DNA of 59,214 bases from a virus. The translations under genes were made by a program, and so were the position numbers. The stretch lies in IMG/VR virus record IMGVR_UViG_3300022885_000472, positions 1 through 59,214 of that record. One strand, written 5' to 3'. The notes beneath the pieces are model-generated. The model was not told where the DNA came from. It worked only from the letters and a program-made list of their open reading frames with translations, and made no database searches. Shown here one piece after another: positions 1 to 59,214 of this stretch (the stretch's first letter is position 1; every line of letters starts with the position of its first letter).

Positions 1-6
1 AGTAGT

Positions 7-31
7 CGAAAGGGTCGTTAAGACCCTTTCG
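7..31. terminator. Perfect 10-bp hairpin downstream of phoH
   Basis: Arms CGAAAGGGTC and GACCCTTTCG flank a 5-nt GTTAA loop. On the plus strand the stem is followed by TTT, so it may end a plus-strand gene that lies left of the window. It also sits about 25 nt past the phoH stop on the minus strand, but there it lacks a T tract. It may act for both strands. Confidence 0.6.
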
Positions 32-55
32 TTTGGTTCATAAGGACCTATGAAA

Positions 56-841
56 TTATTGATACATGTTTAAAATATGTTCGATTATTTTATGTCTCCT
101 TATGTCTTTTTGATCGAATTCACATACAGTCATGCCTGGAACCTTATTTTTTTCAATTCGCCTTTGGAGATCAAGCAAGCCATTATCCGGAGTTTTTCGG
201 TCAGTCTGTTCAATATCACCATTGATTACGATTTTACTACCTTCTGCAATCCGTGTCATTAACATTTTTATTTGTGACGGTGTTGCGTTCTGGGCTTCAT
301 CTAATATAATCCAACTGTGCTTGAAGTTTCTGCCTCGACAAAATGCTAACGGAGTAATCTCAATGATTCCTTCTTTTAACATATATTCGATTTCGCTCTG
401 TCCATAGTATTCTTTAACTATGTCAAATAATGGCCTTACCCACGGTTCCATTTTTGAGTTTAAATCACCTGGTAAAAATCCATGTTTCTCATCATCTACT
501 GCGACAGCTGGTCTTGTCAATAATATCTTATTACACTGTCCGTTTCTTAATGCCCTCATTGCCGCCAACATTGCTAAGTAGGTTTTACCTGTGCCAGCAG
601 GACCAGCGACCATAACGATATCGGTTTCAGGGTCATTTAATGAAATAATATATTTTTCCTGATTTATACTCTGTGGTATTAATTCGATTGGTCTACGTGA
701 TGCTTGCTTTTTGCTATACTTGTCAAAGTCAATAGTTTTAGAGGAATTCATGTAAAATGTATCCTCTGTCCCTGTTTGAGTTTCCTTGTGCGTGTAGGGT
801 TCATGTTTTTTTCTTAATGCTCCAGTTTTTCGTTTACTCAT
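56..841 (-). CDS. phoH: PhoH-like ATPase
   Basis: This 261-residue cytoplasmic P-loop protein belongs to the PhoH family, which is widespread in marine phages; its exact role in infection is unsettled, with RNA-related ATPase/helicase activity suggested for relatives. The Walker A motif GPAGTGKT is near residue 80 and the Walker B region WIILDEAQN near residue 178. Arg, Lys and Asp residues typical of the family follow (NGDIEQTD). The first 55 residues are a basic, polar extension. The ATG is preceded on the minus strand by AGGAAACAATTT, a good ribosome binding site. An upstream CTTAAATAAC may be a late-type promoter. It is divergent from the next gene and transcribed alone. Confidence 0.93.
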   Translation of the reverse strand: MSKRKTGALRKKHEPYTHKETQTGTEDTFYMNSSKTIDFDKYSKKQASRRPIELIPQSINQEKYIISLNDPETDIVMVAGPAGTGKTYLAMLAAMRALRNGQCNKILLTRPAVAVDDEKHGFLPGDLNSKMEPWVRPLFDIVKEYYGQSEIEYMLKEGIIEITPLAFCRGRNFKHSWIILDEAQNATPSQIKMLMTRIAEGSKIVINGDIEQTDRKTPDNGLLDLQRRIEKNKVPGMTVCEFDQKDIRRHKIIEHILNMYQ

Positions 842-952
842 AAATTGTTTCCTGTTATTTAAGTTAGTGTGAGTGAGGATACTACATCCTCATATGTACT
901 TACTATAGGTCATTTACGTAAACTCTCATATGTCTTTAATTTGTGAATACGT

Positions 953-960
953 GATAAATA
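953..960 (+). promoter_or_regulatory. Late-type promoter box GATAAATA (upstream copy)
   Basis: GATAAATAC in the 188-nt divergent intergenic region resembles the T4 late promoter TATAAATA. It is the first of two copies 64 nt apart in front of the gene at 1030. The rest of the region shows no gene. Confidence 0.45.
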
Positions 961-1016
961 CATGTTCCCACAACATTAATAAACCAGCTTCAAAAATTAT
1001 ATTACAATTCACTTTA

Positions 1017-1024
1017 GATAAATA
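1017..1024 (+). promoter_or_regulatory. Late-type promoter box GATAAATA, 5 nt before an ATG
   Basis: GATAAATA is followed by CTAGT and then the ATG at 1030. If initiation occurs 6-7 nt past the box, as at T4 late promoters, the transcript starts at or next to the ATG and has no leader. No Shine-Dalgarno sequence fits in this gap. Confidence 0.6.
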
Positions 1025-1029
1025 CTAGT

Positions 1030-1659
1030 ATGAGCGAAGGAATAACAGGCGACAATCTTGCTTCAGAGCAAGCAAATGCATTTTTTAAGAACATTGACTT
1101 TATAAGCATTGTAGACACCATTAAAAATATCTACATGTCAGACGGGTCGATGAATACTCTTTTGGATTTCGAAAGGGTCTTGGATGAAGCAGATGTGTAT
1201 GCCTTCAGAAATTGGATCAATGGTGAATTAGTGCAGGGCCCAGACATTGGAAGGTACGCATGTACATGTACTTTCATGTGGCCTTACACACTAATGCCAG
1301 ATCCAAGAGCCACATTGAGATTATCTGCAATCGGGTGCAGTGTTAAGGTAATGAAATCAAAAATTGAGGTTCCTGTCGCAGTTGAATCATACGAAGACTT
1401 TCAATCAGGAAGTCGTTATCCTAAAATGCAAGAAAACAAAGTTTGGTTTGTGCAAATAGAAATACCGTTTGATCTTATGGATGATATTAAAGAAGGTTCA
1501 GTCGATCTCGCTGATGAAACAATTGATTTATCAGAAATCGAGGACGCATATGACGCAGACCTTGACCAAGCAAAACCTGAAGATGCAGAAGATTCATCAG
1601 CCGCAATAGATGATGTAGTTGGCCAAGATGAAAATGTAGACGGAGCATTCCAAATATAA
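1030..1659 (+). CDS. Unknown phage protein, acidic C-terminus
   Basis: I do not recognise this 209-residue protein. The central part (about 70-155) looks folded and includes CTCTFMWPYTLMPD and a beta-rich stretch with RLSAIGCSVKV. The last 55 residues are strongly acidic (DLADETIDLSEIEDAYDADL). It has its own late-type promoter directly in front of the ATG and overlaps the next start by 1 nt (TAATG), so the two are translationally coupled. The late promoter suggests a morphogenesis or virion role, which is inference only. Confidence 0.75.
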   Translation: MSEGITGDNLASEQANAFFKNIDFISIVDTIKNIYMSDGSMNTLLDFERVLDEADVYAFRNWINGELVQGPDIGRYACTCTFMWPYTLMPDPRATLRLSAIGCSVKVMKSKIEVPVAVESYEDFQSGSRYPKMQENKVWFVQIEIPFDLMDDIKEGSVDLADETIDLSEIEDAYDADLDQAKPEDAEDSSAAIDDVVGQDENVDGAFQI

Positions 1660-2210
1660 TGAGTACTATAACTGAAAGTTTGAATTATTTAGATATGGAG
1701 GGACAGATGACCTCTTATCTTTCTATTGATGAATATGCCGCTAAGATGGGCGAAGACAAAGACATTATTACATTAACCTTTACTGTTAAATCAGAATCGG
1801 TAGGTGAGGATTTAGTTTCTTGGTTCGAACGAGGATATTCATTTGTCCTAGACGCGAGTGTAAGTGACGGTGAACTTGAACCTGGCAAATATCTAGTATT
1901 TGTTGAAATGGAAAGAAGATCATGGTCAGCCGGCAATATTATTCGATTGATCGAAGAGTTACAAACATTGACTGGTTATGCTCTTAAGGATTGGACTGTT
2001 AATATTAATGGTGAAGATTATCCATTAGAACTACCTCTATTAAAAGACCTGGTTATTTTAAATCCAGGTGAGTACAAAGAAACAGTGACTGACGAAGTAG
2101 AAGACGATCTCAACGAAATGCGATTAGCCGCTGGATTAGATCATAAATCATCAGCCTTAGTAAACAAAGACACTTACATTAAAGACCTTCAAGCCGCAGC
2201 CGGCATCTAA
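1659..2210 (+). CDS. Unknown phage protein with LNEMRLAAG motif
   Basis: This 183-residue protein is of unknown function. It begins MSTITES, which loosely resembles the N-terminal tag seen on several other proteins here. Near residue 150 it carries DDLNEMRLAAGLDH, a copy of a short motif recurring in at least three other proteins of the window. The middle is a mixed alpha/beta region with WFERGYSF and YLVFVEMERRSW. It is coupled to the preceding gene by TAATG. Confidence 0.75.
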   Translation: MSTITESLNYLDMEGQMTSYLSIDEYAAKMGEDKDIITLTFTVKSESVGEDLVSWFERGYSFVLDASVSDGELEPGKYLVFVEMERRSWSAGNIIRLIEELQTLTGYALKDWTVNINGEDYPLELPLLKDLVILNPGEYKETVTDEVEDDLNEMRLAAGLDHKSSALVNKDTYIKDLQAAAGI

Positions 2211-2233
2211 TTTCAAAAAAGTTAACCTAATCC

Positions 2234-2262
2234 TTGACTTCACTGTCCGTTACTGATATACT
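2234..2262 (+). promoter_or_regulatory. Sigma-70-type promoter TTGACT-17-TATACT
   Basis: TTGACT (2234-2239) and TATACT (2257-2262) are separated by exactly 17 nt. The ATG of the DnaJ-like gene begins only 6 nt after the -10 box, so the mRNA should be leaderless or nearly so. Confidence 0.7.
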
Positions 2263-2268
2263 ACCTGC

Positions 2269-3090
2269 ATGGATTATTACGCTACATTAGGCATCACTAA
2301 AGATGCAGACGCAAAAGCGATCAAAAAAGCCTATAAACGGCTGGCTAGCAAACACCATCCTGATAAAGAGGGCGGTAATGAAGCACAGTTTAAATTGGTA
2401 AATCAAGCATACGAAGTCTTAGGAGATCCACAGAACAAACAAGATTATGATGCACCTCGAGGTCGTGACAGGCCCATGTTTGATGATGCCTTCTTTAAGA
2501 ATAGCTTCACTAATAGTAACTTTGAAGATATATTCAATCGAAAACGCGAGCAACCTATGTATCGAACAACCATATTAGTTTCATTGACTCAATCGTATAC
2601 TGGTGATACGCAATCAATGCAGGTGGAGACGCCACATTCTGGTAAAAAAGTAGTTACCGTTAATATTCCTCGAGGAGTAGAAACTGGACAACAAATTAAA
2701 TATCCTAATTTAATTCAAGAAGGCACCGCCCTTGTTATAGATTTTCATGTTGGGGAGGATCCTAGGTATCAACGATTTGGTAATAATCTTTTATCCAAAC
2801 ATGATGTTTCGGTGTTAGATTTAATTGTAGGCACCAAGTTCAAGTTCGATACAATATCAGGAAAAACCTTGGAAATCACGATCAAGCCGTATACACGGCC
2901 AAATACACAAATTAAAATTGCTGGTCATGGTATGCCAATACGTACTCTGGCAAGTCCAATGTCAGATTCTGGTCAATTCGGTGACCAATTGATCTTGTTA
3001 AATCCTGTTATACCTGATACAATAGAACTTGAAATTGTCGATGTAATCAAAAAGTATAAACATCTTAATGATCTTATAAGCACTAAATAA
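2269..3090 (+). CDS. DnaJ/CbpA-like J-domain co-chaperone
   Basis: This 273-residue protein starts with a J domain (residues 2-65) that has the HPD signature (HHPDKEGG) needed to stimulate DnaK ATPase. It is followed by a short linker and beta-rich C-terminal substrate-binding domains (about 95-270). There is no cysteine zinc finger and the Gly/Phe region is short, so it is closer to CbpA/type II J-proteins than to DnaJ itself. It probably acts with host DnaK. It has its own sigma-70-type promoter and is followed directly by a ClpA-like unfoldase, suggesting an early-expressed chaperone/proteolysis module. Confidence 0.9.
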   Translation: MDYYATLGITKDADAKAIKKAYKRLASKHHPDKEGGNEAQFKLVNQAYEVLGDPQNKQDYDAPRGRDRPMFDDAFFKNSFTNSNFEDIFNRKREQPMYRTTILVSLTQSYTGDTQSMQVETPHSGKKVVTVNIPRGVETGQQIKYPNLIQEGTALVIDFHVGEDPRYQRFGNNLLSKHDVSVLDLIVGTKFKFDTISGKTLEITIKPYTRPNTQIKIAGHGMPIRTLASPMSDSGQFGDQLILLNPVIPDTIELEIVDVIKKYKHLNDLISTK

Positions 3091-3108
3091 AAATAGAGGA
3101 ACAATTAT

Positions 3109-5391
3109 TTGAATACATCACCGGAAATTGAAAATATTATATCGAGAGCAGTCCATACTGCTAAACAGTACCGACATGAATATGTTACTATTGAACATTT
3201 GTTGCATTCGTTGATTACGCATCCTCCTTTTAGGAAATGTCTGAATGAATTTAACGTAGACACTGATCTGTTGGTTAGTGAAATCGAATCCTATCTTGGT
3301 GGTTTGCATGCGATTGAATCCAAAGATCCTGATATGGTGCCAAGAAAAACCAATTCATTAGAACGAGTAATGAATCGAGGTGTAACCCAAGTATTATTTA
3401 CGGGGCGTAAACAAGTTACGACTATTGATCTGTATCTTTCTATTGCTACTGAAGGCAATACTCATGCGCATTACTTCTTATTAAAGTATGGCGTAGTCAA
3501 ATCGCATTTTATTGACTTTTGGCAGAAATACTACAAAGGTGAGACTAACTTAAACATTTCAGAAGAACAAGCAGATGAAGTATTAGCAGAATACACCACT
3601 AACTTAACTCAGTTGGCCAGAGAAGACAAACTAGAACCTGTTATCGGTAGAACACAAGAGATAGATGATATTATCAATGTTCTGGCGAAGCGATTCAAAG
3701 CAAATGCTCTCATGGTAGGCGATCCTGGCGTAGGTAAAACTGCTATCGCAGAAGGTATTGCATCTGCCATTGTCAATAGAGAAGTTCCAGATTTCTTATT
3801 AGAATCAGAAGTTTACTCACTGGAGATTGGTAGTCTACTTGCTGGATCAAAGTATCGCGGCGAGTTCGAAGAAAAGGTTAAAGAAGTTCTTGAAGCACTA
3901 GAAGTCAAAAAGAAATGCATTCTATTCATTGATGAAGCACATACAATGGGTGGCGCAGGTGCAACATCAAATGGTTCAGTTGACTTTGCTAATATGATTA
4001 AACCTGCAATTACTAAAGGTACACTTAAAGTTATCGCATCAACAACGTGGGAAGAGTACTACGAATCGTTTGAGAAAGATAGAGCATTGATGCGTAGATT
4101 CTATCGTATTACAATTGACGAGCCTTCTGACGATACAACAGTTAGTATTCTGCGAGGCCTCTCAGAAAGACTCAATGACTTCCATGATGTAAATATCACA
4201 GAAGAAGCAATCAAAAGCAGTGTAGAGATGTCTTCTCGCTATATACACGACAGGAAGAACCCTGATAAGTCCATTGACTTACTTGATGCCGCATGTGCAA
4301 AACAGCGTGTATTAGAAAACAAGGGTGTAGACATAACAACAAGTCTTATCTTAGATCAAGTAGCGAAGTTTACTGGCGTTCCTGCTGATAAACTAAAAGG
4401 CGACAATTTAAATCGTATTACTAACCTAGATGTGAATGTCAAGTCTAAGTTGTATGGACAAGATACTGTTGTGGATGAAGTGATCGAACGAGTTTATGTG
4501 TCGTTTGCAGGAATCGGTAACGAGACCAAACCCATAGCAAGTTTCTTGTTTTTAGGCCCAACAGGCACGGGTAAAACAGAATTGGCTAAATTGCTGTCTA
4601 GTAACTTAGATATGCCACTGCTCAAATACGATATGTCCGAGTATTCAGAGAAGCACAGTGTAAGCAGTTTGATAGGACCACCCCCAGGTTATGTAGGTTT
4701 CAGCGATTCCCAAGTACAAGGCGGACGTTTGATATCAGACTTGAGTAAACACCCTCACGCCGTGCTATTGTTCGATGAGGTTGAAAAAGCAGACCCTGAT
4801 ATCTTTAACATTTTCTTGCAAATGCTAGACGAGGGAACTATTACAGGTTCTAACGGCAAGCAGGTTTCGTGTAAAAACTGTTTAATCATTCTCACTTCTA
4901 ACTTAGGTAGTGCGGATGGTGAAAGAAACAACATCGGTTTCGGTGATCCAGATAAAACTGGTGAAGATGATAAGGCAATGAAGAACTTCTTCAAGCCTGA
5001 ATTCAGAAACAGACTTGATATGGTTTGTAAGTTTAGCAAACTGGATTCACTGTCAGTTAAAAAGATTGTAATCAAATTCGTCGCTGATCTCCAGAAAGCT
5101 CTAATAGAGAAGCATAACATCACCTTAAACTTCGATGAAGTTGCAATAGATCATCTTGCTACAGAAGGGTATGATAGTAAGTTAGGAGCGAGGCCGTTAG
5201 CTCGTGAGATCGATAAACTTATCAGAGTACCACTGAGTAAGAAAATTCTGTTTGAACAAATCAAAAATTCAAACATTATGTGTGTATTAGACAACAATGA
5301 AATAGTATTCAATGTTACTGCTAAACAATTTGCAAAAGTTGGAGAGGATGGTATCATCGAAGTAGAAAATACCGGCCCGCCTTTACCATAA
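3109..5391 (+). CDS. clpA: ClpA-like AAA+ unfoldase
   Basis: This full-length 760-residue class I Clp ATPase matches the length of bacterial ClpA. It has an N domain of paired helical repeats (about 5-145), a D1 AAA+ module with Walker A GDPGVGKT and Walker B LFIDEAHT, and a D2 module with Walker A GPTGTGKT and LLFDEVEKA. The D2 loop contains I609-G610-F611, the tripeptide with which ClpA/ClpX dock on ClpP, so the product may bring phage-chosen substrates to host ClpP. The start codon is TTG with AGAGGAAC upstream; no better ATG exists at the N-terminus. It lies 18 nt after the DnaJ-like gene. Confidence 0.93.
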   Translation: MNTSPEIENIISRAVHTAKQYRHEYVTIEHLLHSLITHPPFRKCLNEFNVDTDLLVSEIESYLGGLHAIESKDPDMVPRKTNSLERVMNRGVTQVLFTGRKQVTTIDLYLSIATEGNTHAHYFLLKYGVVKSHFIDFWQKYYKGETNLNISEEQADEVLAEYTTNLTQLAREDKLEPVIGRTQEIDDIINVLAKRFKANALMVGDPGVGKTAIAEGIASAIVNREVPDFLLESEVYSLEIGSLLAGSKYRGEFEEKVKEVLEALEVKKKCILFIDEAHTMGGAGATSNGSVDFANMIKPAITKGTLKVIASTTWEEYYESFEKDRALMRRFYRITIDEPSDDTTVSILRGLSERLNDFHDVNITEEAIKSSVEMSSRYIHDRKNPDKSIDLLDAACAKQRVLENKGVDITTSLILDQVAKFTGVPADKLKGDNLNRITNLDVNVKSKLYGQDTVVDEVIERVYVSFAGIGNETKPIASFLFLGPTGTGKTELAKLLSSNLDMPLLKYDMSEYSEKHSVSSLIGPPPGYVGFSDSQVQGGRLISDLSKHPHAVLLFDEVEKADPDIFNIFLQMLDEGTITGSNGKQVSCKNCLIILTSNLGSADGERNNIGFGDPDKTGEDDKAMKNFFKPEFRNRLDMVCKFSKLDSLSVKKIVIKFVADLQKALIEKHNITLNFDEVAIDHLATEGYDSKLGARPLAREIDKLIRVPLSKKILFEQIKNSNIMCVLDNNEIVFNVTAKQFAKVGEDGIIEVENTGPPLP

Positions 5392-5413
5392 ACTGAGCAT
5401 CGATCTTTAAAAG

Positions 5414-5422
5414 CATAAATAC
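5414..5422 (+). promoter_or_regulatory. Late-type promoter CATAAATAC
   Basis: CATAAATACT lies just after the ClpA stop and 22 nt before a small gene with its own ribosome binding site (CGGAGATATTTATG). Confidence 0.55.
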
Positions 5423-5443
5423 TCTTATAACACGGAGATATTT

Positions 5444-5617
5444 ATGGCCAAGATAGTAGAAGATATGGTTGCTATTAAAATTAGCATATTGACTAAAGAC
5501 AACGATGCACAAGTAGAGGGCAATCAGATCATCACTGACGATATTGCATCTCAGTTAGAAGCAGTTGCACAAGAGTTAGTCGGTAAGGGTGCTATAGTTG
5601 AGGTCGTGAGGAGTTAA
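5444..5617 (+). CDS. Small late protein, 57 aa
   Basis: This 57-residue acidic protein begins MAKIVEDMVAIKISILTK and ends AIVEVVRS. Its alternating hydrophobic pattern predicts a small alpha/beta fold. I recall similar small proteins in T4-like marine phages, of unknown function. CGGAG lies 5-8 nt before the ATG and a late-type promoter lies just upstream. It ends 2 nt before the next gene, which looks like a virion protein. Confidence 0.75.
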   Translation: MAKIVEDMVAIKISILTKDNDAQVEGNQIITDDIASQLEAVAQELVGKGAIVEVVRS

Positions 5618-5619
5618 TC

Positions 5620-5976
5620 ATGTCACAATCAACTATATTAGCCTTATTACCACAGACAACGTTCGTTTCACCTCAATCAGATGTTGTGGGTAATACCACA
5701 CCAGCCGCGGCTTATTACCTAGGTAACCAAAACTTACAAACAATATCATATAAGTTCGACTCAGTAACAGCAAATCTAATTATTGAAGGGACGTTAGCCA
5801 CTACACCAGGTGATGCAGATTGGTTTAAGTTGCACGAGGTAATTGCAAACAATCAGCAAAACGTCAATTCAAACATAAACTCTTTTACAAATCTGACAGG
5901 CAACTTTACTTATATGAGAGCAAGGTTAGATGACTTTGATAATGGTGTTGTTCAGTTTGTTAAGATAAGTTACTAA
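5620..5976 (+). CDS. Probable small virion structural protein
   Basis: This 118-residue protein is rich in Thr, Asn and beta-strand-forming residues, with no charged N-terminal tag. The C-terminal pattern NFTYMRARLDDFDNGVVQFV resembles small structural proteins of T4-like marine phages. A good ribosome binding site (GAGGAGTTAATC) precedes the ATG. The late-type promoter at 5414 serves this gene and the preceding one. The virion role is inference from composition and context. Confidence 0.7.
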   Translation: MSQSTILALLPQTTFVSPQSDVVGNTTPAAAYYLGNQNLQTISYKFDSVTANLIIEGTLATTPGDADWFKLHEVIANNQQNVNSNINSFTNLTGNFTYMRARLDDFDNGVVQFVKISY

Positions 5977-5978
5977 CT

Positions 5979-7832
5979 ATGAAAAAAATTGTCATTATGC
6001 CTGGAGGATTTCATCCATTCCACAGGGGACACACAGCTTTATACAATTCTGTAAAGGAAGCATTTCCTGATGCTGATGTCTATGTGGTGGCAAGCGACGA
6101 TCAAAAAGCAAGACCTTTCCCGTTTAAAGTCAAGCAAAAACTAGCAAAGATAGCCGGTGTACCATCAGGCGAGTTTGTTCAAGTAAAACAGCCTTTTAGA
6201 CCGGACGAAGTCACATCAAAATACAATGCTGAAGAAGATGTATTGATCTTTGTGCGCAGTGATAAAGACAAAGACGAATCTCCAGTTCCAGGCACCACAA
6301 AGAGAGATGGTTCACCTTCATATTATCAACTATACGAGCCACACAATCTTAAACCCTTTGATCAAAATGCGTATTTTGCATATTTCCCAACTGTCGAATT
6401 TGCAGATGGTATTACAAGTGGGTCCGAGATTAGAAATACATGGCCCAAGTTAGATTCAGCAGGAAAAGCAAAACTTGCACTTTCTCTTTATCCCAACATC
6501 GCAAACAACGCCAAACTAATTAAGAATGTGATAGGACTATTTGATTCTGTATTGCAACAATTAGCAGAAGGTGACGTGTTTCCATTCAAACGCCCTGACT
6601 TACCTACCAACATAGAAAACTTAATTGTTGATTGGTTTAACGACAGGAATAAGTACACCAAAGCACAACTACAAGCAAAAGGTTATAAGGTTAGGGTAGA
6701 TTCACAGTCTAATAACATCATTGTAGTAGACAAGAAAGGCACAAAGTATAAAGTATCAGTTGATGATGCAATGGATCGTTTAATACAACATGCATACAAA
6801 GAGCCACTAGACGAAAGCATCGACAAAAATGCCATGATGAGCCACCATGAAATAGCCGAGTTAATCTGGCGTCGGACAGACAACGTAGAACTTGCTAAAG
6901 AATTTCTTTTTTTAGAAGATGATTTGCTTAGCCAAAATGACATCAACAGTACCGCTATCACAGATATCGGTGAGGATCCATACAATTATGATCTGTATAC
7001 AGTTAATGAATGGTTAGAAAATAATCATATGCCATTTTTTGTTAAACGCATGGAGCAGGATGATTCCTACAATACATATTATGAAGTAGATGCTGACATG
7101 ATTAATGAAGAATTCGTAGACCCAGACACCAATTCGAAGCAGTACTGGAACCATGACGCACAGATGGTAGGAGTAGGCGGCGAAATTGAAATGCCTTTAA
7201 GAGACACTGATAGAAATGGACGAAGAGGTGGCTTCAACGAAAGTATAGCCAAGATTCGTAGCATGATTAAAGAAACGACCGATGATCAAAAAGCTAAGTC
7301 AATTGATTTACATCACAAACTATTTAAACTCTTCGAAGAAGATAGAGACAACGTAATTAGACTTAAAGGCTTCCGCAAAGAAAAAGATGACAAAGTAGTA
7401 GATATGGGCGCGGCTAGAGACAGAAAAGCAAAAGAACAGGAAAGTAAGCAAAATCGTTATAATGAAAGAAGATATGAACAAGAAGAACTGTTAGCACGAC
7501 TCCAAGCGGAACTACTTAATGCATTAACTGAATTTGAAGAACTGGAACAAGCAGGACTGTTGCCTATAGAAATGAAAGATGCATTCGATACTACGAGAAA
7601 CCTCATCGACTACATAGCAACATATAATCCAGATGACGAGGACTTCCCATTCACTGAAGACTTGGTAGAAAGGTTACAACTTAAGACAGTTCAACTCAAA
7701 GAATACTTTGGCGGGTGGCGAGATACATCGGCCCCAAGAGTATTACGCAAACAGCAACCAACGCAACAACCTGGCGAGTTTTGGAATAAAATTGATTTAT
7801 CCGAAACCGATGATTACATAGAAGAAAAATAA
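5979..7832 (+). CDS. Nucleotidyltransferase-domain multidomain protein
   Basis: This 617-residue protein has an N-terminal HIGH-type nucleotidyltransferase domain: GGFHPFHRGHTALY at residues 9-22, and a second motif with SGSEIR near residue 150 equivalent to the ISTxxR motif of NadR/PPAT-type enzymes. Residues about 200-290 include a small DNA/RNA-binding-like segment. The remainder is acidic, partly coiled coil (about 455-520, rich in Lys, Glu and Arg), and of unknown function. It lies in the late block, 2 nt after a likely virion protein, so a packaged or assembly-linked role is possible. The substrate cannot be read from sequence. Confidence 0.75.
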   Translation: MKKIVIMPGGFHPFHRGHTALYNSVKEAFPDADVYVVASDDQKARPFPFKVKQKLAKIAGVPSGEFVQVKQPFRPDEVTSKYNAEEDVLIFVRSDKDKDESPVPGTTKRDGSPSYYQLYEPHNLKPFDQNAYFAYFPTVEFADGITSGSEIRNTWPKLDSAGKAKLALSLYPNIANNAKLIKNVIGLFDSVLQQLAEGDVFPFKRPDLPTNIENLIVDWFNDRNKYTKAQLQAKGYKVRVDSQSNNIIVVDKKGTKYKVSVDDAMDRLIQHAYKEPLDESIDKNAMMSHHEIAELIWRRTDNVELAKEFLFLEDDLLSQNDINSTAITDIGEDPYNYDLYTVNEWLENNHMPFFVKRMEQDDSYNTYYEVDADMINEEFVDPDTNSKQYWNHDAQMVGVGGEIEMPLRDTDRNGRRGGFNESIAKIRSMIKETTDDQKAKSIDLHHKLFKLFEEDRDNVIRLKGFRKEKDDKVVDMGAARDRKAKEQESKQNRYNERRYEQEELLARLQAELLNALTEFEELEQAGLLPIEMKDAFDTTRNLIDYIATYNPDDEDFPFTEDLVERLQLKTVQLKEYFGGWRDTSAPRVLRKQQPTQQPGEFWNKIDLSETDDYIEEK

Positions 7833-7914
7833 TTCGATACCTTCTCCGCGTAGTAAATAATAGTAGTAGTTATATAAAACGAAGCCACTAATATTATACA
7901 ACATAGGAGTAATC

Positions 7915-8898
7915 ATGGCCGCAAAGAAAAAAATAACTGGTACGAAAAAAGCACCGGTGTCGAAGAAAGAAGAAGCAACCATTCCGTTAGAAACTCTACA
8001 GGAAGCAGTCGAAGAAATCAACGATGCGCCACCTGCTCCGCAAGAAGGACAAGTACAAGTTAACGTAGATTTCTTACGCACAACTAAAGTACATATTGCA
8101 ATGCCTTGTTATGGTGGTATGTTAACTGAATCAACATTCATGTCATTTATTAAATGGGCAAACACCGCTCGTCAATTAAACATCGACTGGACGCTTGAGA
8201 CAATGGTGAATGAGTCATTGATCAGTAGAGCAAGAAATACACTAACTGCTAAGTTTTTGCATATGCCTGAAGCAACTCATTTGATGTTTGTTGATGCAGA
8301 TATCGGTTGGGAACCATGGCATTTGTTAGTATTACTTAATCGCAATGTTGATGTTATTGGCGGTCTTTATCCAATGAAAACTATGCCAATCAAATGGGTA
8401 GTGAATGGTTTTGATGGAGCAGAAGAAGGTCCAGACGGATTCCAAGAAGTATCTAAAACAGGCACAGGTTTCTTGCTAATGAAGAAAGAAGTGTTTGAAA
8501 AATTAAAATCTCATCCTGCTGTGAAGCAATATAAGAACGACATCGGACTTGACCCTGTGTACGATCAATATCTAAAAACTTACTTCGATACTGCTGTACG
8601 TCAGAATCGCTATTATTCAGAAGACTGGACATTCTGTGAAAACTGGCGCGATATGGGCGGAAAAGTGCATGTTGATAAACGAGTATTACTGAGACATTCA
8701 GGTTCATATGTATTCTGTTTAGAAAATCAACAATATTTGATGGACAATATCGGCCCTATGTATATGCAACAAGAACAACAGAAGGTGGCACAAGACGTTA
8801 TGACACCAGATACTGACGGTAACGTCACATTAGACGTTGGTTCTGGTGGCACGATGCCACCAGTTAATGAAGCAACATTTGAAAAGCCTAGTTCATAA
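7915..8898 (+). CDS. GT-A-type glycosyltransferase
   Basis: This 327-residue protein has a Lys/Glu/Pro-rich N-terminal extension (1-50) and then a GT-A-like core. The core contains a nucleotide-sugar binding start (VHIAMPCYGG), SRARNTL, a DxD metal site in MFVDADIGWEPW, and an acceptor-side WTFCENWRDMGG followed by VDKRVLLRHSG. Related proteins are common in marine myoviruses. It may glycosylate phage structural proteins, DNA or host glycans; the location in the late block favours a virion substrate. A ribosome binding site (AGGAGTAATC) precedes the ATG and a rho-independent terminator follows. Confidence 0.82.
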   Translation: MAAKKKITGTKKAPVSKKEEATIPLETLQEAVEEINDAPPAPQEGQVQVNVDFLRTTKVHIAMPCYGGMLTESTFMSFIKWANTARQLNIDWTLETMVNESLISRARNTLTAKFLHMPEATHLMFVDADIGWEPWHLLVLLNRNVDVIGGLYPMKTMPIKWVVNGFDGAEEGPDGFQEVSKTGTGFLLMKKEVFEKLKSHPAVKQYKNDIGLDPVYDQYLKTYFDTAVRQNRYYSEDWTFCENWRDMGGKVHVDKRVLLRHSGSYVFCLENQQYLMDNIGPMYMQQEQQKVAQDVMTPDTDGNVTLDVGSGGTMPPVNEATFEKPSS

Positions 8899-8912
8899 TA
8901 ACTACGCTAAAT

Positions 8913-8941
8913 AAAATACCCCTTAACTGGGGTATTTTTTT
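8913..8941 (+). terminator. Rho-independent terminator
   Basis: AAAATACCCC and GGGGTATTTT form a 10-bp stem around a TTAACT loop, and the run of T continues for three more bases. It closes the unit ending with the glycosyltransferase gene. Confidence 0.9.
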
Positions 8942-8977
8942 GTCTGGTGATTTTTATCTTGCTTTCTTTATTTACTT

Positions 8978-8985
8978 GATAAATA
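8978..8985 (+). promoter_or_regulatory. Late-type promoter GATAAATA
   Basis: GATAAATACTATA lies right after the terminator. It is followed by a 24-nt leader with ACGAGAGAT before the ATG at 9010. It likely drives the run of tagged proteins from 9 to 20 kb. Confidence 0.6.
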
Positions 8986-9009
8986 CTATACTACAACGAG
9001 AGATATTCA

Positions 9010-9624
9010 ATGAAGTTTAATGAGATAACAGAAAATGCATCATCTGGTGGCACTAGTGCAGGCAATGTCGCAACTGTAAATCAGCCAATGAATGGAATGC
9101 AGTCACGTAATCCTAGCATATATGGTGGTAAGAAAGCAGGTAACATGTTTACTGGTAAGAAAGCATCAGGCAAATATGCTAATAGTACAGTAGCACGTAA
9201 ACAAGCCAAAGTAAGTGAATCCACTAAAGTAACAGAAGATGATATAGCAGAACAAGAAGTTCTCGTAATACCAGGCGCTAAACGCAAGGACCGCAAGACA
9301 GGCTTTGTACCGCAAGGTGAGAGCAGAGTAGACCATGAAGTTAAAATGGCTAAGAGTGATCTATTTGCAACAGCGCAAAATGCGCAAGAAATAATGTCTT
9401 ATCTCAAAGATCGAAGTGAAGATGAAGGTATCAAAGGATGGATGCAATCTTATATCACACTAGCAAATGACTATCTCAACTCAGTTAAAGAATCATTACA
9501 ATACGAAGCGCAAATGCATGAAGCATCAGAATATGGTCAAGGCGAACCAAATGATCGTTTGGCGGCAGGTATGAAAATAGACACAGAGCCATATATGGAA
9601 TCTACAACAAAAGGAAACAAGTAA
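9010..9624 (+). CDS. Candidate head-packaged protein with capsid-targeting-like tag
   Basis: This 204-residue protein has no recognised domain. Its N-terminus MKFNEITENA matches the form of the T4 capsid-targeting sequence: basic and hydrophobic residues, then an I-T-E prohead-protease-type site. The next 60 residues are low complexity (Ser, Gly, Asn, Lys). A helical part follows (about 105-175). It is the first gene after a late promoter, 1 nt before the next gene. That it is packaged and cut is inference from the N-terminal pattern. Confidence 0.75.
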   Translation: MKFNEITENASSGGTSAGNVATVNQPMNGMQSRNPSIYGGKKAGNMFTGKKASGKYANSTVARKQAKVSESTKVTEDDIAEQEVLVIPGAKRKDRKTGFVPQGESRVDHEVKMAKSDLFATAQNAQEIMSYLKDRSEDEGIKGWMQSYITLANDYLNSVKESLQYEAQMHEASEYGQGEPNDRLAAGMKIDTEPYMESTTKGNK

Positions 9625-9625
9625 C

Positions 9626-10609
9626 ATGAGTTCTATACTAGAAGGAGCAGATCAAGGATACCTCGCAGAATACAATGCATCTGAGGACGAAAGACGATTA
9701 GAAGCATTACAACATTCTATAGGCGATGTTAGAAAAGCAACAAAAGGCGGTAAGTATCTTGGTAATGATGTCGTAGACATTATGGTACAAATAGAGACCT
9801 TTGCAGAACAGCTCGGTATTGATCCCGATGAACTTAGATACTATGAAGATCAAGTTAGAGAAGCGCAAAGCAATTTAGAATCTGCTATTTACGGACTAGA
9901 AGAACCATTTGAAGATGCTATTCGTAGTTTACAAGGTAAGATAGATGATGCAATATCAGATGCGGAATTTGCTGATGATGAAATAATTGATGAAGTGTTT
10001 GACAACGATGCTTTCAATGACATTTTTAAATCAAAACCGGATCGCAGGGAGCCAAGCAGACCAGATATTTCGGGTGCTAAACGAGTGGCAGATCGTAAAG
10101 TAGCAGGATCTAGTGAGTTACCTAAAATAAAAACTCTTCCAGGCGCGGCCCAATACACATCCGAAGATGGGAAGAAATCTCAAAGACTTGATCCATCATG
10201 TTGGAACGGTTACAAGAAACAAGGCACCAAGATGAAAGGTGATACCAAAGTTAACAATTGTGTTAAAAAAGAGTCACGTATTGGTAGCACACTTAGCATG
10301 GTGTCGGAAGAATACGAAAGAAATTTGCGCGAAGGTAATGGGAAAATGAGAAGCATAGCGGCAGGAGCTTTATTAATTGCTAGTCTATGGGGAGTTAACA
10401 ACCATTTAGCACAGCAAGCATACGATAGCAGTTCACAGTTACAACAGTTAACAGCGTTGCATCAAAAAGCAATTGATTCTCCTGGCCAAGAAGCATATGC
10501 AAAAGAATTGAAGCAAAGAATCGCTAACCATAAAATACGTTTAGACATAGGCAAAGGTGATATCCGTGATAAACACGGAGCAATCAAACAGATCACTAAA
10601 GAATCTTAA
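9626..10609 (+). CDS. Acidic helical protein with a Cys motif and hydrophobic segment
   Basis: This 327-residue protein is of unknown function. Residues 20-125 are acidic helices. Residues about 180-218 carry a compact motif with RLDPSCWNGYKKQGTKMKG and VNNCVKKES, which I recall in other marine phage proteins without known function. A hydrophobic stretch IAAGALLIASLWGVNNH (about 240-257) could be a membrane or amphipathic helix, and a basic helical tail follows. It starts MSSILEGADQGYLAEY, with candidate L-x-E sites. It is cotranscribed with the tagged gene before it. Confidence 0.72.
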   Translation: MSSILEGADQGYLAEYNASEDERRLEALQHSIGDVRKATKGGKYLGNDVVDIMVQIETFAEQLGIDPDELRYYEDQVREAQSNLESAIYGLEEPFEDAIRSLQGKIDDAISDAEFADDEIIDEVFDNDAFNDIFKSKPDRREPSRPDISGAKRVADRKVAGSSELPKIKTLPGAAQYTSEDGKKSQRLDPSCWNGYKKQGTKMKGDTKVNNCVKKESRIGSTLSMVSEEYERNLREGNGKMRSIAAGALLIASLWGVNNHLAQQAYDSSSQLQQLTALHQKAIDSPGQEAYAKELKQRIANHKIRLDIGKGDIRDKHGAIKQITKES

Positions 10610-10631
10610 TCAGATATAGAAACGTTATAAT

Positions 10632-11036
10632 ATGCAATTACGTGAAATAACTCAATCTAAGAGCCATAAAATCCCACAAACCGAAGGTATGGGTGGATCC
10701 TCTGGTGGAGGAACCGCAGGATCTGGCGGTGCTGGTGGCTCGTCATTAGGTCTTCCTTATCCATCGACATACGAAGAAGAAAACGACAAGTTTAAGACTT
10801 ATCACCCAATCGACAAAAACAAACGACCAATGCACAATCTTTCTATGACAACCGAAGAAGAGGATGAAGCAAAAACAATCAAGGATCGCCCAAAGAAGAC
10901 CAAGAAGCGTTATACATCCACGACAGCACAACAAAGAGAACTAGCATATGTTGAAAGTGCGGCTTTTAAAAAAGCATTGAAATTAGTAGAAAACTATTTG
11001 TGCCCGAGAGAAAGACTGACAGATAAATACATGTAA
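10632..11036 (+). CDS. Small tagged protein with Gly-rich linker
   Basis: This 134-residue protein starts MQLREITQSKSHK, a weaker form of the shared N-terminal tag with an L-R-E site. A Gly/Ser linker (about 20-38, GGSSGGGTAGSGGAGGSS) follows, then a charged, basic region and a short helical end with two Cys-free helices. No known domain is visible. It lies between a tagged protein and the Dps gene in one late unit. Confidence 0.65.
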   Translation: MQLREITQSKSHKIPQTEGMGGSSGGGTAGSGGAGGSSLGLPYPSTYEEENDKFKTYHPIDKNKRPMHNLSMTTEEEDEAKTIKDRPKKTKKRYTSTTAQQRELAYVESAAFKKALKLVENYLCPRERLTDKYM

Positions 11037-11050
11037 CAGGAACGATTATA

Positions 11051-11494
11051 ATGCTCGCAGAGAACCTTAAAATACTATTAGCAACATCATATGCATTTGT
11101 TATCAAAGTGCAAAACTTTCACTGGAATATAGAAGGTAGCAACTTTCCACAATACCACAAATTTTTTGATGATTTGCAAGGGGAAGTATATGACAATGCA
11201 ATCGATAGAACGGCTGAATACATTCGTACATTAGAATCCTATACCCCAGGTTCAATCACACGGTTTGCGGAATTATCATTAATACCAGATCAATTAAAAA
11301 TACCTAGAGCAGAGTTGATGTTTCAAGAATTATACAGAGACAATGAAATAATACTTGCACATTTAAAAGTATGCTATGATTCATGTGAAGCATCAGAACA
11401 TTATGGCATTTCTAATTTTATTGCTGAACGAATAGATGCTCAGAATAAACACCAGTGGATGTTACGAAGCACACTAAAGACATCTAGGGAGTAA
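11051..11494 (+). CDS. dps: Dps-like ferritin-fold protein
   Basis: This 147-residue protein has the Dps signature. H24 (NFHWN), H36, D40, D52 and E56 correspond to the ferroxidase ligands of Dps, with the D/E pair shifted by about one residue relative to E. coli. Dps proteins form 12-subunit shells that oxidise Fe(II) with peroxide and protect or compact DNA. The length is close to short Dps forms, without a long basic DNA-binding tail. It sits in the late block among candidate packaged proteins, 3 nt before the giant gene. It may protect phage DNA from oxidative damage or travel in the virion; both are inference. Confidence 0.85.
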   Translation: MLAENLKILLATSYAFVIKVQNFHWNIEGSNFPQYHKFFDDLQGEVYDNAIDRTAEYIRTLESYTPGSITRFAELSLIPDQLKIPRAELMFQELYRDNEIILAHLKVCYDSCEASEHYGISNFIAERIDAQNKHQWMLRSTLKTSRE

Positions 11495-11497
11495 CGC

Positions 11498-14400
11498 ATG
11501 CTCTCATCACATTACGAAAATCTATTACTAGAATACAGACAAGACAAGACCGCTGAAAAAATGGGTGTTGCTTTAGCCGACAGATTGATGACCGATGTCG
11601 ATAATAATCCAGACATCCTGGATGCAACCACAGCACTCCGAATACAAGAAATCGAGGCCTCAAAAGATCCAAAACATCCATTATCGAAAGAATGGAATGA
11701 GAACGATAAGATGACGCCTGAAGCAATAGAAGCACTAGTTGCAAAAGCCTACGATTTCCTTGCTATCAAAGTCTTGAATACATTAGAAAAGACAGACCCT
11801 ACAAAGAAGAAAGAATACGTACAATGGCTTGCGAGAATTTATATTAAAGATGCGATGTCGATAGAAGATATCCAATCTACTATCGCAGATTACTTAGAAA
11901 AATTTCATAAGTTAAAAATTAAGCGACATTTATCCAACGCTGACATCGGTCAGTTCAAAAGCTTCAGCCTATTCATGAATGAGCTAGATACTTTTTCAAA
12001 TGACTTGTTAGATGTTGAAGATGATGAATTAAGCCCCAAGAGAGATTATACAAAGTTATATGACGAAGATAATATTTTAGTTATTCATCCGAAAACTAAG
12101 GCGGCTGCCATGAAATATGGTAGAGGTACACGATGGTGTACAGCGGCCACTAGAGGACAAAATTACTTCACTCATTATAATAAACAGGGCCCTCTGTCTA
12201 TTTTTATTCCTAGACGACCCGATCATCCAGGAGAGAAATATCAGTTTCATAAAAACGGCCACGGTATAGTTGTTGCTGATGAGAAAGATGATTACCTCAA
12301 TCAACTAGAACAAATAAATCTCGTTGATAGATATCCTGGTCTTAAAAAAGCACTTAAAGATCAAGCCGCTGAGGCTGGTGCTATCTGGCTACAAGAGCCG
12401 ATAGAGACATCAACGGGTGATGGTTTTACATTAGACGAATATCGAAAAGATAGTCAACCATTTTATATTATAAAATCAACAGCAGACCCTTCCGAAGTAT
12501 ATACAGTCGTGCAAGGTACTAAGGGTTATCCAACAATTATGGCCCTCGATATTAACGGCCGTGGAAACACTTTAAATCTGATACAACAACGGAATTTTCT
12601 TAAAAAATACCCCGAATTAGTAACTAGATTCGGCGGAGATTCGATAGAAGAATTTGACCCAATTGATAACGTCGGGGATTTTGAAGTCGAGCAAATTAAA
12701 GGTGGGTATGTTGTTACAGATACAAATCCCCTAGAAGATGCTGACTTAGAGGCAGACGACTCTAAGGACCCCACCGCTACTAGACGAATTAGCGAGAATC
12801 AATACGGTATCAGCGTAAATATCCAGGAGGAGCGAGAAGAGGGTAGAAGATTTAGGCTTCCTATTGATCCGTTTACGATCATAGGAACTAGGCAAAGTGA
12901 TCACACACATGAACCCGCTAATCCATATGAATTTACAAGAAGAATTCCAGGCATGGTTGAATTTTTAGAGCCTAAGGTAAAGGAATTGCTGGATAAATCA
13001 CTAGACAGCATTAGCAAATTAAAACCCAGTGAGATAGGCTCTGGTAAGGGAGCCGCCGAAGAAAAAGCCGCGCTTGTACAAAAAGCATACGTAGATTTAG
13101 CATGGGCCATGCCTTATAAAATATACGATAACCCGAAGACAGCTATTAATTCACATGTAACTTATGAAGGCAAGCCGCTAGTAGATTATATCATATCCAA
13201 AATTAATACAGATTATATTTATACGGTAGAACATGATCTGGTTGAAGATACTAAGCCAAATATTAATAGTATAAAGATGTATCGCCTGAAGGATACGGCA
13301 ACTTATGAAAAATCTGAAGACGAAAGATTGATGTTCAATGTAAGTAATCTGGATAATCTGAAAGACAACAGTGGTAAGGCAATGGATACTCTAGCTAGTA
13401 TTTCGTTCTTGAAAGCTCATCCAGAATTAAAAAAAATGTATGCAGGTACGAGTCTGGTAGACCCAGTAGTTACTGAAACAGAAAACGTTCAAATTGAAGA
13501 TTATGGACTTCAGCGCAATGCTGATTATAGAGGTGGTGACAGCGATAACCCTTGGTATCCAACAACATGGAGAAACTTTGTGTTAGACTCTAAAGATGTG
13601 CCTGGACTTCAATACAGTATTACGTGGCCAATTGAAAACCCGGGCCTAACACAAGTACAAAGAATCAACACAGAAGGTACGGGATTGCTGGTTGACGACC
13701 ACCACAGAATCCAATCAATTTTAAAATTAGTACCCGAAATCAAAACACTACTAAAGAAAGATTTTAAAAAACAATTAGAGGCTACTGGTGAAGATGCCGC
13801 ACCTAATCGGGACAGGACTGGCCGCGGGGGAGGCAACCCATACCATGGCAACTACCATACGAAGTCGATACTACCTGATAACCTGCTTATTGATCCTACT
13901 GAAGTATATGAGGATGCCACTGTACAGATAGATCAATTCGGTCCATATGGTGGTCCTTTTTCGCTCCCTAGATTTGTTGTCACTCCAAAAACCGAAAACC
14001 CTTTTGGTAGTGTAGGTGATACGTTTTATATAGACATGCAAACTAAAGACCGCAGGGGCAAGGCAGGTAAGATTGCCTCAATTGTAATCAGAAGAATGGC
14101 AAAAGCAGTCTATAGACATGAAGACGGAAACGGAAATCCTTTTGCTGATGAGCTTGATAATCCCGGTACATTTGTAGAAGATTCGATAGATTTACCAGCA
14201 AAGCACGTAATAGACTTCTTCAAGGCTTATCCAGGACTTAGGCGCATGGTGAAGGATGAGAATGTACATGCAACTGTGCCGCACCCTGCTCTAGCAGTTA
14301 AAGCAGATGACATAGAAGCCGCAAAAGAAGGAGTCCGGGACTTTCCTGCGTTTACAATGGAAGATGTTCCTGGCGTGAAGGGTTCATATTATGTTATCCC

Positions 14401-17074
14401 TAAGGAAGAAACATTTAATGATGAATACTATACCATTCAAGTTCAACAGGAAGATGATGAACTACCAAAACAATACGGCAATGGTATCAGAATACCAACA
14501 ATACAACTATTTTCAGGTGAGTCAAGAGAAATGCTAGCCAAGTTGAGTGGAACTTATGGAAGCAATCGCGGCAGAAGTAGATCAGTTAAAATTCCGACTA
14601 ATACTGAAGAGTTTAATGCAATACTTGCGCGATTCCCAGAACTATTACCATTCTTAATCGACCTAGCAAAAGAGGAAGGATCATTAACATTACAGAATCC
14701 CGAAAATGTTACTGAGATAGGTATTCATAGAGTGTATGAGTTTACGAACGCTGATAAAAGTAAACAATATGTAGTTACTCCTATAGGCAACCCAGTAAGA
14801 CCAGCTGTAGGCCAGATTGATAGCGAACAAGATGCCGAGACTCAACGCGCATACCGGGGCAGTAACGGCGATGACGGGAACATGATACCATCCGAGACCT
14901 GGAACCGCAATTCAATCACCATAAATTTTGAAAGTACTCAGGACAATATGGATCAGTTTGTCGAGTTAAATACCTTGCCGGACATTAAAGAACTTGCGTC
15001 TTTGGTAGAAAAAATTCCATATGAAGAGGCTAAGCAGAAGCACATGAACGCTGTCGATGAGTTTACACGTACTAGTACCAACTTTGTCGATGAGTATAGA
15101 CGTTCTCATAACGGTTTTAGAACAGTTGATCATGCGTCACCAGAGATATTACGCATTAGAGGAGATGCACCTTTAAAGAAATATTTTGAAGATTTAGCAG
15201 AAGCAAGAAATGCAGAAACTAAAGGTATCGGAGATTTCATTAACTTTTTACCAGACACTACCAACTTAGGTTCACTCCCTGCTAGTATTACGGTGTTTGA
15301 TCTGCCAATACTAACTATTACTAAACTCGGAATTGCAAATCCTATAATATTCTATCTTTATCATGTAAGGCAATCTTTACAAGCATTGAGTGATTTAGAC
15401 CCTAAGGCTTTGAAAGCTATGGCTATAAAGTTGGGTGCAGATGAAAAAGAAATAGAAGATATTGATTGGTCAACTAGCGATACGATAGCCCGCTCCAGAT
15501 ACAGCCATACATTAAACCAGAAGTTTATGGCCGCTGGATTTGGTAAAGTATTCTCCGAGGGATGGAATGATGGCATGAGAGCTAGTATAGGAAGAGAACT
15601 GACAGACCAGCATATGATGGCATTTAAACCAGAGTCTGGTACGTATTTTGAAGGGCGAGGCAACTCACCAAATATCCTCGTACAAACTAATTCTCTTGTG
15701 GAACCATTCTTGTATAACCGCCTTCCTGGTCTAAAAGAGCAGATGTCCCCGAAAAAAGCAAAAGAAAATGGCTTGGCTCCTGCTTCCGTATGGAAGCCTC
15801 AGGCCGATACTCCGAAACCTAACCTACAGAATGACGGCAAACGATGGATCAAGAACATAGAAAAATTCAATATGCCCAATGGATTTACATTAATTAGTGG
15901 TAGGGGATACTATCGCGCTCAAGCAACACATACTCGGTTAGCGCCCGGTACTCTATACAAGATTAACCTGAATCCCATAGAGCATGATGCCGCAATGGGT
16001 GCCAGCCAGTCCCTTATGCAACTAGGTAAGAATTATCGGGACTTGCGATATAAACTTTTTAATAAATCGCAAAGCAACTTTTTCTATATGTACTTCGTAA
16101 ACAATAAAACTGCTATAATTATAGATGATCAAGGTCAAAAAATGCCACTCTCGACTAAAGACAAAGAAGCATTGTTCTTTGGTATACCCAGGCGCGGCCC
16201 TGATGGTGAGGATGTTAGGACATTGGGTTTGATGCCAGAAATAAGGTCTGCATTCGACGAATACAAAAAGTCTAATAAATGGATGCGCGAAGCATACGCT
16301 CACCAGCATCATCTTAATCGATTCTTGGTAGAATCATTCGATAACTTGACATGGACAATTCAAACCGAGAACAACAATAATTATAACAAATTGCATTTCT
16401 TAAAACCAGGAGAATTACGTGGCTCTTACTCAGATAGTCAACTTATAAGTTTGGGCTTTAAGAAATCAAATAACGGACACTTTTATATACCACAAACAAA
16501 ATGGGACACTCTAATTAATACAGGTAAGCTCAAAGAAATGACACTGCGACCATTGAAAACAGGGAAAGCAAAGATTGCTCAGACTGGCAGTAAGAAAATA
16601 GCAGAAGAAGATGACGATGACACACTAACATTGCCTAAAATTAAAGTAGGTGATGAAGTTAAAGTGGGCAAGTTTAAAAACCGCAAAGCAGAAGTAACTG
16701 GCTTTGCCAAAGATGAGAACAATCATCCTTTACTCAAAACTACTAAAGGTGAGCAACAAGTATTCAAGCCACGTTTCTCTAAACTGATGAAAGAAGAAGA
16801 CGATGCAGTTATCGAAGAAGGGAAGAAATTCCCAAGAACAAGTGAGTTCTTGCATGTCAGGGAATTAGATGATATTAAGCGATTGGCTGGTGTCTATGAT
16901 CCATATGTTGACGAAGGTGATAGCTCAATGGGTTCGAACATATCCAAGACTTCTAGTAAAATTGCACAGACAATGAGGGATAAAAAAATACAACCAGGCA
17001 CCCCAGAATGGTTTCAATTATGGTTCTCAAAGCCATACTTAACGGGTGAAAAGCCCACTGGAGATGAGGAATGA
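11498..17074 (+). CDS. Giant 1858-aa protein, candidate internal virion protein
   Basis: I do not recognise a full-length family. The N-terminus MLSSHYENLLLEYRQD has an L-L-E site. Residues about 190-275 contain a conserved-looking block with GRGTRWCTAATRG, YFTHYNKQGPLSIFI and GEKYQFH, a W-C-T-A type motif I recall from other phage proteins of unknown function. The long middle is soluble alpha/beta with several PGL/K-rich repeats of the form FLKAHPELKKM or FFKAYPGLRRM, suggesting a repeated module. Near residue 1705 a KOW-like segment (KVGDEVKVGKFKNRKAEV) occurs, then RELDDIKRLAGVYD, the motif recurring in other proteins here. It may be a large ejected protein; this is inference. Confidence 0.8.
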   Translation: MLSSHYENLLLEYRQDKTAEKMGVALADRLMTDVDNNPDILDATTALRIQEIEASKDPKHPLSKEWNENDKMTPEAIEALVAKAYDFLAIKVLNTLEKTDPTKKKEYVQWLARIYIKDAMSIEDIQSTIADYLEKFHKLKIKRHLSNADIGQFKSFSLFMNELDTFSNDLLDVEDDELSPKRDYTKLYDEDNILVIHPKTKAAAMKYGRGTRWCTAATRGQNYFTHYNKQGPLSIFIPRRPDHPGEKYQFHKNGHGIVVADEKDDYLNQLEQINLVDRYPGLKKALKDQAAEAGAIWLQEPIETSTGDGFTLDEYRKDSQPFYIIKSTADPSEVYTVVQGTKGYPTIMALDINGRGNTLNLIQQRNFLKKYPELVTRFGGDSIEEFDPIDNVGDFEVEQIKGGYVVTDTNPLEDADLEADDSKDPTATRRISENQYGISVNIQEEREEGRRFRLPIDPFTIIGTRQSDHTHEPANPYEFTRRIPGMVEFLEPKVKELLDKSLDSISKLKPSEIGSGKGAAEEKAALVQKAYVDLAWAMPYKIYDNPKTAINSHVTYEGKPLVDYIISKINTDYIYTVEHDLVEDTKPNINSIKMYRLKDTATYEKSEDERLMFNVSNLDNLKDNSGKAMDTLASISFLKAHPELKKMYAGTSLVDPVVTETENVQIEDYGLQRNADYRGGDSDNPWYPTTWRNFVLDSKDVPGLQYSITWPIENPGLTQVQRINTEGTGLLVDDHHRIQSILKLVPEIKTLLKKDFKKQLEATGEDAAPNRDRTGRGGGNPYHGNYHTKSILPDNLLIDPTEVYEDATVQIDQFGPYGGPFSLPRFVVTPKTENPFGSVGDTFYIDMQTKDRRGKAGKIASIVIRRMAKAVYRHEDGNGNPFADELDNPGTFVEDSIDLPAKHVIDFFKAYPGLRRMVKDENVHATVPHPALAVKADDIEAAKEGVRDFPAFTMEDVPGVKGSYYVIPKEETFNDEYYTIQVQQEDDELPKQYGNGIRIPTIQLFSGESREMLAKLSGTYGSNRGRSRSVKIPTNTEEFNAILARFPELLPFLIDLAKEEGSLTLQNPENVTEIGIHRVYEFTNADKSKQYVVTPIGNPVRPAVGQIDSEQDAETQRAYRGSNGDDGNMIPSETWNRNSITINFESTQDNMDQFVELNTLPDIKELASLVEKIPYEEAKQKHMNAVDEFTRTSTNFVDEYRRSHNGFRTVDHASPEILRIRGDAPLKKYFEDLAEARNAETKGIGDFINFLPDTTNLGSLPASITVFDLPILTITKLGIANPIIFYLYHVRQSLQALSDLDPKALKAMAIKLGADEKEIEDIDWSTSDTIARSRYSHTLNQKFMAAGFGKVFSEGWNDGMRASIGRELTDQHMMAFKPESGTYFEGRGNSPNILVQTNSLVEPFLYNRLPGLKEQMSPKKAKENGLAPASVWKPQADTPKPNLQNDGKRWIKNIEKFNMPNGFTLISGRGYYRAQATHTRLAPGTLYKINLNPIEHDAAMGASQSLMQLGKNYRDLRYKLFNKSQSNFFYMYFVNNKTAIIIDDQGQKMPLSTKDKEALFFGIPRRGPDGEDVRTLGLMPEIRSAFDEYKKSNKWMREAYAHQHHLNRFLVESFDNLTWTIQTENNNNYNKLHFLKPGELRGSYSDSQLISLGFKKSNNGHFYIPQTKWDTLINTGKLKEMTLRPLKTGKAKIAQTGSKKIAEEDDDDTLTLPKIKVGDEVKVGKFKNRKAEVTGFAKDENNHPLLKTTKGEQQVFKPRFSKLMKEEDDAVIEEGKKFPRTSEFLHVRELDDIKRLAGVYDPYVDEGDSSMGSNISKTSSKIAQTMRDKKIQPGTPEWFQLWFSKPYLTGEKPTGDEE

Positions 17075-17514
17075 GATTCTTAGAATTTATGGCAGAGTCA
17101 GTAACTTTTTCAGCTACTAAAGCAGTCCCACATGAAAAATATGGGACCATCGACGAGTTCATGTCTGACTCGCCTGAAATGAATGTGAGCAATGGTAACG
17201 CAATGGCAATACAAAGAATGCTTGGTCTCGTTCCTGATTATGGCGGTACAATAAAACACGAAGATATACCCAACATTCTACGTACATTGATGCGATTAAA
17301 AAATTCAGATACAAGCCAACACACGCAGGCACCATCCAAGACTGGTGGGGAGATGGGCCGATACAAAGATGATGACGGCATGGATAGAATAGGTAAAAGT
17401 GCAACAATGCATGACGCGGGCCGATCTAATGACCAAGTAAATCTTTATATTGATCGTTTATTTGAAATTCTTACCTTTGCACAAAAAAATGAAGGAGACT
17501 TAAGTTGGGGGTAA
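17071..17514 (+). CDS. Tagged protein of unknown function
   Basis: This 147-residue protein starts MRFLEFMAESVTF, a clear copy of the shared tag with an M-A-E site. The rest is polar, with a helical segment at about 45-80 and another at 125-142, and no known domain. It overlaps the giant gene by 4 nt (ATGA) and the next gene by 10 nt, so the three are translated together. Confidence 0.7.
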   Translation: MRFLEFMAESVTFSATKAVPHEKYGTIDEFMSDSPEMNVSNGNAMAIQRMLGLVPDYGGTIKHEDIPNILRTLMRLKNSDTSQHTQAPSKTGGEMGRYKDDDGMDRIGKSATMHDAGRSNDQVNLYIDRLFEILTFAQKNEGDLSWG

Positions 17515-17987
17515 AGAAGTTTGAGATCATACCAACAGAACCACGATGTGGCGATTGTACCGCATGTTGCGAATCAACAGGATTTACAGGTGACTGGAAA
17601 AAAATAGACCGATACAACGAAGCAGAAGCATCTGGTATAGATTTTGGTCCTTGGAGCACTTGCAATAAACTTTGCAGTACAGGTTGTTCTATTCAAGACA
17701 CCAAACCCAGAACGTGTACCGATTTCTTTTGTCATTTCATAGAACACGATTTAGAAGATAAGTTTAGACCCAAAGAGTTTGGGTATATTGCATTTACAAG
17801 TCTCGATAAGAACAGTGAAAACATAGAGATTATGTCTTTGGACCATACCTTACCTGCGGAAACACAATATAATAACAACAAAAAAATGTTAGATGAGTTA
17901 ATTGACAAAGTGCGTATAAGTCTAGGCAAGGAATATGTATATGCTACTCTACACACTAAAAAATCTGGAATCAAACGAATAAGATGA
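17505..17987 (+). CDS. YkgJ-like CxxCxxCC cysteine-cluster protein
   Basis: This 160-residue protein has the YkgJ-family pattern: RCGDCTACCES near residue 15, then further cysteines (about C53, C57, C61, C70 and C75) spaced as in this putative zinc/iron-chelating family. The TTG start at 17505 is supported by AAGGAGACTTAAG immediately upstream; there is no ATG at the N-terminus. It overlaps both neighbours. Its direct coupling to the asparagine-synthase-like gene suggests the two act on the same target, but the substrate is unknown. Confidence 0.8.
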   Translation: MGVKKFEIIPTEPRCGDCTACCESTGFTGDWKKIDRYNEAEASGIDFGPWSTCNKLCSTGCSIQDTKPRTCTDFFCHFIEHDLEDKFRPKEFGYIAFTSLDKNSENIEIMSLDHTLPAETQYNNNKKMLDELIDKVRISLGKEYVYATLHTKKSGIKRIR

Positions 17988-19420
17988 AGTTTTTCATATG
18001 CGACGATAATACTAAGTTCACCAAGACCGAGTATAAATCGTTTGGTAAGTGGCACTTCTACTGCGACGACCTAGTTAAAATATATGAAAATTCAGACTTT
18101 ATAGTATTGTATTGTGGTTATCTGATTCAAGGAGATATACTAGAAGCGTGTAAGAACTTTAGTTTTGATGACGAAAACGGAAATTTCTTTGCTGTGAAAC
18201 TGACCAAAGATGCTTACCAGATATCAATAGATTATTTTCAAAATCATAAGTTGTTTGTCGCAACCAAATACGGAACAGAGATTACTAACTATCTTCCGTA
18301 CATGACAATCACCTTAAAGGATGTTGTTAGAAAAACTCTTACATATGACAAGTATGAACGTGAGATAATGCCCAAAGAGTCTGAAACTTTCTATGATCAT
18401 ATCAACTCGTTTGTCCCTCCATATGATTATATACAAGACAGCAAAGATGCTCTTGCACAAGAATACTGGGATAACTTCGAGGAATTTGCTGAGTACATAC
18501 ATCAATGTATGGAATCACATGCAGACGTAATTAAGAAAAACTATCCTAATAGATTTTGCTCATTAAGTGAAGGGATCGATTCTGCGGTCCAATCACAATA
18601 TTTTTATGATGATCCGCAATATCTTTATGACTTCTATCCATGTGACGCTGGTGCCATTCACAAAAAATATATAAAAATTGCACAAAGTAATTTTACTAAT
18701 ACACATCATGTCACTTTCTATGCAAAAAATAACAAAGAAGAATGTTATAAACATCTAGTGGATTCTACTTGTCGCTGGCAAGTTATTATACCTACTTTCA
18801 AACAGCTTTCAGACTGTCCAGTAAAACCGGATATTGTTTTGTATGGAGTGAACGGTGACGAAGTATTCTTGCGAGATTTAATACCTCATTTACTATTGCT
18901 ATCTTTAAAATATTATGATATACTCGATACTACTAGCATGATAGCCCAACTTCGACAAGAGATCGAATCTAAAAAAGGGCATTATGCATCAACGTACTCT
19001 TTGCCATCAAAAGAGAACAGTAAAACAACAGATACATTTCTTAGAAAGTTTTTAAATGATTGGTTTAAGACAGAGACTAAAGAGAAATGGTATTTATTTA
19101 AGAGAAGCCGCGAGGACATAGAAAATGCCTTATTAATGTACACTACGCCTAAACTATACACACGTGCAATCAGTTGTAACAGTGATATAATGTGTGCATC
19201 GTTATACAACGACAGAAGAATATATCACGAGTTTTTCAAGATGGAAAACCACTTCTTAGAAGGTGATGCCATGGATGCTCCTATCCAAAAATTAATACTA
19301 AATAAGTTTGAATACGAGTTTATTACACCTAGTAAGGATGTTCTTTTTGGGAACTATGATGAACTGTATGCTCACACCTACGGAGCAACTATTGATAATG
19401 ACTTGGACCAAAACATATAA
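17984..19420 (+). CDS. Asparagine-synthase-like ATP-pyrophosphatase protein
   Basis: This 478-residue protein resembles class B asparagine synthetase in layout. Residues 1-110 look like the Ntn-type glutaminase domain (GNFFAVKLTKDAYQISIDYF), but the Met is followed by Lys-Phe rather than the catalytic Cys, so glutaminase activity is not expected. At 195-200 SEGIDS replaces the PP-loop SGGxDS, and VLYGVNGDEVF near residue 287 matches the metal-binding GxxADE region. AsnB-like enzymes without glutaminase activity form amide bonds in peptides or sugars, for example the lasso-peptide cyclase. It is coupled (ATGA) to the CxxCxxCC gene. The substrate cannot be read. Confidence 0.65.
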   Translation: MKFFICDDNTKFTKTEYKSFGKWHFYCDDLVKIYENSDFIVLYCGYLIQGDILEACKNFSFDDENGNFFAVKLTKDAYQISIDYFQNHKLFVATKYGTEITNYLPYMTITLKDVVRKTLTYDKYEREIMPKESETFYDHINSFVPPYDYIQDSKDALAQEYWDNFEEFAEYIHQCMESHADVIKKNYPNRFCSLSEGIDSAVQSQYFYDDPQYLYDFYPCDAGAIHKKYIKIAQSNFTNTHHVTFYAKNNKEECYKHLVDSTCRWQVIIPTFKQLSDCPVKPDIVLYGVNGDEVFLRDLIPHLLLLSLKYYDILDTTSMIAQLRQEIESKKGHYASTYSLPSKENSKTTDTFLRKFLNDWFKTETKEKWYLFKRSREDIENALLMYTTPKLYTRAISCNSDIMCASLYNDRRIYHEFFKMENHFLEGDAMDAPIQKLILNKFEYEFITPSKDVLFGNYDELYAHTYGATIDNDLDQNI

Positions 19421-20016
19421 TGCGATTTAACGAATTCAAAGACCTTACAGAAAACTCTTATAAAGGTGACGGCTCGCCTGGCATGGTGATGGGTATTGCA
19501 AGTGATGCTCGTGGTGGTACATACGAAGACACAGACCTTACAGAATACGAGCTAGACAATGAAAATGGTTTAGGAGCTGTCCCTAACAACAGTGGCGACA
19601 ATCCAGATTACTTTGGTATTCGTGTAATGATGACTCCATCCATATTTCATAGATTGGCGGCATCCTTAGGTGACTATCGTGCAGGAGATTTTGAAGGGTT
19701 GGTAAAGAAAGTTGCAGATGGTGTACCTATTGCTAGTCCATTTTTAAAAATTACTATACCTGATAGGTGGGAAGGTGATCCACCTATCTTTCATGATCCA
19801 GCACGTGTAGATGGACATGAAGGAAGACATCGCATGCATGCTGTACATGAAGTAGACGGAGATGTTCCCGTAGAAGTTCATATATGGGGACGATTTCAAA
19901 GCAGTGAAATGCGTAGAAGACACTTAACTGACGAGATGATCGAAGAAATACTTAACGGCTTAATCAATGAGGCCGGTAACGAATACGTTCATAACATTGG
20001 AACTCTTAAGAGATAA
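19420..20016 (+). CDS. Tagged protein with ParB/Srx-like GHEGRHR motif
   Basis: This 198-residue protein starts MRFNEFKDLTENSY, the shared tag with an L-T-E site. The core (about 65-170) contains VDGHEGRHRMHAVHEV, similar to the DGxHRxxA phosphate-binding signature of the ParB/sulfiredoxin fold, followed by VPVEVHIWGRF. Proteins with this motif often occur in phage and conjugative polyvalent proteins. It shares one base with the preceding stop (TAATG). Its own stop lies inside the next late promoter. Confidence 0.7.
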   Translation: MRFNEFKDLTENSYKGDGSPGMVMGIASDARGGTYEDTDLTEYELDNENGLGAVPNNSGDNPDYFGIRVMMTPSIFHRLAASLGDYRAGDFEGLVKKVADGVPIASPFLKITIPDRWEGDPPIFHDPARVDGHEGRHRMHAVHEVDGDVPVEVHIWGRFQSSEMRRRHLTDEMIEEILNGLINEAGNEYVHNIGTLKR

Positions 20017-20019
20017 ATA
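20012..20019 (+). promoter_or_regulatory. Late-type promoter GATAAATA, 5 nt before an ATG
   Basis: GATAAATA overlaps the preceding stop codon and is followed by CTAAT and the ATG at 20025. The layout is the same as at 1017-1030 and predicts a leaderless transcript. Confidence 0.6.
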
Positions 20020-20024
20020 CTAAT

Positions 20025-20876
20025 ATGAAACACTCTGAAATAATGGCAAAACTAAGCGAAGGTAAATTCATTCCTGGATTTATGGGAGCCGATGGTGAAA
20101 CTACTGCTACTCCTACAAAGAAAGATTATGATTCGAATGATGAATATCAAACGACGAAAGCAAAAGGGATCGCACCTGATGTTGACGAGAAGCACTGGGA
20201 CGGATCAAAACCTGAGGATACGATACACGAGGAATCAGACGAAGAAATGAATGACATGAAAAGATTAGCTGGTCAAGCAGTAGAGGAAAATTTAGATATA
20301 GTTAGAGATCCAGAACATGGTATGCTCAACTATGAAAAATTCTTTGACTTCTTACGGAATATGCCTAGTAACTCTACTAGTGTTGATAAAATAAAAGCAC
20401 TCATTAACACGTATGAGTTAAGTAGACCTGAAGCAAGAGATATTATGAATATCGCTCGCCTTCAACGAGTAGTCGAACATGACATCAGTGTAGAAGATGC
20501 TGAATTGAATGAAATCTCACGCTTATCAGGACTTGGAGAAGCTCGTCCTGTACGCAGTGAGTATGACGATGACGATGATGACGATGATTATGAAGACAAG
20601 TCACCAGTAACTCCAGATGGTGATACCGTCCCTCACCTGTTAATGCAACTCAAAAAAGCAAAAGATGTTGATGGTGAGTATCCTATTAAATTTGCCGATG
20701 GAACAGAACACGTTCTTTCAATTTCCAGAATAAACGATTTTATAGGGATATACATGGCAATAAAACCACTGGACAGGGAAAAGCTACAGGAAGTGGCTAT
20801 CATGAGTAAAAAGCAATTCGATAAAATCTTAGACTTGTTTGTACCTGGCGCACAAAAAAGTACTGACGAGAAATAA
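20025..20876 (+). CDS. Acidic tagged protein with two LNDIKRLSG-type motifs
   Basis: This 283-residue protein starts MKHSEIMAKLSEGKF, a tag with an L-S-E site. It contains EMNDMKRLAGQA near residue 74 and ELNEISRLSGLGEA near residue 162, two copies of the motif seen in other proteins of the window. An Asp-rich run (DDDDDDDYED) follows at about residue 182, then a folded C-terminal domain (about 205-280). The function is unknown; late promoter and tag suggest a head protein. Confidence 0.7.
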   Translation: MKHSEIMAKLSEGKFIPGFMGADGETTATPTKKDYDSNDEYQTTKAKGIAPDVDEKHWDGSKPEDTIHEESDEEMNDMKRLAGQAVEENLDIVRDPEHGMLNYEKFFDFLRNMPSNSTSVDKIKALINTYELSRPEARDIMNIARLQRVVEHDISVEDAELNEISRLSGLGEARPVRSEYDDDDDDDDYEDKSPVTPDGDTVPHLLMQLKKAKDVDGEYPIKFADGTEHVLSISRINDFIGIYMAIKPLDREKLQEVAIMSKKQFDKILDLFVPGAQKSTDEK

Positions 20877-20878
20877 AG

Positions 20879-21073
20879 ATGAGAGTCGGTGAAGTAACAA
20901 GTCCTTATCATCTCTATGTAGCGACTGTGTTTATTAAACAGCCAGGCTATACGGGAAACATGGATTTTACTGTGTCAGCACAGACACATTTCGAAGCAAG
21001 ACAATTAATGAAACGTATGTTTAGTATTCCAGACCACAGAATAGGAAGTTTGCGCCTAGTTAAAACAGGTTAA
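20879..21073 (+). CDS. Small conserved-looking protein, 64 aa
   Basis: This 64-residue protein begins MRVGEVTSPYHLYVATVF and ends IGSLRLVKTG. The pattern of alternating beta strands and one helix (HFEARQLMKRMF) suggests a small alpha/beta domain like those in other phages that deal with extracellular or virion matters, but I cannot name it. It lies 2 nt after the acidic tagged gene and converges with the minus-strand methyltransferase, overlapping its stop by 4 nt. Confidence 0.65.
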   Translation: MRVGEVTSPYHLYVATVFIKQPGYTGNMDFTVSAQTHFEARQLMKRMFSIPDHRIGSLRLVKTG

Positions 21074-21813
21074 GCAGGCTTACTGTATACAAAATATTTT
21101 CTATCGTTCGCATCTTGTTTGAACGTATCTAACAATAACCCAAACTCTTTCGCAAAGTCGTGCGCGATTTCAAAACTCCACTCAAACACTTCTACCCAAG
21201 GCCCTTGCTTATGTTGAATGCCTGGATTGACTCTAAAGAACATCTTACCACCTTTAGCAAGTAGTTTATTACAGTTTGCTAGTCTGACTCTGATATCTTC
21301 AAGTGAGTTAAAGTTGATAGAGCCTAAGGCTATGATTGCATCAAAGTGTTCGTCAACGTTTGCATACTCTAAGATGTCTACTTGATAGTCTGACATGTTG
21401 TTGTAAGGGTCGATGCCGATCAAGTTTGTAATGCGTTCTTTAAACTGATTGTAACCACAACCTACATCTAGGACTGCTTTAGGGTTTAGTTTGTTTATTT
21501 CATCAACTAATGCCCAGCCTGTATAATTATACTTCTCTGTCATGGGCTTCCAAATCTCACCAAAAAACATCATAGAATATTTAACATCTAACTGATCTAC
21601 TATACTTTCGATAGTTCCTTCCCATCTGATGGGAGTTTTCAGTCCCATCGTTTCGAGAATATCTTCTTGGAACTTCGCTAACTTGACAGGAGTTATTTTT
21701 ATTTTTTCTATGTCAGTCTGCTCACACAGGTTACGACGAACTTCATCATATTTTGGTAAATATAGTGTTTCTTCTAAATTTTTCATTACTAATTTAAAAA
21801 TTTTACTGTTCAT
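21070..21813 (-). CDS. Class I SAM-dependent methyltransferase
   Basis: This 247-residue protein has a Rossmann methyltransferase core. Motif I is VLDVGCGYNQFKERI (about 112-126), motif II is LIGIDPYNN, and motif IV is FDAIIALGSINFN, followed by a LLAKGGKMFFRV motif V/VI strand. Substrate residues such as NPPY are absent, so it is not a typical DNA adenine methyltransferase; a small-molecule, protein or glycan target is more likely. It is a single minus-strand gene between two plus-strand late units. Confidence 0.85.
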   Translation of the reverse strand: MNSKIFKLVMKNLEETLYLPKYDEVRRNLCEQTDIEKIKITPVKLAKFQEDILETMGLKTPIRWEGTIESIVDQLDVKYSMMFFGEIWKPMTEKYNYTGWALVDEINKLNPKAVLDVGCGYNQFKERITNLIGIDPYNNMSDYQVDILEYANVDEHFDAIIALGSINFNSLEDIRVRLANCNKLLAKGGKMFFRVNPGIQHKQGPWVEVFEWSFEIAHDFAKEFGLLLDTFKQDANDRKYFVYSKPA

Positions 21814-21842
21814 GGAGTTTTTTCTCTCTGTATTGATAAAAG

Positions 21843-21850
21843 TATAAATA
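21843..21850 (+). promoter_or_regulatory. Exact T4-type late promoter TATAAATA
   Basis: TATAAATAC at 21843-21851 is identical to the T4 late promoter consensus. It is followed by a leader of about 50 nt ending in CAGAGGGCC before the tctA-like ATG at 21901. This places the transporter operon under late control. Confidence 0.7.
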
Positions 21851-21900
21851 CTTTTGAAATTATAACACTATTTAGTAATTACTCAGAGGGCCAAAAATTT

Positions 21901-23349
21901 ATGGAATATTTCCCCTGGCTACTAGCAGGTACAGCATTCGGATTTATGTTTGGTATAATTCCTGTCGCTGGAGCGGGTATTGGACTGATTAGTATGTTCG
22001 GCTTTATCGAAATTTTTCGTCCAGACCCTTACACTATAGTGGTATTCTCAACAGCACTTGTATGTGCCGCGGCTATCGGTGATAGCTTTGCTAGTGTGGT
22101 GATGAACATACCAGGAGCAGGCGGAAGTGCCGCTACTATGGTAGATGGCTTTCCAATGACACAGAACGGAGAAGCAAGTAGAGCATTAGGTGCCGCTCTT
22201 GCTACATCAACAGTAAACGGATTGATCTGGGGAGGACTAGTATTTGCTTTCTTGCCCTACTATGCATCAGCAATAATGGCGTTCGGTATGCCAGAGATGT
22301 TAGCATTCTTACTACTAGCATTTGCGACTGTATGTTTTGTTAGCAGTGAATACTGGTTCAGAGGAATCATTGCTCTATGCATAGGTGTTACAATAGGACT
22401 CATTGGAGAACACCCGATCACAGGTGAAGCACGATTCACATTAGGTTGGGATTATCTTGGTGCTGGAGTTCAAATGGCTCCTTTACTAGCAGGTGTATTA
22501 GCAGTACCAGAACTTGTAATAGCATACAGGAACAGACACAAGACTAAGATACCTCAGATTAGAAGTGAGTGGTCAGGTATGTGGCAAGGCTTTAAAGATA
22601 GTTGGATTCACAAGTGGGACGGACTACGAGGTGGATTCGTTGGCGCAGTTGTTGGGATAATACCTGGCATAGGTGGCAACATTGCAGACTGGTTAGCATA
22701 TGCACAAACAGTTGCGATAAACAAAAACGAAAAGATTCCATTCGGTTCAGGTAATGTCAAAGGAGTCATCGGTACTGAAGGTGCAAACAATGCACAAAAA
22801 GCAACAAGTTATGTACCGACTATATTGTTTGGTATCCCAGGTGCAAACTTTGAAATCATTATCATGTCATTGTTTATGATTGTAGGATTTGAGATGGGTA
22901 CACCTGAAGTCTTAGAAGATATGACATTCTTTAAGTATCTGTTTAGCAGTTACATGTGGGCACTGCTGTTAAGTTTTATACTTGGGTTATTCTTCTACAG
23001 ATATGCAGTCAAAATAACGAATATAGATTTTAAATATTACTTCTGGCCTATCATTGCATTACTTGTTTGGTCAAGTGTGCAATACACAGGTTACTGGGAA
23101 GATTACGCATTCTTTATCATAGCATGTACATTAGGCATGTTTCTTAGAGTGAACAAATTAAGCAGAGCGGCTTTTGTGATAGGGTTTGCATTATCACACC
23201 GCATTGAATCTACGAGCGTGGCATACATTGCACTATATGATACCCTTGATATCTTTACAAGACCAATCAGTGGTTCATTAATGGCTCTTATTATCGTAGC
23301 CATAATATACGGTATATTTTTTAACAAAACGAGGATAAAATATGTTTAA
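21901..23349 (+). CDS. tctA: TctA-family permease of a tripartite tricarboxylate transporter
   Basis: This 482-residue integral membrane protein is near the usual 500-residue length of TctA and has about 11-12 hydrophobic segments. Family signatures are present: GIIPVAGAGIGL near the N-terminus, NIPGAGGSAATMVDGFPM with GEASRALGAA, and the second-half repeat GIIPGIGGNIADWLAYAQ. TctA is the large permease of TTT systems that import carboxylates with a periplasmic binding protein. No TctB (small 4-TM subunit) gene is next to it. It overlaps the outer-membrane protein gene by 8 nt and is driven by a T4-type late promoter. It is an auxiliary gene of host origin by inference. Confidence 0.93.
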   Translation: MEYFPWLLAGTAFGFMFGIIPVAGAGIGLISMFGFIEIFRPDPYTIVVFSTALVCAAAIGDSFASVVMNIPGAGGSAATMVDGFPMTQNGEASRALGAALATSTVNGLIWGGLVFAFLPYYASAIMAFGMPEMLAFLLLAFATVCFVSSEYWFRGIIALCIGVTIGLIGEHPITGEARFTLGWDYLGAGVQMAPLLAGVLAVPELVIAYRNRHKTKIPQIRSEWSGMWQGFKDSWIHKWDGLRGGFVGAVVGIIPGIGGNIADWLAYAQTVAINKNEKIPFGSGNVKGVIGTEGANNAQKATSYVPTILFGIPGANFEIIIMSLFMIVGFEMGTPEVLEDMTFFKYLFSSYMWALLLSFILGLFFYRYAVKITNIDFKYYFWPIIALLVWSSVQYTGYWEDYAFFIIACTLGMFLRVNKLSRAAFVIGFALSHRIESTSVAYIALYDTLDIFTRPISGSLMALIIVAIIYGIFFNKTRIKYV

Positions 23350-23929
23350 AAAAGTAATGTTGGTTGCCTTAGCAACTGTGTTATTGGCTCCGCTAGCAAG
23401 TGCAGACAGTGTTCGCTATGGATATCGATTAGATAATTCATCTGGTACAGATGGATTTGATCAAAATGCATTTATGATTGATTACATGCATCAAACTAAA
23501 ATTGAAAACTTTAGAGTCGGGCTTGGTTTCCGTAGAGTTGAGAGAGATAAAGATAATCGATTAACAAATCGTTATCAACTTAAATTCCAAAATAGAAATA
23601 TTATGGGAGTTGACGGTCTTCATCTTGGATATCAAATCGGAACAAAAGAACGCAGTAAAGCAGAAATGACTGAATATGGGCAAGTTCAACTACAGTATGG
23701 TCAAAGATTTAACGATGGTGCATCAAAAGTTGGTTGGGGAGTTGCATATGCATATAGAGAAGGTATCTTCTCGGGTGATAAATCAACAGACTACTCTCAT
23801 GGTCCAAGCTTTCAGTTGACTTACAAACATAGTTGGTTATGGGGTTCAAGTATTCAATTTGATCATCAAAAAAGAACTGACGGTGAAACACGTAATCGCA
23901 TAGCATATAGAATACAGAGGAACTTCTGA
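23342..23929 (+). CDS. Outer-membrane beta-barrel protein
   Basis: This 195-residue protein has a signal peptide (MFKKVMLVALATVLLAPLASA, cut before DSVRYG). The mature part has alternating hydrophobic/polar strands rich in Tyr, Gly and Gln, and a C-terminal Phe in the pattern YRIQRNF, the signal for insertion by the BAM machinery. About eight strands are predicted, so it is a small barrel of the OmpW/OmpX size class or a minor porin. It lies between tctA and tctC with overlaps on both sides, so it may help solute entry for the transporter or alter the cell surface; both are inference. Confidence 0.8.
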   Translation: MFKKVMLVALATVLLAPLASADSVRYGYRLDNSSGTDGFDQNAFMIDYMHQTKIENFRVGLGFRRVERDKDNRLTNRYQLKFQNRNIMGVDGLHLGYQIGTKERSKAEMTEYGQVQLQYGQRFNDGASKVGWGVAYAYREGIFSGDKSTDYSHGPSFQLTYKHSWLWGSSIQFDHQKRTDGETRNRIAYRIQRNF

Positions 23930-24984
23930 TGATCAGGCGTTTGTTATTAGTAATATTGCTTTTGGGTATGACTACACATACTTTTGCAGACTATCAATTG
24001 GTTGTTCCACAGAAACCAGGTGGTGGCACTGACACTTGGGCTAGAATTATCGCACTTGAGTTAGAAAAGACATTGGGTGAAAGAATTATCGTAGTTAATT
24101 TTCCAGGACGCAATGATATTGCAGGGTTTAATAAATTTCACCAAGAATTCAGATTCGACGATAAAACTATTATGGTCAGTCATGGAGGGAATGCAGAAAC
24201 ATATTTATTAGAACCGGTCAAGTACAATTATAATGACTACAATCTAATTGCATTGTCTAATCTAACTGTCATTGTTGGTAAACGTAACGATCAGAACGTA
24301 GAAGAAAAGGTTAAATTTGCGGCAGGTAGCGGACAAAATCCAGACAGCATGGCTATCACAATGATGGTGTGCGGACCACAAGATGAAGACACTATGAAAG
24401 CATATGAACAATGCTTCAGAGATAAAATCATTTATGTGCCGAGTATGGGTGGTGGTGAACGTCGAAAGGCTTATTTGGGAGGAGAACTTAACGTAACACG
24501 CGAATCTCCTGCCAGATATAAGAAGATCAACTCAGATGCAAATGAAACTTGGTTTACACATGGAGTACTTGATTTAGCGTCAGGAGAAGTTATTGACGAC
24601 AAAAACAATTTGGGCATGCTGTTTAGTGATGTGTATGAACAACGTTGGGGAGAGAAGCCCTCCGGCACGTTCCATGATGCATATTTACTGCTTAGAAACT
24701 ACAGAGATGTTTTGCAGAAAGCACTCTGGGTCAATAAAGGTAATCCTAACCAAGCAAAGCTTGAACAAGCAGTTGTGGATATGATTGCTGATCCTGAAAG
24801 CAGTGAAGCACTCATTGCTCTTGCAGGGGATTATGAATGGATTGTTGGTGAAGCCAACGGCGTAAAAGTATTAGATTTTTTACAGAGTCAAACAACTGAA
24901 AAAAATCTAAGAAATTTAGTTTGGTGGAACTCGACTCTTTACGGACAAAAGCCCATTTTTAAAGAAGAACTACTAGGAAATTAA
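23929..24984 (+). CDS. tctC: TctC/Bug-family periplasmic solute-binding protein
   Basis: This 351-residue protein has a signal peptide (first 20 residues, cut after HTFA). The Bug-family signature PQKPGGGTDTWARIIALELE plus IIVVNFPG follows directly; in the family this loop contacts a carboxylate of the ligand. The two-lobed binding fold appears complete, with two Cys (in MMVCGP and YEQCFRD) that may form a disulphide. With TctA it would make two of the three parts of a TTT importer. The start overlaps the barrel-gene stop (TGATG). Confidence 0.88.
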   Translation: MIRRLLLVILLLGMTTHTFADYQLVVPQKPGGGTDTWARIIALELEKTLGERIIVVNFPGRNDIAGFNKFHQEFRFDDKTIMVSHGGNAETYLLEPVKYNYNDYNLIALSNLTVIVGKRNDQNVEEKVKFAAGSGQNPDSMAITMMVCGPQDEDTMKAYEQCFRDKIIYVPSMGGGERRKAYLGGELNVTRESPARYKKINSDANETWFTHGVLDLASGEVIDDKNNLGMLFSDVYEQRWGEKPSGTFHDAYLLLRNYRDVLQKALWVNKGNPNQAKLEQAVVDMIADPESSEALIALAGDYEWIVGEANGVKVLDFLQSQTTEKNLRNLVWWNSTLYGQKPIFKEELLGN

Positions 24985-24985
24985 T

Positions 24986-25603
24986 ATGAAATATATCTTT
25001 GTTGTAGGAGCTCCAGGCTCTAAATGGAGCAGTGTTGTAAAAAACATTTACTTTAGTCCGTCATTCGACAGGAGCGATTATAGTCTTGATAGAACTTATC
25101 ACCATGATGCTGACGGCAGAATGCAGTTGATGCATCTTGGTGCGTACTATGATCCAGGGATGGAGTTCGGAGAGTGGTTTGCTGATATCGACAAGTATTC
25201 TAAAAAAAAATGCGAAGCAGAGTTTGATAAGCCTTTCTCAGGTGACGGCATACGAATAATTAAGAGCCATGTGCTCGCACATCACACTGAGTTCTTGAAA
25301 GAGAATTGGCCAGACTGCTATATCGTGTTAGTTCACAGAGATGACGATGCATGTTTGGGCTGGTGGGTTAAATGTGGTCAGTTTGACATAACATATCCTC
25401 TGTATCACGAATACTACAAGAATTTGAAGGTCATGGGCAAGCACATTGGTCGTCAAAACAAAGATATTCTCGCATCATGGAAGGAAGATGGCATCGAAGT
25501 AGCCACTAACCTAGAGTTAGCTGAGATGTTAGGTATAGACGCACCTCCAACTGGTACTTACCAAGATTACAATAAGAAAAACATTAAAGTAAAAATAATA
25601 TGA
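24986..25603 (+). CDS. Sulfotransferase-like P-loop protein
   Basis: This 205-residue protein has a start resembling a PAPS-binding loop (FVVGAPGSKWSSVVKNIY), then RIIKSHVLAHH and YIVLVHRDDDACLGWW, which match the strand-loop and 3-prime-phosphate-binding RDxxD region of sulfotransferase-fold proteins. Similar proteins appear in T4-like marine phages, without known substrate. It is 1 nt after tctC, in the same late operon. Confidence 0.65.
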   Translation: MKYIFVVGAPGSKWSSVVKNIYFSPSFDRSDYSLDRTYHHDADGRMQLMHLGAYYDPGMEFGEWFADIDKYSKKKCEAEFDKPFSGDGIRIIKSHVLAHHTEFLKENWPDCYIVLVHRDDDACLGWWVKCGQFDITYPLYHEYYKNLKVMGKHIGRQNKDILASWKEDGIEVATNLELAEMLGIDAPPTGTYQDYNKKNIKVKII

Positions 25604-25713
25604 CTATGTTTACCATATGCAAAGTGCATTGGAAGCAAATTGTAAGCGTGTCGGTAGTATTACATTTATTAGTACATGAGTTACCGATGTTAATTATATG
25701 GTTACTCATATAA
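25600..25713 (+). CDS. Small membrane protein, 37 aa
   Basis: A 37-codon frame overlaps the previous stop by 4 nt (ATGA) and encodes MTMFTICKVHWKQ followed by one hydrophobic helix with IVSVSVVLHLLVHELP and MLIIWLLI. The coupling and hydrophobicity make it a plausible short membrane protein. It is far too short for TctB. No homology is recognised. Confidence 0.45.
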   Translation: MTMFTICKVHWKQIVSVSVVLHLLVHELPMLIIWLLI

Positions 25714-25732
25714 TAAAAATTAGGAGAGACAC

Positions 25733-26401
25733 ATGACCGAAATTAAATCTAGTTGGGAAGAATTAAAGATTAGAAGCAACTATCACTTTAAAAATGATGT
25801 GATGGATTCTCTTTACGATACAGTCGAGCATATAGGTGTTGTTACTCCGGTTTGGTCACAAAAAGACCTTGACATTATAATTTCTGGGTCAAACAAAGCC
25901 ACATGGCGCACCCGTGGTAATCCTGCAAAAGAATCTAAAGTCAGAGGAGAAGAGGAATTCAAATCAGAAGACTATGACTTGGATGTTACTGGTTACGGCA
26001 AAGATTATGTTGTATCCAATCTTAACTGGGAAGTACCATCTAAGATAGTAGACTTAGCAAAAGCATTTGGTTTAGATGATATGACGATTAGAGCGCATGT
26101 TCAATATCCAGGCCAAGTATGGAACTTACATCTGGACAAACTTGAAAAGTGGTGCCCAGAAGATCCAGACAAAGTAGAAAGATACATGATTCAATTAACA
26201 GATTGGCAACCAGGTCAGTTCTGGGGTTATGGTAACTTTAATTTTGCTCATTGGAAGGCTGGTGACGTTACTACATTTAAATGGAAAGACGTTCCTCATT
26301 GCACAGCAAATGCAGGACATCATCTACGAATTACGTTGCAAATAACAGGTGTTCGCACAGCAAAGTCTATTGCATTTGTTAATTCTTTAAAAACAAATTA
26401 A
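25733..26401 (+). CDS. 2-oxoglutarate/Fe(II) oxygenase-like protein
   Basis: This 222-residue protein has a cupin-type core in its second half. HLDK (about 134-137) supplies an H-x-D pair, then QLTDWQPGQFWGYGN, FAHWKAGDVTTFKW and PHCTANAGHHLRITLQ provide a distal His and an Arg, the layout of 2-oxoglutarate-dependent, aspartyl-hydroxylase-like enzymes. A good ribosome binding site (AGGAGAGACAC) precedes the ATG. It is the last plus-strand gene of the transporter unit. Substrate unknown; phages use such enzymes on nucleotides, proteins or sugars. Confidence 0.65.
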   Translation: MTEIKSSWEELKIRSNYHFKNDVMDSLYDTVEHIGVVTPVWSQKDLDIIISGSNKATWRTRGNPAKESKVRGEEEFKSEDYDLDVTGYGKDYVVSNLNWEVPSKIVDLAKAFGLDDMTIRAHVQYPGQVWNLHLDKLEKWCPEDPDKVERYMIQLTDWQPGQFWGYGNFNFAHWKAGDVTTFKWKDVPHCTANAGHHLRITLQITGVRTAKSIAFVNSLKTN

Positions 26402-26634
26402 CGATTGCGTTTATCTACATCATCACAGATAGATTTTGCTAAACTACTCCCTGTAGTTTTGAATAAAAAGGGTAAAAAAGCATGAATGATTACGGCTAAT
26501 CCAGCAATAATCATCTGTGCTCCGTATGATAAGGCACACCAAAGATGATGTAGGTATGATTCTCCGAGTGATCGAGGGTGTTCAGTAAATGTGTGTCTTA
26601 GTCTACTGAAAAATGTGGTTATTCTGTTCGCCAT
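26398..26634 (-). CDS. DUF6356-like small membrane protein
   Basis: This 78-residue protein (from the ATG at 26634; a TTG at 26658 would add 8 residues) contains FTEHPRSLGESYLHHLWCA and a hydrophobic segment MIIAGLAVIIHAFLPFLF followed by TTGSSLAK. This order matches the family I know as DUF6356, found in proteobacteria and some phages, of unknown function. It overlaps the end of the metalloprotease gene, so the two are coupled on the minus strand, and it converges with the oxygenase gene by 4 nt. Confidence 0.7.
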   Translation of the reverse strand: MANRITTFFSRLRHTFTEHPRSLGESYLHHLWCALSYGAQMIIAGLAVIIHAFLPFLFKTTGSSLAKSICDDVDKRNR

Positions 26635-27142
26635 ATATTTTAATATATTTACCGGCAACCATATCGGCAGCCGCCTCTATTGGTGATCCAGGATAACTGC
26701 TACCTGGAGTGATTAAATTCTTTTCGCCTTGTCTAATATGAACTAATTCATGGAATACTGTTCGCATAATATCAATTAAGTTTCTGTTACCATAGACCCA
26801 AATTTCATCAGAGCCTACTTCATGTCTACCTGTATGGTGACCTTCTTGTGCTTCTTCTGTGTCGTAACTAATTACGATCTTGGGCATGTTTTCAATCTTA
26901 AGAAGTTTGCCCATCCAGTCTGCGCCTTTCTGTGCTTCGTCTTCTATGTTAAGACCATCGTCAAACATTTCATCAGAGGCGGTTAACTGCTCTCTAGCCT
27001 TATGTGCTTGTTTAGCGGCATCTTGGGCATTGCGATAAATTTTGCCCTTTTCGTCTACATCATATTGATCACTTTTGATCTTAGGAAGTCTATTCTCTAA
27101 GTCTTTTAGCGGGGATTCTGTTATAAAGTCTATTGCTCTCAT
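26603..27142 (-). CDS. Tagged zinc-metalloprotease-like protein
   Basis: This 179-residue protein starts MRAIDFITESPLKD, the shared capsid-targeting-like tag with an I-T-E site. Its C-terminal half holds HELVH (in TVFHELVHIRQGE) and, about 22 residues later, EAAADMVAGKY, giving the HExxH plus distal Glu ligand set of gluzincin-like zinc proteases. A late-type promoter lies 6 nt before the ATG. It may be a protease packaged in the head and delivered at infection, or act during assembly. Catalysis is inferred from the motif only. Confidence 0.75.
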   Translation of the reverse strand: MRAIDFITESPLKDLENRLPKIKSDQYDVDEKGKIYRNAQDAAKQAHKAREQLTASDEMFDDGLNIEDEAQKGADWMGKLLKIENMPKIVISYDTEEAQEGHHTGRHEVGSDEIWVYGNRNLIDIMRTVFHELVHIRQGEKNLITPGSSYPGSPIEAAADMVAGKYIKIYGEQNNHIFQ

Positions 27143-27148
27143 GCTATA

Positions 27149-27156
27149 TATTTATC
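27149..27156 (-). promoter_or_regulatory. Late-type promoter GATAAATA (minus), 6 nt before an ATG
   Basis: Read on the minus strand, GATAAATA is followed by TATAGC and then the ATG of the tagged metalloprotease gene. No ribosome binding site fits, so a leaderless transcript is predicted. Confidence 0.6.
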
Positions 27157-27244
27157 TCTAAAGTTCTTTTGGGAAATTTATCAGTTGACTCGACACGCAT
27201 TAAATATTATAATAGATAAAAGAATTTACTATCATGAGGGCAGA

Positions 27245-27466
27245 ATGATTATTCCTAATAGCAAGGAAGCAGAATTGATTATACAAGAACTTCGATACGA
27301 AATGAATAACCCAGGCAATGATGGCTGGACACGTTCAGCCATCAAAAAACGTTTATGGGATATTAAAATGCGAGTAGACCGAGCATTAAAAGACGCTCCT
27401 AAGTATACAGGTGATCCAAACTATGAAGACCTATATCTGATAGAAAAAATAAAAGGGACAGTATGA
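27245..27466 (+). CDS. Small helical protein, 73 aa
   Basis: From the ATG at 27245, preceded by GAGGGCAGA, this encodes MIIPNSKEAELIIQELRYEMN and a basic helical rest. An in-frame TTG at 27185 would give 93 residues but lacks a ribosome binding site. No domain is recognised. It overlaps the next start by 4 nt. Confidence 0.65.
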   Translation: MIIPNSKEAELIIQELRYEMNNPGNDGWTRSAIKKRLWDIKMRVDRALKDAPKYTGDPNYEDLYLIEKIKGTV

Positions 27467-28260
27467 AGTTAGGCATTATTGGTAAGGGCTTCGTAGGTTC
27501 AGCAGTCAGTCACGGCTTTGATGTGGATGTTGAACAGTTTATTGTTGATCCCAAGTTCAATTTTAACACGATACCAGGTTTAGTATCTTATGTAGCAGAC
27601 ATTATATTTGTCTGTGTGCCTACACCACAACACGCGACACAATTAGATGTTGATACGCAAATGGCTCGCGAAGTCTTAGCAGAGTTAAATGAGTTGGAAT
27701 ACAAAGGTGTCGTGGTTGTTAAATCAACGATCACCCCGAATCATTTAAAGCAGTTTAAAATACTTTATACCAATTTACGAATCGTGTACAATCCTGAATT
27801 CTTAACAGAAGCAAATAGTAACCAAGAGTTTATTAACCCACACATGCAAATACTAGGTGGGGAGTTACAAGATTGTATCGAAGTAGAGCAAGCATACATT
27901 AATCATAGTAAAGTTAAGATTGTGCCTACATTTAAGACAGATTTAACAACTGCTAGTCTTATTAAGTATTCAATCAACAGTTGGTTAGCAACTAAAGTAA
28001 CATTCTTCAATGAGTTATATGATTTACATGATCGAAGCCAGGCCAAAACATCATGGGAGCAATTCACCGACATGTTGAAATGTGATCCAAGAGTAGGCAA
28101 TAGTCACATGCAAGTCCCAGGCCCAGATGGTTACTTTGGATTTGGAGGACATTGTTTACCTAAAGATACTAACGCATTGTTATATTATGCTAAACTAGAA
28201 GGGGTCTCTCTTCCAGTGCTAGAAAAAATTATCGAACAAAACGATAATGATAGGCCGTAA
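27463..28260 (+). CDS. UDP-glucose/GDP-mannose dehydrogenase-like protein, short form
   Basis: This 265-residue protein has an N-terminal Rossmann domain (GIIGKGFVGSAVSHGF), then FVCVPTP, VVVKSTITP and the central domain with FLTEANS and the catalytic-Cys motif GFGGHCLPKDT near residue 225. It lacks the C-terminal UDP-sugar binding domain of bacterial Ugd (usually about 390-450 residues), a short form I have seen in T4-like marine phages. It could oxidise nucleotide sugars to uronates or have a changed substrate. Confidence 0.85.
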   Translation: MKLGIIGKGFVGSAVSHGFDVDVEQFIVDPKFNFNTIPGLVSYVADIIFVCVPTPQHATQLDVDTQMAREVLAELNELEYKGVVVVKSTITPNHLKQFKILYTNLRIVYNPEFLTEANSNQEFINPHMQILGGELQDCIEVEQAYINHSKVKIVPTFKTDLTTASLIKYSINSWLATKVTFFNELYDLHDRSQAKTSWEQFTDMLKCDPRVGNSHMQVPGPDGYFGFGGHCLPKDTNALLYYAKLEGVSLPVLEKIIEQNDNDRP

Positions 28261-28281
28261 AGGCAAAATCACCCAAAGTGC

Positions 28282-28310
28282 TAGACGTGGTATAGCTAAT
28301 ACTGTATACT
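28282..28310 (+). promoter_or_regulatory. Possible sigma-70-type promoter before dsbA
   Basis: TAGACG and TATACT are spaced 17 nt apart, with four of six and five of six consensus bases. A leader of about 40 nt with ACAGGAGAAATTA precedes the DsbA-like ATG. Confidence 0.35.
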
Positions 28311-28355
28311 GCATATCTAAGCATATAAAATTACGTTCATTCACAGGAGAAATTA

Positions 28356-28616
28356 ATGGCAGTAAAATACTTTAATCCAGAACAGGTTAACAAACTTAAA
28401 CAATTAATAAATGAGGGCATGGGTGTCATGCAAGAAGTCGAAACTCTTAACGGAGGACTCGCCGATACTGTAAAATCAATCGCAGAAGAATTAGAGATCA
28501 AGTCTTCTATTCTAAAGAAAGCAATCAGAATTGCTCACAAAAGCAAACTAACTGATACGAACGCTGACCATGAGCAACTAAATGACATTTTGGAGACTGT
28601 TGGCAGAACTATTTAA
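28356..28616 (+). CDS. dsbA: DsbA-like late-promoter double-stranded DNA-binding protein
   Basis: This 86-residue basic helical protein matches the T4 DsbA type: an N-terminal helix, then ELEIKSSILKKAIRIAHKSK, a helix-turn-helix-like region. T4 DsbA binds late promoter regions and helps activate late transcription, which fits the TATAAATA-like boxes in this window. A strong ribosome binding site (AGGAG) is present, and the gene is coupled by TAATG to the SGNH-like gene. Confidence 0.75.
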   Translation: MAVKYFNPEQVNKLKQLINEGMGVMQEVETLNGGLADTVKSIAEELEIKSSILKKAIRIAHKSKLTDTNADHEQLNDILETVGRTI

Positions 28617-29263
28617 TGCCGAGACTAGTCACTTTTGGGTGTTCATTTACATATGGTCACAGTTTACCTGATTGCTATATAGGAAATGGGTGCCCGAGTG
28701 ACTCTCCTAGTAAGTATGCTTGGCCCAGTCTATTAGCAGAAAAGTTAGGTTATGATTGTTTAAATTTGTCTGCTTCTGGATCTGGTAATTATCAAATTTT
28801 ACTAGATATCTTACGAACAGACTTTAAACAAGATGATGTAGTGGTAATAGGATATTCATATTTTGATAGATATGAATATTACCAACTGATTAATAGAGAT
28901 GGTGAAGGTCACCAGTTATCAAAAAAAACTAAAGATATTCAACATAGAAAAGAAATCAATAAAAGTATGCTTACCACTTTACTCGGTGATACAAATATCA
29001 AAAATAACAATCAGAGATATTGGAATAATTGGTTATCAATACAACATGCAGAAATGTTATTGCACTCTAAAAATATACAGAACTATTCTTTTCTTAATGT
29101 ACCGGAAATCGCGCAAGAAAACAAACCTGATTTGATTGAATTAAATAATTTTTTTGATGATATACAGCTAACTTTTAAGGATTATGCTTTGGACAAAGAA
29201 CACCCAGGAATGGAGACTCATCGGTTGCAAGCAGAACAACTTTATAGTATGATAGCACTATGA
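28616..29263 (+). CDS. SGNH-hydrolase-like protein
   Basis: This 215-residue protein has SGNH-type motifs: GCSFTYGHSLPD at the N-terminus (nucleophile Ser in GxSxT), NLSASGSGNYQI carrying the block II Gly and block III Asn, and DKEHPGMETHRLQAEQL near the C-terminus holding the Asp/His pair. Family members are esterases or acetylhydrolases, often on sugars. Start and end overlap both neighbours, including the DNA polymerase by 4 nt. A paralogue of the same general type lies at 39074. Confidence 0.72.
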   Translation: MPRLVTFGCSFTYGHSLPDCYIGNGCPSDSPSKYAWPSLLAEKLGYDCLNLSASGSGNYQILLDILRTDFKQDDVVVIGYSYFDRYEYYQLINRDGEGHQLSKKTKDIQHRKEINKSMLTTLLGDTNIKNNNQRYWNNWLSIQHAEMLLHSKNIQNYSFLNVPEIAQENKPDLIELNNFFDDIQLTFKDYALDKEHPGMETHRLQAEQLYSMIAL

Positions 29264-31971
29264 GTTATGTCGATGCAATCCATGACAAATCAGCGGAAAA
29301 AATCACGGTAGTAGAGAGAAATAATGCGGGGGAAAGGGTGCTTAAAGAGTACCCTACAAACTACGTATTGTATTACGAAGATCCTAAAGGAAAACAGCGT
29401 TCTCTATACAACACCAAAGTATCTCGATTTTCTTCGCGTAGACAAGCAGAGTTTGAAAAAGAACGGCGCATGCATGCTGGCAAACGTATATTTGAAAGTG
29501 ATGTTCCTGTTGTTTTCAGATGTCTGAGTGAAAACTATCTTAATGTAGAGGCTCCGAAACTACACAAGTGTTTTTTCGATATCGAAGTAGACTTTGATCC
29601 TTTAAAAGGCTACTCTCCTCCAAGTGATCCATTCAATCCTGTTACTGCGATCAGTCTATATTTAGATTGGATCGATCAATTAGTATGTTTGGCAGTACCA
29701 CCATCGCACATGACGTATGATACAGCACATGAAGAGATCAAAGACTTTCCAGACACGTTCTTGTTTAGAACAGAGAAAGAATTGTTTGATGCATTCTTTT
29801 CTCTAATCGATGATGCAGATGTATTGTCGGGGTGGAACTCAGAGGGATATGATGTTCCATATATGGTTAATCGTGTGACACAAGTGATGAGCAAAGATGA
29901 TACTCGTAGATTTTGTTTGTTAGGGCAATCACCGAAGAAAAGAAAGTATGAACGATTCGGTAAAGAAGAACAAACATTTGACTTTATAGGTCGCATTCAT
30001 TTAGATTATCTTCAACTCTATAAAAAATACAACTACGAATCTCGTCATAGTTACAAACTAGATGCAATTGCGGAGTTAGAACTCGGTGAGAAAAAGACTG
30101 AGTACGAAGGATCATTAGACCAACTTTACAACAAAGACTTTAAAAAGTTTATTGAGTATAGCAGACAAGATTCGATGCTACTTAAGAGACTTGATGATAA
30201 GTTACAGTTCTTGGAACTTGCTAATCAGTTAGCACACGAAAATACAGTATTGCTTCCAACTGTGATGGGTTCAGTGGCGATGATTGAAATGGCTATAATG
30301 AACGAAGCACATTCACATGGCGTGGTCGTTCCTAACAAGATCAGGCAGAATATCAATACAGTAAGTGAAGGTCAAGCGGCAGGCGCTTATGTAGCGACTC
30401 CTAAGAAAGGATTACACGACTGGATTGGCTCAATCGATATCAACTCTTTGTACCCCTCTGTTATTAGAGCATTGAACATGGCACCAGAGACTATCTTAGG
30501 GCAAGTTAGACACACTCTTACTGATCAGTATATGGAAGAAAAAGGCTTAAACTTGGCAAAGAAAAAGGCTCGCTACAAAAAAGGTGATGCTTCTGTAGAA
30601 GGTCCAGTTCTGTGGGAAGGATTGTTTGGTTCATTGGAATACACTGCGATTCTGAATCAAGAGCGCGGCACAATACTAACAATTGATTACGAGGACGGTC
30701 GTGAAGAAGAAAAGAGCGCGGCACAGATATGGAAATGGATATTTGATTCAAGCAACAGTTTAATTCTAAGTGCTAATGGCACAATCTTTAGAGCAGACGT
30801 AGAAGGTATTATTCCTGGACTCTTGTCTAAATGGTATGCTGATCGTAAAGTGATGCAGAAGAAATTGAAAGAATCGACTACCAAAGTAGATAAAGATTAT
30901 TGGGACAAGCGACAATTAGTTCGCAAGATTCTACTTAACTCGGCATATGGTGCGCTACTTAATGAACATTGTCGATTCTATGATAAACGCATAGGACAGT
31001 CGGTGACATTAACTGGAAGAAGCGTGACAAAGCATATGTCTGCTTATGTCAATGAACTAATGACAGGTGAATATGACCACAGTGGTGACGCAATGATCTA
31101 CGGTGACACTGACTCTTGTTATTTTTCTGCATGGCCAGTGTTAAAAGACCAATTCAAAGACAAGGAAATTGCTGAAATAAAACAAACCTTTATTGATTTG
31201 TATGATGCTATGTCAGACCAGGTTAATGAATCGTTTCCAGGTTTTATGGAGAAGGCATTCCATTGTCCTCGTGCTAAGGGAGAGATCATTAGAGGCGACA
31301 GAGAAGTTTGTGGGGATAAAGGATTGTTCATCACCAAGAAAAGATATGCGATTAATATCTATGACAAAGAAGGTAAACGAACTGATATTGACGGTGCAAT
31401 GAAAGTTAAAGCAATGGGACTTGACTTAAAAAGAGCAGATACTCCTAAGTACGTGCAGGACTTCTTGAAGGAAATATTAGAAATGACACTTTATGGAAGA
31501 GATCGAGAGGAAATTATTACAAAAATCAAAGAGTTTAAGATTGAATTAGGTAAGCAAGACTCTTGGAAAAAAGGATCTCCGAAGGGTGTAAACAAACTAA
31601 CTAATTACACACTGTTAGAAAAGAAATCAGAGACAGGTCGTGCTAACATGCCTGGACATGTTAGAGCATCGATGAACTGGAACACACTCAAAAAAATTCA
31701 CTGTGACAACTATTCTATGGAAATTATGGATGGTTTTAAGGTTGTCGTATGTAAACTAAAACCGAATCCACTAGGATACACGAGCATTGCGTATCCAGTC
31801 GATCAATTGAGGCTTCCGCAATGGTTTCAAGACCTTCCTTTTGATGATAACTTGATGGAATCAAACCTAGTAGATGAAAAGATCAGTAACTTGTTAGGCG
31901 TTCTTAAGTGGGACTTGAGAGCAAACACAAATACAAACTCAACTTTTGATGAGTTATTCAGTTTCGGGTAA
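29260..31971 (+). CDS. 43: T4-type family B DNA polymerase
   Basis: This 903-residue replicative polymerase is close to T4 gp43 (898). The 3-5 exonuclease motifs are FDIEVDF (I), SGWNSEGYDVPYM (II) and EYSRQDSMLL (III). The polymerase motifs are SIDINSLYPSVIRALN (A), KILLNSAYGAL (B) and YGDTDS (C), all intact. The C-terminus ends TFDELFSFG, a short hydrophobic peptide suited to bind the sliding clamp encoded just downstream. It overlaps the preceding gene by 4 nt (ATGA). Confidence 0.97.
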   Translation: MSYVDAIHDKSAEKITVVERNNAGERVLKEYPTNYVLYYEDPKGKQRSLYNTKVSRFSSRRQAEFEKERRMHAGKRIFESDVPVVFRCLSENYLNVEAPKLHKCFFDIEVDFDPLKGYSPPSDPFNPVTAISLYLDWIDQLVCLAVPPSHMTYDTAHEEIKDFPDTFLFRTEKELFDAFFSLIDDADVLSGWNSEGYDVPYMVNRVTQVMSKDDTRRFCLLGQSPKKRKYERFGKEEQTFDFIGRIHLDYLQLYKKYNYESRHSYKLDAIAELELGEKKTEYEGSLDQLYNKDFKKFIEYSRQDSMLLKRLDDKLQFLELANQLAHENTVLLPTVMGSVAMIEMAIMNEAHSHGVVVPNKIRQNINTVSEGQAAGAYVATPKKGLHDWIGSIDINSLYPSVIRALNMAPETILGQVRHTLTDQYMEEKGLNLAKKKARYKKGDASVEGPVLWEGLFGSLEYTAILNQERGTILTIDYEDGREEEKSAAQIWKWIFDSSNSLILSANGTIFRADVEGIIPGLLSKWYADRKVMQKKLKESTTKVDKDYWDKRQLVRKILLNSAYGALLNEHCRFYDKRIGQSVTLTGRSVTKHMSAYVNELMTGEYDHSGDAMIYGDTDSCYFSAWPVLKDQFKDKEIAEIKQTFIDLYDAMSDQVNESFPGFMEKAFHCPRAKGEIIRGDREVCGDKGLFITKKRYAINIYDKEGKRTDIDGAMKVKAMGLDLKRADTPKYVQDFLKEILEMTLYGRDREEIITKIKEFKIELGKQDSWKKGSPKGVNKLTNYTLLEKKSETGRANMPGHVRASMNWNTLKKIHCDNYSMEIMDGFKVVVCKLKPNPLGYTSIAYPVDQLRLPQWFQDLPFDDNLMESNLVDEKISNLLGVLKWDLRANTNTNSTFDELFSFG

Positions 31972-31989
31972 GGCAAGTAACCAAACCAC

Positions 31990-32018
31990 TTGCTTTGCTC
32001 AAAATAACCAGATATAAT
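31990..32018 (+). promoter_or_regulatory. Promoter region upstream of the sliding clamp gene
   Basis: TTGCTT-17-TATAAT has a perfect -10 box (32013-32018) and a weak -35 box. A second motif CTAAATAATA (about 32036) resembles other late-type boxes. AGAGGAAT lies before the ATG at 32059. Dual early and late use is possible. Confidence 0.5.
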
Positions 32019-32058
32019 ACACAACTATATCTACCTAAATAATATAAGAGGAATATTA

Positions 32059-32790
32059 ATGAAAGACAATTTATTAGACTTAATCGAGTACACACACGGA
32101 CTAGGTATTATTGACCTAGTGAAGATCGTGGGGACTGCTCAAGAATCACAAATTCACGCAATCGCAGAAGATAAATCTGTTATTGTAAGTGGTGTCACTA
32201 AGACTCCAGTAGCAGATTTTATCGGTACATTCGGTATGCCTAACTTAGGCAAACTCAGAACTATTTTAGGATTTGATGTTTATGATCAGAGTTCTGAGGT
32301 TAGGATGATTTTATCCAACAAAGAGGGAGTTGATGTTCCTAGCGCCATTCACTTTGCAACTAGCGCAGGCGACTTTGTTAACGACTATAGGTTAATGTCC
32401 CAAGCTATCATCGAAGAAAAAGTTAGAAACGTAACTTTTAAAGGTGCAACATGGGACGTAGAGTTTGAGCCTACAATCGCAGGTATTATGCGTTTAAAAA
32501 TGCAAGCGCAAGCAAACTCAGAAGAACTTAACTTCACTACGAAGACAGATAATGGCGAACTTAAAATCTTCTTTGGTGATCCTTCAACTCACTCAGGCAA
32601 TTTCGTATTTCAACCTGGAGTAACAGGGACATTGACTCGTGCATGGCAATGGCCTGTCAGAGTATTCTTGTCAATCATGGATCTTCCTGGTGACAAGACT
32701 GTGCGTATTTCGGATCAGGGCGCGGCACAGATTACAGTAGACAGTGGTTACACAGTTTACGAATATTTATTACCAGCACAAGCGAAGTAA
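32059..32790 (+). CDS. 45: Sliding clamp (T4 gp45-like processivity factor)
   Basis: This 243-residue protein is slightly longer than T4 gp45 (228). It shows the beta-rich duplicated fold typical of trimeric clamps, with an acidic N-terminal half and segments such as VIVSGVTKTPVADFIGTFGM and WPVRVFLSIMDLPGDKTVRI. In T4 the clamp holds the polymerase on DNA and also activates late promoters, matching the late boxes here. It directly follows the polymerase gene. Confidence 0.9.
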   Translation: MKDNLLDLIEYTHGLGIIDLVKIVGTAQESQIHAIAEDKSVIVSGVTKTPVADFIGTFGMPNLGKLRTILGFDVYDQSSEVRMILSNKEGVDVPSAIHFATSAGDFVNDYRLMSQAIIEEKVRNVTFKGATWDVEFEPTIAGIMRLKMQAQANSEELNFTTKTDNGELKIFFGDPSTHSGNFVFQPGVTGTLTRAWQWPVRVFLSIMDLPGDKTVRISDQGAAQITVDSGYTVYEYLLPAQAK

Positions 32791-32797
32791 GGCTATT

Positions 32798-34348
32798 ATG
32801 GCGGACCAAATCAATCTTTCGGCGGAACAAAAGCCAGACTGGGCGTTATTTCTTCCTGCTGTCAGTAGTTTCTTTATTGCTGGCCTAGGCAAACAACGCA
32901 AAGGTGAAGAATATTTCCCACAAGAACGTATTCCAGCTGGATTTAGTGGTGACGTAGAACGTCTTAATTTTCTAAATTCGAAAGAAGGTTTGTACACATA
33001 CAAATGGGGCCTGTATTCTGCAGGTCATGCTGATTTGGATATCACTAAAGATATAGCAAGCGAGTCTATTATCAGAGAGCGGGAAGAGGGCACATTTATG
33101 TTAGGAGATTCTGGTGGTTTTCAGATTCTCAAGTGTCAGTGGCCCGCAGACTGGAAAGATCCGAATTGTCCTAAAGCAATGAAGCAACGCAAAAAAGTCC
33201 TTGCTTGGATGGATACGTATATGGATTATGGCATGGGTTTAGATATTCCTTCACAGTCATTAAGTACATATCACGTTAAAGGTAAAGACGGTAAATCAGT
33301 ACACGGTATCAAAACAATCGAAGAAGCAATGCTCGCCACTCACATCAACAATGATTATTTTATTCATAATCGTAGTGGTAAATGCAAGTTTCTTAATGTA
33401 CTTCAGGGTCTAAATCATACTCAATCTGATGAATGGTATGAACAGATGAAAATGTACTGTGATCCTAAAGCATATCCAGATAACCATTTCAATGGTTGGG
33501 CATTTGGTGGCCAGAACAAAATTGACATTCACTTGATGCTAAAACGTATCGTAGGTCTTATACATGATGGCTTGTTAGAACAAGGCAAGCACGATTTAAT
33601 TCATTGTTTAGGAACCTCTATTTTAGAATATGCAGTGTTGTTTACAGACATTCAGAAAGCAGTGAGAAAGCATCACAATCCCGATCTACAGATTACATTC
33701 GATTGTGCATCTCCTTTCTTTGCCGCGGCTAAGGGACTAGCATACAATAACTCAACGTTTGGACACAATACTAAGTGGACTTACGCTATGCAGAAGACGG
33801 CTGAGAATAAAGACTATGCTAATGACTCAAGGCCTTTTAGAGAGGCAGTCTTGCAAGATGATATACATGAGCATTTCAGCGAGTCCCCTGTTACTGAAGC
33901 ATTAGTACTCAAAGATTTGTGTTATAGAGGACATGGCTTCTTAGGTGCGCATGGCAAAGAAACTAAGACTAGCTGGGACACATTAAGTTATACAATACTT
34001 CAGGCACACAATGTATATCAACATATGTTTGCTGTACAAGAAGCAAACCGACAATATGAGCAAGGTGTTATACCTAAGATGCTGATGAACGAAACATTTG
34101 AACGTGTTAACTTTGGTGAACTAGTTGACGAAATCTTTAGTCTTAATGACAGACAAAAGAGTTTGGATTTGATCGATCATCACAGCAGATATTGGATGCA
34201 AGTGAAAGCAGGACAAGGCTTTTCGGGTAAACGCACAGTTAATGCAGGTACAATGTTTGATCAACTTTTTTCAGTTGATGCAGAACCCGTAGTAAATAAC
34301 AATGAAGAATACGAAGAACTTGATCCAACAATCGAAGTACTTGAATAA
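32798..34348 (+). CDS. dpdA: DpdA-like DNA guanine transglycosylase (TGT family)
   Basis: This 516-residue protein is related to tRNA-guanine transglycosylases: FMLGDSGGFQILK carries the DSGGFQ substrate-binding/catalytic motif, and YGMGLDIPSQS and GWAFGGQNK follow in family order. Phage members (DpdA) exchange guanine in DNA for a 7-deazaguanine base. The presence of folE, queD and queE downstream supports this over a tRNA role. The ATG at 32798, 7 nt after the clamp stop, is preferred to an upstream start that would lie inside the clamp gene. Confidence 0.82.
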   Translation: MADQINLSAEQKPDWALFLPAVSSFFIAGLGKQRKGEEYFPQERIPAGFSGDVERLNFLNSKEGLYTYKWGLYSAGHADLDITKDIASESIIREREEGTFMLGDSGGFQILKCQWPADWKDPNCPKAMKQRKKVLAWMDTYMDYGMGLDIPSQSLSTYHVKGKDGKSVHGIKTIEEAMLATHINNDYFIHNRSGKCKFLNVLQGLNHTQSDEWYEQMKMYCDPKAYPDNHFNGWAFGGQNKIDIHLMLKRIVGLIHDGLLEQGKHDLIHCLGTSILEYAVLFTDIQKAVRKHHNPDLQITFDCASPFFAAAKGLAYNNSTFGHNTKWTYAMQKTAENKDYANDSRPFREAVLQDDIHEHFSESPVTEALVLKDLCYRGHGFLGAHGKETKTSWDTLSYTILQAHNVYQHMFAVQEANRQYEQGVIPKMLMNETFERVNFGELVDEIFSLNDRQKSLDLIDHHSRYWMQVKAGQGFSGKRTVNAGTMFDQLFSVDAEPVVNNNEEYEELDPTIEVLE

Positions 34349-34357
34349 CCAAACCCA

Positions 34358-34386
34358 TTGACTTACCTCTAATAACAGAGTATTAT
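34358..34386 (+). promoter_or_regulatory. Sigma-70-type promoter TTGACT-17-TATTAT
   Basis: TTGACT (34358-34363) and TATTAT (34381-34386) are spaced by exactly 17 nt. The next ATG begins 6 nt after the -10 box, as for the DnaJ-like gene, so the message would be leaderless. Confidence 0.68.
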
Positions 34387-34392
34387 ATTTAT

Positions 34393-34821
34393 ATGGACAG
34401 CACAGCAGAATTAGTAGATCAGAGCAGACGCAACATATGGGTTTCCTTTCAAAAAGAGGGAATACACAGTTATCCTGCCGCAGGCACTGACCCCAAGTTA
34501 TGCACAGCAGGGGAAATGGATGTATCGTTTCTTGCTAATCCACACAGACATATATTTCACTTCAAAGTATGGATAGAAGTAACCCACTGGGATAGAGAAA
34601 TAGAATTCATACAGTTCAAGCGATGGTTAGAAGGACTGTATGGCAAAGATATTTTACAACTTGACTTTAAGAGTTGTGAAATGATTGCTGATGATCTTTT
34701 TAACAGGATTAATCAGGAATACCCTGGCAGATATGTCAGAATTTCAGTAGCAGAAGATAATGAAAATGGTTGTGAAGTAGAATACAACACATCACGACTT
34801 AACCTTAACACAACGTACTAA
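34393..34821 (+). CDS. Small tunnelling-fold-like protein (QueD/FolE-like)
   Basis: This 142-residue protein resembles T-fold enzymes in pattern. NPHRHIFHFKVWIEVTHWD is like the His-rich strand of QueD-type proteins, and FKSCEMIADDLFNRI followed by RISVAEDNENGCEVEY is like the Glu helix and last strand that bind a pterin. It lies directly after dpdA, so a part in deazaguanine or folate-type chemistry is possible. The match is by pattern only; conserved phage proteins of this type are usually left unnamed. Confidence 0.5.
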   Translation: MDSTAELVDQSRRNIWVSFQKEGIHSYPAAGTDPKLCTAGEMDVSFLANPHRHIFHFKVWIEVTHWDREIEFIQFKRWLEGLYGKDILQLDFKSCEMIADDLFNRINQEYPGRYVRISVAEDNENGCEVEYNTSRLNLNTTY

Positions 34822-34841
34822 TTTGAGAGAAGGAATGTTAT

Positions 34842-35057
34842 ATGTCTAAGTCTAATCCAAAAACTATTCAAGTTTTTAAAGACCTCGAAGCTTACACAGC
34901 TTTTTGTAAAGAATACGGTTATAAATTCAAAACCGAGTGTCTTTACAACAAACGCAGTCGTATTTGGCGACTGTATAGTCAGCGATACCTGGCAGGGAAA
35001 CCTGTGAGGAATATGTGGGAAATAGATGGCAAAAATAAACAAAAAAGACGCAACTAA
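34842..35057 (+). CDS. Small basic protein, 71 aa
   Basis: This 71-residue basic protein includes KDLEAYTAFCKEYGYKFKTE and ends KNKQKRRN. It contains no named domain. It overlaps the next gene by 32 nt in another frame, and GAGAGAAGGAATG precedes the ATG. Confidence 0.6.
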   Translation: MSKSNPKTIQVFKDLEAYTAFCKEYGYKFKTECLYNKRSRIWRLYSQRYLAGKPVRNMWEIDGKNKQKRRN

Positions 35058-35973
35058 GAAAGTAACCACTAAAAAGGCTACTGCGAAAGCTGAAGCTCCA
35101 GTAGTAGAAAACTCGGTTAAACTAAAACCAATACAAATGCCGGCTTCTCCGTCACGAGAGAATGGTGTGGTAGTTTTGGTAACAGGTGGATTCGATCCTT
35201 TACATAGTGGTCACTTAGAATACATTGACGCCGCGAAAGAACTAGGTAGAAATGAATCATGGTTCGGAAGTAAAGTAGTGGTTGGTGTTAACAGTGATGA
35301 TTGGCTTGGACGCAAGAAAGGGAAAGCATTCATGCCAGTAGAAGAACGTGTTAGGCTTTTACTGGCAATGCGTAATGTGGATCAGGTTATCACATTTGAT
35401 GATACAGATGATTCTAGTAGCAATGCTATACACATTACTCGGCATATGTTTCCAGATGAACACATCATCTTTGCTAATGGTGGAGATAGAAACTCTGCAA
35501 ACATCAAAGAAATGAACTATGCAGATACCAATTTATCATTTGCTTTTGGCGTAGGCGGAGGCAAGTCTCAGTCTAGTTCTTCTCTTTTAGGAGAATGGTC
35601 GGCCCCAAGAACAGACAGAGAGTGGGGTTATTATCGTGTTGTACAGGAGTTCGGTCGAGAAGTTAAGTTAAAAGAACTGACAGTTGATCCAGGTTCATCA
35701 TTGTCAATGCAAAGGCATCAAACTAGGGCTGAATTCTGGTTTGTAGCAGAAGGAATTGCATCAGTATACACAGTTGCATATCCCAATGATCCCATACGTG
35801 GCACCAAAGATATACTAGTAGGGAAGTTTGGTAAACATGGTCACACTTTTATCAATGTCGCAGAATGGCATAAACTAGTGAATGAGGGGAATGATCCTCT
35901 AAAAATTATAGAGATTCAATTCGGTGACAACTGTATTGAAGACGATATTGAACGAGTTTATACGGGTTTTTAA
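35026..35973 (+). CDS. Nucleotidyltransferase-cupin fusion
   Basis: This 315-residue protein has a Lys-rich extension (1-40), then a HIGH-type cytidylyltransferase domain with TGGFDPLHSGHLEYIDAA and VGVNSDDWLGRKKGKAFMP, like the HldE/RfaE C-terminal ADP-heptose domain or GCT enzymes. A C-terminal cupin domain (about 205-305) has SMQRHQTRAEFWFVAEG and EWHKLVNEG, like the mannose-6-phosphate isomerase half of ManC. The fusion suggests combined activation and isomerisation of a sugar phosphate, feeding the nearby glycosyltransferase. Substrate not readable. Confidence 0.82.
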   Translation: MAKINKKDATKKVTTKKATAKAEAPVVENSVKLKPIQMPASPSRENGVVVLVTGGFDPLHSGHLEYIDAAKELGRNESWFGSKVVVGVNSDDWLGRKKGKAFMPVEERVRLLLAMRNVDQVITFDDTDDSSSNAIHITRHMFPDEHIIFANGGDRNSANIKEMNYADTNLSFAFGVGGGKSQSSSSLLGEWSAPRTDREWGYYRVVQEFGREVKLKELTVDPGSSLSMQRHQTRAEFWFVAEGIASVYTVAYPNDPIRGTKDILVGKFGKHGHTFINVAEWHKLVNEGNDPLKIIEIQFGDNCIEDDIERVYTGF

Positions 35974-35979
35974 ATAATT

Positions 35980-36135
35980 ATGAATTGTTGGCACTGTAAT
36001 CACGAACTAATATGGGGAGGCGATCATGATATTGACGAAGAAGATTCTGATTATGCCATGGAAACTAATTTAAGCTGTCCTAAATGTCATGCGGCAGTAC
36101 TAGTCTATTTACCGAAGGAAATAAACAATGCGTAA
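35980..36135 (+). CDS. Small zinc-ribbon protein, 51 aa
   Basis: MNCWHCNHELIWGGDHDI, an acidic stretch and LSCPKCHAAVLVYLP give two CxxC pairs 31 residues apart, a zinc ribbon. Very similar small proteins are frequent in T4-like marine phages. It overlaps the next start by 8 nt and lies 6 nt after the fusion gene. Confidence 0.8.
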   Translation: MNCWHCNHELIWGGDHDIDEEDSDYAMETNLSCPKCHAAVLVYLPKEINNA

Positions 36136-37321
36136 GTTATATTATATGGGCCTGGAGCCCTACCAAGCAAGGTACACTTTACAGTTAACTGATTGGAATA
36201 AAGAAGTTTTTGATCGCAGAGATATTGACTACGTGATTGTTCCTGGTGATCTACTGTCTACTGACCAAGAAATAGTAACAGGCCAAGTGTTAGACGCTCA
36301 TGGTCGTTCTTACTTTGGCATGTCACAGATGATGTCATTAGTTAAACTAATGAAAGAAGGTGAAGTAACAAGCGATGATGTAATATTTTTCGAAGATATG
36401 TTTCAGCCAGGGATAGAATCACTTCCTTATATAATGGATCAAGTAGCGAAAGAACATAGACCGAAAGTTTATGTAAGATGCCTAGCACAATCAATTGACC
36501 CAGACGATTTTGTTCATGTCTGGGGAATGTGTAAATGGATGGGTCTATATGAGAAAATGGTCAATGAGTTCGTGACTGGTGTATTAGCAACTAATGAAGA
36601 AATGGTTGCACACATGAAGATAGCAGGTTGGACTGCTCCTATCTATAATATCTCAGGTCTTGCATTCGGTAAGAATGAAGTACAAAGACGTTTGTTAGAA
36701 CTAGAAGACTTCAAAGATTTCTCTGAACGCAAAATGCGTATAGGATTCTCTGCTCGTTGGGATCAAGAGAAGCAACCTGACTTTTATATGGATCTCATTG
36801 AAGAATGGTACGAAAGGTATGGTACAGGTAGTGGTGTTGATGTAGAATTCGCAGTATTCTCTGGTGCTACATTGCGCAGTAACAATAATTCATACATGGA
36901 ACGCACTGAGAGACTTGCAGAAGAAGGTAAACTTGTTATCTATGATAACTTATCCAAGAATGAATACTATCGTTTACTTAATGATACACGAGTTATCTTT
37001 AACTGTGCATTACAAGACTGGGTATCTAACACCGTCAGCGAAGCAGACGCATTAGGTACAAACGTGTTGTTTCCTGCTTACAGGAGTTTCCCTGAGACAT
37101 TTGCCAACTGCAAAGATAGATTATACGTGCCTTGGTCAATTGAAGATGTAATTTCTAAATTGCATCCTTTATTAACAGATCAACACAAAGATATAGGAAA
37201 GATTTCTGATTGGACTGACGGCACTGTAGATCGATGCATTGATATTATGTATGGTAATGGTGAGGAGTGGTTGAGAATGTCACCTGATTATAGAAAACAC
37301 GCACGAGAGGCGAAATTTTAA
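36128..37321 (+). CDS. GT-B-type glycosyltransferase
   Basis: This 397-residue protein has a two-domain GT-B layout. The second half has RIGFSARWDQEKQPDFYMDLIE as the start of the donor domain, YDNLSKNEYYRLLNDTRVIFNCAL and NTVSEADALGTNVLFPAYRSFPE, the usual donor-binding Glu region of group 1-like transferases. It lies between sugar-activating and guanine-nucleotide genes. It could glycosylate DNA bases, as in T-even phages, or a surface glycan; sequence alone does not decide. Confidence 0.75.
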   Translation: MRKLYYMGLEPYQARYTLQLTDWNKEVFDRRDIDYVIVPGDLLSTDQEIVTGQVLDAHGRSYFGMSQMMSLVKLMKEGEVTSDDVIFFEDMFQPGIESLPYIMDQVAKEHRPKVYVRCLAQSIDPDDFVHVWGMCKWMGLYEKMVNEFVTGVLATNEEMVAHMKIAGWTAPIYNISGLAFGKNEVQRRLLELEDFKDFSERKMRIGFSARWDQEKQPDFYMDLIEEWYERYGTGSGVDVEFAVFSGATLRSNNNSYMERTERLAEEGKLVIYDNLSKNEYYRLLNDTRVIFNCALQDWVSNTVSEADALGTNVLFPAYRSFPETFANCKDRLYVPWSIEDVISKLHPLLTDQHKDIGKISDWTDGTVDRCIDIMYGNGEEWLRMSPDYRKHAREAKF

Positions 37322-38466
37322 TGAGAATTGAATCTGAAGTAAAATTAGATTTTTCAGATGTGCTTATAAAACCGAAAAGATCGGCATTAGGTTCTCGCAA
37401 AGCAGTCGAGTTATACCGAGAATACACTTTTAAAAACTACATTAGTATAGAACCAGCCTATTCTGTTGATGACAAGCGGTCCCATTATAATGGCATTCCG
37501 ATCATGGCGGCTAACATGGACGGAGTCGGTACCTTTGAAATGGCAGATAGACTTGGGTATTTAGGAATGTTCTCGTGCCTAGCTAAAACCTATAGTGCCG
37601 AAAAATTGATTAGATACTTCAGAAAAAAACCTACACCTACTGAGTACGTTGCCTATTCAATGGGTATCATGGACCACGACTATGATAAGTTTAAGGCAGT
37701 CTATGCAGACGTTGGAGATGATATTAAATATGTATGTGTTGATGTAGCGAACGGCTACTCTAGTCGCTTTAATAAATTTATCCAAACGTTAAGAAAGGAC
37801 TACCCCTTTATTGTTATTATAGCAGGCAACGTAGTAACGGGTAATATGACAGAGGAGTTAATTCTAAGTGGGGCTGATATAGTCAAAGTTGGGATTGGTC
37901 CCGGTAGTGTTTGTACTACTCGCATTAAGACTGGCGTGGGATATCCCCAACTATCGGCAATTATTGAATGCGCAGACGCCGCTCATGGTCTTGGTGGACA
38001 CATCATTGCTGATGGAGGTTGTGGTAGCGCCGGAGATGTAGCAAAAGCATTTGGTGCTGGCGCAGATTTCGTAATGCTAGGTGGCATGTTGGCAGGATGT
38101 GATGAAGGGGGTGGCGAGGTCATATACAAAAACTTTAGTACTACTGAACTAGTATACGAAGTTGGCACTCATTTAAAGAACCATACTCCAGTGACTCATA
38201 ACAAAGCAGTAGTGCGATTCTATGGCATGTCAAGTGATTCAGCAAACAAAAAGCATTTCGGCGGCCTTAAAGACTATCGCACTTCAGAAGGTAGAGAAGT
38301 ATTAATAGATTACAAAGGCGCAGTCGCTGACGTGGTACAAGACATCCTAGGCGGTCTTAGGAGCGCCTGTACCTACGCAGGAGCGAAGAGACTTAAAGAT
38401 TTGTGTAAGTGTACTACCTTTATAAAAGTAAACAATCAATACAATCGCATATTCGAAAACAAGTAA
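37321..38466 (+). CDS. guaC: GMP reductase
   Basis: This 381-residue TIM-barrel enzyme matches GMP reductase rather than IMP dehydrogenase: [18 protein letters not shown] at the N-terminus, no CBS domains, catalytic Cys in [20 protein letters not shown] and [20 protein letters not shown]. It converts GMP to IMP with NADPH and so changes purine pools. It overlaps both neighbours by one base, in a nucleotide-modification context with FolE and DpdA. Confidence 0.92.
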
Positions 38467-39077
38467 TGGATATTGGTTTAATCTCGATTGATAATTTTTA
38501 TGATACTCCAGATAAGGTGAGAGACTTCGCCCTTTCTTGTGAGTATTATCCTGAAAAATTCTCAAAAGGATATCCAAACGGAAATGCACCATGGTCAGGT
38601 AAGATGAGTAAAGAGACATATGGTACTGGTTGGATTGATGCAGTAGTCTCTAACATTTTACAAAAAAATCTTAGACAAATGCGACAGATAGATAGTGGTA
38701 GTTTTAGAATAAGCAAGTCTGATTCCTCGACAGGAATGTTCGATAACACACTACATGCTGATTCACCTGAAGATATCTATTATGCAGGAGTGCTTTATCT
38801 ATCAAAAGACCACGACAATACTCCTGGCACTCTTTTCTATAAACAGAAATCTAGTGGGTCTGACAGAGCATTAAATACGGAACATATCAACGATATAGTT
38901 AGTAGCAAAGAATACAAAGACATGAACAAGTGGAACATACATACGGTATCAAACATAGTCTACAATAGATTAATAATATACCCAGCATCTAAGTTTCACG
39001 GCCCCGGCCCTGTTTTTGGAACTACTGATGATACTGCAAGGATAGTTCAACTTTTTAATTGGATAGACATAAAATGA
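38466..39077 (+). CDS. DUF6445-like 2OG-oxygenase-fold protein
   Basis: This 203-residue protein starts at the TAATG overlap. ISIDNFYDTPDKVRDFALS, then LHADSPEDIYYAGVLYLS (H-x-D), NRLIIYPASKFHGPG (distal His) and TARIVQLFNW (Arg) follow the pattern of DUF6445 proteins, which look like Fe(II)/2-oxoglutarate oxygenases. Substrate unknown. An earlier in-frame start at 38409 would lie inside guaC and is not preferred. Confidence 0.7.
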   Translation: MDIGLISIDNFYDTPDKVRDFALSCEYYPEKFSKGYPNGNAPWSGKMSKETYGTGWIDAVVSNILQKNLRQMRQIDSGSFRISKSDSSTGMFDNTLHADSPEDIYYAGVLYLSKDHDNTPGTLFYKQKSSGSDRALNTEHINDIVSSKEYKDMNKWNIHTVSNIVYNRLIIYPASKFHGPGPVFGTTDDTARIVQLFNWIDIK

Positions 39078-40105
39078 ATCACAAGCCAAAATTAATAATA
39101 ACAGGAGGATGTTCGTACAGTCAAGTTCCTAATAGAGATATTACTTGGCCTGTACATCTTGTTAACGCACTTGATCCTGATCAATATGTATATATGGGTC
39201 ATGGAGCGGCTGGCAACGACACAATCTCACGAAAAATCATTAGTACTGTGCAAGAAGCACTTGATAGAGGGTTTGACACACAAGATATTTTGGTAGGCAT
39301 TGCCTGGTCTGGGTGTGATAGAACTAGTAGGTACTCCGAGAATGAAACTGTATATAATAAAGCGACACATCTAGGTAGTGACGAACGAGTTGATTCAGAT
39401 TTTATTGTTACAAGGACCCAAGAAACAGATCCATTCATTCGTAGAGGCGGCCTAGACCTTTCGATAGAAAATAGTGATCCTGCTACTAAATACGAATCTG
39501 CTGGTCACAATCTTAGAGGCGCTATGACGCCGTACGCCATTCGTCACAAAACTCGCGGCTATTTTTATTTATTAAACCCCAATTGGGAAGATGAGGCGAC
39601 AATTGAACATTTTAAGCATTACGTGAGTCCTGTGCAGGCTATTATGCAAACATGTGAGCATATATTAAGAATCCAATGGTTTTTAAAATCTCTTAATATC
39701 AAATACTTTATGACTGAATATGATTGTGATGTCTTTACATATGCGGGCCCACATAAAAAGGAATTTGGATGGAAGAACAGTCATTATATGAATGATCAGT
39801 ATACAGGTGATGCTGATGATCCTGATAATCATTATAATGTAGATGACTGTATGGTTCCACTGAACAATGATCAGTTAAAGAAACTTATAAACACGGTATA
39901 CGATAATCCAGAAGTAAATTATCTATACAACATGATAAACAAAGACCAATGGCTACCAATACGCCATATAAAACATTGGACGACAGAGAATTCAGTGCAT
40001 CCACTCAGAGACCCAAGTGATTCTCATCCAAGTACTGGGCAACACAAAGACTTTACTGAACAAGTAATTTTACCCTATTTACTTGAAAAATATCACATGC
40101 AATAG
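39074..40105 (+). CDS. SGNH-like protein, conserved in marine phages
   Basis: This 343-residue protein starts at ATGA overlapping the previous stop. ITGGCSYSQVPNRDITWPVH and YMGHGAAGNDTISRKII resemble SGNH blocks I and II, and DSHPSTGQHKDFTEQ near the end could hold the Asp/His pair. It is longer than the SGNH gene at 28616 and only distantly similar. The middle has several acidic and aromatic segments. Likely an esterase on a glycan; activity is inferred. Confidence 0.62.
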   Translation: MNHKPKLIITGGCSYSQVPNRDITWPVHLVNALDPDQYVYMGHGAAGNDTISRKIISTVQEALDRGFDTQDILVGIAWSGCDRTSRYSENETVYNKATHLGSDERVDSDFIVTRTQETDPFIRRGGLDLSIENSDPATKYESAGHNLRGAMTPYAIRHKTRGYFYLLNPNWEDEATIEHFKHYVSPVQAIMQTCEHILRIQWFLKSLNIKYFMTEYDCDVFTYAGPHKKEFGWKNSHYMNDQYTGDADDPDNHYNVDDCMVPLNNDQLKKLINTVYDNPEVNYLYNMINKDQWLPIRHIKHWTTENSVHPLRDPSDSHPSTGQHKDFTEQVILPYLLEKYHMQ

Positions 40106-40229
40106 TATAATGCATAAATAGTTCTGTAACACAAAGGTTACGAAAACAATTAGACAGTACTGACCACATACCGGTGGTATATAGGGCAAACCCCTCGTTA
40201 CGTGTAACGTTAGTCACGGTGGAGAGAAA
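40106..40229 (+). promoter_or_regulatory. Structured leader with late-type box
   Basis: CATAAATAG (40113-40121) is a late-type box. Downstream lie short inverted repeats: GTAAC/GTTAC around ACAAAG, and CGTTAC/GTAACG around GT near 40195-40208. GGTGGAGAGAAA precedes the GIY-YIG ATG. The region may fold to control that gene. It does not show a clear group I intron core or a tRNA. Confidence 0.4.
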
Positions 40230-40409
40230 ATGCATAAACTGTATCAAATTACCAACACTGTTAATGGAAAATCCTACATCGGCATTACGAAGCTAGATGT
40301 GACACAAAGGTTTGCAATTCACGCCAGTTCTGCTCGGACACCCAAATACCCCATACAATACGCGATAGCAAAATACGGCGAAGATAACTTCACCGTGAAA
40401 AAGATTTAG
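40230..40409 (+). CDS. Truncated GIY-YIG endonuclease domain, 59 aa
   Basis: MHKLYQITNTVNGKSYIGIT gives the GIY-YIG-type YQI...YIG pair, and RFAIHASS plus AIAKYGEDNFTV continue the domain with the expected Arg and His. The frame ends after 59 residues, before the distal Glu and any DNA-binding part, so it is most likely a decayed homing endonuclease. After the stop, 80 nt precede folE, and another frame stays open there, consistent with a frameshift. GGTGGAG lies before the ATG. Confidence 0.72.
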   Translation: MHKLYQITNTVNGKSYIGITKLDVTQRFAIHASSARTPKYPIQYAIAKYGEDNFTVKKI

Positions 40410-40489
40410 TGGCCAGCGCGCCAGTTGTCTATGTTGCAGTAGAGAATGGGACATCGGTAATTATACACAACACATAACGAGGATAGAAA

Positions 40490-41164
40490 ATGAGCTTTAA
40501 CAAGACAAAAACCGACCCAGTATTAGGTCAAAAAGTACACGAACACCTAGTAAAAATGGGCGTCGAAACACCAATAATAGAGAATAACCTTAGTCGGACT
40601 GTTAAAATAAACATCATCGAAACAAAGGTACACGACATTATGACTACGCTTGGGCTTGATCTATCAGATGACAGTCTTATGGATAGTCCAAAACGTGTTG
40701 CTAAAATGTATGTAGGGGAAATCTTTTGGGGACTAGACTATGATGCATTCCCTAAGGCAACTGTGGTCGAGAACAAAATGCAATACAACGAAATGGTTGT
40801 TGAAAAAGGTATTTCAGTTCAGTCTTTTTGCGAACATCACTTTGTCAACATTGACGGACTAGCAACAGTTGCATATGTACCTAATAAAAAAGTATTAGGA
40901 TTATCAAAGATGAATCGCATTGTTGAATACTTTTCTAGGAGACCTCAGATACAAGAACGCTTGTCTGAACAAATATATCACGCACTATCTTTTATCTTGG
41001 ATACAGACGATGTAGCAGTCTTGATTGATGCGAAACATTTTTGTGTCAAGTCAAGGGGTGTTGAAGATACGAATTGTTCAACAATTACAAGCAGACTAGG
41101 CGGCGGCTTCAAAACAGATCCTGAAGTCAGAGCAGAATTTTTAGCATTAGCAAGGATGCAATAA
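40490..41164 (+). CDS. folE: GTP cyclohydrolase I
   Basis: This 224-residue enzyme matches E. coli FolE (222) in length. SVQSFCEHHFVNIDG has the zinc Cys and His, KVLGLSKMNRIVEYFSRRPQ and DAKHFCVKSRGVED complete the active site. It makes dihydroneopterin triphosphate from GTP, the first step to folate or 7-deazaguanine. With queD, queE and dpdA in the window, a role in DNA base modification is likely. CGAGGATAGAAA precedes the ATG. Confidence 0.95.
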   Translation: MSFNKTKTDPVLGQKVHEHLVKMGVETPIIENNLSRTVKINIIETKVHDIMTTLGLDLSDDSLMDSPKRVAKMYVGEIFWGLDYDAFPKATVVENKMQYNEMVVEKGISVQSFCEHHFVNIDGLATVAYVPNKKVLGLSKMNRIVEYFSRRPQIQERLSEQIYHALSFILDTDDVAVLIDAKHFCVKSRGVEDTNCSTITSRLGGGFKTDPEVRAEFLALARMQ

Positions 41165-41167
41165 TTA

Positions 41168-41401
41168 ATGCCTGGTCCAACTAATGTCAGTGAACTTGTG
41201 AGCCAAATCCGCAAGATGAATGTAGAAATGACTTCACCTTACAACGATGGTTACACGGCATGGGGTATCAAGCAAGATTTGTTTATGGTTAAATTCTTTT
41301 TAGATAAAGTTATAACAGATGCGCCTACATTCGGTGAGCAAGAAAAGAATTGGTTGAAAGAGCAAGAACAAACAAAAATGATGGGGGTTTTAAAAAAATG
41401 A
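41168..41401 (+). CDS. Small unknown protein, 77 aa
   Basis: This 77-residue, mostly helical protein includes YNDGYTAWGIKQDLFMVKFF and a charged tail. Nothing recognisable. It follows folE after 3 nt. Confidence 0.6.
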   Translation: MPGPTNVSELVSQIRKMNVEMTSPYNDGYTAWGIKQDLFMVKFFLDKVITDAPTFGEQEKNWLKEQEQTKMMGVLKK

Positions 41402-41591
41402 TTTTTAATAAAATACGTGAATTAAAAGATACAGGTAAGAAGAGGTGTTTCTAACCCCAAGCATTTTAAGTCTGTAGAAGTAAACGGTGTTGTTTACATT
41501 TCTGTAAACGAAGCCTGTGCAGAAGTAGGCATTAGTAAGCCTACATTTTACAACTGGATTAAAAAAGGAAAAGCATCATATGTCAATTAAA
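41398..41591 (+). pseudogene. Disrupted NUMOD1-like helix-turn-helix remnant
   Basis: One frame from ATG 41398 reads MIFNKIRELKDTGKKRCF and stops. One base over, an ATG-less frame continues to TAA 41591 with GVSNPKHFKSVEVNGVVYIS and VNEACAEVGISKPTFYNWIK, which looks like the NUMOD1/IENR-type DNA-binding helix found at the C-terminus of homing endonucleases. A one-base shift near 41441 would join the two. It overlaps the next gene start by 12 nt. Likely a decayed mobile-endonuclease fragment. Confidence 0.5.
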
Positions 41592-42029
41592 GTAGGATTC
41601 ACGGCGTCGGCTTTTGATTTGCTTCACGCAGGTCATGTACAAATGTTACGTGACGCAAGGGATCAGTGCGATTATTTAATATGCGGATTGCAAGTTGATC
41701 CTAGTATTGACCGAACTGATAAGGCCGCCCCTATACAAACTGTTGTGGAACGATACACCCAACTTAAAGCAGTGGGGTATGTTGACGAAATTATTCCTTA
41801 CGGCACTGAAGCAGACTTAGATGATATATTGAGTATGTATAATATACACGTTCGTATATTAGGCGAAGAGTATCGTGACAAAGACTTTACTGGAAGGGAT
41901 ATATGTCGCAAGCGTGATATAGATATCTATTTCAATAGCAGAGATCATTCATTCAGTTCAAGCAGTCTGCGGAAAAGAATAGTTGACCTACACCAAGATC
42001 AATTTACTCCCCAGCGCCAATCTGATTGA
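41580..42029 (+). CDS. HIGH-type cytidylyltransferase-like protein
   Basis: This 149-residue protein matches the small GCT/TagD-like nucleotidyltransferases: GFTASAFDLLHAGHVQML, then an RYTQLKAVGYVDEI strand and RDHSFSSSSLRKRIVDL as the ISTxxLK-type end motif. Such enzymes activate glycerol- or sugar-phosphates with CTP. It is one of three HIGH-type domains in the window. Confidence 0.85.
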   Translation: MSIKVGFTASAFDLLHAGHVQMLRDARDQCDYLICGLQVDPSIDRTDKAAPIQTVVERYTQLKAVGYVDEIIPYGTEADLDDILSMYNIHVRILGEEYRDKDFTGRDICRKRDIDIYFNSRDHSFSSSSLRKRIVDLHQDQFTPQRQSD

Positions 42030-42054
42030 CATTTGACAAAGAATAGAGTATAAG
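42026..42054 (+). promoter_or_regulatory. Sigma-70-type promoter TTGACA-17-TATAAG
   Basis: A perfect TTGACA (42026-42031) and TATAAG (42049-42054) are separated by 17 nt. The -10 box ends 5 nt before the ATG of queD, the same close arrangement as at 2262 and 34386. It starts inside the last codons of the preceding gene. Confidence 0.68.
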
Positions 42055-42059
42055 ACAAT

Positions 42060-42587
42060 ATGTTTAAATTTAATAACAAAAAAGAAATAGAAAAAATACC
42101 ATATGAGATAGGGTTTCCTACTGGAACCTTTTTCTCTACAAAAACGTATGGCAATGATCGAGGACTGAGTTGTTGTTTTAGGCAATGGAAGGCAGATCAT
42201 TCACATTGCTCGTTATTGCATGGTTATTCACTGGGTTTCAAGCTAACATTTGAATGTGATAGCCTCGATGAACGCAACTGGGTACAAGACTTTGGTGGAT
42301 TGCAAGAACTCAAAGAATGGTTAGAATACACGTTTGATCACACTATTGTTCTAGCAGAAGATGATCCTCAACGCCATGTTTTTGTGGAATTAGAAAAGAA
42401 AGGTCTTGCCAGAGTTGTTGTGATGGAGCAAGTAGGTTCAGAAAAATTTGCTGAAGAGGTATTCAAACGAATGACAATCCTCCTAGAAAAACACAAATAC
42501 AACGAGACATCATTGAATCCTACTGTAAGAGTAAGATCAGTTGAATGTTTTGAACATGGTGCAAACTCGGCTGGATTTGAAAGATGA
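42060..42587 (+). CDS. queD: QueD-like 6-carboxytetrahydropterin synthase
   Basis: This 175-residue T-fold protein is longer than bacterial QueD (about 120). C50-x3-H54 in HCSLLHGYSLGF aligns with the catalytic Cys and zinc His of QueD, but the third zinc position (HGH in the family) is Tyr56. WVQDFGGLQELKEWL and TFDHTIVLAE match the DF and DH parts. FolE product would be its substrate on the way to 7-carboxy-7-deazaguanine. Similar forms occur in marine T4-like phages, so the Tyr may be a lineage trait. Confidence 0.82.
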   Translation: MFKFNNKKEIEKIPYEIGFPTGTFFSTKTYGNDRGLSCCFRQWKADHSHCSLLHGYSLGFKLTFECDSLDERNWVQDFGGLQELKEWLEYTFDHTIVLAEDDPQRHVFVELEKKGLARVVVMEQVGSEKFAEEVFKRMTILLEKHKYNETSLNPTVRVRSVECFEHGANSAGFER

Positions 42588-42673
42588 TGGAGCTTGATAT
42601 TGGCTATGTATTACTTGGGGTAGCATTGGTCGCACTCATTTATAGTGTCAATGGACCGAAGAATGATCGGTAA
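42584..42673 (+). CDS. Small membrane protein, 29 aa
   Basis: ATGA overlap with the queD stop gives MMELDIGYVLLGVALVALIY then SVNGPKNDR: one hydrophobic helix with a short basic tail. Too short for a homology claim, but the coupling and the helix support it. Confidence 0.42.
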   Translation: MMELDIGYVLLGVALVALIYSVNGPKNDR

Positions 42674-42917
42674 AAAACTTAATTACTCTACAATTAGCAG
42701 AGACAGATTAGTGTATTGTTGCAAGAGCGCGGCGATTGCCGATATCTTCGAGCGAGTGATGAAGGAAGAGCCTCAGGCGAACAGGGAACGTGTTACAGAG
42801 TGTTTAGTTACCATTGGGGTAACTGATGCTGACAAGATTATCAAAGAAGTTGATGATTTTATTGAAATACACAACGCAGGATTAACAAGTGCATTGAATG
42901 TACTAGGGATAATGTAA
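42651..42917 (+). CDS. Small unknown protein, about 88 aa
   Basis: From ATG 42651 (GTG 42645 or ATG 42660 are also possible) this encodes a helical protein with DRLVYCCKSAAIADIFERVM and TECLVTIGVTDADKII. No known domain. It overlaps the small membrane frame upstream and is coupled by TAATG to the next gene. Confidence 0.6.
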   Translation: MDRRMIGKKLNYSTISRDRLVYCCKSAAIADIFERVMKEEPQANRERVTECLVTIGVTDADKIIKEVDDFIEIHNAGLTSALNVLGIM

Positions 42918-43012
42918 TGTCAAAAGGTATGGATAAGAAGGGTAAAGAGAAGAAAAAAGAACCTAAACTTTCTCTTAAAGAGAAGAGACAGATTAAAAAC
43001 AAGAAAAAATAA
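42917..43012 (+). CDS. Lys-rich peptide, 31 aa
   Basis: MSKGMDKKGKEKKKEPKLSL and KEKRQIKNKKK: 17 of 31 residues are Lys or Arg. The start overlaps the preceding stop (TAATG). Short Lys-rich frames like this are common in marine myoviruses and might bind nucleic acid. It ends just before a CTAAATAATAG box. Confidence 0.5.
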   Translation: MSKGMDKKGKEKKKEPKLSLKEKRQIKNKKK

Positions 43013-43022
43013 CTGTACGCTT

Positions 43023-43034
43023 GCTAAATAATAG
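43023..43034 (+). promoter_or_regulatory. Late-type box CTAAATA
   Basis: GCTAAATAATAG lies about 20 nt before a GTG start with ACTAGGAGAAC as ribosome binding site. It resembles the CTAAATA boxes seen upstream of the clamp gene. Confidence 0.4.
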
Positions 43035-43054
43035 TATATACTAGGAGAACAAAT

Positions 43055-43384
43055 GTGTCAGAGAAGAAAATTAAAAAAACTACAACAAAGAAAACTGTTG
43101 GACTCGAAAAACCCGTTACAAAAAGTAATAAACTAGATAGCTTTTTGCGCGGGGATGTGTTAACAGCCTGTAACAAGAATGAAATTGTCGCAGACAAAAT
43201 CTTACAATTAATTGGGGATTACTCATTCGAAAAAGATCAAACAGAACGACAACGTTGTATTTGTATTGCGTTTGGTAATTGGAGATACGGTGCCGAGTTT
43301 GATGCAAAACTTGGAACAATGGGAGATTTCGAAGTACACAACTTTAAGAAATGTGAGAAGATTCTCAAAAAATTATTGGGATAA
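43055..43384 (+). CDS. Unknown basic protein, 109 aa
   Basis: GTG start with TAGGAGAAC upstream. The N-terminal 30 residues are Lys/Thr-rich; the rest contains LTACNKNEIVADKILQLIGD and CICIAFGNWRYGAEF. I cannot name a domain. The overlapping ATG at 43053 reads a different, short frame. Confidence 0.62.
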   Translation: MSEKKIKKTTTKKTVGLEKPVTKSNKLDSFLRGDVLTACNKNEIVADKILQLIGDYSFEKDQTERQRCICIAFGNWRYGAEFDAKLGTMGDFEVHNFKKCEKILKKLLG

Positions 43385-43397
43385 AACGAAGGGAAAC

Positions 43398-43541
43398 ATG
43401 ATGTATAAGTTCAAAGAATGGTGTTCAGTTATCACAGAAGATATTCAACATAAGTTAGGTATATCAGACTACCACTATCTATGGCTTACTCAGTCGTTAG
43501 CTGGCATTTTGTTTGTGTTGCTATTACTGTGGTTGTTTTAA
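43398..43541 (+). CDS. Small membrane protein, 47 aa
   Basis: MMYKFKEWCSVITEDIQHKL then a C-terminal hydrophobic helix (SLAGILFVLLLLWLF). Preceded by CGAAGGGAAAC. A tail-anchored topology is likely. A longer in-frame reading upstream would run inside the preceding gene and is not preferred. Confidence 0.58.
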   Translation: MMYKFKEWCSVITEDIQHKLGISDYHYLWLTQSLAGILFVLLLLWLF

Positions 43542-43542
43542 A

Positions 43543-44055
43543 TTGAGCAACAGAAATGATCTGATCTACACATTGAAAGATGTTAGAAGTGGTGTACACC
43601 AGATTTTGCGGGAGATGAACGTAACTAAGTTTAATCCTGATTATATTGTTGGTATTACTCGTGGAGGTTTACTCCCTGCACTAATGATCTCTCATTATAT
43701 TGCGAAACCGATGCATGCGTTAGATGTATCATTGCGTGATAAGGTGTCGGGACCAGAGAGCAACGCATGGATGTCATCTGATGCATTTGAAGGAAAGAAC
43801 ATTCTCGTTGTAGACGATATCAATGATTCAGGTAAAACACTGCAATGGATCAAAGATGATTGGATGTCTGGATGTCATCCAGATGAAAAGGATGCATGGG
43901 ACAGTGTGTGGGGCAACACAGCTAAGTTTGCTACCCTAGTCAATAATGACTGTAGTGAATTTAAAGACGTAGATTATCATCATGTAAGTGTAAATAGGAT
44001 CGAAACCCCAGATATCTGGGTAACTTTTCCCTGGGAAGACTGGTGGTTAAATTGA
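43543..44055 (+). CDS. Phosphoribosyltransferase
   Basis: The PRPP-binding motif ILVVDDINDSGKT is clear, with PDYIVGITRGGLLPALMISH upstream as the PPi loop, as in purine/xanthine-guanine type I PRTases. A TTG at 43543 is the most plausible start; an in-frame TTG at 43513 lies in the preceding gene. About 170 residues. It may salvage purine bases for the guanine-modifying genes nearby; the base is not readable. Confidence 0.82.
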   Translation: MSNRNDLIYTLKDVRSGVHQILREMNVTKFNPDYIVGITRGGLLPALMISHYIAKPMHALDVSLRDKVSGPESNAWMSSDAFEGKNILVVDDINDSGKTLQWIKDDWMSGCHPDEKDAWDSVWGNTAKFATLVNNDCSEFKDVDYHHVSVNRIETPDIWVTFPWEDWWLN

Positions 44056-44080
44056 CATTAACAGAGTAAGGAGATATAAT

Positions 44081-44257
44081 ATGGAAGCACTTTATGAAGT
44101 AATCGAATGGATGTTTTCAATCATACTAATGGTAATGGCTGGATTGTGGGTGTGGAGCGGTGAGTTTCTGATATCAGAAAGAAAAGCAAGATACAAAGCA
44201 GGCACACATGATTATTACGATAACCCAATAGAAAAAGAGAAAAATGGCGAAGATTAA
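44081..44257 (+). CDS. Small membrane protein, 58 aa
   Basis: MEALYEVIEWMFSIILMVMA and GLWVWSG form one membrane helix, then a polar tail ends GTHDYYDNPIEKEKNGED. AAGGAGATATAAT lies in front. It overlaps the queE start by 14 nt. Confidence 0.62.
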   Translation: MEALYEVIEWMFSIILMVMAGLWVWSGEFLISERKARYKAGTHDYYDNPIEKEKNGED

Positions 44258-45092
44258 ATTAGCAGAATTATTCTACAGTATTCAAGGTGAAGGACGTTAC
44301 ATGGGAGTACCTTCTGTGTTTCTTAGAACATTTGGGTGCAACTTTACATGTGATGGTTTCGGCATGAAAAGAGGCGAGAAGACCAACGAACGTCACATCA
44401 TTGCTAAAGACATAAAGAATTTTACTAAATATGAAGAACTTCCGATTGTTTCTACAGGGTGTGATTCATATGCAAGTTGGGACGTAAGATTTAAGAACTT
44501 GAGTCCGATGGTCGAGACTGATGGAATTGTTGAATCTATTATGAAGATGTTACCTCATGGTGAATGGAGAGATGAGCATCTAGTTATAACTGGGGGCGAG
44601 CCTTTATTAGGTTGGCAACGAGCATATCCTGATCTCCTCGATCATCCTAAGATGAAGGACTTAAAAGAGATTACGTTTGAAACGAACGGTACACAGAAAC
44701 TAGACGAAGGGTTCGCAGAGTATCTTTGGTTATGGCAAGATGCACATGATGATAGAGAAATTACTTTCTCGGTAAGTGCTAAACTTCCTTGTAGCGGAGA
44801 AACATTTGAAGATGCAATCAAGCCTGAGATCGTGTGTGACTACGAAAATGTTGGCACAGCATTTCTTAAGTTTGTTGTCGCAACTGAGCAAGACTTTGAA
44901 GATGCTCAAGTGGCCATTTCACAGTACAAATTAAATGGTTTTAAAGGTCACGTATACCTAATGCCAATTGGTGGCACAGAGTCGGTCTATACATTAAACA
45001 GCAAAACTGTTGCTGATATTTCTATCAGAAATGGGTATAGATACAGTGATAGATTACAGGTTCCATTGTTCAAAAATGAATGGGGAACGTAA
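44244..45092 (+). CDS. queE: QueE-like radical SAM 7-carboxy-7-deazaguanine synthase
   Basis: This 282-residue protein begins ELFYSIQGEGRYMGVPSVFL, the QueE signature. The cluster cysteines are C32 and C36 in FGCNFTCDGFG, but the third is C73 in STGCDSYASWD, which aligns with the WCDS(A)FTW part of QueE. A 34-residue insertion therefore separates the second and third Cys of the usual CxxxCxxC. VITGGEPLLGWQ follows as the SAM-binding GGE motif. It would convert carboxytetrahydropterin to 7-carboxy-7-deazaguanine. Confidence 0.88.
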   Translation: MAKIKLAELFYSIQGEGRYMGVPSVFLRTFGCNFTCDGFGMKRGEKTNERHIIAKDIKNFTKYEELPIVSTGCDSYASWDVRFKNLSPMVETDGIVESIMKMLPHGEWRDEHLVITGGEPLLGWQRAYPDLLDHPKMKDLKEITFETNGTQKLDEGFAEYLWLWQDAHDDREITFSVSAKLPCSGETFEDAIKPEIVCDYENVGTAFLKFVVATEQDFEDAQVAISQYKLNGFKGHVYLMPIGGTESVYTLNSKTVADISIRNGYRYSDRLQVPLFKNEWGT

Positions 45093-45102
45093 AAGGATTA
45101 TA

Positions 45103-45342
45103 ATGGATTGGTTCACAAAATTATGGAAGTCGTCAATTTCAACTTATGAAAGAACTGTACTCGAAGTACCAAAAGTTGAACGAATTGATGTAATGAGGGA
45201 TGATACCAATCCCTCAGAAATTACGATTGAAAACGCATACAAAACAAGATGGATATGGTATCACACGATATTAGCAATAGGCATTTTCATGACTAACATG
45301 TTGTTAATAGCAATACTAACATTACTGGCGATAAAATTATGA
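45103..45342 (+). CDS. Small membrane protein, 79 aa
   Basis: A polar N-terminal half (MDWFTKLWKSSISTYERTVL) is followed by a C-terminal hydrophobic stretch (HTILAIGIFMTNMLLIAIL). AAAAGGATTATA precedes the ATG. It overlaps the epimerase start by 4 nt. Confidence 0.62.
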   Translation: MDWFTKLWKSSISTYERTVLEVPKVERIDVMRDDTNPSEITIENAYKTRWIWYHTILAIGIFMTNMLLIAILTLLAIKL

Positions 45343-46199
45343 AAAAGGTATTAATAACAGGTTGTTCTGGTTATATAGGTTCGCATCTAACGACAATGCT
45401 ACGAAGTCAAGGGTATGAGGTCTGGGGATTAGATATAAACTTTCCTAAACACCATATAAATCCAGATGAATCTAATTTAGAGCATCCTCATCAATATCTA
45501 CCTTTCAACATCAATCAACCTTTTCCGAAAGACTTTGACGAAGAATTTGATGCAGTTGTGCATCTTGCGGCCAAAGTAAGAGTTAACGAAAGTAAGCAGA
45601 TACCGATTCAATACTACATCACCAATCTCAATGGTACGATGAATTGTTTGTCTAAGATAAAGACAAAGAACTTCGTCTTCGCATCTACGGGTGTAGCAGA
45701 ACATTGCCATGACGCCTACGGTATATCTAAACGTGCGGCAGAAGATTGTGTAATAGAATACTGCATGAAACACAATGCAAAAGACTTTACAATCTTTAGA
45801 TTCTATAATGTGATTGGTACAAATGGATTCCCCGCAACTAACCCCGATGGATTAATGTATAATTTAGTAAATGCTATGAAGACAAAAGAACTAACAATCT
45901 TTGGCAATGACTACGACACACCAGACGGTACGTGTCTCCGAGACTATGTGCATGTAAGCGAGATATGCCAATCATTGGGTATGGCCATCGAACAACCTGC
46001 AAACAGCATTGAATGTCTAGGTCATGGTGTTGGGATAAGTGTCAAGACAATTGCAGAAACATTTAGGAGAGTTAACAACGCCGACTTTGAAATCAAGTAC
46101 GGTGATCGTCGAGAGGGCGATATGCCAAAGACAGTACTCAAAGATAAATCAATGTATATGAAAGACCTGTATACGGTAGATGAATTGCTTAGAGTTTAA
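45339..46199 (+). CDS. NAD-dependent sugar epimerase (GalE-like)
   Basis: This 286-residue SDR protein has LITGCSGYIGSHLTTMLRSQ as the NAD-binding start, VVHLAAKVRVNES, the YGISK catalytic pair and DTPDGTCLRDYVHVSE typical of UDP-glucose 4-epimerases. It is about 50 residues shorter than GalE. It likely interconverts nucleotide sugars for the glycosyltransferases in the window. It converges with the lipase-like gene with a 4-nt overlap of the ends. Confidence 0.88.
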   Translation: MKKVLITGCSGYIGSHLTTMLRSQGYEVWGLDINFPKHHINPDESNLEHPHQYLPFNINQPFPKDFDEEFDAVVHLAAKVRVNESKQIPIQYYITNLNGTMNCLSKIKTKNFVFASTGVAEHCHDAYGISKRAAEDCVIEYCMKHNAKDFTIFRFYNVIGTNGFPATNPDGLMYNLVNAMKTKELTIFGNDYDTPDGTCLRDYVHVSEICQSLGMAIEQPANSIECLGHGVGISVKTIAETFRRVNNADFEIKYGDRREGDMPKTVLKDKSMYMKDLYTVDELLRV

Positions 46200-47509
46200 G
46201 AACTCGGTGGTATAATCGGAGGAGGAGGCGTAACAGGAAATGCGCAATCAGTACCTTTTGGGTTGTCAGCATTATTTAATTTAGCATTCCGAGTAAAATC
46301 AGGATGGTTGATCGCGTACCCGTAACAGCAACATGGATTGTGATTGGGGTTGGCTTGAATTAAATCTACAACTACTGCGTCACCCGTACCGCTCCCTGCC
46401 GACGTAGCAATAAACACCGTACCTATCTCGTTATCCTCACTACCACATGCAGTAAAGTCTGTGGTTCCCACAGTTTTAATTTTGTATTTAAAACCAAGAC
46501 TATAATCAAATGAATCAAAAATAAAAGAGCCTGCTGTGATAGTCTCACCAGCACTTTGTCCACCAAGATCATCAGGGACGCTCAGGGAACTGTATTCTTC
46601 TGCAAATGTCACATCTATGCCAACATCTGTATAACCTAAATTGGCTCCCGGCGATTTAGGAACACTGTCTTCAGTGTTTGTTAATTTCCAAAATCTATGT
46701 TTAAGTTTTCTATTGTCCTTGTCGAATTGCTTATCAAACCAGGTTTTAAATTCTGGACTTGCTACTTTTGGACTAGCACTTACTGATCCTACCACCGTCT
46801 GGAATATGTCCCAGTAGACTGCTTGTGACGCGACCAATGTTGCGACTGCTGATCCTAAACTATGACCAGTAACAACCAAATGTTTAACTCCACTGACGTT
46901 TACAAGATCATGTAAAGTCTGGTATAATGTTTTGCCTTGTGGTTTAGGGTAAAGATAGCCATCGCCTTGATGTTGTCCCGCATTTAGACGGGAACCGTCT
47001 TCGTCGATACCCAAGCCTGCGAAATATTTAGAAAATCCTTCGTGTGTTTTACCACCGTCCACATCGTCGGGTACGATTGGATTTTGCACTAATTTAACAG
47101 AGACATCAATGCCAACATCAGTTATGCCCAATGTTCCCCTAAATACAATGTATGCAGTGTCTGGTTTAGTTTTTTCGAATGCAATGAATGCGGCTGGAGC
47201 TATAGTAACTACTCCGAGTACGCCGCGGTATAAAGTAAAGATGAGATCGTTTGGATTACTTGATATAATAAAATCTTCAAACTTTGCGCCGGTTGTATTA
47301 ACATCGGCCCCACATTGATTTGTTGGAGTCCAACTAAAAATGTCGTTCCATTTTCCGAAACCGTTTCCTGGACCGCCTTCATTCTCCCAGTCCTTGGCCA
47401 TTTGGCTGCCGACATCAGTTAAAAGACTGCACTTTTGTTGCTGTATTATGTACTCTTCTCGACTGACTATTGGGTGTTCTATTCCTACAGGAAAGATAAT
47501 GCGGGACAT
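46196..47509 (-). CDS. Class 3 lipase-like protein with inserted fibre-type domain
   Basis: This 437-residue protein follows the class 3 lipase pattern: AYIVFRGTLGITD (oxyanion region), KTHEGFSKYF, the nucleophile elbow GHSLG with S217, and TNTEDSVPKSP with D281. Where the family has Y-x-H-v-G with the catalytic His, it reads Y293-T-D-V-G. Residues about 305-380 look inserted: TVGTTDFTACG and FIATSAGSGTGDA resemble a beta domain common in marine phage structural proteins. No signal peptide. The end is Pro-rich. AGGAGTTCTAA precedes the ATG. Possibly a virion-attached hydrolase or a binding protein. Confidence 0.75.
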   Translation of the reverse strand: MSRIIFPVGIEHPIVSREEYIIQQQKCSLLTDVGSQMAKDWENEGGPGNGFGKWNDIFSWTPTNQCGADVNTTGAKFEDFIISSNPNDLIFTLYRGVLGVVTIAPAAFIAFEKTKPDTAYIVFRGTLGITDVGIDVSVKLVQNPIVPDDVDGGKTHEGFSKYFAGLGIDEDGSRLNAGQHQGDGYLYPKPQGKTLYQTLHDLVNVSGVKHLVVTGHSLGSAVATLVASQAVYWDIFQTVVGSVSASPKVASPEFKTWFDKQFDKDNRKLKHRFWKLTNTEDSVPKSPGANLGYTDVGIDVTFAEEYSSLSVPDDLGGQSAGETITAGSFIFDSFDYSLGFKYKIKTVGTTDFTACGSEDNEIGTVFIATSAGSGTGDAVVVDLIQANPNHNPCCCYGYAINHPDFTRNAKLNNADNPKGTDCAFPVTPPPPIIPPSS

Positions 47510-47521
47510 TTAGAACTCCTA

Positions 47522-49534
47522 TTAATGCATCAATAGATATGTGCCCAATACATCTGAGCGATTTGCTGAGTCATCACCATCGCCTGGAGCAACAACAACA
47601 TTATACAAATTATTTCTGAAATTTCTAGCACCATCTGCGTGGGCTCCGCCTAGAGGAGTATCCATCATTTCTGAATAACTAATAATAGTAGATTTATCGA
47701 TAGAGTATTTTGCGGTTAAGCGATCTTTGAATGTCTCCCAATCTTCAGGGTTATTCCATTGAATGCGGCCGCCTGCATCTTTAATGAGTTTATTACCGTC
47801 TTTTTGGATAAGATCAGTAAACATTTCTCTAGGAACAACTGACGAATGTTTTGTCGTGCCGAAATCAACTCGTCTTTCTTCTGCTTTTCTGGCACCCATT
47901 GAGAAATTAATCATAAAGTTAGGTGGTCTATTTTGATTCGATCCTGCAACGTCAGCCATTTTAGTATATGCGTAGAAGTCTACTGTTGGATGAGTGGCCG
48001 CCATTTTGTATGCCATCTCTAAATATTCTTGAGAAAAGAAATCTCCTGCATCATGCCAACGTATAACAACTTTGTGTTTGTCTTGTTTCGCATCGCCCTT
48101 ACGTTTTTCTTGATCAATTTCTCCACTTAGTGTTACAAAGAAGCCAGTCGGATCATTGTATAAAAAGTTTAGTATTTTTGTTTGACTCATCGATACAGCA
48201 GACCATTGTACATACCCACCTTTTAATGCATAGCAGTATGTCTTGCATTCTCCTGCGCCTGGACATGTATTAATAACAACGAATTCTTTCTTTTCTTCAT
48301 TGTAGCCTAGACCTGTTAGTGCAGGTAAGCCAATGTTGTAGAAAATACTAGTAGTACCGTCACTATGTTGCATTTTTTCATTTTGTTTAAGTAATTTCTT
48401 TGGTCGCTCAGTGATATCTGCGGCCAATTTGTCTAAATCGTATTCATGTCCGTCTGGATCAACAATTGGAATCAAATTCTTGACAGTTGATCGGTGAACA
48501 TATGGCAGTTTGTACTTGTCCGTTTTGCCTTTTTCCTTATCCAAGATTCGGTCTAAATAATCCACAAGTTCTTTCTTGTCAAGTTTTCTAGTTTGTGCGT
48601 CTATTGCTTCATCAACATGGCCTGACAATTTCTTAATGTCATTTAACTCCGAGTCTGATTCTGCGATGGTAGCAGTCCCGCCATTGTTAAATTCTACTGC
48701 TTTGTTGACAACCTTCGTGATCAAGTCATCTGTGTCCATCTCAAACCATTCTTCCTTGTCACCTATTTGTAACAAAATAGCAGGATGATAACCATGCTTG
48801 TAATCCTGGTTGACTTCGCCTACTTTAGTACCATTGATAATTATAGTACCATTATCAATATTTACGATGTCGCCGTCGATGTTCCACTCTTTGCCTTCTT
48901 CCATAGTAGACGTTTCCGCAAGGTCGTCTGCTGGTGCTTCTGCATCTGCTTCTTCTCTGTCTGGACCTTTTGGACCTTTTGACCTTAGCATTTTATCAGC
49001 TAAATCTGCGTCGAGTGCTTCGTCAACATAACCAGATAATTTCGTGTTCGGAGTGTATCTTAATGATCGACCGACTTTACTTTCAATATCGCCTTTGTCG
49101 TCGCTTTCAGCGTAATATTCATCATTAACTTCGGCTTGTGTAGACAACACTCCAGTACCATTACATTTTGGACACTGTATCGGCACATTCCTAGTGTAAT
49201 CAATTACCCATGTGTCTCCATAACAGACATTGCATTCTTCTGAAGAGTTTGAACGTGGTACAGGACTATTCCACTTTTCATTAACTGCTTCAATTTCTTC
49301 TTCAGCTTCTTCTTCCCCTGCAGGTAATTCAACTCCTTCGTCTTTTAAGAACTCGGGTAGGGTTTCGATATCCCAACCATTAACCATGGAATCTAGTGTT
49401 TGCTCTGCATGAGAGGCGAATTTCGCATTATTTTTAGTAAACTGTGATGTTTCGCCTGGATTTGATTCGGGTAAACGAGTCTTGACTTCAACTTCGTTCT
49501 CTGTTAATATGTCTAGTATATTGCGTAAATCCAT
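47522..49534 (-). CDS. Tagged protein with zinc-finger and GP88 domain
   Basis: This 670-residue protein starts MDLRNILDILTENEVE, the shared tag with an L-T-E site. Near residue 100 two CxxC pairs (ECNVCYGD and QCPKCNGTG) form a DnaJ-type zinc finger. SELNDIKKLSGHVDEA and NTKLSGYVDEALDA are copies of the recurring internal motif. The C-terminal 280 residues carry CPGAGECKTYCYALKGGY and RWHDAGDFFSQEYLEMA, the signature of the phage GP88 domain of unknown function. Its late-type promoter lies upstream with GGAAAAAGAG before the ATG. A head-packaged effector is possible. Confidence 0.75.
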   Translation of the reverse strand: MDLRNILDILTENEVEVKTRLPESNPGETSQFTKNNAKFASHAEQTLDSMVNGWDIETLPEFLKDEGVELPAGEEEAEEEIEAVNEKWNSPVPRSNSSEECNVCYGDTWVIDYTRNVPIQCPKCNGTGVLSTQAEVNDEYYAESDDKGDIESKVGRSLRYTPNTKLSGYVDEALDADLADKMLRSKGPKGPDREEADAEAPADDLAETSTMEEGKEWNIDGDIVNIDNGTIIINGTKVGEVNQDYKHGYHPAILLQIGDKEEWFEMDTDDLITKVVNKAVEFNNGGTATIAESDSELNDIKKLSGHVDEAIDAQTRKLDKKELVDYLDRILDKEKGKTDKYKLPYVHRSTVKNLIPIVDPDGHEYDLDKLAADITERPKKLLKQNEKMQHSDGTTSIFYNIGLPALTGLGYNEEKKEFVVINTCPGAGECKTYCYALKGGYVQWSAVSMSQTKILNFLYNDPTGFFVTLSGEIDQEKRKGDAKQDKHKVVIRWHDAGDFFSQEYLEMAYKMAATHPTVDFYAYTKMADVAGSNQNRPPNFMINFSMGARKAEERRVDFGTTKHSSVVPREMFTDLIQKDGNKLIKDAGGRIQWNNPEDWETFKDRLTAKYSIDKSTIISYSEMMDTPLGGAHADGARNFRNNLYNVVVAPGDGDDSANRSDVLGTYLLMH

Positions 49535-49559
49535 AGTTTTTCTCTTTTTCCTATAAGAG

Positions 49560-49567
49560 TATTTATC
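49560..49567 (-). promoter_or_regulatory. Late-type promoter GATAAATA (minus)
   Basis: On the minus strand GATAAATACTC stands 25 nt before the ATG of the GP88-domain gene, with GGAAAAAGAG between. Confidence 0.58.
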
Positions 49568-49600
49568 AATGTTTACTAGGAATGATATTAAAAGGCCAAC

Positions 49601-50191
49601 ATGAATATATTTTATTTAGATACAAATCCAATTAAGGCGGCTGAACTGCATTGTGATAAGCACGTGGTCAAAATGATCATCGAGTATGCACAGTTAATGT
49701 CTACCGCACATAGAGTATTAGACGGTGAGTTGTACGAAGATAGAACCGCAAATAATAGACGTATCAAGCGTTGGAGACTTAACAATAACGACATGGAGAA
49801 TGTCGTATACAAAGCATCTCACATCAATCACCCAAGTGCTATCTGGACACGAGCCAATGCTAAACAGTATCAGTTTGTGTATGATATGTTCGTTGCTCTT
49901 TGTGATGAATATACACGCAGGTATGACAGAGTGCATCTCACTGAGGGAAAACTCAAAGACATTCTTAAACATCTACCCAAAAATATCGAAGATGCAAACT
50001 TTGTTGATCCTCCCCAGGCAATGCCCGATGATGTCAAAACACTAGATGCAGTGAAGGCTTATCAAAATTATTACAGAGTTTATAAAAAAGATTTTGCTAG
50101 ATGGACTAATAGACTAACTCCATCTTTTATGGAAAATAAATCAGAGCAACAAGACATCTCTAAATACAACACGAGGGAAATATATGTTTGA
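49601..50191 (+). CDS. Conserved phage protein of unknown function
   Basis: This 196-residue protein begins MNIFYLDTNPIKAAELHCDK with HVVKMIIEYAQLMSTAHRVL, then HINHPSAIWTRANAKQY and PPQAMPDD. These segments are familiar from many T4-like and marine phages but the family has no established role. The His/Asp-rich conserved positions could bind metal. AAAAGGCCAAC precedes the ATG. It overlaps the next gene by 8 nt. Confidence 0.75.
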   Translation: MNIFYLDTNPIKAAELHCDKHVVKMIIEYAQLMSTAHRVLDGELYEDRTANNRRIKRWRLNNNDMENVVYKASHINHPSAIWTRANAKQYQFVYDMFVALCDEYTRRYDRVHLTEGKLKDILKHLPKNIEDANFVDPPQAMPDDVKTLDAVKAYQNYYRVYKKDFARWTNRLTPSFMENKSEQQDISKYNTREIYV

Positions 50192-50678
50192 AAAGATAAG
50201 AAACGCATTTAGCAAGCCTAAACCAGTTCCAGAGCCTGAACCAGTTCCAGTTCCAGAGCCTGAACCAGTTCCAGAGCCTGAACCAGCCCCAAAGCCAAAG
50301 AAAAGGGCACCGAAGAAAAAGCCTGCTACTAAATTATCTGAAAAAGAAAAAGCAACTAGGGCTGGTGAGCCGTGGGTAGATATCGTAAAAGTTAATATAG
50401 ATCCAGAAGACATCAGCAGTGGTGCATTCGAACTCGATTGGAATGATAAGTTTTTATTAAATCTTATTAAACAAGGTTACAAAGTATCAGAAGAAGACAA
50501 AGATGAAAAAATCATCGATAGGTGGTTCCAAACAGTCTGTCGTAATATTGCTTTGGAAGTTTATGAACAAGAACAAGCAGACCCTCATAATAGAAAAGAT
50601 ACAGACCCAGTTACTGGCGCAGACATGCGAATTGTTGCAAGCAAAGATTTGGGCAACGGCAGATCGGAGATGAGCTAA
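50184..50678 (+). CDS. Protein with Pro-Glu-Pro repeats, unknown function
   Basis: This 164-residue protein has an N-terminal run (about 12-40) of PVPEPEP-type repeats followed by a Lys-rich hinge and a folded part with VDIVKVNIDPEDISSGAFEL and RWFQTVCRNIALEVYEQEQA, which resembles a conserved phage protein without function. The repeat is also visible in DNA (CCAGTTCCAGAGCCTGAA units at 50224-50289), so it can vary by slippage. Confidence 0.7.
   Translation: MFEKIRNAFSKPKPVPEPEPVPVPEPEPVPEPEPAPKPKKRAPKKKPATKLSEKEKATRAGEPWVDIVKVNIDPEDISSGAFELDWNDKFLLNLIKQGYKVSEEDKDEKIIDRWFQTVCRNIALEVYEQEQADPHNRKDTDPVTGADMRIVASKDLGNGRSEMS
50224..50289 (+). repeat. In-frame CCAGTTCCAGAGCCTGAA-type tandem repeat
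   Basis: Units of 6 and 18 nt built from CCAGTT, CCAGAG and CCTGAA repeat about three times and encode the Pro-Glu-Pro-Val linker. All steps keep the reading frame. Confidence 0.7.
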
Positions 50679-51013
50679 TGTCAGAAGAAATGATAGATGT
50701 TGTGTTTTGTCAAAAATATAAAGAAGAATTGCCACGAATGGTGTTCCCACCTTTACCAGGTGAAAGGGGAAAAGCTATTTTAGAGCAATATTCGCAAAAA
50801 GCCTTTGATGCATGGAAGTTTCACCAAACTACGTTGATCAATGAACGTAAGTTAGACCTATCTCTCGCTGAAAATAGGACCTGGTTAATCGAAGAAATGT
50901 ACAAGTTTTTGCAAAACGAAGAAGTTGCTCAAGCCGAAGGGTTTGTAGAGCCAATTAAAGAAGAATCCATCGTAAATACGTATACACCACCTATACCTCC
51001 ACCATTCGTATAA
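50678..51013 (+). CDS. yggX: YggX-like Fe(2+)-trafficking protein
   Basis: This 111-residue protein matches YggX (about 90 residues) closely: VFCQKYKEELPRMVF with the conserved Cys, PPLPGERGKAILEQYSQKAF, WKFHQTTLINERKLDL and NRTWLIEEMYKFL. YggX supports iron-sulphur cluster repair and oxidant resistance in beta/gamma-proteobacteria. The last 20 residues are a Pro-rich addition. It starts on the preceding stop (TAATG). In a phage it may protect iron-sulphur enzymes, such as QueE, or the host during infection. Confidence 0.85.
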   Translation: MSEEMIDVVFCQKYKEELPRMVFPPLPGERGKAILEQYSQKAFDAWKFHQTTLINERKLDLSLAENRTWLIEEMYKFLQNEEVAQAEGFVEPIKEESIVNTYTPPIPPPFV

Positions 51014-51037
51014 TTTGCCCAAAGACTTGACAAAAAC

Positions 51038-51066
51038 TTGACATGTACGTAGTTATTACGTATAAT
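51038..51066 (+). promoter_or_regulatory. Perfect-consensus sigma-70 promoter
   Basis: TTGACA (51038-51043), a 17-nt spacer and TATAAT (51061-51066) match the E. coli sigma-70 consensus in all 12 bases. A second TTGACA 11 nt upstream (51027) and an AT-rich run follow. It should be a very strong early promoter for the exonuclease operon. Confidence 0.85.
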
Positions 51067-51097
51067 ATTATATTATATTATATAAAATATCTAATAG

Positions 51098-51162
51098 GCG
51101 ATATTAAGGGCGTGTCTCCCTACCATCGCGACCTGCAAACAGCTAAGTCTTAACAGATTTAG
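51098..51162 (+). promoter_or_regulatory. Two hairpins in the leader of the exonuclease operon
   Basis: About 25 nt after the expected transcription start, GCGAT/ATCGC encloses AGGG/CCCT (51098-51129). A second stem, CTAAGTC/GATTTAG with a TTAACA loop, lies at 51143-51162. No T tract follows either. They may slow, protect or control the 130-nt leader. I do not recognise a known riboswitch. Confidence 0.45.
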
Positions 51163-51201
51163 TCAATGGCAGTTGACACAACACGAACATAGAGTGCCTA
51201 T

Positions 51202-52209
51202 ATGAAGTACGTCCTTATCGATACAATGAATAATTTTTTTCGAGCAAAGCATGTTGCTTCTCGCAACGCTTCCACGTGGGAAAAAATAGGTATGGCATTG
51301 CATCTGACATTAGGTTTTGTTAACAAAGCAATGCGTGACTATGGCGCAGAGCATGTTGTGTTTTTCTTGGAAGGTCGTTCATGGCGTAAAGATTTTTATA
51401 CTCCGTACAAGGCAAATCGTAAAGTCAAAGAACAAGACTTGACTGAGGCAGAAGTTGAAGAAAGTGCAATGTTTTGGGAGACGTATGAGGCATTAATTAC
51501 ATTTTTACAAGAGAAAACTAATGTTTCAGTCTTGCGTGATCCAAATGCTGAGGCTGATGATTGTATAGCACGTTTCACCGCACTTCATCCAAACGATGAG
51601 CATATCATTATTTCAACTGATACTGACTTTCTACAGTTAATAACTGAGTCAGTTCAGATATACAATGGCATGAGCAAACAATTAATTACACTCGACGGTT
51701 ACTTTGATGATCGAGGTAAACCATTCATTGATAAGAAGACGAAACAGCATAAGCTATTAGAGGACCCGCAATATCTTTTATTCGAGAAGTGTATGCGCGG
51801 TGATACAAGTGACAATATATTCTCTGCATATCCAGGTGTTCGTAAGAAAGGCTCAAAGAATAAAACAGGGCTGTTAGAAGCATATGATGACAAAAATAGA
51901 GGTGGCTTCAACTGGAATAACATCATGTTACAGCGTTGGACAGACCACAATGAGGTAGAACATAGAGTTCGTGATGACTATGAACGCAATCGCACACTGA
52001 TTGACTTAACTGCACAACCAATTGCATTTAGGTCTGGTACCGATACTTGTATTATAGAGGGATTGAATAACAATCCAATTGTTCCACAAGTAGGTATACA
52101 CTTTATGCGATTTTGCGGCAAATACGAACTTACTAGAATTAGCGAGCAAGCAGGAACCTATGCTAAATGGCTGAATTCTTCATACAGCGGTTCATTAATG
52201 AATGAATAA
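51202..52209 (+). CDS. rnh: T4 RNase H/FEN-type 5-prime exonuclease
   Basis: This 335-residue nuclease (T4 RNase H has 305) has YVLIDTMNNFFRAKHVA with the first metal Asp, HVVFFLEGRSWRKDFYTPYK, EADDCIARF and ISTDTDFLQL acidic clusters, and CMRGDTSDNIFSAYPGV as the helix-hairpin-helix with a further Asp pair. It removes RNA primers during lagging-strand synthesis. It is the first gene after the strong promoter, and it overlaps the next start by 8 nt. Confidence 0.92.
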   Translation: MKYVLIDTMNNFFRAKHVASRNASTWEKIGMALHLTLGFVNKAMRDYGAEHVVFFLEGRSWRKDFYTPYKANRKVKEQDLTEAEVEESAMFWETYEALITFLQEKTNVSVLRDPNAEADDCIARFTALHPNDEHIIISTDTDFLQLITESVQIYNGMSKQLITLDGYFDDRGKPFIDKKTKQHKLLEDPQYLLFEKCMRGDTSDNIFSAYPGVRKKGSKNKTGLLEAYDDKNRGGFNWNNIMLQRWTDHNEVEHRVRDDYERNRTLIDLTAQPIAFRSGTDTCIIEGLNNNPIVPQVGIHFMRFCGKYELTRISEQAGTYAKWLNSSYSGSLMNE

Positions 52210-52996
52210 AATTATAACTACGTTAGACCAGATGCATTCTTTTGTAGATATTATGCAAAGAGACAACATCAATATCAGTGTGGTGGGTGAAGAACCCCAC
52301 AGAGCAGTTTTCCCTACATCCAAGCTAGATTTAACAATGGAATTCATTGTTTTTAAAAATGGTGGATTTTATATTGGTCTTGCTCGTAACGGTGGAGCAG
52401 ATACTAGATTAAGTGACGAGATACATACTCAACTAATCAATCTGATTGAGGACACGGGTTATATGGTGTCAATAAATCAATCCAATGTTAGATGGAAGTC
52501 AGACGATCATATAGCAGACATAAAAGCAATTCATGCGTTAGTAGAAGGTGCAGAGTTTGTACCAAATGGTGGCTCTTCGTGGAGAAAGACTAATTTCAAT
52601 CAGCGGTTTAATACTATTGCAAAACATTGGTATACAAATTGGGAAAATAATGATACCACAGCATTCAACAGAGACATTCTGGATACTATGAACACGAGAG
52701 TTGCTGTAAATTTACGTACAAACGAACTTAAGCATGGCGAACATGTGGTACCAGTTGATTATCTATACAGAAAAAGCTTGGATATGTATGCGGTTGGCAA
52801 AACCGTAGAAAATGTAACAAACTTCTTGACGAGGAACTGTAAGATAGTTTATATTCGATCTGCGGATGCTATCAAACTCGACTTCGAACTTAAATTAAAA
52901 ACGGTAATGACAGAAGGTTGGGTAGATGGGGATTCTCCGTTTGCAAGACTTGACTTTGCTGGTATTAAGATAGAAGGAAACATGATAAATGAGTAA
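52202..52996 (+). CDS. Unknown protein, 264 aa
   Basis: No domain recognised. It is soluble alpha/beta, with VVGEEPHRAVFPTSKLDLTM, FYIGLARNGGADTRLSDE and LRTNELKHGEHVVPVDYLY. It overlaps both neighbours by 8 nt, in the exonuclease operon, so a replication- or takeover-related role is possible. Confidence 0.65.
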   Translation: MNKIITTLDQMHSFVDIMQRDNINISVVGEEPHRAVFPTSKLDLTMEFIVFKNGGFYIGLARNGGADTRLSDEIHTQLINLIEDTGYMVSINQSNVRWKSDDHIADIKAIHALVEGAEFVPNGGSSWRKTNFNQRFNTIAKHWYTNWENNDTTAFNRDILDTMNTRVAVNLRTNELKHGEHVVPVDYLYRKSLDMYAVGKTVENVTNFLTRNCKIVYIRSADAIKLDFELKLKTVMTEGWVDGDSPFARLDFAGIKIEGNMINE

Positions 52997-54161
52997 GAAC
53001 AACTTATTCACAAAAGCGGCCGATTTTAACGCTCGCTTCTATAATTCCGGTGATGAGCGGGTGTGGGAAAGAATAGAACATACATTACTAATGAATCCTG
53101 ACAGAGTGAAGCTTGCAAAACGAATCGATATAGCTAAACTCCAATTTAAAAGAAAAAATCCAAATTTGGTATCCGATCCTTCTTTGTTGTTTTCTCTATT
53201 ACCCGAAGGGGCGATAGACGGTGCCTTAATACCTGATATTTGCATTGACAAGACGTTACAAAGATATGTGTATTATGAAAAAATTATCGAGATTCTGTGT
53301 AATTTCGAAACTATCAAAATACAATGTATTAGAGTATATCGTAACGAAGCTGGACAACTAATTTGTTGGGACGGTCAACACACTTTCATTGCATTGTATA
53401 TTATTACATGTTTAATATTAGAGTTAGACCCGTCTGAAGTGTATTTACCTATCACTATTTCAAAGGGGACGCTGAGAGCAGACATGCGTAGAACTACTCT
53501 AGGCGAGAATGGTGATGCTAAGACTCCCTTTGATGGATTTGATATTTTCGAATCACATGTATTTGGCGTAATTGGTGATAAGATGACTGATCTAGCATAT
53601 CTTGCGTCACACACAAAGCACATGCATTTAGTAAAACACAACATGTTTTTGTCGAGCAAAAGAATGCATTCTAATGCTATTCCAGGTGCACTGACTCGTG
53701 TAGAAGAAATTATGGACATGAAATATCACCCCGACATTACACTGTATTTTGCACAATGGTGTCATTATCTAAACTATATCAATCGACCATTCGGCGGCAC
53801 CGAAGTTAGTTTAATGTATGAGTATTTTAACAGGTGTTACGATGATGATACTATTACCCTCAATGAGGATTACGTTCGCTCAGTTGGTATAGCATGTAGG
53901 GGAGTCAGTGACAATGATTTCAATGGTAAGATATTTTTGGAAATGTCCAGTAAGAGTTTAGCAAGAGACCTATTAGAAAAATCAAATGCTTTGGCTATAC
54001 CAGAGCGGTACATCAATAAAGATGGTACGGTAAGTGGTAAAAAGCTAGGTCCAAAAATGGACCGAAATTTAGACTATTTGTGTCAGTCGTTACAATTCCA
54101 TGACATCAAAGTTCCAACACATGACCTTGAATGGATTGTCACTGAGGAAGAAGGATTTTAA
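52989..54161 (+). CDS. ParB/Srx-like domain protein
   Basis: This 390-residue protein has CIRVYRNEAGQLICWDGQHT followed by FIALYIITCL, similar to the DGxHRxxA ParB-like signature with Thr in place of the usual Arg. Residues 160-390 contain many charged segments such as RTTLGENGDAKTPFDGFDIF. Members of this fold can be CTP- or ATP-dependent DNA-binding or nuclease proteins. No other motif is visible. It overlaps the preceding gene by 8 nt. Confidence 0.6.
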   Translation: MSKNNLFTKAADFNARFYNSGDERVWERIEHTLLMNPDRVKLAKRIDIAKLQFKRKNPNLVSDPSLLFSLLPEGAIDGALIPDICIDKTLQRYVYYEKIIEILCNFETIKIQCIRVYRNEAGQLICWDGQHTFIALYIITCLILELDPSEVYLPITISKGTLRADMRRTTLGENGDAKTPFDGFDIFESHVFGVIGDKMTDLAYLASHTKHMHLVKHNMFLSSKRMHSNAIPGALTRVEEIMDMKYHPDITLYFAQWCHYLNYINRPFGGTEVSLMYEYFNRCYDDDTITLNEDYVRSVGIACRGVSDNDFNGKIFLEMSSKSLARDLLEKSNALAIPERYINKDGTVSGKKLGPKMDRNLDYLCQSLQFHDIKVPTHDLEWIVTEEEGF

Positions 54162-54166
54162 AATAA

Positions 54167-54673
54167 ATGAGAAATAACAAATATATTTACGAATACAACG
54201 GAGAAAAAATGATTTTAGATATTGAATTAACAGCTAAACCAATCACTGATGGCGAGTTTTGGATTTTAACTGATGGAAAAAACAAAGTAGGTAATGTCTG
54301 TGCTAATTCTGCGGGCTATGGAGTGCAATTGGCAGGTAGTTTCTTTCAATTTAAATCTACTAAAGATATTCAGAAAAAAACTAGAATTAAGTTTGCTTCC
54401 CCACCGGCATTACTAGCAGAAATAGATGTGCCGTATCCTGAATATCCCCAGCCCCCTCGAATTTATAATTCAGTGTATGACGTTAAACGTGGGTTGCATG
54501 TATTTACAAAAACCATGAAGTCTAAATGTTTTCATGCGGCAGGATACTTCGTTGTTGAACACAATGGATTAGAGGAAGTTATTTTTTGTCCAAAATACAT
54601 CTTTATTCAGCGTTATCCGTACAAAGGGCCGTACAAATCGAAAGAAGAAGCCAAAATTGAGATAAATATATAA
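54167..54673 (+). CDS. Conserved phage protein, unknown function
   Basis: This 168-residue protein has WILTDGKNKVGNVCANSAGY near residue 40 and VYDVKRGLHVFTKTMKSKCF then HAAGYFVVEHNG. I recall this second block from T4-like marine phages, with no function known. The beta-rich pattern suggests a compact domain. Confidence 0.7.
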   Translation: MRNNKYIYEYNGEKMILDIELTAKPITDGEFWILTDGKNKVGNVCANSAGYGVQLAGSFFQFKSTKDIQKKTRIKFASPPALLAEIDVPYPEYPQPPRIYNSVYDVKRGLHVFTKTMKSKCFHAAGYFVVEHNGLEEVIFCPKYIFIQRYPYKGPYKSKEEAKIEINI

Positions 54674-54677
54674 GCAT

Positions 54678-54875
54678 ATGTTACACATTAAAAATTTTAT
54701 TAATAAAATGTCAGTTATGGAGGCCAAGCAACAAACCAACTTTGTGCTTCCAATTACTGAAGCGAGAGGTCTTCGGGACGATATTACTCTCCTATTAGCA
54801 GAATTGCACGAGTTAGAGAAGGTTAAAGACATGAACGAAATCACATATATAAACGTTAATGGTGGCTCGTTTTAA
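54678..54875 (+). CDS. Small helical protein, 55-65 aa
   Basis: It encodes MSVMEAKQQTNFVLPITEAR from the ATG at 54708, or 10 more residues from 54678, and a leucine-rich helix (DDITLLLAELHELEKVK) that could be a short coiled coil. TTATGGAGG-like sequence is nearby. It shares a base with the next start (TAATG). Confidence 0.62.
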   Translation: MLHIKNFINKMSVMEAKQQTNFVLPITEARGLRDDITLLLAELHELEKVKDMNEITYINVNGGSF

Positions 54876-55174
54876 TGAGCAGAAGCCAACCAACTGTGAT
54901 ATTAGAATATGTGGACAAAGAGACATATAAATGCGACCAGATTATTGAAGCATCTGGTATCTGGGCAGTCTATTACGATGACCAGCCTATTAATTTAAAG
55001 TCTTCACATTATTTAACTAATGACGCGGCGCCAAAATACAAGAAAACTAGTTTTTCTAATCCTGGTCACGCCAGAAACCTGTGCAGAAAATTAAATGCAC
55101 AATTTAAAACTGACAAATTTACCGTTGTATTTTTGACTGTGGGACGTAAAGTATACCCTGATGATATTACCTAA
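54875..55174 (+). CDS. Small conserved-looking protein, 99 aa
   Basis: This 99-residue protein includes IIEASGIWAVYYDDQPINLK and NPGHARNLCRKLNAQFKTDK, then FTVVFLTVGRKVYPDD. The pattern suggests a small alpha/beta fold. Function unknown. It overlaps the next gene by 14 nt. Confidence 0.65.
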   Translation: MSRSQPTVILEYVDKETYKCDQIIEASGIWAVYYDDQPINLKSSHYLTNDAAPKYKKTSFSNPGHARNLCRKLNAQFKTDKFTVVFLTVGRKVYPDDIT

Positions 55175-55580
55175 AACCAAAAAAGAGATTACCCAAGCTG
55201 TGCTAAATGTTTTGCCTGAACAAAACAATAAGCCGATTGACCAGATGATGTTTGCGTGGTGGTTAACTGGTCGAGGTGGACAGGGGCTGAGATTAAGTGC
55301 TGAAGGACTTAAAGCATTTGAAGAGGCATTACTTGAATACTATGATTTCCCCTTAGGACTTGACACCACTGGGAAACTTAGTATCGCACCGGAATCTTTC
55401 GTATCTGAAATTATTAAGAAAATTAAATGTCCTTATTATTTAGGGATAACCAAAGTTAGACACCAGGAGAAACACGAAGGTAACACGGGAGCACCCTTTA
55501 TTCGAGTCTATGATCACAAAACAGCCATGATGATGACATTGCACGGCACACTAAGAAGCTATTTAGACTCCCGAATCTGA
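55161..55580 (+). CDS. Unknown phage protein, 139 aa
   Basis: This 139-residue protein includes PIDQMMFAWWLTGRGGQGLR, AFEEALLEYYDFPLG and KCPYYLGITKV near the end. Similar segments appear in other marine phage early proteins, of unknown role. It is the last gene of this operon before the iteron-like repeats. Confidence 0.65.
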   Translation: MILPKTKKEITQAVLNVLPEQNNKPIDQMMFAWWLTGRGGQGLRLSAEGLKAFEEALLEYYDFPLGLDTTGKLSIAPESFVSEIIKKIKCPYYLGITKVRHQEKHEGNTGAPFIRVYDHKTAMMMTLHGTLRSYLDSRI

Positions 55581-55587
55581 ATCCACC

Positions 55588-55652
55588 ACCAACTTGTTCA
55601 CCACTTGTACACCAACTTGTTCACCACTTGTACACCAACTTGTTCACCACTT
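55588..55652 (+). repeat. 23-bp direct repeats upstream of an early promoter
   Basis: The unit ACCAACTTGTTCACCACTTGTAC occurs twice in full (55588-55610, 55611-55633), then 19 nt of a third. Each unit holds two near-copies of an 11-12 nt half-unit, ACTTGTTCACC and ACTTGTACACC. It ends 17 nt before the -35 box of the next promoter, so it could be an operator or activator site. Confidence 0.85.
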
Positions 55653-55668
55653 TAAATTACGATAGGCG

Positions 55669-55697
55669 TTGACATTAGGTAACCCTTCTGTTACACT
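55669..55697 (+). promoter_or_regulatory. Sigma-70-type promoter TTGACA-17-TACACT
   Basis: A perfect TTGACA (55669-55674) is followed after 17 nt by TACACT (55692-55697). A leader of about 30 nt with AAAAGGAACACAGT precedes the ATG at 55733. Confidence 0.65.
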
Positions 55698-55732
55698 ACA
55701 GGTACAATAAACTAAATTAAAAGGAACACAGT

Positions 55733-56131
55733 ATGGATATGTTCAGTGATATAATGTCAATCATCATCGTTGGTATCGTAGCAACCGCAGTATCAATTAC
55801 TGTGGGCCTGATCCTACATCATTGGTATTGGTTATATAGTAGCGAAGAGGATGGTGACGAACCGCAATGGCCAATGGCACTTATGCCCGCTCAGTGGACG
55901 AAGTTCGGGCCAGATTCTACTGAGTCTTATTTGCCTGAGTTAGGAGTATTTGTTCAGGCACTGATTAAAGAGCGGTTATATTACCCGCCCGTAGTGGTCT
56001 GCCTATCTTCGTCAGAACAGCACCATTTACTTGATGGGACAACTGAATTGTATGCAATATGGCAGGATGAATTCAAAGAATGCCAATACACTCAAGACCA
56101 AATATATGCTTGGGCACCTCTTCCGCGGTAG
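55733..56131 (+). CDS. N-terminally anchored small membrane protein, 132 aa
   Basis: Residues 5-35 (SIIIVGIVATAVSITVGLIL and HHWYWLY) form one membrane helix. The rest is soluble, acidic, Trp-rich and ends in a short Pro-rich tail. No domain recognised. A strong ribosome binding site (AAAAGGAACAC) precedes the ATG, just after a sigma-70 promoter. Confidence 0.65.
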   Translation: MDMFSDIMSIIIVGIVATAVSITVGLILHHWYWLYSSEEDGDEPQWPMALMPAQWTKFGPDSTESYLPELGVFVQALIKERLYYPPVVVCLSSSEQHHLLDGTTELYAIWQDEFKECQYTQDQIYAWAPLPR

Positions 56132-56223
56132 CAGAAGATGACAGGAGAAGAATTATCTACATTGATAGGGGATAAGAACTAATGTTCAATGTTGGGTATT
56201 GTGATTAACCACAGGAGTATGAT

Positions 56224-56463
56224 ATGACGTTTAGAATAACATTCAATCCTTGTTTGGAAACGGGGGTCGAACATAAAATTGTTTCCTTATACGACACGGC
56301 CGCAGAAATGATTGCCGCCCGAGATGCGGCGGCTGGACTTCTATTATACTTACATGAACATAAACTAATGGAGGATTCCTCGAACCTGTTTATAATGGAA
56401 GAACTTGTGGCCGTAAAATATGGTGTATGGTCGGAGTACCTAGAAGATGTGGAGATCGTCTAA
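56224..56463 (+). CDS. Unknown small protein, 79 aa
   Basis: This 79-residue protein has IVSLYDTAAEMIAARDAAAG, an Ala-rich helix, then LLLYLHEHKLM. No recognised domain. CACAGGAGTATGAT precedes the ATG, and the stop is shared with the next start (TAATG). The 90 nt upstream hold only a 14-codon frame. Confidence 0.6.
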   Translation: MTFRITFNPCLETGVEHKIVSLYDTAAEMIAARDAAAGLLLYLHEHKLMEDSSNLFIMEELVAVKYGVWSEYLEDVEIV

Positions 56464-56735
56464 TGCAACACACTCACGAGTGTAACGGGCAAGGATTACC
56501 AAACTATCCAAGAAACGTTAAAATGAAAGATATTAATGTCTGGGTACATGATAGTAATATGGTAATGACTCACGACTATAGTTGTACGGTTTGTCGTGAG
56601 GATCATGCAGTATTGGACGGTAGTACTGGTATAATGCAACCCTGTTGGCCATGTAGGGAAAAGGGTTACAAGGTAGTCAAATACGATAAGCGTAGTTGGC
56701 GTGAACGATTTAAATCATTTTTAAAAGGATTCTGA
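56463..56735 (+). CDS. Small Cys-rich protein with zinc-ribbon pattern, 90 aa
   Basis: CTVC and CWPC pairs lie 22 residues apart (YSCTVCREDHAVLDGSTGIM, then QPCWPCREKGY). An additional early HTHEC is near the N-terminus. The end is basic (WRERFKSFLKGF). A zinc-binding, perhaps nucleic-acid-binding early protein; inference. It starts on TAATG. Confidence 0.65.
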   Translation: MQHTHECNGQGLPNYPRNVKMKDINVWVHDSNMVMTHDYSCTVCREDHAVLDGSTGIMQPCWPCREKGYKVVKYDKRSWRERFKSFLKGF

Positions 56736-56736
56736 T

Positions 56737-57132
56737 ATGTTAGATTTACAACAGTTAGTTAATAACTTAAACGAGGTATCTAGGCAACAAAGATCAAGAA
56801 CACAATTAACTTTGGGTGGGATGATCGAAACTCTTCAGGGTATGCATGGAGATACTATCGTGCAGGGCATCGATGTTGATGCAGGTAGTTATCGAGGTTA
56901 TTACAGTGACCTAGCGTTTGAACCTAGTAACACTGGTACGACTGTGAAGGCCTTATTGGAAGTCTGTATTGCATCTAACGGAAAGACATTCGATGGATAT
57001 AAGGGTGGAGATTTCTTGATGGCCGACGACACACCTGTATGGTTATCTAAATATGGAACCACTGGAGATAAGCTAATGTCTATCAGTACGGATGGTGTTG
57101 TTGAGACCGAAGATGATACGGTACCGTTCTGA
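56737..57132 (+). CDS. Conserved phage early protein, 131 aa
   Basis: This 131-residue protein has TLGGMIETLQGMHGDTIVQG, GSYRGYYSDLAFEPS and TFDGYKGGDFLMADDTPVWL. These blocks are familiar from many phages under a name of unknown function. It follows the zinc-ribbon gene directly and ends on the next start. Confidence 0.7.
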   Translation: MLDLQQLVNNLNEVSRQQRSRTQLTLGGMIETLQGMHGDTIVQGIDVDAGSYRGYYSDLAFEPSNTGTTVKALLEVCIASNGKTFDGYKGGDFLMADDTPVWLSKYGTTGDKLMSISTDGVVETEDDTVPF

Positions 57133-57497
57133 TGCCGATAGCAACATCAGAACTGTCTGATGAGAGATACAATGGCAATGCCAATTTGGTGATAGAATAT
57201 CTCCGTGAAAATCTTCCGAGAGGCAAACGTAATCTATATGTCATCTTACAGGCAATTCATATTGCAGACGTAATGCATATGGATTTGTATGGTCGTTTCA
57301 TAATAGAAAATATCTCTCCTTCCGAGGAAAAATATCGATCGGAAGGAGAGACCTTAGACGCATTTAGTGGATCGGAAATAGAATGTTTGGATAAAGTAAT
57401 CGGTATGGCTTACCAAGGTGATATTGCCGAATATATTATATCCAAACTGTCTGATGCAGAAATGTTACTAGACTTACATAGGAATAGATGGAAATGA
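57132..57497 (+). CDS. Unknown small protein with internal hairpin, 121 aa
   Basis: This 121-residue, mainly helical protein includes LREN and LYVILQAIHIADVMHMDL. Nothing recognised. Its coding sequence contains a perfect 13-bp inverted repeat at 57313-57351. It overlaps the next gene by 10 nt. Confidence 0.6.
   Translation: MPIATSELSDERYNGNANLVIEYLRENLPRGKRNLYVILQAIHIADVMHMDLYGRFIIENISPSEEKYRSEGETLDAFSGSEIECLDKVIGMAYQGDIAEYIISKLSDAEMLLDLHRNRWK
57313..57351 (+). repeat. Perfect 13-bp inverted repeat inside a gene
   Basis: TCTCTCCTTCCGA (57313-57325) pairs with TCGGAAGGAGAGA (57339-57351) across a 13-nt loop. It lies inside a coding frame and is not followed by a T tract. The right arm contains GGAAGGAGAG, which resembles a ribosome binding site. 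Confidence 0.85.
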
Positions 57498-57676
57498 CAC
57501 ATTTTATATCATGTTATGATCAGGAGTCTCTACAGTTGCTACCTGTAGAGACTCCGCACAGTGTATATGTGTATGTGAAACAATTAGAACACTGTATCAA
57601 GCATCCTGAGACTTCCAAGTTAAAAGATACATATCCATTTAGATTTGGAAAAGAGATCGAAGACGCCGAAGAATAA
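57488..57676 (+). CDS. Unknown small protein with internal hairpin, 62 aa
   Basis: This 62-residue protein begins MEMTHFISCYDQESLQLLPV and has no recognised domain. Its first third is encoded by a perfect 13-bp hairpin (57523-57555). It overlaps the preceding gene by 10 nt. Confidence 0.55.
   Translation: MEMTHFISCYDQESLQLLPVETPHSVYVYVKQLEHCIKHPETSKLKDTYPFRFGKEIEDAEE
57523..57555 (+). repeat. Second perfect 13-bp inverted repeat inside a gene
   Basis: GGAGTCTCTACAG (57523-57535) pairs with CTGTAGAGACTCC (57543-57555) around the 7-nt loop TTGCTAC. There is no T tract. It lies about 170 nt after the hairpin at 57313-57351. Confidence 0.85.
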
Positions 57677-57690
57677 TAGGAGAATTTTGG

Positions 57691-57960
57691 ATGGGTTGGT
57701 TTAGAAAAAGATACGGTAAACGATTAGACAAGTGTTTGTGGAGTCCTAATATGACTGGACTTGACGGCCAAAAAAACACACCCCAAGCAATGAGAGCGAG
57801 AGTGCGTTTGCTCCCTTACAAAACCCTAGTCTCGTGGCACACGAATTGGAACTATTACAATGATCATTCAAAAAATTACTGGACTCCTATCGCTACCCAA
57901 TCGAGACTAATTAAAAACGAATTGAAGAAAAGAGGTTACTATGAAGATGCCCATGTATGA
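57691..57960 (+). CDS. Unknown small basic protein, 89 aa
   Basis: This 89-residue basic, Trp-rich protein includes LLPYKTLVSWHTNWNYYNDH and SKNYWTPIATQSRLI. AATAGGAGAATTTTGG precedes the ATG. Function unknown. It overlaps the next start by 20 nt. Confidence 0.6.
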   Translation: MGWFRKRYGKRLDKCLWSPNMTGLDGQKNTPQAMRARVRLLPYKTLVSWHTNWNYYNDHSKNYWTPIATQSRLIKNELKKRGYYEDAHV

Positions 57961-58249
57961 AGATTTAGGTAAAGTGTTGGGAATGGTGAAAGAAACTGGG
58001 TTGATGGTTATCAGTACTAAAAAGAGTGATTGTGTTGGTACGAAACTAGGTTGGGGCGTTATCTATCCAGCTGGTCATGGCTATGGCGAAAGTTATGGTT
58101 GGGTTAATCCTTCCAAAGCAGAACTGCACAAACATGCAACCTTCACTAGTCCGCTCGCTATTACCAGCCCTAACAGTCAGTACTTTGATGAGCTAAAAAC
58201 TGGTGTCGTTGTTAAAGTGACTCGAAAAATTATCGTGGAAATAGAGTGA
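57941..58249 (+). CDS. Unknown protein, 102 aa
   Basis: This 102-residue protein includes GLMVISTKKSDCVGTKLGWG and GVVVKVTRKIIVEIE, a beta-rich pattern with a possible SH3-like end. Nothing recognised. AAAAGAGGTTACT precedes the ATG. Confidence 0.58.
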   Translation: MKMPMYEDLGKVLGMVKETGLMVISTKKSDCVGTKLGWGVIYPAGHGYGESYGWVNPSKAELHKHATFTSPLAITSPNSQYFDELKTGVVVKVTRKIIVEIE

Positions 58250-58263
58250 CATAAATAAAAACC

Positions 58264-58292
58264 TTGACCTTTGGGCAATTATAACATATAAT
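58264..58292 (+). promoter_or_regulatory. Sigma-70-type promoter TTGACC-17-TATAAT
   Basis: TTGACC (58264-58269) and TATAAT (58287-58292) are 17 nt apart; 11 of 12 bases fit the consensus. A leader of about 24 nt follows before the ATG at 58324. It is a strong candidate early promoter for the last gene of the window. Confidence 0.75.
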
Positions 58293-58323
58293 GCCTGTAT
58301 AAATTCAAAAAGAGTATCTGATA

Positions 58324-59214
58324 ATGAAAACAGCCAAAGAACTAGAGTTACAGAAAGCACTACAAGCCGCACAAGACGCACTAACTATTTATCAATCTAT
58401 GACGCTGGGGTGGGTGCCCGTAACGGGAGACCTCTACTACTTTATAGGAGGAAGCGGTAGAGTAGATGTGTGTTATCGACCTGACGTGACTGCGCGGATG
58501 CGTATGGCGATAGGCAACTGCTATCAAACACGCGCACTAGCACTTAAAGCCGTGGCGTATTCAAGAGTACAAGGGCTAATCAACCAAGCGTGTTTGAATA
58601 TCGAGGGTGATTATGTGCCTGATTGGAGTAATGATAACGGAAAAAAACACAGGGTTTCCTATAGTGTGGGTGAGGGTAAGTGGGTAGCTGAATATGCGTA
58701 CTGGATCACAAGCGAGATACACCAATCCACAGCAGCCAAGTGCCAACAAGTCTGCGACATATTGAATGACATTAAGTTAAAACCAGTAGGGGTTGAAGTA
58801 ATGAATAAAGAACAAGAGCTACAAAAAGCACTACAAGCCGCACAGGACGCACTAACTGCTTATCGATCTAAGCCTGCGGTGTGGGTTCCTAAATCTGGAG
58901 GGGAGGAGTGGCATTACATGGTGAGTGACCGTGGGAGGATAGCAGATGTGTGTTATCGACCTGACGAGACTGCGCGGATGCGTATGGCGATAGGCAACTG
59001 CTATCAAACAAAGGAACTAGCACTCAAAGCCTCAGAGTATTCAAGAGTACAAGGGCTGATAAACCAGGCGTGTATTAATGTTGAGTCTGATTATGTGCCT
59101 GATTGGAATGACAAGTGGGAGACAAAACACATTGCAACATTTCACCCCAGTTTGGGCAAAAGGGGAGAATGGATGCCTTTGCCTAGCCTACGTTTTGATT
59201 TTAACTCTATACCG
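58324..59214 (+). CDS. Internally duplicated early protein (3-prime end beyond window)
   Basis: The frame stays open from ATG 58324 to the window end (297 codons). It holds two copies of a 157-codon unit starting at 58345 and 58816, each with ALQAAQDALT, DVCYRPD, TARMRMAIGNCYQT, YSRVQGLINQAC and DYVPDW. The last part resembles the ...PDW...KW module of unknown function seen in phages and prophages. No catalytic motif is visible. The copies keep long near-identical DNA blocks, so the duplication is fairly recent. Confidence 0.72.
   Translation, partial: MKTAKELELQKALQAAQDALTIYQSMTLGWVPVTGDLYYFIGGSGRVDVCYRPDVTARMRMAIGNCYQTRALALKAVAYSRVQGLINQACLNIEGDYVPDWSNDNGKKHRVSYSVGEGKWVAEYAYWITSEIHQSTAAKCQQVCDILNDIKLKPVGVEVMNKEQELQKALQAAQDALTAYRSKPAVWVPKSGGEEWHYMVSDRGRIADVCYRPDETARMRMAIGNCYQTKELALKASEYSRVQGLINQACINVESDYVPDWNDKWETKHIATFHPSLGKRGEWMPLPSLRFDFNSIP
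58345..59214 (+). repeat. Tandem 471-bp coding duplication
   Basis: Corresponding points lie exactly 471 nt apart (for example GAG at 58345 and 58816). The best-kept block runs through GTGTGTTATCGACCTGAC and CGGATGCGTATGGCGATA. The second copy may continue beyond the window. Confidence 0.8.

Follow-up and report, generated by a model that had tools for sequence, protein, structure and literature searches.

Predicted T4-type capsid-targeting leaders on unrelated proteins of a jumbo phage fragment

The internal proteins IPI, IPII and IPIII and the Alt protein of phage T4 carry a capsid-targeting sequence (CTS), an amphipathic N-terminal leader of about 10 residues that precedes unrelated bodies and is cut by the gp21 protease at a hydrophobic-x-Glu site. 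Mutants of IPIII have shown that targeting depends on residues 4 and 7 and processing on residues 8 and 10 (PMC9026906). The jumbo phages SPN3US and phiKZ likewise combine a Glu-specific prohead protease with ejection proteins, and their head propeptides are mostly longer than 100 residues (PMC5694885). In P1, the capsid-targeting sequence of DarB is an N-terminal packaging signal for antirestriction cargo, and the Dar proteins share no consensus (PMC9024508). Metallopeptidase and ADP-ribosyltransferase domains of polyvalent injected phage proteins have been suggested as injected effectors in a study where the term capsid-targeting does not occur (PMC7824862).

The DNA analyzed here, referred to as the window, is the whole 59,214-nucleotide stretch of IMG/VR record IMGVR_UViG_3300022885_000472 and originates from a giant T4-type phage, that is, a T4-type jumbo phage. 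As in T4, short N-terminal leaders (about 10-20 residues) are common to unrelated bodies and end at a hydrophobic-x-Glu site before a small residue, in one protein only with a shifted site, and relatives encode a gp21 homolog. Unlike in T4, there are more cargo families, leader length ranges from 6 to 18, some cargo contains copies of the scaffold tail and of the major capsid protein (MCP) site, and the commonest form, M-R-A-x-[DEQ]-F-I-x-E, is one residue shorter. SPN3US and phiKZ belong to a different phage lineage, and the P1 signal is unrelated in sequence to the tags described here.

The tagged set in the window

A sequence-only reading had listed seven tagged proteins, starting at 9010, 10632, 17071, 19420 and 20025 and, on the minus strand, at 27142 and 49534. 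All seven N-termini were found exactly as claimed, in good open reading frames. The bodies also proved unrelated: beyond the first 18 residues, the one similarity that BLAST detected was a weak 22-residue match linking the 20025 and 49534(-) proteins (E=0.014), which is a second shared motif resembling the scaffold tail. The seven tags are encoded by different codons, so that the likeness lies at the protein level and recent duplication of one gene start fits poorly; residues 2-5 differ as well.

A strict regular expression, built on T4 substrates and extended to a shorter form, matched three window genes, where 0.05 were expected from residue shuffles and 0.14 from column shuffles. It matched none of the 366 internal Met positions of the window and none of 237 control genes, which were drawn from lambda and from parts of phiKZ and E. 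coli. A looser expression matched five window genes against 0.10-0.18 expected. A position matrix for the tag was trained on orthologs of the 27142(-) protein alone, with E values obtained by shuffling. Among the 75 window genes, the 19420, 9010, 17071 and 20025 proteins ranked next (E 0.000, 0.025, 0.05 and 0.4, respectively), and 49534(-) was missed. The matrix also missed the T4 internal protein tags, one residue longer, in fixed register, and it carries the caveat that T4 gp2, which is not known as a CTS protein, scores too. In the relative Phosso it found MRYNEFSKES, the start of a small gene between portal and gp21. A shared N-terminal tag pattern far above chance is thereby confirmed in the window. 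The density of internal LxE sites, considered as a further hallmark of tagged proteins, was the same as in other proteins.

The tag MKFNEITE (9010..9033, plus strand) of a 204-residue protein (9010-9624) was found by regular expression and by the matrix and is kept in the G007 and G004 orthologs. Expression and matrix also agreed on MRFLEFMAE (17071..17097, plus) of a 147-residue protein. The tags MRFNEFKDLTE (19420..19452, plus) of a 198-residue protein and MKHSEIMAKLSE (20025..20060, plus) of a 283-residue protein were recovered by the matrix. The description of the 19420 protein as ParB/Srx-like holds as far as a GHEGRHR motif, to which the likeness is confined. The remaining plus-strand leader, MQLREITQSKSHKIPQTE (10632..10685) of a 134-residue protein, is the weakest of the seven. 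A cut after ITQ (ITQ/S, the slash marking the cut) had been claimed and was not upheld, since ITQ lacks a Glu; comparison with G007_22953 (MRLHELQE/GMG) points to QTE18/GMG, and cleavage probably follows E18.

The two minus-strand tags were compared across ortholog N-termini. The tag MRAIDFITE (27116..27142) belongs to a 179-residue HExxH protein (26603-27142), which is the metalloprotease-like member the earlier reading had named; HELVH is invariant in its orthologs, and a check for a zincin fold gave IrrE and selecase among the best Foldseek matches, at E above 0.02. The presumed P1 Glu was kept in all 29 distinct ortholog N-termini, and in 26 aligned orthologs this residue, E9, was the sole invariant position among the first 14, with flanking residues varying freely. 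Conserved positions coincide with the IPIII signal positions (PMC9026906), which counts in favor of a T4-type CTS. The tag MDLRNILDILTE (49499..49534) begins a 670-residue protein (47522-49534) whose GP88 assignment was borne out by PF17338 at 107 bits, against a gathering score of 24.4. Its orthologs have 47 distinct N-termini, of which 45, counted by eye, retain a leader that ends in hydrophobic-x-Glu. A fold search gave no significant match for this protein, which is TIM-barrel-like at best.

The set extends beyond these seven, as three further proteins probably belong to it. A 183-residue virion structural protein (phrog_13138, head and packaging) has the probable short tag MSTITE (1659..1676, plus), and its ortholog G002_10771 starts MNKKLLSE/G and ends in FKALAGL. 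A 327-residue protein has the probable short tag MSSILE (9626..9643, plus), assigned by sequence form only, which resembles the MCP N-termini MSKLFES. These two short tags and the 10632 leader are weak singly. A 1858-residue protein has the probable tag MLSSHYENLLLE (11498..11533, plus), and MLSSQFENLILE of its ortholog G007_24421 scores in the tag matrix with an E of 0.05. Most tagged bodies could not be assigned to a family with Pfam, NCBIfam or PADLOC, and IMG/VR scans for relatives of the 19420, 20025 and 17071 proteins returned a near-identical contig only.

Head-protein copies, leader exchange and head genes of relatives

Several tagged proteins contain segments resembling head proteins. 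In the 9010 protein, ENASSGGTSAGNVATVN (9031..9081, plus) reproduces MCP sequence from the maturation site onward and is identical to clade MCPs at 13 of 17 positions; a strict pattern for this site was found in MCPs and tagged proteins only. The scaffold protein gp22 ends in a conserved motif, NVIDIKRLAGL, and a matrix of its C-terminal tail ranked the 11498 and 20025 proteins first in the window. The top match was ELDDIKRLAGV (16862..16894, plus) in the 1858-residue protein, and EMNDMKRLAGQ (20244..20276, plus) was found in the 20025 protein, both with E 0.00 by shuffle. The 20025 protein has a second copy, NEISRLSGL (20508..20534, plus), and the GP88 protein has one, NDIKKLSGH (48617..48643, minus). 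All nine genes with the gp22-tail motif, from four families, have [LIMF]xE within residues 5-18, compared with 20% of genes.

Leaders and bodies have been exchanged among relatives. The 19420 leader precedes another body in G007_34299 and the 19420 body follows another leader in G007_32004, while the 20025 body carries the leaders MKINELFE/S and NYLSE/N in relatives; the swapped leaders keep an L-[ST]-E/N site. The late-promoter-like sequence GATAAATA lies 5 nt upstream of the 20025 ATG (20012..20019, plus) and 6 nt upstream of the 27142(-) metalloprotease ATG (27149..27156, minus), and ATAAATA occurs within 25 nt upstream in 28 of 37 distinct upstream regions of 27142(-) orthologs.

A profile search of the window found neither gp21 (Peptidase_S77, PF03420) nor the other head genes, which are missing because the record is a 59-kb fragment. 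With T4 as a working control, gp21 was found in all four near-complete relatives (G001, Phosso, Atu_ph07 and CBB). Profiles placed portal (gp20) and gp23 genes near gp21 in G001, Phosso and Atu_ph07, and gp22 was assigned by position and form. The presence of gp21 in every near-complete relative, though not in the fragment itself, supports the proposed T4-type CTS with a Glu cleavage site.

Proposed head loading and alternative readings

We consider it likely that the tagged proteins are late, head-directed cargo with a T4-type CTS, a subset of which bears head-protein copies. Each cargo protein would start with an amphipathic leader of 6-18 residues, typically M-[KR]-x-x-[EDQN]-[FIL]-[ILV]-x-Glu. 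The leader would attach to the gp22 core of the prohead, a gp21-type protease would cut after its terminal Glu, and the mature protein would then remain in the head alongside the DNA. For the phage of the window, we infer both cleavage and packaging from sequence. The subset would bear extra signals modelled on head proteins of the phage itself. In the 9010 family this is the sequence after the shell protein cleavage site, and in the 20025, 49534(-) and 11498 proteins it is the gp22 tail motif, by which they may dock where the scaffold docks. The bodies thus loaded would include the HExxH protein, the GP88-domain protein, the ParB/Srx-like protein and the 1858-residue protein. The example of T4 Alt and IPI makes ejection into the host probable for many of them.

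A less likely alternative, though one of some weight, is that the tagged proteins are structural components of the head or inner body, with the tags as their core-binding leaders, and that they stay in the head or help in assembly rather than reach the host as cargo. Leaders of this kind occur on scaffold and shell proteins of T4 and relatives, a protein rod lies inside the head of the related jumbo phage phAPEC6 (PMC7247149), and the 1858-residue protein and the scaffold-tail copies suit a core role. However, the HExxH and GP88 bodies look enzymatic, and bodies vary readily from one close relative to another, which would be expected of host-directed cargo. Targeting without cleavage, the leader binding the core and staying on, is improbable: an Asp at position 10 of T4 IPIII does block processing while allowing targeting (PMC9026906), but P1 is Glu, not Asp, throughout the metalloprotease orthologs. 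It is quite improbable that the shared N-termini have no part in targeting and arose solely by recombination of a single short gene start. Swapping of leaders between bodies is clear, yet codons and residues 2-5 vary among the window tags, the P1 Glu is the only residue that is invariant across deep divergence, and tags of the same form begin gp22, gp23 and the product of the small gene that lies between portal and gp21. That Lys/Glu-rich N-termini encoded by AT-rich phage genes resemble each other by chance, as the shortness of the tag and the weakness of every single case would suggest, is contradicted by the shuffles, internal-Met controls, cross-family matrix and control genes and is scarcely credible.

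Returning to head-directed cargo, the core-binding leader, the shell maturation segment and the NVIDIKRLAGL copies might tentatively be read as a multi-signal loading code, by which a changing enzyme set is loaded through mimicry and leader swapping. The T4 CTS kind is already known; the breadth of cargo and the scaffold and shell mimicry look new. Most jumbo phage genes have no known function, and a readable head-loading code would make the proteins packed with the DNA predictable from sequence alone. Such a code would apply across a large uncultured group of aquatic phages and yield a list of candidate injected enzymes, and the copies of scaffold tail and shell segment would, if real, also reveal where cargo docks in the prohead.

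Indirect virion evidence comes from the isolate relative CBB. In favor of head loading, CBB_299, with the tag MRFSQITE/D, and CBB_320 were detected in CBB virions by mass spectrometry (PMC5259590); against it, the tagged HExxH protein CBB_321, annotated as structural, is absent from the mass spectrometry table. A tagged array in Atu_ph07 was considered as relatives of the ADP-ribosyltransferase T4 Alt and rejected (hhalign probability 0.2%), the likeness being limited to a YRG...E motif. Virion proteins are numerous in the block that contains this array.

N-terminal leaders and their recurrence

The 59,214-base record is a fragment of the entire viral genome. The isolates closest by DNA polymerase are Sinorhizobium phage Phosso and Agrobacterium phage Atu_ph07, both T4-type jumbo phages of 470-490 kb. 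Hundreds of related contigs were found in IMG/VR, including a near-identical 69-kb contig (G003), a relative of 335 kb (G001; 71% by polymerase) and several further pieces of 36-117 kb.

The sequence-only reading had proposed a shared capsid-targeting-like tag on at least seven otherwise unrelated proteins. All seven N-termini that it listed were confirmed letter for letter, and BLAST agrees that the bodies are unrelated; the codons of the tags are not alike. Targeting of these proteins by a T4-type leader with a cleavage site of the type used by gp21 (prohead protease) is well supported. The strong members start at 17071, 19420, 20025, 9010, 27142(-) and 49534(-). The protein at 10632 stays in the set with its proposed site corrected from ITQ to the more likely QTE18/G (slash, presumed cut after Glu), and those at 1659, 9626 and 11498 are probable further members. 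In the window phage the tags would be cleaved and the proteins present in the virion; by analogy with T4, they may be ejected into the host. A literature search, with subscription papers mostly outside its reach, did not find such tags described for T4-type jumbo phages.

Strict patterns derived from T4 substrates occurred three times in the window versus 0.05-0.14 expected, at 0 of 366 internal Met sites there, and in 0 of 237 control genes from lambda, phiKZ and E. coli. The eight matches in T4, including two IP-type internal proteins, Alt, gp22 and gp24, are a working check rather than independent evidence, since the pattern was drawn from T4 proteins of that sort.

For orthologs of the metalloprotease-like 27142(-) protein, taken from IMG/VR, five wrongly anchored starts were discarded and 29 distinct N-termini kept. 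Glu occupied the presumed P1 position in all 29, and 26 fitted the T4-derived pattern. E9 was the sole invariant among the first 14 residues in an alignment of 26 orthologs, and one begins MKTYQIVLES (compare T4 MKTYQEFIAEA). A matrix built solely from this family gave the next four places among 75 window genes to 19420, 9010, 17071 and 20025. It also matched MRAREFITEA and MRAHEFLTES in G001, MRATEFIAEA, MRINEILTES and MRAREFLSEG in the related contig G007, and MRYNEFSKES in Phosso, the last encoded by a small gene that is flanked by portal and gp21, the place of prohead core protein gp67 in T4. In the GP88 family of 49534(-), 45 of 47 distinct N-termini, counted by eye, carry a leader ending hydrophobic-x-Glu. 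Mutations of T4 IPIII at residues 4 and 7 affect targeting and those at residues 8 and 10 processing (PMC9026906); in the presumed register, allowing a one-residue length difference, the conserved tag positions would match these.

Leaders were also found on other bodies. The 19420 leader (SYKGDGSPGMVMGIASDARG, here preceded by LSE/N) stands on the 20025 body in G007_34299, MRAREFLSE/G precedes the 19420 body in G007_32004, and MKINELFE/S precedes the 20025 body in G005_41303; the Glu site is kept through every change.

The top T4 match of the tag matrix was gp2, the DNA end protector (76061-76885(-)), starting MAIFQIINE/S. In a metalloprotease subfamily (L262, L279, L282, L293, L294, L296), a Lys/Arg-rich and then Gly-rich insert directly follows the tag Glu (MRATEFLTE/KKRKRKSK...). 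CxxCxGxG zinc-finger-like inserts occur in three unrelated tagged proteins, 47522-49534(-) (residues 99-133), G007_29996 and G007_34299.

Likeness to shell and scaffold proteins

Around the presumed maturation cut, placed by analogy with T4 gp23, major capsid proteins (MCPs) of the clade read, for example, KE/NASAGSTSAGNIATLNRV. The 9010 protein reads TE/NASSGGTSAGNVATVNQ, identical to the best MCPs at 13 of 17 positions. Across 12 genomes the site pattern retrieved 11 proteins, every one an MCP or a tagged protein, and a looser search added CBB_293 of phage CBB (MKKKKVNE/NASSGATSAGG). CBB_293 (52 aa, CBB 213937-214095) has the design of T4 gp61.1 (54 aa, 18966-19130(-)), which reads MKTFKEFIKE/D...IGTTSGAVVNKGP and resembles post-cut gp23 (AAGQTSGAVTQIGP); each lies near a primase gene.

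The clade scaffold protein gp22 ends in NVID[IL]KRLAGL or a close variant (39 loci). With cargo kept out of training, a gp22-tail matrix scored highest in the window on the 11498 protein (1858 aa) and on tagged 20025 (shuffling gave E 0.00), with looser matches in 49534(-) and at a second site in 20025. All nine non-gp22 genes with the motif have [LIMF]xE in residues 5-18, versus 20% of genes; as these represent only four families, this joint result is no more than suggestive.

Head genes, virion proteins and late-promoter-like elements

The 59-kb fragment yielded no gp21 match and no portal or MCP gene, so head genes were examined in relatives. Peptidase_S77 is present in G001, Phosso, Atu_ph07 and CBB (T4 as control), and portal and gp23 profiles matched in G001, Phosso and Atu_ph07. 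Gene order is T4-like (portal, small gene, acidic gene, gp21, gp22-like, gp23); in Phosso and Atu_ph07 insertions interrupt the series.

Strict matches in CBB numbered two among 611 genes, CBB_299 and CBB_321, both annotated as virion structural proteins; CBB_320 (MQKKELLNAILE/A) adjoins CBB_321. The published CBB mass spectrometry table includes CBB_299 and CBB_320, and CBB_321 is absent from it (PMC5259590). Nine of 16 Atu_ph07 strict matches fall within CDS 31-76, a block with 29 proteins detected in virions (PMC6102473), a clustering only consistent with packaging. Atu_ph07 also has a tandem array (39484-50592(-); L208, L151) of tagged M[KR]W.QL[TN]E proteins sharing a YRG...E core, by motif possibly ADP-ribosyltransferase-like; gp53 in the array has an additional zeta-toxin-type P-loop domain.

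GATAAATA, resembling the T4 late promoter TATAAATA, lies 5-6 nt upstream of 20025 and 27142(-), and of 37 distinct upstream regions from metalloprotease genes, 28 have ATAAATA within 25 nt. Late-promoter-like NATAAATA (window 1017-1024, 20012-20019 and 27149-27156(-)) stands 4-7 nt before ATG in the clade, with 26 cases in G001, which implies leaderless late mRNAs. Such short spacing was not found in T4, Atu_ph07 or Phosso, where the distance is always at least 12 nt.

Proposed cargo bodies and neighbouring genes

HELVH is invariant in 27142(-), and the fold of this protein weakly matches the zincins IrrE and selecase; confidence in the model of its tag region is very low. The 49534(-) protein carries a GP88 domain (107 bits), and 19420 is ParB/Srx-like by motif only (GHEGRHR). 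The products of 1030 and 1659 both match families of virion structural proteins.

A ferritin-like/Dps-type gene (11051-11494; PF00210; phrog DNA binding protein) lies within the cargo block. The window also carries a full-length, phage-borne TctA permease of a tricarboxylate transporter (21901-23349; PF01970, E 1e-84) and, by eye only, a TctC-like gene at 23929.
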